A stretch of DNA of 18,298 bases, from positions 1-18,298 of the forward strand of contig JANJXE010000420.1 of assembly GCA_024709185.1 (NCBI GenBank), written 5' to 3'. This DNA is from Paludibacter sp. (lineage in GTDB: Bacteria > Bacteroidota > Bacteroidia > Bacteroidales > Paludibacteraceae). Every line of letters begins with the position of its first letter. The first letter of the stretch is position 1. The translations under genes were made by a program, and so were the position numbers. Below the pieces are notes generated by a model. It did no database searches. It was not told the DNA's origin and saw only the letters and a list, made by a program, of their open reading frames with translations. Shown one piece after another: positions 1-18,298 of this stretch.

Positions 1-1463
1 AGTGGCATCAGTTGAGTCATCGACAACAACGGAACCATTACAAAACTTCCTGCCACATAGGCCACCATTGGATTCTGACCACAGTCGGTGATGTATCTTA
101 CCAGCTTTCCTTTACCAAAATAATCGGTCAGAATGGAAAAAAACAGGTAGGTAAAGATAGCTAATCCTGAAGTAACAAAAAAATAACTCAGGGTAGCGTG
201 ATCTTTCCGTATACCGCCTTCGAAGGGTTCAACCAGTAGTCCGAGCAGTAGCCAGGCTGTACCCCAGCTGAAAAGTTCCTGGTATTTTCGTGTCAGAGCG
301 GTAGGGTTGGAACGCAACAGCAGGAAGCCTACGCCGCATAGAGCCAGGGTGAGGAGAAAATTCGGAACCAGCCAACGGATATATAATCCTACAAGATTAC
401 TTATCACCAGTGCGATGCTCAGCACAAGCAGTCCTATCATCTTTCGCTTGTCGAAATTCTGGTTTTCTGCCTTCTCAGCGATGCTGTTACTCTGTGAAAC
501 TGACGGTTGAACGTTTTTATCTGTTTTTTGCAGGATGAAATCATGTTCACTGTTTTTCATCCACCTGAAGATAACATCCCCTGCGATAGTTCCGGGAAGT
601 ACAATAAGCAGGTACTTGAGGAAGTCCATGCGGTACAGCCATCCTCCGGTAGAATAAACCAGTGAAGTGATCGATTCAGGAAGCCACTGCAATGGATTGA
701 AATTCCAGAGCCAGTGCGTCCAACTGCCTTCCACCGTGGAACTCAGTTTCAACGCAACGATTACCGCCATCACCGCTAAGCGTAACGTTACATTTCCACG
801 GGTTAGCAGCCAGATGAGAGCACCAAAAACGGCCATATTGGCCAGTACCAGTAGAATAATATCGTTGTGTGAAAGCTTAAATCCGTTAGAGAATACTTCA
901 GGCTGTGAGATTACATTGAATGCAATCAGTGCAGCTAATAGAATCATTCCGGAATAATTCAGGATACGGTTAAAGGTTTCGCTGCCAACAGGCAACCCCA
1001 CGAACCAAAACCATCGCCGGGGGCTGCAAAATCGTAATGTTTCGCTGCCAACAGGCAACCGCACGAAGGAAATAAAAAACAGCCCAAATGCCAGCAATGC
1101 CAGCAGGTAATTGGCTTCACCAGTAATCCTGTAAGGAGTAGTGTGGTAAATCGCAATTGCAAAAAATGCCAGTAGAAAAAATCGTTTCAGAAGACCCGGC
1201 AGTAGCGAAGGGATGGTTGCTCCCCGTTCCAACTTTGAGCTCATTGCCAGCGGGATAGCTGCACCCATTGCAAACAAAAAGAAGGGAAAAACCAAATCGA
1301 CCCAGGTAATTCCCGGAATGGTGGGGTCGAACTTCATGCCCGAGCGCGGACCTACCTGGGCATGGTACATCCAGGCGGGCAGGCCGGTGGCAATGGTGCC
1401 GGAAAAAACCATCCCGATAATGGCCAGTCCGCGGAGACTATCTAATGCTGATGAGCGATGCAT
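1..1463 (-). CDS. HGSNAT-like (DUF5009) membrane acyltransferase, 3' end outside window
   Basis: My own reading of the minus strand gives an open frame from ATG at 1463 to the left edge: 487 codons without a stop, so the C-terminus is missing. The N-terminus reads SALDSLRGLAIIGMVFSG, then a YHA segment with His34 and GITWVDLVFPFFLFAMG, followed by many hydrophobic helices. This matches bacterial relatives of heparan-alpha-glucosaminide N-acetyltransferase (DUF5009/NagX-like). In the human enzyme the acetyl-accepting His sits in a comparable KHASWNG...DLVFPWF context, so His34 is the candidate catalytic residue (family knowledge). Expected role: inner-membrane transfer of acetyl from cytoplasmic acetyl-CoA to an amino sugar on the periplasmic side. 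It starts 5 bp after the stop of the GxGYxYP gene, implying co-transcription. Oddity: residues 133-153 form an in-frame duplicated/inserted segment (FVRLPVGSET, repeated as FVGLPVGSET) in a loop after a membrane helix. The family call is fairly sure; the substrate is unknown. Confidence 0.85.
   Translation of the reverse strand, partial: MHRSSALDSLRGLAIIGMVFSGTIATGLPAWMYHAQVGPRSGMKFDPTIPGITWVDLVFPFFLFAMGAAIPLAMSSKLERGATIPSLLPGLLKRFFLLAFFAIAIYHTTPYRITGEANYLLALLAFGLFFISFVRLPVGSETLRFCSPRRWFWFVGLPVGSETFNRILNYSGMILLAALIAFNVISQPEVFSNGFKLSHNDIILLVLANMAVFGALIWLLTRGNVTLRLAVMAVIVALKLSSTVEGSWTHWLWNFNPLQWLPESITSLVYSTGGWLYRMDFLKYLLIVLPGTIAGDVIFRWMKNSEHDFILQKTDKNVQPSVSQSNSIAEKAENQNFDKRKMIGLLVLSIALVISNLVGLYIRWLVPNFLLTLALCGVGFLLLRSNPTALTRKYQELFSWGTAWLLLGLLVEPFEGGIRKDHATLSYFFVTSGLAIFTYLFFSILTDYFGKGKLVRYITDCGQNPMVAYVAGSFVMVPLLSMTQLMP
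976..1067 (-). repeat. 29-bp direct repeat pair at 63-bp spacing, in frame within the acyltransferase gene
   Basis: Copies at 976-1004 and 1039-1067 are identical except for one base (C versus G at 998/1061). The start-to-start distance is 63 bp, so it adds exactly 21 codons and keeps the frame open. On the transcribed (minus) strand each copy contains GTTGCC-TGTT-GGCAGC, which can form a 6-bp stem (one G-U pair) with a 4-base loop. In the coding frame the copies read FVRLPVGSET and FVGLPVGSET. The 34 bp between the copies encode LRFCSPRRWFW, a composition unlike a normal membrane-protein loop in this family. It looks like a small palindromic repeat element tolerated inside a gene, or a local duplication. 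No other copy was seen in the window. Confidence 0.9.
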
Positions 1464-1468
1464 ACTTC

Positions 1469-3508
1469 TTACCTGCCAATTTTAGTGGTTAAACTGACGT
1501 TCTTACCTGATATATGAAGAATGAAAATTCCTTTTTCCCTGAAATCGATGGTCGTAATGTTAGTTCCTGCTTCGGCTTCCCATTCTGTTGAATACATTTT
1601 CTGACCTGAAAGGTTGTAAACGCTGATGTTTACGGCCTGTTGTTCCTCCAGTTCAAGGTTAATCTGAATGCTTCCATCCCGATTCGTAAAAGTAAGCAAT
1701 TGATTGTTATTGTGTATTGCAGGTTGTTCCGAAGCTGGTAATCCCATCGATTTACGCAATAGCCAGGTGAATTTCTCCGGCGTCACAAATTCAACATCAG
1801 CACCCAGCGTCGGGTTATTTTTAATATCATCCATCAGCGTTTTCAGTCGTTGTACTGTGATATCGTGAGCGGTTGTGCTGGTGTTGCCATCGTTCCGAAA
1901 GCGCTGATAGCCTGCCAGGAGAAAATTGGGTTTGGTTTTTCCGCTGAGTTTTGAAACAATGCGATCGCGGGCGGTGGTAAGGTTCGAAACGTTCGCATAA
2001 AAAGTTTCGTCGTTCACATGATTGTAGAGCAAACCTCCGTAACCGGTGTAAGTACGCTGTGTTTGCAATGCTGGATCGTAGAGTAGGGTCAGCTGTGCGT
2101 CGGTTTGTGCGGCAAAACTGCCCAGCTTGGGAAAATCAAAATTATTAGAGATTTCTATTCCCCTGTAGGTTGATTTTCCGGCGCCGTTGTAATGTTTGTA
2201 AGCATACACCGATTGTACATCGAAGCGCTGCATCAGCTCGTTGGTTTTGGTGATGGCATTGTTCAGGTGCGATGAAGGAAATACATCGGGATAGGCATAA
2301 CCGAGTGGAGTGGCAACGGCTATAAATCCATCGTTCGCTGTGGCACTGGAATAATAATACCTGGCAAGAAACGGAAATTCCTCAAACATGTGGAGGTTCA
2401 CACCCCATCCCACAGGAACCTGTCCGCGATAGGCCGATTGCCAGGCACCTCCCTGAAAACCAACCACCCAGTTTCCGGCATCGCCTTCGGAGGCAATAAA
2501 CAGCACATAATGTTTGTTTTCCAGTTTCCATGCTGCACCGTTCACCGAAGGTCGGGTGTACACATGATTGGGATTGACAGGAAAGACCTTGTGCCAGGAA
2601 AGATTGCTCAGCAGGGTTTCGTGAAAACTTCCGCCGTAGGCCGAAATCCATTGTACGAGCGGTTCAGGACGCATCCATCCGTACACGTGAAAGATCTCGC
2701 CTGGCCTTTGGGTGCGCATATAGTTCATCACCTGCTCAATTTTTTCTGCTTTTACATCCGGCAAGGACGTAAAGCGCAGATCCTCTGTGCCGGCCAGGTT
2801 GAGCTGAAACATACGTTGCTGTATGGCCCAGTCGGTAATTTCACGAAGGTAAAATTTCGAAGGGTTGGTGCGGGGAAGCAGGTTGGCCAACGACCAGTCG
2901 ATCCAGGCAAAATACCGCTGCTCGGCGGTAAGTGAGGTGTTGTTCCACGGATGGGAGGATTGTGCCAGCTGCGCTGAAACCTCTATTGTCGGTAGTGTGC
3001 CGAAAAAATCGGGTACTTCCACCGTTGCAGGTTTGTTGATGGTAATGTAGGTATTCCCCACCGGCACAGGAATGCAGTCGGTGAGCCCGCCCAACAGGGT
3101 TGCCGCTTCACCCTGCCAGCGAAACGATTGTCCGGTGAAATTTCCGTAAGTCAGAGAAGCATCGTAGGTAATGGCTCCTTTGATGAACGAGCTGAAAGTT
3201 TGCACCAGTTGATTGATATCGGAAATAACGGTGAACTCCACCATCCCTTCTTTTTTGTAAATGTCCTCCCAGGTTTCGTCGGTTTGGGCATAGCTCCAGG
3301 TTTCGTACACATTGCGCAGGTACAATCGGGGCGTATCGCGGTTGACTATACCCGCAACTGTAAGGGCTATCAACTTATTTTCAGGCGATTGTCCGGTGCC
3401 GTTATAGACATAGGCCTGTATGCCATAGCTGCTGAATGATACTAAGTTAAAAAGCAGAAAGGTGAGTATGAATTGGTGCTTTTGGCTCAACTGGATTCGA
3501 AACTTCAT
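1469..3508 (-). CDS. GxGYxYP-family putative glycoside hydrolase with T9SS sorting domain
   Basis: A 679-residue exported protein. Residues 1-31 look like a Sec signal peptide (basic start, hydrophobic core ending near SSYGIQA) without a lipobox. Residues ~33-600 resemble GxGYxYP proteins: an N-terminal segment (ENKLIALTVAGIVNRDTPRLYL), a conserved-looking SEGDAGNW stretch at 340-347, and PLGYAYP at 401-407, which is the name motif with Pro in place of the first Gly. Family members are presumed glycosidases from their PUL context, but I know of no firmly assigned activity. Residues ~605-679 form a T9SS type A C-terminal sorting domain (VNISVYNLSGQKMY ... GIFILHISGK), so the protein should cross the outer membrane by T9SS and be anchored or released. 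It lies 62 bp after the NAGPA gene and 5 bp before the acyltransferase. Family assignment is good; the reaction is unknown. Confidence 0.85.
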   Translation of the reverse strand: MKFRIQLSQKHQFILTFLLFNLVSFSSYGIQAYVYNGTGQSPENKLIALTVAGIVNRDTPRLYLRNVYETWSYAQTDETWEDIYKKEGMVEFTVISDINQLVQTFSSFIKGAITYDASLTYGNFTGQSFRWQGEAATLLGGLTDCIPVPVGNTYITINKPATVEVPDFFGTLPTIEVSAQLAQSSHPWNNTSLTAEQRYFAWIDWSLANLLPRTNPSKFYLREITDWAIQQRMFQLNLAGTEDLRFTSLPDVKAEKIEQVMNYMRTQRPGEIFHVYGWMRPEPLVQWISAYGGSFHETLLSNLSWHKVFPVNPNHVYTRPSVNGAAWKLENKHYVLFIASEGDAGNWVVGFQGGAWQSAYRGQVPVGWGVNLHMFEEFPFLARYYYSSATANDGFIAVATPLGYAYPDVFPSSHLNNAITKTNELMQRFDVQSVYAYKHYNGAGKSTYRGIEISNNFDFPKLGSFAAQTDAQLTLLYDPALQTQRTYTGYGGLLYNHVNDETFYANVSNLTTARDRIVSKLSGKTKPNFLLAGYQRFRNDGNTSTTAHDITVQRLKTLMDDIKNNPTLGADVEFVTPEKFTWLLRKSMGLPASEQPAIHNNNQLLTFTNRDGSIQINLELEEQQAVNISVYNLSGQKMYSTEWEAEAGTNITTIDFREKGIFILHISGKNVSLTTKIGR

Positions 3509-3529
3509 GAAAATATTTTTATAATATGG

Positions 3530-3570
3530 TCGCAGGAAACTCGCATTTAATCAACACCTGCGATTATGCG
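3530..3570 (-). other. Interleaved inverted repeats (possible RNA pseudoknot) in the NAGPA-GxGYxYP gap
   Basis: Two stems can form in the 62-bp gap. TCGCAGG (3530-3536) pairs with CCTGCGA (3557-3563), and CGCAT (3542-3546) pairs with ATGCG (3566-3570). Their arms alternate, so they would either compete or form an H-type pseudoknot in the mRNA. The structure directly follows the stop codon of the upstream gene. No U-run follows, so it is not a classical terminator. Function, if any, is unknown; stems of 5 and 7 bp can also arise by chance. Confidence 0.4.
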
Positions 3571-4857
3571 TTAATTTTTCTTTTTGACAAAGGCCACTAC
3601 CGACGGCACTGCCCGCTCGGTTCCATCTGATGGTTTGTTGAGTAAAGTGCCACCAGCGATGATGGCCGATGATCCACCACCATCGAGGTTCAGGGCGCTT
3701 ACGCAGCCAATGCCTTTTAGTACCTGTGCGAGTTCTATAAGTGTTGCTCCGTCGCTGATCGACTGTCGACCGTCGCACACAAAGAGAATTATTTTGTTGT
3801 CGGCGGTGCTGCCGATAACCGTGCGGGGCGGACGGGCAGATGTGGAAAAAATATCGGTTTGCAGTAGTTCATAGTTGGTGCGGTACTTTCCCGTTGAAGT
3901 GGTGGTAAAATCAAAAACAAGTCTGCCCTCTTTTAGTAGCACCGGTGCACCTCCAATGGCTGAATAGGCATTCAGCGGACTCGATGCCGCAGGAAAGCTG
4001 GCTGTAGGAGTTGGTTGTGGAGTTTCACCCTCTACATTAGGACTTGGAATGTCGTAAGCCGAATTTCCAAATACCCATTTGATAAGCGGTTGTTGCTGTT
4101 GTGTAACTCCAAATACTCCACGGGTAACATAATAACTAATACCACCACGGGTTAGCGCTGCGATGTTATCGGCCAGCTTTTGTCCCCTGTCGATCACCAG
4201 ACTGTAGGAAACAGCTGTTGAGCCGTTGTAGCCAAAGTATCCACCGTTGGTTATGGCATACACTGTTTCCGACGACAAGGCAGTACTATGTGCCGATGGT
4301 TTACGGGCAGTGGATGACATTACCGTTTTTAATTCAATATTCCCTGTCGAAAGGTCGGCAATCACATACCAGGCTTTGAAATTTCTTCCGTTGAGTTGCG
4401 AGTTGGTTTCATACGCCCTGATTTCTGCGGGTAATGTTGAATTTACTGCATTCATCGTTTTCCATTCGAGTTGAATAGCCGGGGGATTTGCAGGCAATTG
4501 AACGTAGTTAACCTGTTGGTCGAGCGCTGCCGACATCAACCCATTGCGGGTGGCATACAACCGGTAGGTAAGTGTTCCGGCTATCGGATTGGTATCGGTA
4601 AAGCTCAGGGTGTTTTTATTTACTGTGGAAAGGATGGAAAAATCGCCCTTGTTGTGCTTTCGTTCTATCGTGTAACCATCAATGGCACCTGAAGCGGCTG
4701 TCCAGCTGAGCTCTACCTCTCCTTCTTTGATTTCAGCTTTAAAATTGCCGGGCTCGTTTACGGGAAGATTGGTCTCGTCGGCTTCTTTGCAGGAAAGAAA
4801 CGACATAGAAAGGAGTAACCACAGAAACTGTATTTTAGATCGTTTGTAGTGAATCAT
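3571..4857 (-). CDS. Lipoprotein phosphodiester glycosidase (FN3 + NAGPA domain)
   Basis: 428 residues. The N-terminus ends in FLSC, giving a lipobox with Cys23, followed by KEADE; acidic residues after the Cys fit surface-export lipoproteins of Bacteroidota. Residues ~37-118 form a fibronectin type III domain (PGNFKAEIKEGEVELSW ... LTYRLYATRNG). Residues ~155-425 form the NAGPA/DUF2233 domain, with NGGYFGY (204-210), GGAPVL (302-307), PRTVIGS (344-350), CDGRQ (361-365), LDGGGSS (391-397) and ER..PS (414-419). The human homologue is the uncovering enzyme that cleaves GlcNAc-1-phosphodiester from mannose-6-phosphate. Bacterial members are thought to cut GlcNAc-phosphodiester or related alpha-linkages. 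All main motifs appear intact. It sits 90 bp after the GHL10 gene. The domain call is firm; the exact substrate is inferred from neighbours, including a GH92 mannosidase. Confidence 0.92.
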   Translation of the reverse strand: MIHYKRSKIQFLWLLLSMSFLSCKEADETNLPVNEPGNFKAEIKEGEVELSWTAASGAIDGYTIERKHNKGDFSILSTVNKNTLSFTDTNPIAGTLTYRLYATRNGLMSAALDQQVNYVQLPANPPAIQLEWKTMNAVNSTLPAEIRAYETNSQLNGRNFKAWYVIADLSTGNIELKTVMSSTARKPSAHSTALSSETVYAITNGGYFGYNGSTAVSYSLVIDRGQKLADNIAALTRGGISYYVTRGVFGVTQQQQPLIKWVFGNSAYDIPSPNVEGETPQPTPTASFPAASSPLNAYSAIGGAPVLLKEGRLVFDFTTTSTGKYRTNYELLQTDIFSTSARPPRTVIGSTADNKIILFVCDGRQSISDGATLIELAQVLKGIGCVSALNLDGGGSSAIIAGGTLLNKPSDGTERAVPSVVAFVKKKN

Positions 4858-4947
4858 GAGTTAAATCTATCCGGTTCGAAGAACTCAATTCAAATCAGGT
4901 TGATGATTCTGAAAAATTGATTTCCAGGTATTCCGGTATATTGAACA

Positions 4948-6618
4948 TTAGTTTAGCCCCGGGAAAATTGCTTTTCCGGGATACAGGGCTTTGTACACCG
5001 CTTGTTTCGGTACCACTCCCTCGTAAAACCAGGTCGATTCGCTGTAAACACCTTTCGACCGGTTGTACTGCATCATCTTAGCCAGGAAGGCGTCGGTAGG
5101 AAGGTAACCTCCATTGCGAACGAGCATTCCAGGTACATATTTTTTTCGCAGGGCTTCGGTATTGAATACAGCGGATAAATCACCATCTATCAGTGAAGTA
5201 TAGGATGTTAAACCCTGCGATTCGTTTCGGTATTGCTGGGGCGATACCCAGTCGGCTTTGCCATTGGCCACCCATTGTGGCCAGTCCTGCAGGTAGTTAT
5301 CGCGACTCCAGCCCCTTGCACTTGGGGCCCACGTAACCAGGCAGGTAGAGCGGGCGGCTTTCACGGCGTTGTAAAGCGATGTGGCATAGGATGTCATTTT
5401 TCCCACTTTCCAGTTCATGAACTGAGTTTCGGTAGGCGAGGAGGGAACATCCCTGCCTGTTTCGGTTTTATAAAGTTGTTTGGTGAAATCGTCGTATCCG
5501 GCATGGGAAGGAAGCGCCGGTAGTCGGTCATCACCCTGAATGCCATCCAGGCCGGGATATTTCGTGACACATTCCACGATCATGTCGGTCATGAACTGCT
5601 GCACTTCGGGATGAAATCCATTCATCCAGTAAAAGTTGTTTTTCACCGTTTGGGTGCCATCCTGCTGGCGACTTATCCATTGCGGTTTTTTGTCGGTAAG
5701 TGGTTGCGGCTGACCGGCATAATGCGATGCAAAACCATATTCGAACCAGGCAATGACCTTGATTCCTTTAGCATGTGCTTTTTCGATTAATTTACCCAGC
5801 ACATCGCCCCATCCGGCTCCGTCGATAACGGTTTGTGCCGGTGTAATGCCCAACACATTGGCAAGGGTTTGGCTGGGGAAAAGTGTCTGGCTTTTATTAT
5901 AGGTAGCTACGCAGATGGTGTTGAAGTTCAACGCTGCCAGTTGATCGACCATAGCGGTGAGATTGGCTTCTGAAAAAAGGACTTCGCTGGCCACATTAGT
6001 TACCCAAACTGCTCTCACGCCGGTTTCCTGAGCGGCATGCTCCACAGTAACGGTGTAATTTGTTTTGGTTCCGTTGGCGGCTGTGATGGTATGCACCACC
6101 GGTGAAGTGTAATTATTGGGAACTCCGAATGCAGGAGTTGCGGTAGCTCCTTCAGAAAGAGTGGCCTGAATGGTGAGGTTCGATAAATCGGTTCCAAAAG
6201 GTACTGTAAAACGAACCTGATTGGCTGTTATGATACCGGTCCCATCCAGGAAAAGCGCTGGGATAGAAGCACGGAAAATTCGTTTCTCGTCGGAAAGGTT
6301 GTTAATGGTAATGGTGTACACCCGTTGATCCCCGTTTTCGGCTGTAACGGTGTAATCGACCGGAGCCGTGAAATTCTGTACAACGCCTGATGCCGGTGTG
6401 ATTCGTGCCCCGGGAGAGACTGCAAAATTCAGGGTCAGGGCATTCAGCGAAAGAGTTTTGTTGATGGCAATATGAACTTCATCGTTGATGGAGTCTATTT
6501 CGATGGCGGCATTGGGGTCTTCTTTCACAGCAACTTGTAAAATCCGGTTTTCAGATGATCCTTTGTCGCAGGAAGAGAAGATTGTCAGAAGTATAAGAGA
6601 AAAAAGAAGTTGTCGCAT
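4948..6618 (-). CDS. Lipoprotein GHL10 (DUF187) glycosidase-like enzyme with two N-terminal beta modules
   Basis: 556 residues. The signal peptide ends in FSSC (Cys17) followed by DKGSS, a lipoprotein. Two related modules occupy ~25-107 and ~112-193; each ends with a similar strand pair (TAENGDQRVYTITI, TAANGTKTNYTVTV) typical of DUF5018/cadherin-like beta-sandwiches. Residues ~200-545 form a TIM-barrel glycosidase-like domain of the GHL10/DUF187 family (YngK-like): GVRAVWVTNV (200-209), KGIKVIAWFEYGF (284-296), GLDGIQGDDR (356-365), a WVSPQQYR strand (457-464) and SESTWFYEG (526-534). Acidic residues D358, D363, D364 and E293 are candidate active-site residues; I cannot rank them. Likely role: hydrolysis of a polysaccharide backbone or side chain at the cell surface. 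It is 80 bp downstream of the preceding lipoprotein gene, with a hairpin in that gap. The fold call is firm; the specificity is unknown. Confidence 0.88.
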   Translation of the reverse strand: MRQLLFSLILLTIFSSCDKGSSENRILQVAVKEDPNAAIEIDSINDEVHIAINKTLSLNALTLNFAVSPGARITPASGVVQNFTAPVDYTVTAENGDQRVYTITINNLSDEKRIFRASIPALFLDGTGIITANQVRFTVPFGTDLSNLTIQATLSEGATATPAFGVPNNYTSPVVHTITAANGTKTNYTVTVEHAAQETGVRAVWVTNVASEVLFSEANLTAMVDQLAALNFNTICVATYNKSQTLFPSQTLANVLGITPAQTVIDGAGWGDVLGKLIEKAHAKGIKVIAWFEYGFASHYAGQPQPLTDKKPQWISRQQDGTQTVKNNFYWMNGFHPEVQQFMTDMIVECVTKYPGLDGIQGDDRLPALPSHAGYDDFTKQLYKTETGRDVPSSPTETQFMNWKVGKMTSYATSLYNAVKAARSTCLVTWAPSARGWSRDNYLQDWPQWVANGKADWVSPQQYRNESQGLTSYTSLIDGDLSAVFNTEALRKKYVPGMLVRNGGYLPTDAFLAKMMQYNRSKGVYSESTWFYEGVVPKQAVYKALYPGKAIFPGLN

Positions 6619-6647
6619 ACGGGTGATGAGTAGTTATTAGTGTAAAT

Positions 6648-6681
6648 ACCGGTCCGAAAACAGGTGTGCTTCCGGACCGGT
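6648..6681 (-). other. 9-bp inverted repeat between two lipoprotein genes
   Basis: ACCGGTCCG (6648-6656) and CGGACCGGT (6673-6681) are perfect inverted copies with a 16-base loop. They lie in the 80-bp gap between the DUF4623-type and GHL10-type lipoprotein genes. The stem is strongly GC-rich in an AT-rich gap. In the direction of transcription it is followed by ATTTACACTAAT with no U-run. It may act as a partial terminator, an mRNA 3'-end stabiliser or a processing site within the operon. The structure is visible; the role is inferred. Confidence 0.6.
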
Positions 6682-6698
6682 GAAAAATAAATCAGTGT

Positions 6699-8447
6699 TT
6701 ATTCTACTTTCAGCAGACTGATACCCTGATTGCTGGCTACTGCAACAAGATAAGTCACCCCGCCTGAAGTGGTATGTACATAAATTTTTCCAGTGCCATT
6801 TCCATTGGTGATATTGGCAACGTCGGCCAGTGCCGGTCCGGAAAGGTTGATGTCGGTAGCTTTGTTGGAAATCTTCTCCAGACTTTCGGCAAGGGTTGGA
6901 TAATCCAGCGGACGAATACGCAAAACCCAGCGTTTGAAACTATCTGTTGCAAACAGGTAAGCCAGGTATTTCTTATCGTTGAAGCTGAAGAAGGCATCGC
7001 CAACCTGACTGGATGGGAATACTGCTCCATCGGTAGCATAGGTAACGGTTTGTGTAGCAGGATTAAATACTGTGGCCTGCTTGCCGGTTCCTGAGAATAA
7101 ATATTCAGTTGCACTATATCGATAAATAGCTCCCGCAGTTGATCCTGTTGCAGGAACTAAAATGCCGGGCACGGTTACGATAGTTGGAGTGGTATTTACA
7201 ACGCCGCCTGTGATGGTGAATTCGTAGTAGCGATTGTTGGCATTGTAATCGAAGAAACGAATTTTGCCATTGGTTAAATCGCCTTCAAACGTAAATTTAT
7301 CACCCAAACGAGGATTTGGGGCTGCACCTACATTGTACGAGAATAAAAGGCTCGGGGCAGAGTTTACATCGTTCCAAACGAAAACTTTCAAAACATTGTT
7401 GGCTGCGTTGGCAAGGTTACAGGCTACGATTTTTCCGCCAATTACATTTACATCGGTTGTTCCGTGTGCTCCCCGATTGGTTTCTGCAACTGTGTACATT
7501 CCGGTCCGGTCGAGCAGACGTGCCGATTTGTCGGAAATCTTAATGGCTATTACTCCGTATGCAGGATAAACCGGTACTGCATCGCCTTCGTGCTGAATGT
7601 GTTTGTTACCACGGGCAATGTAAATGTAGTTGTCGTCCATGGCTATACCACGGTCCCATGCATCAGTACCGGGAGATGCAGGCACAACAGTTGCAGGATT
7701 GGTTCCGGCAAGAGGAGCAACTCCATAGAAATCAGCCGTTCCGAAGTTGGCAAAGGTTTGCCATACCTTGGTGATTTTGGTGTATCCGGAAGTTACCACT
7801 TTAACGGTAACGATGGTGCTGGCTCCGTTGTATTCCAGTTTAAATTTACGTCCGTTGAGTTTGTCCGAGAAGTTATACCGGTTGTTTACAGCCGTGGTAT
7901 CGAGAGCCACATACTCATCATTATCGGTATTCTTGATTTTTACAGTAACACCGGTGGCATTGGTTTCGTAGGCAATTTTTACTGCTTCCAGGTTTTCAGA
8001 AGCCAATAACTGAGCCACAAAGAAATTGCTTTCCGGTCGTACATCCACCCCGTTGAGGGTAAGTTTGGCAAACTTAGGTTGTAAAGCTGCATTACTTACT
8101 CCGACACTATAGCTTTTAATTTCGCCATCGGCAAAAGTTACATCATAGGTGTGGCGCTGATTATTGGAAAAATTACGCACAGCATTCAGCGGAGCTACCA
8201 TAGCGCCTGCAGGAAGATCATTAAACAAGATGGTTAGTTTCGACAACGAATCCTTTGCTTCAAAAGGAATGCTGATGTCGATGGTTTTAGCAGTATTGTC
8301 GAGCAACACCTGAATGTCGGCGATATTCTTCACGGTAATCATATTTTCCGCGAGAATATTATCGGGATTACCTTCTTTATCGCAAGCGCTGAAGGTTACT
8401 AACATCCCGGCCAGAACCAGAAAAGGAATTAAAAATTTTGTTTTCAT
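6699..8447 (-). CDS. Surface lipoprotein, DUF5018-like module plus propeller-like region (probably DUF4623)
   Basis: 582 residues from the ATG at 8447. An open frame continues upstream to 8573, but I chose the internal Met because MKTKFLIPFLVLAGMLVTFSAC is a full lipoprotein signal (Cys22). The longer start would also bury the signal and overlap the previous gene. CDKEG after the cleavage site fits a surface-export signature. Residues ~35-120 hold a beta module ending in YDVTFADGEIKSYSVGV, like those of the next gene. From ~220 onward the repetitive beta-strand pattern (AWDRGIAMDDNYIYIARG, GVIAIKISDKSARLLDR, GGKIVACNLAN, NGKIRFFDYNANNRYYEF, YLFSGTGKQATVF, KKYLAYLFATDSF) suggests a beta-propeller, as in DUF4623 proteins of SusCD loci. 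No catalytic residues were recognised; glycan binding is the likely role. It starts 19 bp after the previous gene. Confidence 0.82.
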   Translation of the reverse strand: MKTKFLIPFLVLAGMLVTFSACDKEGNPDNILAENMITVKNIADIQVLLDNTAKTIDISIPFEAKDSLSKLTILFNDLPAGAMVAPLNAVRNFSNNQRHTYDVTFADGEIKSYSVGVSNAALQPKFAKLTLNGVDVRPESNFFVAQLLASENLEAVKIAYETNATGVTVKIKNTDNDEYVALDTTAVNNRYNFSDKLNGRKFKLEYNGASTIVTVKVVTSGYTKITKVWQTFANFGTADFYGVAPLAGTNPATVVPASPGTDAWDRGIAMDDNYIYIARGNKHIQHEGDAVPVYPAYGVIAIKISDKSARLLDRTGMYTVAETNRGAHGTTDVNVIGGKIVACNLANAANNVLKVFVWNDVNSAPSLLFSYNVGAAPNPRLGDKFTFEGDLTNGKIRFFDYNANNRYYEFTITGGVVNTTPTIVTVPGILVPATGSTAGAIYRYSATEYLFSGTGKQATVFNPATQTVTYATDGAVFPSSQVGDAFFSFNDKKYLAYLFATDSFKRWVLRIRPLDYPTLAESLEKISNKATDINLSGPALADVANITNGNGTGKIYVHTTSGGVTYLVAVASNQGISLLKVE

Positions 8448-8466
8448 ACGGTAAAAATTTATTGTA

Positions 8467-8895
8467 TTAATTAAATGTGAGTACATATTTACGGTCAGCG
8501 CCATTGGCTGCGATGACGTGGAAATAATAGGTTTTTTTCGAGAGGGTACGAATGCCGCCAATGCCGTTGCCAATTATCCTTCCCGAACCGTCTTTTTCAA
8601 CCAACGTAGCTGTAAGAGGAATAATCGCCATAAAACGGGCACGTTGTTTTTGTTCGTCGGTAAGTTCGTTTATCCCCGAAAAAGTGATGATGCCGTTTTC
8701 GGAGATAGAACCTGTAAATTTTACTGTAAGGTCTTCGGGACGACTGCCAATGGCATTCATCTTTTCTTCCAGCACCACTGTACAGCTGATAGAACTCATG
8801 GTGTTATCGCTGCTTAAATCCGGAATATCCAGGTCCTGACAGCCTGCCAGCAGCGTTACTATCATCAGGACAGGTATAATTTGTAAGAGTTTCAT
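8467..8895 (-). CDS. Small surface lipoprotein, DUF5018-related, in the SusE/F position
   Basis: 142 residues. The signal peptide ends in LLAGC (Cys19) and is followed by QDLDIPD, an acidic stretch fitting outer-surface lipoproteins. The mature part is one beta-rich domain. Its final strands (YYFHVIAANGADRKYVLTFN) match the closing strands of the modules in the two following lipoproteins, so it is probably a single DUF5018-related domain. Its position directly after susD is where SusE/SusF-type surface glycan-binding proteins usually sit. A binding role is therefore inferred; no enzymatic motif is present. It lies 71 bp after susD and 19 bp before the next gene. It appears complete. Confidence 0.78.
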   Translation of the reverse strand: MKLLQIIPVLMIVTLLAGCQDLDIPDLSSDNTMSSISCTVVLEEKMNAIGSRPEDLTVKFTGSISENGIITFSGINELTDEQKQRARFMAIIPLTATLVEKDGSGRIIGNGIGGIRTLSKKTYYFHVIAANGADRKYVLTFN

Positions 8896-8966
8896 ATCGT
8901 AGTTTTTTTAGACCCGCTTAATACACGGAGTGAAGTTCAATCAGCGTAGCAAAGCGGATGTGTTGG

Positions 8967-10667
8967 TTACCAGTTTTTATTTTGTTTTGCTTCTGTGTTA
9001 TTCCGGATTTCACTTTCCGGAATAGGGAACGCTTCCCAGTTGCTGTGATAGCGCCGGATGCCGGTATCGCAACTTACGAGTTCAGCACTAAAGCTTCCAT
9101 CGGCTTTCTTTGTCCATTTTACGCCGTTATACCGTTTTCCGTTCAACACCTGAAGGGCTTTACCTGTTCGGCGCAAGTCCCAAAAGCGGTGTCCTTCAAA
9201 GGCAAGTTCCACAGCCCGTTCTTTCAGGATGTAGTCTACCGCGGCTGCAGTTGTACTATAATCAGGCGCTGCTATGGCATCGTTACCAAAGCGTTTTTTA
9301 CGCAATTCGTGAACGATAGTGCGTGATTCAGCCATTCCCGAAGGTGTTTGTGCCAGGCATTCAGCCAGTATCAGCATTGTTTCGGCATAGCGAAATTCCG
9401 GCCAGTCCTGCTCACTTCCCTTCGATACAAAATCAGTATTGTTCTCATCGATAAATTTCCGCATGTAGTAACCGGTTACGGTATTTCCGGGTGCATTCAC
9501 CTTACTGTAGGGGAAGTTCTTCATATCTATCTCGTAATTGCCTGTTGTTTCGTCGAAATAGCATTTCAACTTACGCCCTTTCCAGGATGAATTATTGAAC
9601 AAAACCGTTGCTTTCAAACGAGGATCGCGTTGCAGGGAATTCTCGTCGGTTACAAACCGCAGGGCATTGTGCGCAGGATTCGAGGGGTCGAACCTGCTTC
9701 CATCGGCCATGTCGTACATATCCACAAATTCCTGTGTAGGCCCGGCCATCGCCAGTAATCCCTGCCCAAGAATATCTCCGGCAGGTGCATAACGCAAATC
9801 GAGGTTATGGGTTAGTTCCGGATATTTCCAGTAAACGCCGAAGATCACTTCCGAATTGTTGATATTCTTAAAGATAGAAGCATACTCGTTTATATAACTG
9901 AACTTACCCTGAATTGCGCGGGCTGCTGCTATGGCTTTGTCGTACCGTTTGGCATAGAGCATGGCGCGTGCTTTCAGCGCCTGTGCTGCGTAATGACTAA
10001 CCTGACCAGTCTGAGCATCCTTTGGTAGACGGTCACCTGAAATGCAGTATTCCAAATCCTGCTCGATGAAATCCCAGGAAGCGTTGATGCTACTGCGGGC
10101 TTTTGTTTTTTGAGAGGCGTCCATCTGCTCGAGGTCGCTGCGGATGATAAGTCCTAAATCATCCGATTCGCTGGCATGTGAACGCATAATCATAAAGGCT
10201 GCATAAGCGCGGAAGAAACGGGCTTCGGCTTCGAACGACTGTGCCTTACTGCCAAACTTTGCTTCGTATTCCTTTAAACCGGCAAGAAAACGGTTCACAT
10301 CAAAAATGATGTCGTATCCATAGGTCCAGGTGTCGAAGGGATTGGCAGCTGTGGAAACATATCCATCAACTGTAGTAATAATATTGGCATCACCTACACC
10401 GGCCACAATACCTCCGTATTTCAGGATGTCGGTAAGTCCGTCGCTCATAGTGGAATTGTTGCCGAGTGCTTTTGAGCCAAACTGACTGAAATTACGCAAC
10501 ATCGGATAAAAGGAGTTCAGGTACAACCGTACGCTGTTTTCATTTTTAAAAGCCACGGTATTGATATACGTGTCGCGTGGTTTTATGTCGATCACATCCA
10601 GGCAGGAACTCAAGAGCAGTGCCATCACCACGATGAGAGAATTTTTGATTTTTCGTTTCGTATTCAT
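8967..10667 (-). CDS. RagB/SusD family nutrient-binding outer-membrane lipoprotein
   Basis: 566 residues. The lipobox LLSSC (Cys22) is followed by LDVIDIKPRDTYINT, the typical start of mature SusD proteins. The body has the tetratricopeptide-like helical pattern of the family (RFFRAYAAFMIM around 150-161, ALKARAMLYAKRYDKAIAAA near 230-250). The C-terminal SusD region has RYAETMLILAECLAQ, ILKERAVELAFEGHRFWDLRRTGKA and the ending YHSNWEAFPIPESEIRNNTEAKQNKNW. SusD proteins form the lid of the SusC transporter and bind oligosaccharide at the cell surface. It starts 13 bp after the stop of the susC gene, the usual SusC-SusD spacing. Length is within the normal range. Ligand specificity cannot be read from the sequence, but the neighbouring enzymes suggest a mannose- or amino-sugar-containing glycan. 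Confidence 0.96.
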   Translation of the reverse strand: MNTKRKIKNSLIVVMALLLSSCLDVIDIKPRDTYINTVAFKNENSVRLYLNSFYPMLRNFSQFGSKALGNNSTMSDGLTDILKYGGIVAGVGDANIITTVDGYVSTAANPFDTWTYGYDIIFDVNRFLAGLKEYEAKFGSKAQSFEAEARFFRAYAAFMIMRSHASESDDLGLIIRSDLEQMDASQKTKARSSINASWDFIEQDLEYCISGDRLPKDAQTGQVSHYAAQALKARAMLYAKRYDKAIAAARAIQGKFSYINEYASIFKNINNSEVIFGVYWKYPELTHNLDLRYAPAGDILGQGLLAMAGPTQEFVDMYDMADGSRFDPSNPAHNALRFVTDENSLQRDPRLKATVLFNNSSWKGRKLKCYFDETTGNYEIDMKNFPYSKVNAPGNTVTGYYMRKFIDENNTDFVSKGSEQDWPEFRYAETMLILAECLAQTPSGMAESRTIVHELRKKRFGNDAIAAPDYSTTAAAVDYILKERAVELAFEGHRFWDLRRTGKALQVLNGKRYNGVKWTKKADGSFSAELVSCDTGIRRYHSNWEAFPIPESEIRNNTEAKQNKNW

Positions 10668-10680
10668 ATGTGTTCAGAGT

Positions 10681-13600
10681 TTACAGTTTGATATTCAGAC
10701 CCAATGAGAAAACACGTTGCTGTGGATAGTATCCGTTGTTTACACTTGGCGCTTCCGGGTCAATGTACTTCAGTTTCGAGAAAGTCAACAGATTAGTTCC
10801 TGAGAGATACAAAAGTACACTCTCCAGCTTCATCTTCTTTACAAGTTGTCCCGGGAGGTTATACCCTACCTGCATGTTCTTCAGACGAAGGTAGGAAGCG
10901 TCGCGTTTCCAGAAGTCGCTGATTTGTGCATTGTTCGAACTGGTTTGTGTCGAAAGACGTGGATATTCGGCATTGCGGTTATCGGGTGTCCAGCTACCTT
11001 CGGCCAGGTAACGGGGCGGATTCGACCCCCATTTGAAAATCTGGGTAAAGAAGGTTCCGTCCGAATAGCCCAGTGCCTGATAGGTACCCGACAACATTAC
11101 ATCACTGATGGCTGCACCCTGAAAAAAGAGATTCATTTCAAAGTCCTTGTATTGCATGTCCAGATTCATCCCGTAATTGATTTTGGGAAGCGGACTGTTG
11201 GCAATGAGTACGCGGTCGGAATTGTCGATTTTTCCGTCTCCGTTGAAATCGTTGAATTTAATATCGCCCAAACGTACTTCATCCGACATTTTGGGTGAAT
11301 ACCGCAAATCGTCTTCGTCCTGATACAATCCAGCCGACTGATATCCATACACACTTCCGGGCGAATTGCCGATTACCAGCAGGTTTTTAGGCGTATTGGC
11401 GCTTTGAGTCCACTTTACATAACGGTTGTTGGCATAGGTAAAGGTGCCGCTTACAAAGTAATTGAAGTCTTTGTTAATGGTGCGTTTGTGTCCCAGTATC
11501 ACATCAAATCCGCGGGTGTCAATCGTACCGAAGTTCACATAGGTCGGGAAGTTATTTCCGATAGAAGGTGGATAGATGGAAGGTGCCGGGCCCAGAATAT
11601 CTTCTCTCACTTTGTAATAAGCATCGAACTCCAGCGAAAGAAGTCCATTCCAGAATACCGACTCTATCCCGGCATTGTAGGTGGTCACTGTTTCCCAGCG
11701 CAGGTCTTTGTTGGGGATGTTTACCGGTGAAATACTTTGATAGCCATTGTCGCCAAAAACGACGGTTGAAGTGGAGGTGATGGCGTAATTTTCAAGATAA
11801 CTTGAGGCGGCAACCACATCGTTACCCAATACACCCCACGATAAGCGGAGTTTCAGGTTTTCGATAAAGTTCAATCCGGCATTCTTTTTTACAAAATCTT
11901 CTTCCGAAATGCGCCAACCCATCGATACGCCCGGGAAAATCCCCAGTTTGTTGTTCCCCAGGAAGCTCGACGACCAGTCGGTACGGTTGGTAAATTGTAC
12001 CATATAACGGTCGAGGTAGGAGTAGTTGAAACGCGATACAAGTCCGGCACGTCCCGATTGTCCGCTCGATCCATAAACGGGAATCTCGGGGAAGTTAGCA
12101 CTTTTCGAGAGCTCGGGCAAGTCGGTCAGCGGCATATTTTCGACATAGCCTGAAAAGGAATTGGAGTAGGCCCCGCTTTGTTCCCAGGCTAAGTCAACTC
12201 CCACATTGTGGTCGTCGAACTTGTTCAGGTAGTTGGCAATGGCCTGAAAGGTATATTTGGAGCTGAACGCGGCTGCATCCATGAGTTCGTTGATACCTTC
12301 AATGCGATGCGGGGAATAACCGTAGGTAAGCTGCTGCACCGAACCTTCGCCCAGACCTGTGCTGTATTGCGGAGTGGCCTGCTCAACCGGCAGGATAAGT
12401 GCTTTTGCAAAAGAGCTGGTAAAATCGTAGCCGAAATTTGCTGTGAGTTTCAGACCTTTTAATAATTTATTGGCATCGTAATTCAATCCCATTGTAGTCT
12501 GTACCACGCGCGATTTGTGGTCGCGGAAACCCGATTCGTCGCGGGCAATCAGCGGATTGTTGTAACCAATCCAGGTGCCGTCCTTCATTTTCGGATTCAC
12601 CACAGGAGCTGCTGCTATAGCGTAATAGATAATATTTTTATAGCCCATGGTGGCTCCTCCGTTGGCTGTCGATGCACTGGGGTCGGCTGCTCCCGGTGAA
12701 ACGCCGGGTTGTTGTCTCTGCTCTAATCGTCCTGCAATGTCTACCTTAAAGGTAAGATCATCAGTGAATTTAATATCCAGGTTGGAACGCAGGTTATAGC
12801 GGTCGAAACTTACCTTGTCGATAATCCCGTCCTGCCGCAGATAACTGGAACCCACGTAAAATTTAATTTTGTCGGTTCCTCCCGTAAGATTGATTTTGTG
12901 GTTGGTTCCCGGTGCAAATGGTTTAAAAATCAGCTTCATCCAGTCGGTGTTTCCCCAGATGCCCTGCGGGTCGTTGCCGTTAGTGATATAACCGATACGA
13001 CGTTCGTCGAACTCAATAGGTTGTCCGTCGAGTGTTTTGGCCAGGTTGTGATAATGGGCGTACTCAGGTCCTGTAAGAAACTCAGGAAAGTTAGTATTGG
13101 TAGATGCGGTAAAAATTCCATCGTAGGAAACGGCTATTTTCTCATTCGATTTTCCGCGTTTGGTGGTTACCAGAATCACTCCGTTACCAGCCCGTACCCC
13201 GTAAATGGCGGTCGATGCCGCATCTTTCAACACTGTGAAGCTTTCGATCTCCGAAGGGTCCAGATTTTGAAAATCCCGTTCTACACCATCTACAAGAACT
13301 AAGGCATTGGATCCTCCGCGGATGCTGATGGTGGCGCCGTTTTCACCGGGCACCCCGCTTTGCTGACGGGTTACCAATCCGGCAATTCGTCCTCCCAGCA
13401 TGGTGGAGATATTGTCGGAAGGAATTTTGGTCAGTTTGTCGCCACTGATGCTGGCCACTGCTCCGGTTACCGACGAGCGTTGCTGTACACCATACCCTAC
13501 TACAATTACCTCGTCCAGTTTTTTGGTGTCTTCCAGTAAGGTAATGGTGAAGTTGGATTTGCCAGCTGTCGGTACTTCCTGTTTTACATATCCTACATAC

Positions 13601-13821
13601 GAAACTTCAAGCGTGGCGGGTGAATTTCGCAGCTGAAGGGTAAACTGACCGTCAAAATTTGTGATGGTGCCGTTGTTGGTGCCTTTTTCCAAAACGGTTG
13701 CTCCGATAATGGTTTCGCCTTTCTGGTCGGTAACCACTCCGCGAACTGTCTGCCCCTGTACCAGTGCAGTCAGGGTAAGCATGAACATACTTAGTGAAAA
13801 AAATGTGATTGCTCTCTTCAT
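10681..13821 (-). CDS. SusC/RagA family TonB-linked outer-membrane transporter
   Basis: 1046 residues. A Sec signal peptide (1-23, ending ALVQGQ) precedes a carboxypeptidase-D regulatory-like domain (~25-97: VRGVVTDQKGETIIGATV ... LEVSYVGY). Then come the TonB box/plug (LDEVIVVGYG at 102-111, ISIRGGSNALVLVDGV at 165-180, VLKDAASTAIYGVRAGNGVILVTTKRG at 197-223) and the beta-barrel to the terminal FSLGLNIKL. No extra N-terminal STN domain is present, so this transporter is not expected to signal directly to an anti-sigma factor. It imports oligosaccharides together with SusD, powered by TonB. It follows the GH92 gene by 22 bp and precedes susD by 13 bp. Length and motifs are complete. Confidence 0.97.
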   Translation of the reverse strand: MKRAITFFSLSMFMLTLTALVQGQTVRGVVTDQKGETIIGATVLEKGTNNGTITNFDGQFTLQLRNSPATLEVSYVGYVKQEVPTAGKSNFTITLLEDTKKLDEVIVVGYGVQQRSSVTGAVASISGDKLTKIPSDNISTMLGGRIAGLVTRQQSGVPGENGATISIRGGSNALVLVDGVERDFQNLDPSEIESFTVLKDAASTAIYGVRAGNGVILVTTKRGKSNEKIAVSYDGIFTASTNTNFPEFLTGPEYAHYHNLAKTLDGQPIEFDERRIGYITNGNDPQGIWGNTDWMKLIFKPFAPGTNHKINLTGGTDKIKFYVGSSYLRQDGIIDKVSFDRYNLRSNLDIKFTDDLTFKVDIAGRLEQRQQPGVSPGAADPSASTANGGATMGYKNIIYYAIAAAPVVNPKMKDGTWIGYNNPLIARDESGFRDHKSRVVQTTMGLNYDANKLLKGLKLTANFGYDFTSSFAKALILPVEQATPQYSTGLGEGSVQQLTYGYSPHRIEGINELMDAAAFSSKYTFQAIANYLNKFDDHNVGVDLAWEQSGAYSNSFSGYVENMPLTDLPELSKSANFPEIPVYGSSGQSGRAGLVSRFNYSYLDRYMVQFTNRTDWSSSFLGNNKLGIFPGVSMGWRISEEDFVKKNAGLNFIENLKLRLSWGVLGNDVVAASSYLENYAITSTSTVVFGDNGYQSISPVNIPNKDLRWETVTTYNAGIESVFWNGLLSLEFDAYYKVREDILGPAPSIYPPSIGNNFPTYVNFGTIDTRGFDVILGHKRTINKDFNYFVSGTFTYANNRYVKWTQSANTPKNLLVIGNSPGSVYGYQSAGLYQDEDDLRYSPKMSDEVRLGDIKFNDFNGDGKIDNSDRVLIANSPLPKINYGMNLDMQYKDFEMNLFFQGAAISDVMLSGTYQALGYSDGTFFTQIFKWGSNPPRYLAEGSWTPDNRNAEYPRLSTQTSSNNAQISDFWKRDASYLRLKNMQVGYNLPGQLVKKMKLESVLLYLSGTNLLTFSKLKYIDPEAPSVNNGYYPQQRVFSLGLNIKL

Positions 13822-13843
13822 ATTGTTAATGTGCTTGTGTGCT

Positions 13844-16039
13844 TTATTTGTTTGTCATGTTGAACCTGAGCTTGCCTCCCAGCATTAGTTCTGCATGGGT
13901 TATATGTGGTTCCGTAATTTCTTTTCCATTGAAAAACACCTTTTCAGGAACAGGATGCGTAGCTGACTTAGGTGCTGAAATGCGAATTTTCTTTCCGTTT
14001 TCCAGCCGGATGGTTGCCTTTTGCACAATCGGACTGCCCAGTACATATTCGCCATTCACCGGATTCATCGGGTACAGTCCCAGTGCACTCATCACGTACC
14101 AGGCCGACATCTGTCCGCAATCGTCGTTGCCACACAGTCCCGCAGGAATGGGTCGATACATGTCCTTCATCACCTGACGTACGCGTTGGGCCATTTTATC
14201 ACGACGACCGGCATAGCTGTACATATAAATGGTGCTGTGACTGGGCTCATTGCCATGTGCATACTGCCCGATTAATCCTGAAATATCAATCGATGCTCCT
14301 TCGTTGAGCTGTGAACTCACTGTAAATAAACTGTCGAGTTTGGTTTCGAAGGTTTTTTTTCCTCCAAAAAGATTGATGAGTCCTTTCACATCGTGTGGCA
14401 CCATAAACGTATATTGCCATCCGTTTCCTTCTACATAATCGGCTTGTTCGTGAAGCGAAAAGGAGGGATCGTATTCGCTACGGAACTGACCATTAGCCAG
14501 TCGGCCACGCAGGAAACCACGTTTCGCATCAAAATAATGCTCGTAGTGTTTTGCCCGTTTCATAAAATGCTCATAATCGGCAGTTTTGCCCAGGTGCTTT
14601 GCCAGTAATGCGATGGCATAATCATTTACTGCATATTCCAGGGCTTTCGATACCGACCAGTTTTCCATATCGGCCGGAATCCATCCCTGCTGACGAACGT
14701 AATTCAGACCGCGGTCGTTGCGTGCTTCAAAACTGCGTACCAGACGATAGGCCCTTTCTGTATCGATTCCGTTAATATTTTTAAGAACAGCATCCACAAT
14801 TACAGGAATGGAATGTACGCCTACCATGGTGCCGGTTTCATTGCCCACCAAATGCCAGATGGGAAGCGATCCCTGTTTTTCGGTGATGTCGAGAAGTGAA
14901 TTGACCCAATCCGCAGTACGTACGGGATTCAGAATGCTTTGCAGTGGATGGAAGGTGCGATAGGTATCCCAGAGTGAAAAGATGGTATGCGGAACAAAGC
15001 CTTCGCTGCGGTACACTTTTCCATCGGCTCCCCGGTACTCACCATTCACATCCGAAAATTCGGAAGGCGAAATCATCGTACGAAAAAGAGAAGTATAGAA
15101 CATGGTCCGCACACCGGGATCGGAAGTTGAAATATCAATTTTTGATAATTCACGGTTCCAGAGTTGCTGAGCTTCTTTTACGGTTTGATTGAAATTCCAT
15201 CCGGGAAGTTCGTTGGAAAGATTTTCAGCGGCATTGGCACAGCTTACATACGAAATGGCTACTTTCACTTCCACTACTTCATTGGCTTTTGTTCCGAAAC
15301 TTAACATTGCTTTGTGAACATTCAGGCTGTCTTTCGAGCGAGGACGAAAAACGGGTTCAATCACCTTAGTAAAAATCATATCTTTTGAAAATACAGCCCG
15401 GAAATAGATTCTCTGATTTTTAGCCCAGCCCCGCGAATAACGGTATCCTTCGATAGTGCGGGCATCCAGTTGTTTCAAATGAGTTTCGGTAGGCTCATCC
15501 CACTCGATACCTTCACCCAAATCGACAATGATATTGGCCTGCTGGCTTTCAGGGAAAGTATAGCGATGATACCCAACACGGTTGGTGGCAGTAAGTTCTG
15601 CCTTAATGTTGTATTTCTTCAGCTGAACAGAATAGTATCCTGGCTTCACGGTTTCTTTATCGTGCGAAAACAGCGAAACATACCCTTTGGATAAATCATC
15701 GAACGATCCCTTAAAAGTAGTAGGTTTGCCGGTTGTGGGCATAAAAAGAATATCGCCCAAATCGCCGATACCCGTGCCATTGAGATGCGTATGCGAAAAG
15801 CCGATGATGGTACTGTCGGAATAATGATAACCCGAACACCAGTGCCAACCCTTGCTCATGTTGGTTGGGCCCAATTGCACCATCCCAAAGGGAACACTGG
15901 CACCTATAAACACGTTACCATGGTAATCGGATCCGATCATAGGATCGACGTACTTCACGGGATTGTTGATAGCGCTGGTATTCAGCACGATGCATCCGGT
16001 GAGGAGAATTAAAACGAGAAATCGGAAAAACAGCTTCAT
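13844..16039 (-). CDS. GH92 family alpha-mannosidase
   Basis: 731 residues, normal GH92 length. The N-terminal beta-sandwich (~27-280) begins with VKYVDPMIGSDYHGNVFIGASVPFG and includes GWHWCSGYHYSDSTIIGFSHTHLNG. The C-terminal (alpha/alpha)6 catalytic domain spans ~290-715, with SLWDTYRTFHPL (355-366), YVEGNGWQYTF (535-545), HGNEPSH (595-601) and CGNDDCGQMSAWYV (636-649). From the family as I recall it, E537 in EGN is the probable general acid and D639/D640 lie at the base site. Variants acting on mannosyl-phosphate replace the acid by Gln, so this protein looks like an ordinary calcium-dependent exo-alpha-mannosidase. The N-terminus carries both a possible lipobox (LLTGC, Cys16) and a possible later cleavage site (NTSA), so periplasmic soluble versus lipid-anchored is undecided. 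It sits 22 bp upstream of susC and 65 bp after the oxidoreductase gene. Confidence 0.96.
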   Translation of the reverse strand: MKLFFRFLVLILLTGCIVLNTSAINNPVKYVDPMIGSDYHGNVFIGASVPFGMVQLGPTNMSKGWHWCSGYHYSDSTIIGFSHTHLNGTGIGDLGDILFMPTTGKPTTFKGSFDDLSKGYVSLFSHDKETVKPGYYSVQLKKYNIKAELTATNRVGYHRYTFPESQQANIIVDLGEGIEWDEPTETHLKQLDARTIEGYRYSRGWAKNQRIYFRAVFSKDMIFTKVIEPVFRPRSKDSLNVHKAMLSFGTKANEVVEVKVAISYVSCANAAENLSNELPGWNFNQTVKEAQQLWNRELSKIDISTSDPGVRTMFYTSLFRTMISPSEFSDVNGEYRGADGKVYRSEGFVPHTIFSLWDTYRTFHPLQSILNPVRTADWVNSLLDITEKQGSLPIWHLVGNETGTMVGVHSIPVIVDAVLKNINGIDTERAYRLVRSFEARNDRGLNYVRQQGWIPADMENWSVSKALEYAVNDYAIALLAKHLGKTADYEHFMKRAKHYEHYFDAKRGFLRGRLANGQFRSEYDPSFSLHEQADYVEGNGWQYTFMVPHDVKGLINLFGGKKTFETKLDSLFTVSSQLNEGASIDISGLIGQYAHGNEPSHSTIYMYSYAGRRDKMAQRVRQVMKDMYRPIPAGLCGNDDCGQMSAWYVMSALGLYPMNPVNGEYVLGSPIVQKATIRLENGKKIRISAPKSATHPVPEKVFFNGKEITEPHITHAELMLGGKLRFNMTNK

Positions 16040-16104
16040 GTGTTGTTAAGTTGATAGTCGGCAAGTGGTATCCCTGCTCCTGACCAAAAATTAGTTTTCG
16101 TTTT

Positions 16105-17967
16105 TTAATTTAGAAAGTTACCATGGATGTCCACTTTTTTCAATTCAAAAGGTTGAATGATAGTATCGAGCATCACGGCCAGTTCGCCACGTGTAATCAG
16201 CCGTTCGGACCGATAGTCGCTGAGTCCGGCTATTTGCCACAAACTTTGATATTCCAGTGCACTCAGTTTCGTCTTGTTAAAATGGTCGGAGAGTTTTACT
16301 ATCAGTTGGAAGCTGCCTTCAACGGTTAGTTGATCGCCGGGGAAGTTCCATTGAAAGGTGGATTCAAATTCTGCAAGGTCTTTTTTTAGAGCCGAAGTCT
16401 CCACCGGCTTTTCGGCATTGAACCAGGTTTCGTTACTCCAGCCTACATTTCTTCCTTCTCCTTTCAGTATTCCGGTAGAGCCAATGCACTGCAATGCTTT
16501 GAAATGTGGATGCTCGTGGGGCACATCGAGATAGGGTAGCAGGTAAACACCTCTTTCGAGCAGGATGTGTTGAATGTCGCGAACCGATACTTCGGAAATG
16601 GCTTTATTTTGTTGAACTGCTGTGGCTGCAAGTGCTCCGGCTGCCTGTCCGATTTGCAATACTACTGGTTGCAGACGAGTTGATCCATTCAGGATATTTG
16701 AAACCGAGATAGATTTTTCTGCAACGATCAATCCATCAGTTTCTTTAGGAATAAGCGCTCCAAGGGGTACATTGTACGAAGGAACGGGATAAAAATGAAG
16801 TTCGGGAAGTTTGTCCCATTCCGGATTCCGTTTGTGATGATGGTCAATGGGATAGTCGCCCACTGCAATTCCGGTGCGGTACAGCGCTTCGGGTTGATCA
16901 AAGGGTTTGGATACATGGTTCACATTGAATCGCACCAATCCGTGGATGCGACGGCTTTCTCGGTGGTAGGGAATCAATGGGAAATGGTCGTCGGTGGGGA
17001 ATTGTTCGTCATCCAGGCCAAAGGTTGAGAAACCCAGCCTTGTCTGAAGATAATACAGGTAGCATAATGAGAAATGCTTTGCTTTACGAATCGCTTCTTC
17101 GCGTTCCAGAGCATTCATTTCAAGCATGTTCACAAAATAGTCGTTGCCCTCAATGGGCCAGTTAATCATATAGCGACCGTTGGGTAGTTTCCCGTAGGTC
17201 ATCATTTTATCGGCCGGCCATACGGCTTGTCCCGGTTTGGGTTGCGTGCAATCGGGCGATTTGGCAGTGCAATAAAACAGCGATGCATCGTATCCTTCGG
17301 GCATTGCAATGGTTTTATCTACCCCGTAATCTTTTAGAATCATCACATAAGTGAGGTCCTGAATGATGTCGTTGTCCTGCTCGGGTGCGATATCTTCGCC
17401 GCTTATCGCCCTGGCGTCCATGCCGATGTCGTAGCGAACGCCGGCTGCTTTGGCTACATCGCCCAGTTCTGTGGCATCAATCAATATCCTCGTGGTAATC
17501 CATTGATTGCGACCGTCCTTATTAATCTGAATTTTCCAGCCCTCTTTTATCTTTTGAGTAGATACGAAGGTGGTGGAATGCCATAGTTCAAGCTTGTTTT
17601 CTTTACCGGCGATGGATTGCAGTATTTCATTACCAACCCGCGGTTCAAACAAAACATTACTCACCCAGCCGGTTTGGAGGGCCTGTGCACTACCGTAACG
17701 GCCAATCAGACTGTCGCGGAACTCTCCAAAGAAGCCCGAAGGTAACTTGTGATTGCCATCCACTGCCGATACGCCGGCTGCAGTAAGCATGCCTCCCAGC
17801 CATGGAGTTTCTTCAATAATAAGTGTTTTTGCTCCCAACCGGGCTGCCTGTATACCGGCAGCAGTACCGCTGGCGCTACCTCCCACAACCAATACATCAA
17901 CTTTTTGTGTAACACAAGAAGTGAATGTAAATGCTAATATGATTATACCTAATAATCTAAAATTCAT
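16105..17967 (-). CDS. FAD-dependent oxidoreductase, lipoprotein type
   Basis: 620 residues. The N-terminus MNFRLLGIIILAFTFTSC has a lipobox-like FTSC (Cys18) and no twin-arginine. The Rossmann FAD site follows at once: VDVLVVGGSASGTAAGIQAARLGAKTLIIEE (23-53), then WLGGMLTAAGVSAVDG. ILIDATELGDVAKAAG (161-176) is the second flavin-contact strand, and DGLIVAEKSISVSNILNGSTRLQPVVLQIGQAAG (411-444) the C-terminal FAD site. This is the FAD_oxidored family (PF12831 type). Residues ~484-545 resemble an S-layer-homology-like helical repeat, less certain. Such proteins recur in Bacteroidota glycan loci but substrates are mostly unknown; sugar oxidation is an inference. It is the first complete gene of the locus, 120 bp downstream of an unrelated partial gene and 65 bp before GH92. 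An exported flavoprotein without a Tat signal is unusual. Confidence 0.9.
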   Translation of the reverse strand: MNFRLLGIIILAFTFTSCVTQKVDVLVVGGSASGTAAGIQAARLGAKTLIIEETPWLGGMLTAAGVSAVDGNHKLPSGFFGEFRDSLIGRYGSAQALQTGWVSNVLFEPRVGNEILQSIAGKENKLELWHSTTFVSTQKIKEGWKIQINKDGRNQWITTRILIDATELGDVAKAAGVRYDIGMDARAISGEDIAPEQDNDIIQDLTYVMILKDYGVDKTIAMPEGYDASLFYCTAKSPDCTQPKPGQAVWPADKMMTYGKLPNGRYMINWPIEGNDYFVNMLEMNALEREEAIRKAKHFSLCYLYYLQTRLGFSTFGLDDEQFPTDDHFPLIPYHRESRRIHGLVRFNVNHVSKPFDQPEALYRTGIAVGDYPIDHHHKRNPEWDKLPELHFYPVPSYNVPLGALIPKETDGLIVAEKSISVSNILNGSTRLQPVVLQIGQAAGALAATAVQQNKAISEVSVRDIQHILLERGVYLLPYLDVPHEHPHFKALQCIGSTGILKGEGRNVGWSNETWFNAEKPVETSALKKDLAEFESTFQWNFPGDQLTVEGSFQLIVKLSDHFNKTKLSALEYQSLWQIAGLSDYRSERLITRGELAVMLDTIIQPFELKKVDIHGNFLN

Positions 17968-18052
17968 TTCTTAAAACCTTTTTCTACATTTTTACTTTAG
18001 ATGCCATTCGTCTGTAGGAGGATGGGTATTGGGGTGGTTAGAGCTGTTGTTA

Positions 18053-18078
18053 GTAGCAGCACATCTAAGTGCTGCTAC
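18053..18078 (-). terminator. Perfect 10-bp hairpin after the T9SS-tailed gene
   Basis: GTAGCAGCAC (18053-18062) and GTGCTGCTAC (18069-18078) are perfect inverted copies with a 6-base loop (ATCTAA). The hairpin lies 9 bp after the stop codon of the partial upstream gene and about 85 bp before the oxidoreductase start. It lacks a U-run on the minus strand (TAACAACAGC follows), so it is an imperfect intrinsic terminator. On the plus strand a T-rich stretch does follow. Most likely it ends or stabilises the upstream transcript, marking the boundary of the locus. Confidence 0.65.
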
Positions 18079-18087
18079 CAGTTTGTT

Positions 18088-18298
18088 TTACTCGATCAAT
18101 ACTTTTGCTGTTTTTACAAGTTTACCATCCGTTTTTATTTGTACGATATAAATGCCATGTAAATTATGAGTAGCTATTTGATTAGAATTCAATGCAGTAT
18201 GTACCTTTTGACCCAACGCATTGAAAATTTCTATTGAAGAAGCCTGAGTACCTTCAACAGCTATAATGTTTCCCGAATAAGTCAGGTTGATGTTTTTA
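18088..18298 (-). CDS. C-terminal T9SS sorting domain of an unknown exported protein, 5' part outside window
   Basis: Read directly from the minus strand, the frame runs in from the right edge for 69 codons to a TAA at 18088-18090. The peptide contains GTQASSIEIFNALGQKVHT, then IATHNLHGIYIVQIKTDGKLVKTAKVLIE. This is the typical type A T9SS C-terminal sorting domain: a beta-strand with N.xGQ, then a GIY(I/L)V strand, ending in a short basic/hydrophobic tail. The cargo domain lies beyond the window, so its function is unknown. It is on the same strand as the locus, but is separated from it by 120 bp and a hairpin. It may be another enzyme of the same locus or an unrelated secreted protein. Confidence 0.85.
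   Translation of the reverse strand, partial: KNINLTYSGNIIAVEGTQASSIEIFNALGQKVHTALNSNQIATHNLHGIYIVQIKTDGKLVKTAKVLIE

Follow-up and report, generated by a model that had tools for sequence, protein, structure and literature searches.

Within a gene for a DUF5009 / HGSNAT-like membrane acyltransferase of Paludibacter sp., a 29-bp stretch occurs twice, and the 34 nucleotides held between the two copies match a DUF1015 gene of the same genome. The gene lies at the start of the 18,298 nucleotides of contig sequence analysed here (the window). The added 63 bp are a real, unusual and one-off insertion of a scrap of host gene with duplication of the target, and, as far as the metagenome bin shows, they are not a palindromic mobile element. 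As to its origin, we consider a one-off templated insertion through template switching to be the most likely route, and we hold this view with moderate confidence.

The duplicated stretch and its hairpin

The gene product (P0001) matches PF16401 at 199.8 bits (cut-off 25). Its frame opens with an ATG at position 1463 on the minus strand and is stop-free to the start of the window, the 3′ end lying past the contig edge; the features discussed below are collected in Table 1. A preliminary description of this DNA had reported a 29-bp sequence present twice at 63-bp spacing with one mismatch, and the repeat search bears this out: the copies are identical at 28 of 29 positions, start 63 bp apart and are in frame with each other. 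For such pairs within 200 bp, a simple binomial estimate over the whole window gives a chance expectation of ~1e-9. The upstream copy retains FVR, as do the homologues P0003 and P0004, and the single mismatch in the downstream copy replaces FVR with FVG. Because 29 + 34 = 63 bp, the reading frame is kept open and 21 codons are gained, in agreement with the earlier statement that 21 codons had been added to a gene that is still open (a stop-free frame of 487 residues).

Each copy had also been said to fold as GTTGCC-TGTT-GGCAGC. Such a hairpin is predicted in both copies, with an energy of -10.2 kcal/mol in each, and it is only modestly better than shuffled sequence: for 976-1004 the z score was -1.74 (13 of 200 shuffles equally good), for 1039-1067 it was -2.02 (8 of 200), and for the whole 122 nt it was -1.36 (14 of 200). 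The hairpin in the upstream copy may be a point at which replication stalls.

Table 1. Positions of the features of the insertion and of its donor (window coordinates unless another locus is named)
Feature	Position	Strand	Basis
DUF5009 / HGSNAT-like membrane acyltransferase gene (P0001, 487 residues)	2..1463	-	open frame and PF16401
Upstream 29-bp copy (gene order), codes FVRLPVGSET	1039..1067	-	repeat search and protein alignment
34-nt scrap between the copies, read as LRFCSPRRWFW	1005..1038	-	31/34 identity with own DUF1015 gene
Downstream 29-bp copy, then native FNRILNYSG	976..1004	-	repeat search and protein alignment
Hairpin GTTGCC-TGTT-GGCAGC, upstream copy (second at 981-996)	1044..1059	-	sequence and folding prediction
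Donor segment in DUF1015 gene (gene 7058-8305)	G000:C500, L142 7764-7797	-	own-genome search

Native and added residues

Of 8000 candidates scored in a search with P0001, 4993 were retained as homologues, and P0001 was aligned with the 120 listed members of this set. Among the resulting 121 rows, of which P0071 does not span the insert region, the 21-residue insert was found in P0001 and P0002 only; residues 133-153, singled out in the preliminary description as a segment that homologues might lack, are thus absent everywhere else that the alignment covers. The closest homologues without the insert among the rows aligned, P0003 and P0004, read SFVRIPVGSETFNRILNYSG and SFVRLPVGSETLNRILNYSG, respectively, at this site. 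In both, (I/L)PVGSET occurs once and the 21 residues are missing, which gives the ancestral site at the protein level and indicates that one LPVGSET copy in P0001 is native. Judged from these alignments, the 21 codons appear to have been inserted. On P0003 and P0004 alone, loss in these two rather than gain in P0001 would be possible, but 117 of the 121 rows count against it: they carry neither the 21-residue insert nor the 13-residue insert of P0005 and P0006 (within the 117, P0071 has no coverage of the region and P0074 is aligned differently just downstream). The earlier view of the LPVGSET repeat around LRFCSPRRWFW as foreign therefore stands in part. The presence of these residues in two of 121 rows supports an insertion, but one of the two LPVGSET copies is native, and the foreign part is the 34-nt stretch that separates them.

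No differences separate P0001 from P0002 over residues 3-246, a range that takes in the insert, but the two diverge over residues 247-487; over residues 341-487, P0002 agrees with P0004 at 142 of 147 positions. The insert is thus present on two gene backbones, through either recombination (a mosaic gene) or chimeric assembly. A tree pairs P0001 with P0003 and P0002 with P0004, and it gives no date for the insertion because P0001 and P0002 share their first part and then diverge. This pattern bears on whether the insert itself could be an assembly artefact, a chimeric joint in a metagenome bin. The source is a bin of 558 contigs, and P0002, P0001-like in its first part and P0004-like in its last, could be a chimera. 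However, the same 21 residues stand in P0002, which is a separate entry (source lgn), from the same or another sample, and an in-frame addition of 63 bp with altered copies (28/29 and 31/34) is unlike a read chimera, so we regard an artefact as very improbable.

An AlphaFold model of P0001 (57 sequences, mean pLDDT 84.0) places the insert in a predicted loop, where the preliminary description had also put it. Here, residues 139-158 are modelled with very low confidence between helices 118-133 and 161-186, and they form the sole stretch of at least three residues with a pLDDT below 50, a value that is partly due to only two of the rows given carrying the insert. According to the model, the insert lies outside the fold, which seems to be why it is tolerated; we ascribe no function to it, and the change was probably retained as nearly neutral.

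A different, 13-residue insertion is found in the same loop (window residues 133-166) of P0005 (SILRLPLSRETAN) and P0006 (TFLQLPMTRETIN), where it is an approximate repeat of the native (R/Q)LPxxxxxxN motif. That these proteins carry a differing insertion in the same loop indicates that the site tolerates additions, and from the sequences compared this loop of the DUF5009 protein seems to gain duplications repeatedly.

The donor of the 34-nt scrap

When the genome was searched with a 24-nt piece of the scrap, the piece itself and one further place with two mismatches were recovered, and the control gave 0 matches. The second place lies in a DUF1015 gene, so identified by PF06245 in its homologue list, beside a gene that we take from its sequence to be metK. 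Scrap and donor agree at 31 of 34 positions overall and at 31 of 33 from TACG on, and the chance expectation of a 31/33 match in 3.4 Mb is ~4e-10. Translated in the donor frame, the segment gives EYDFVAPGDGFG; in the window, a different frame of the same bases gives LRFCSPRRWFW, which indicates that copying ran from the DUF1015 gene to the window.

The DUF1015 gene is present in 44 of 48 genus genomes. Thirty of its loci, the own one included, were compared with the scrap, and at the 29 loci from other members of the genus the best match ranged from 19 to 29 of 33 per locus; among the loci compared, the own copy is therefore the nearest donor. No third copy of the scrap was seen in the own genome, where a 17-nt piece gave two exact places and nine matches with three mismatches, against three for the control. 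At the GCA of the scrap, the corresponding bases in relatives of the donor are GTA, GTG and others; as both GTA and GTG are found there, an ancestral donor with GTA is no more than one possible source of this difference. A donor coding Ala at this position was sought and rejected, being present in 0 of 73 readable homologues (V 51, I 18, T 4; the other 47 of 120 had no motif match). Long internal tandem duplications, either real or assembly errors, occur in two of the DUF1015 homologues, P0123 (536 aa) and P0125 (501 aa), and differ in extent between them.

The identity of the stretch between the copies also bears on simpler readings of the repeat. The preliminary description had held that a lack of further copies in the genome would favour a simple local duplication. 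As far as the bin reaches (558 contigs, 82.65% complete) there are none, but a plain tandem duplication is rejected as well, since the 34 nt separating the copies match DUF1015 instead of the target. The same description had compared the palindromic 29-mer with the elements of Rickettsia and suggested a mobile mini-element of Bacteroidota that inserts in frame into genes. The palindromic form of the 29-mer and its position in frame fit such an element. However, a 17-nt core taken from the 29-mer occurs exactly only twice in the bin, both times in this gene and once as native sequence, and its two matches with three mismatches compare with three for a reversed-pattern control. The scrap, moreover, matches a gene found in 44/48 genus genomes, and a plasmid search with the repeat core gave no match. 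In viral contigs the 17-mer was found in six stretches and an 18-mer of the scrap in three, the flanks of these three looking unrelated; across nine viral loci, the matches among the best 40 BLAST rows were at most 18 nt long. We consider a mobile mini-element extremely improbable, and the reading of the 29-mer as an inserted element is not upheld in the bin. Rickettsia palindromic elements are described as ~150 bp long and inserted in many genes (PMC10969869). The addition seen here resembles them in extending a protein gene in frame but differs in being 63 bp, of which 29 duplicate native sequence, and in being a native palindrome with a host-gene scrap at one place; in the bin (82.65% complete), dispersal like that of these elements or of MITEs was not found.

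Probable template switching and its rivals

We infer that template switching at the hairpin was the cause. The ancestral gene would have held a single 29-bp stretch coding FVRLPVGSET, with its hairpin. As this DNA was replicated or repaired, the copying machinery would leave its template just past the hairpin, copy about 33-34 nt of the DUF1015 gene from elsewhere in the cell, and then return to the original template 29 bp upstream, so that the hairpin stretch would be copied a second time. The product would be the observed order of 29-bp copy, 34-nt scrap and 29-bp copy, with 63 bp extra and the frame open. The break sits ~5 nt beyond the hairpin arm, and the source of the inserted bases lies elsewhere in the same genome, in the own DUF1015 gene, as expected of a template switch. 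For E. coli, passages of one report (PMC3161906) describe complex junctions and microhomology template switching and discuss fork stalling at inverted repeats. The present case is like the long-distance switches (MMBIR) treated there in combining a duplication with complex junctions, which those passages tie to secondary structure; it differs in scale, tens of bases rather than kilobases, in having nearly no microhomology, and in lying within a gene and in frame.

Three observations count against template switching. First, junction microhomology is poor: the return junction has ~1 nt and the exit junction 0-2 nt, depending on the ancestral bases, whereas 1-4 or 3-30 bp are given for the E. coli junctions in the passages cited (PMC3161906). 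A shared word, GCGAA, lies near the exit junction but is out of register. Second, the hairpin is only modestly more stable than its shuffles. Third, the 29/34 split coincides with the repeat and spacer sizes of type I-B-like arrays in the genus, a coincidence that template switching does not predict.

Little or no microhomology would suit the capture of a fragment at a staggered break, in which a 34-nt DUF1015 fragment, possibly a short single-stranded one, was joined between filled-in overhangs of 29 nt by end joining or illegitimate recombination; the duplication of the target around the scrap is also as this reading would have it. In short-patch double illegitimate recombination (SPDIR) of Acinetobacter baylyi, short DNA from elsewhere in the genome is likewise written into a gene. 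SPDIR, however, relies on microhomologies, at which it replaces bases, whereas here a duplication flanks an insert. Moreover, Ku (PF02735) was not found in the own bin (82.65% complete), which weakens end joining; a control search found Ku in 1 of 14 genomes. Taken together, we regard fragment capture as improbable.

The size coincidence raises an alternative in which a type I-B Cas1-Cas2 put a 34-bp self prespacer from DUF1015 at a palindromic site rather than at its array and duplicated 29 bp as if they were a CRISPR repeat, leaving a one-spacer fossil of a new CRISPR within a protein gene. The window has the form repeat-spacer-repeat, with near-identical repeats around a unique stretch of spacer size, and such integration requires no microhomology at the junctions. 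Six genus arrays of one type I-B-like kind, none of them in the own genome, were compared, the cas genes being typed beside one of them, L203, alone. Four of the six (L203, L204, L206, L207) have 29-nt repeats with spacers of 34-38 nt, and 67 of the 289 spacers in these four are exactly 34 nt, none being shorter; the 29 + 34 of the window thus falls within the array sizes of the genus, and the modal period of L203 is 63. Other genus arrays have other periods, such as 77. The Cas1 beside L203 is of type I-B (TIGR03641, 474 bits, cut-off 304.1), with Cas4, Cas3 and a protein with a below-cut-off Cas7 match as further neighbours, and Cas1 is found above cut-off in 25 of 48 genus genomes. Spacer integration outside arrays is documented in PMC11788318 and PMC9456107, which cite Nivala 2018 for non-canonical integration by Cas1-Cas2, and PMC6895254 reports integration outside arrays in vitro on plasmids. 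The likeness lies in a repeat-length target duplicated around captured DNA of spacer length, and the differences are that the present bin has no cas1, that the repeat has no significant likeness to those of arrays, and that there is a single unit.

Each of these differences weighs against Cas1-Cas2. No Cas1 match was obtained in the own bin; at 82.65% completeness, a missing contig or later loss of cas1 is possible. By one pattern search, no such array was found in the own genome (one isolated match), and the sole Cas4-family match covers just part of a 1136-aa frame that contains one stop. The likeness of the 29-mer to genus repeats is not significant: of 60,576 background 29-mers drawn from the window and C500, 5.3% score as high in one orientation and 34% in the other, and better-scoring places exist within the same DUF5009 gene. 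Nor did a second 29/34 unit appear in the stretches sampled. Over 2,045,570 bases of mixed loci (repeats of at least 22 bp), the 24 isolated pairs listed of 1433 pairs include that of the window and no other 29/34 pair. With repeats of at least 18 bp, none besides the window's was seen in 173,512 bases of the own genome, and none in 447,530 bases of genome G034 plus 55,003 of array loci. A scan of 798,000 bases of G066 and G001 gave nine isolated pairs, none of them 29/34; clustered pairs, arrays included, are left out of the isolated-pair counts (120 in this last scan). Protospacers of one array were sought in a phage collection and none was found, and 422 spacers gave nothing above the score limits against the loci collected. 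Weighing both sides, we see Cas1-Cas2 integration as a tentative possibility on the unlikely side. The broader proposal, that the insert is stray CRISPR adaptation at a hairpin site that yielded a 21-residue in-frame peptide, with Cas1-Cas2 as a natural source of protein insertions, is to our mind doubtful.

Near a Cas1 gene of another genome, two identical copies of a 22-bp direct repeat stand isolated, separated by 38 nt (period 60; G014, L156 2727-2808), at a locus that also has a CRISPR-like array of period 77.

Genomic context and implications

Next to the DUF5009 gene, positions 1469-17967 of the window hold SusC- and SusD-like genes, GH92, GHL10, a phosphodiester (NAGPA-type) glycosidase, a GxGYxYP protein and an FAD oxidoreductase, and form a probable polysaccharide-utilisation locus; a 624-aa protein encoded at 6699-8573 had no Pfam match. 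The four best loci for the DUF5009 protein in named genomes belong to MAGs of Paludibacter, uncultured Bacteroidales, Paludibacter and Paludibacteraceae.

The insertion carries a warning, in that a two-copy palindrome within a gene need not mean a mobile element. If the Cas1-Cas2 reading were true, new protein segments would have a source in CRISPR adaptation, and duplications of 29-31 bp around self scraps of 34-38 nt would be predicted in type I-B genomes. The insertion is a naturally occurring example with donor and product both legible to the base and the target legible at the protein level, and it allows one to examine how a bacterium comes to write part of one gene into another.
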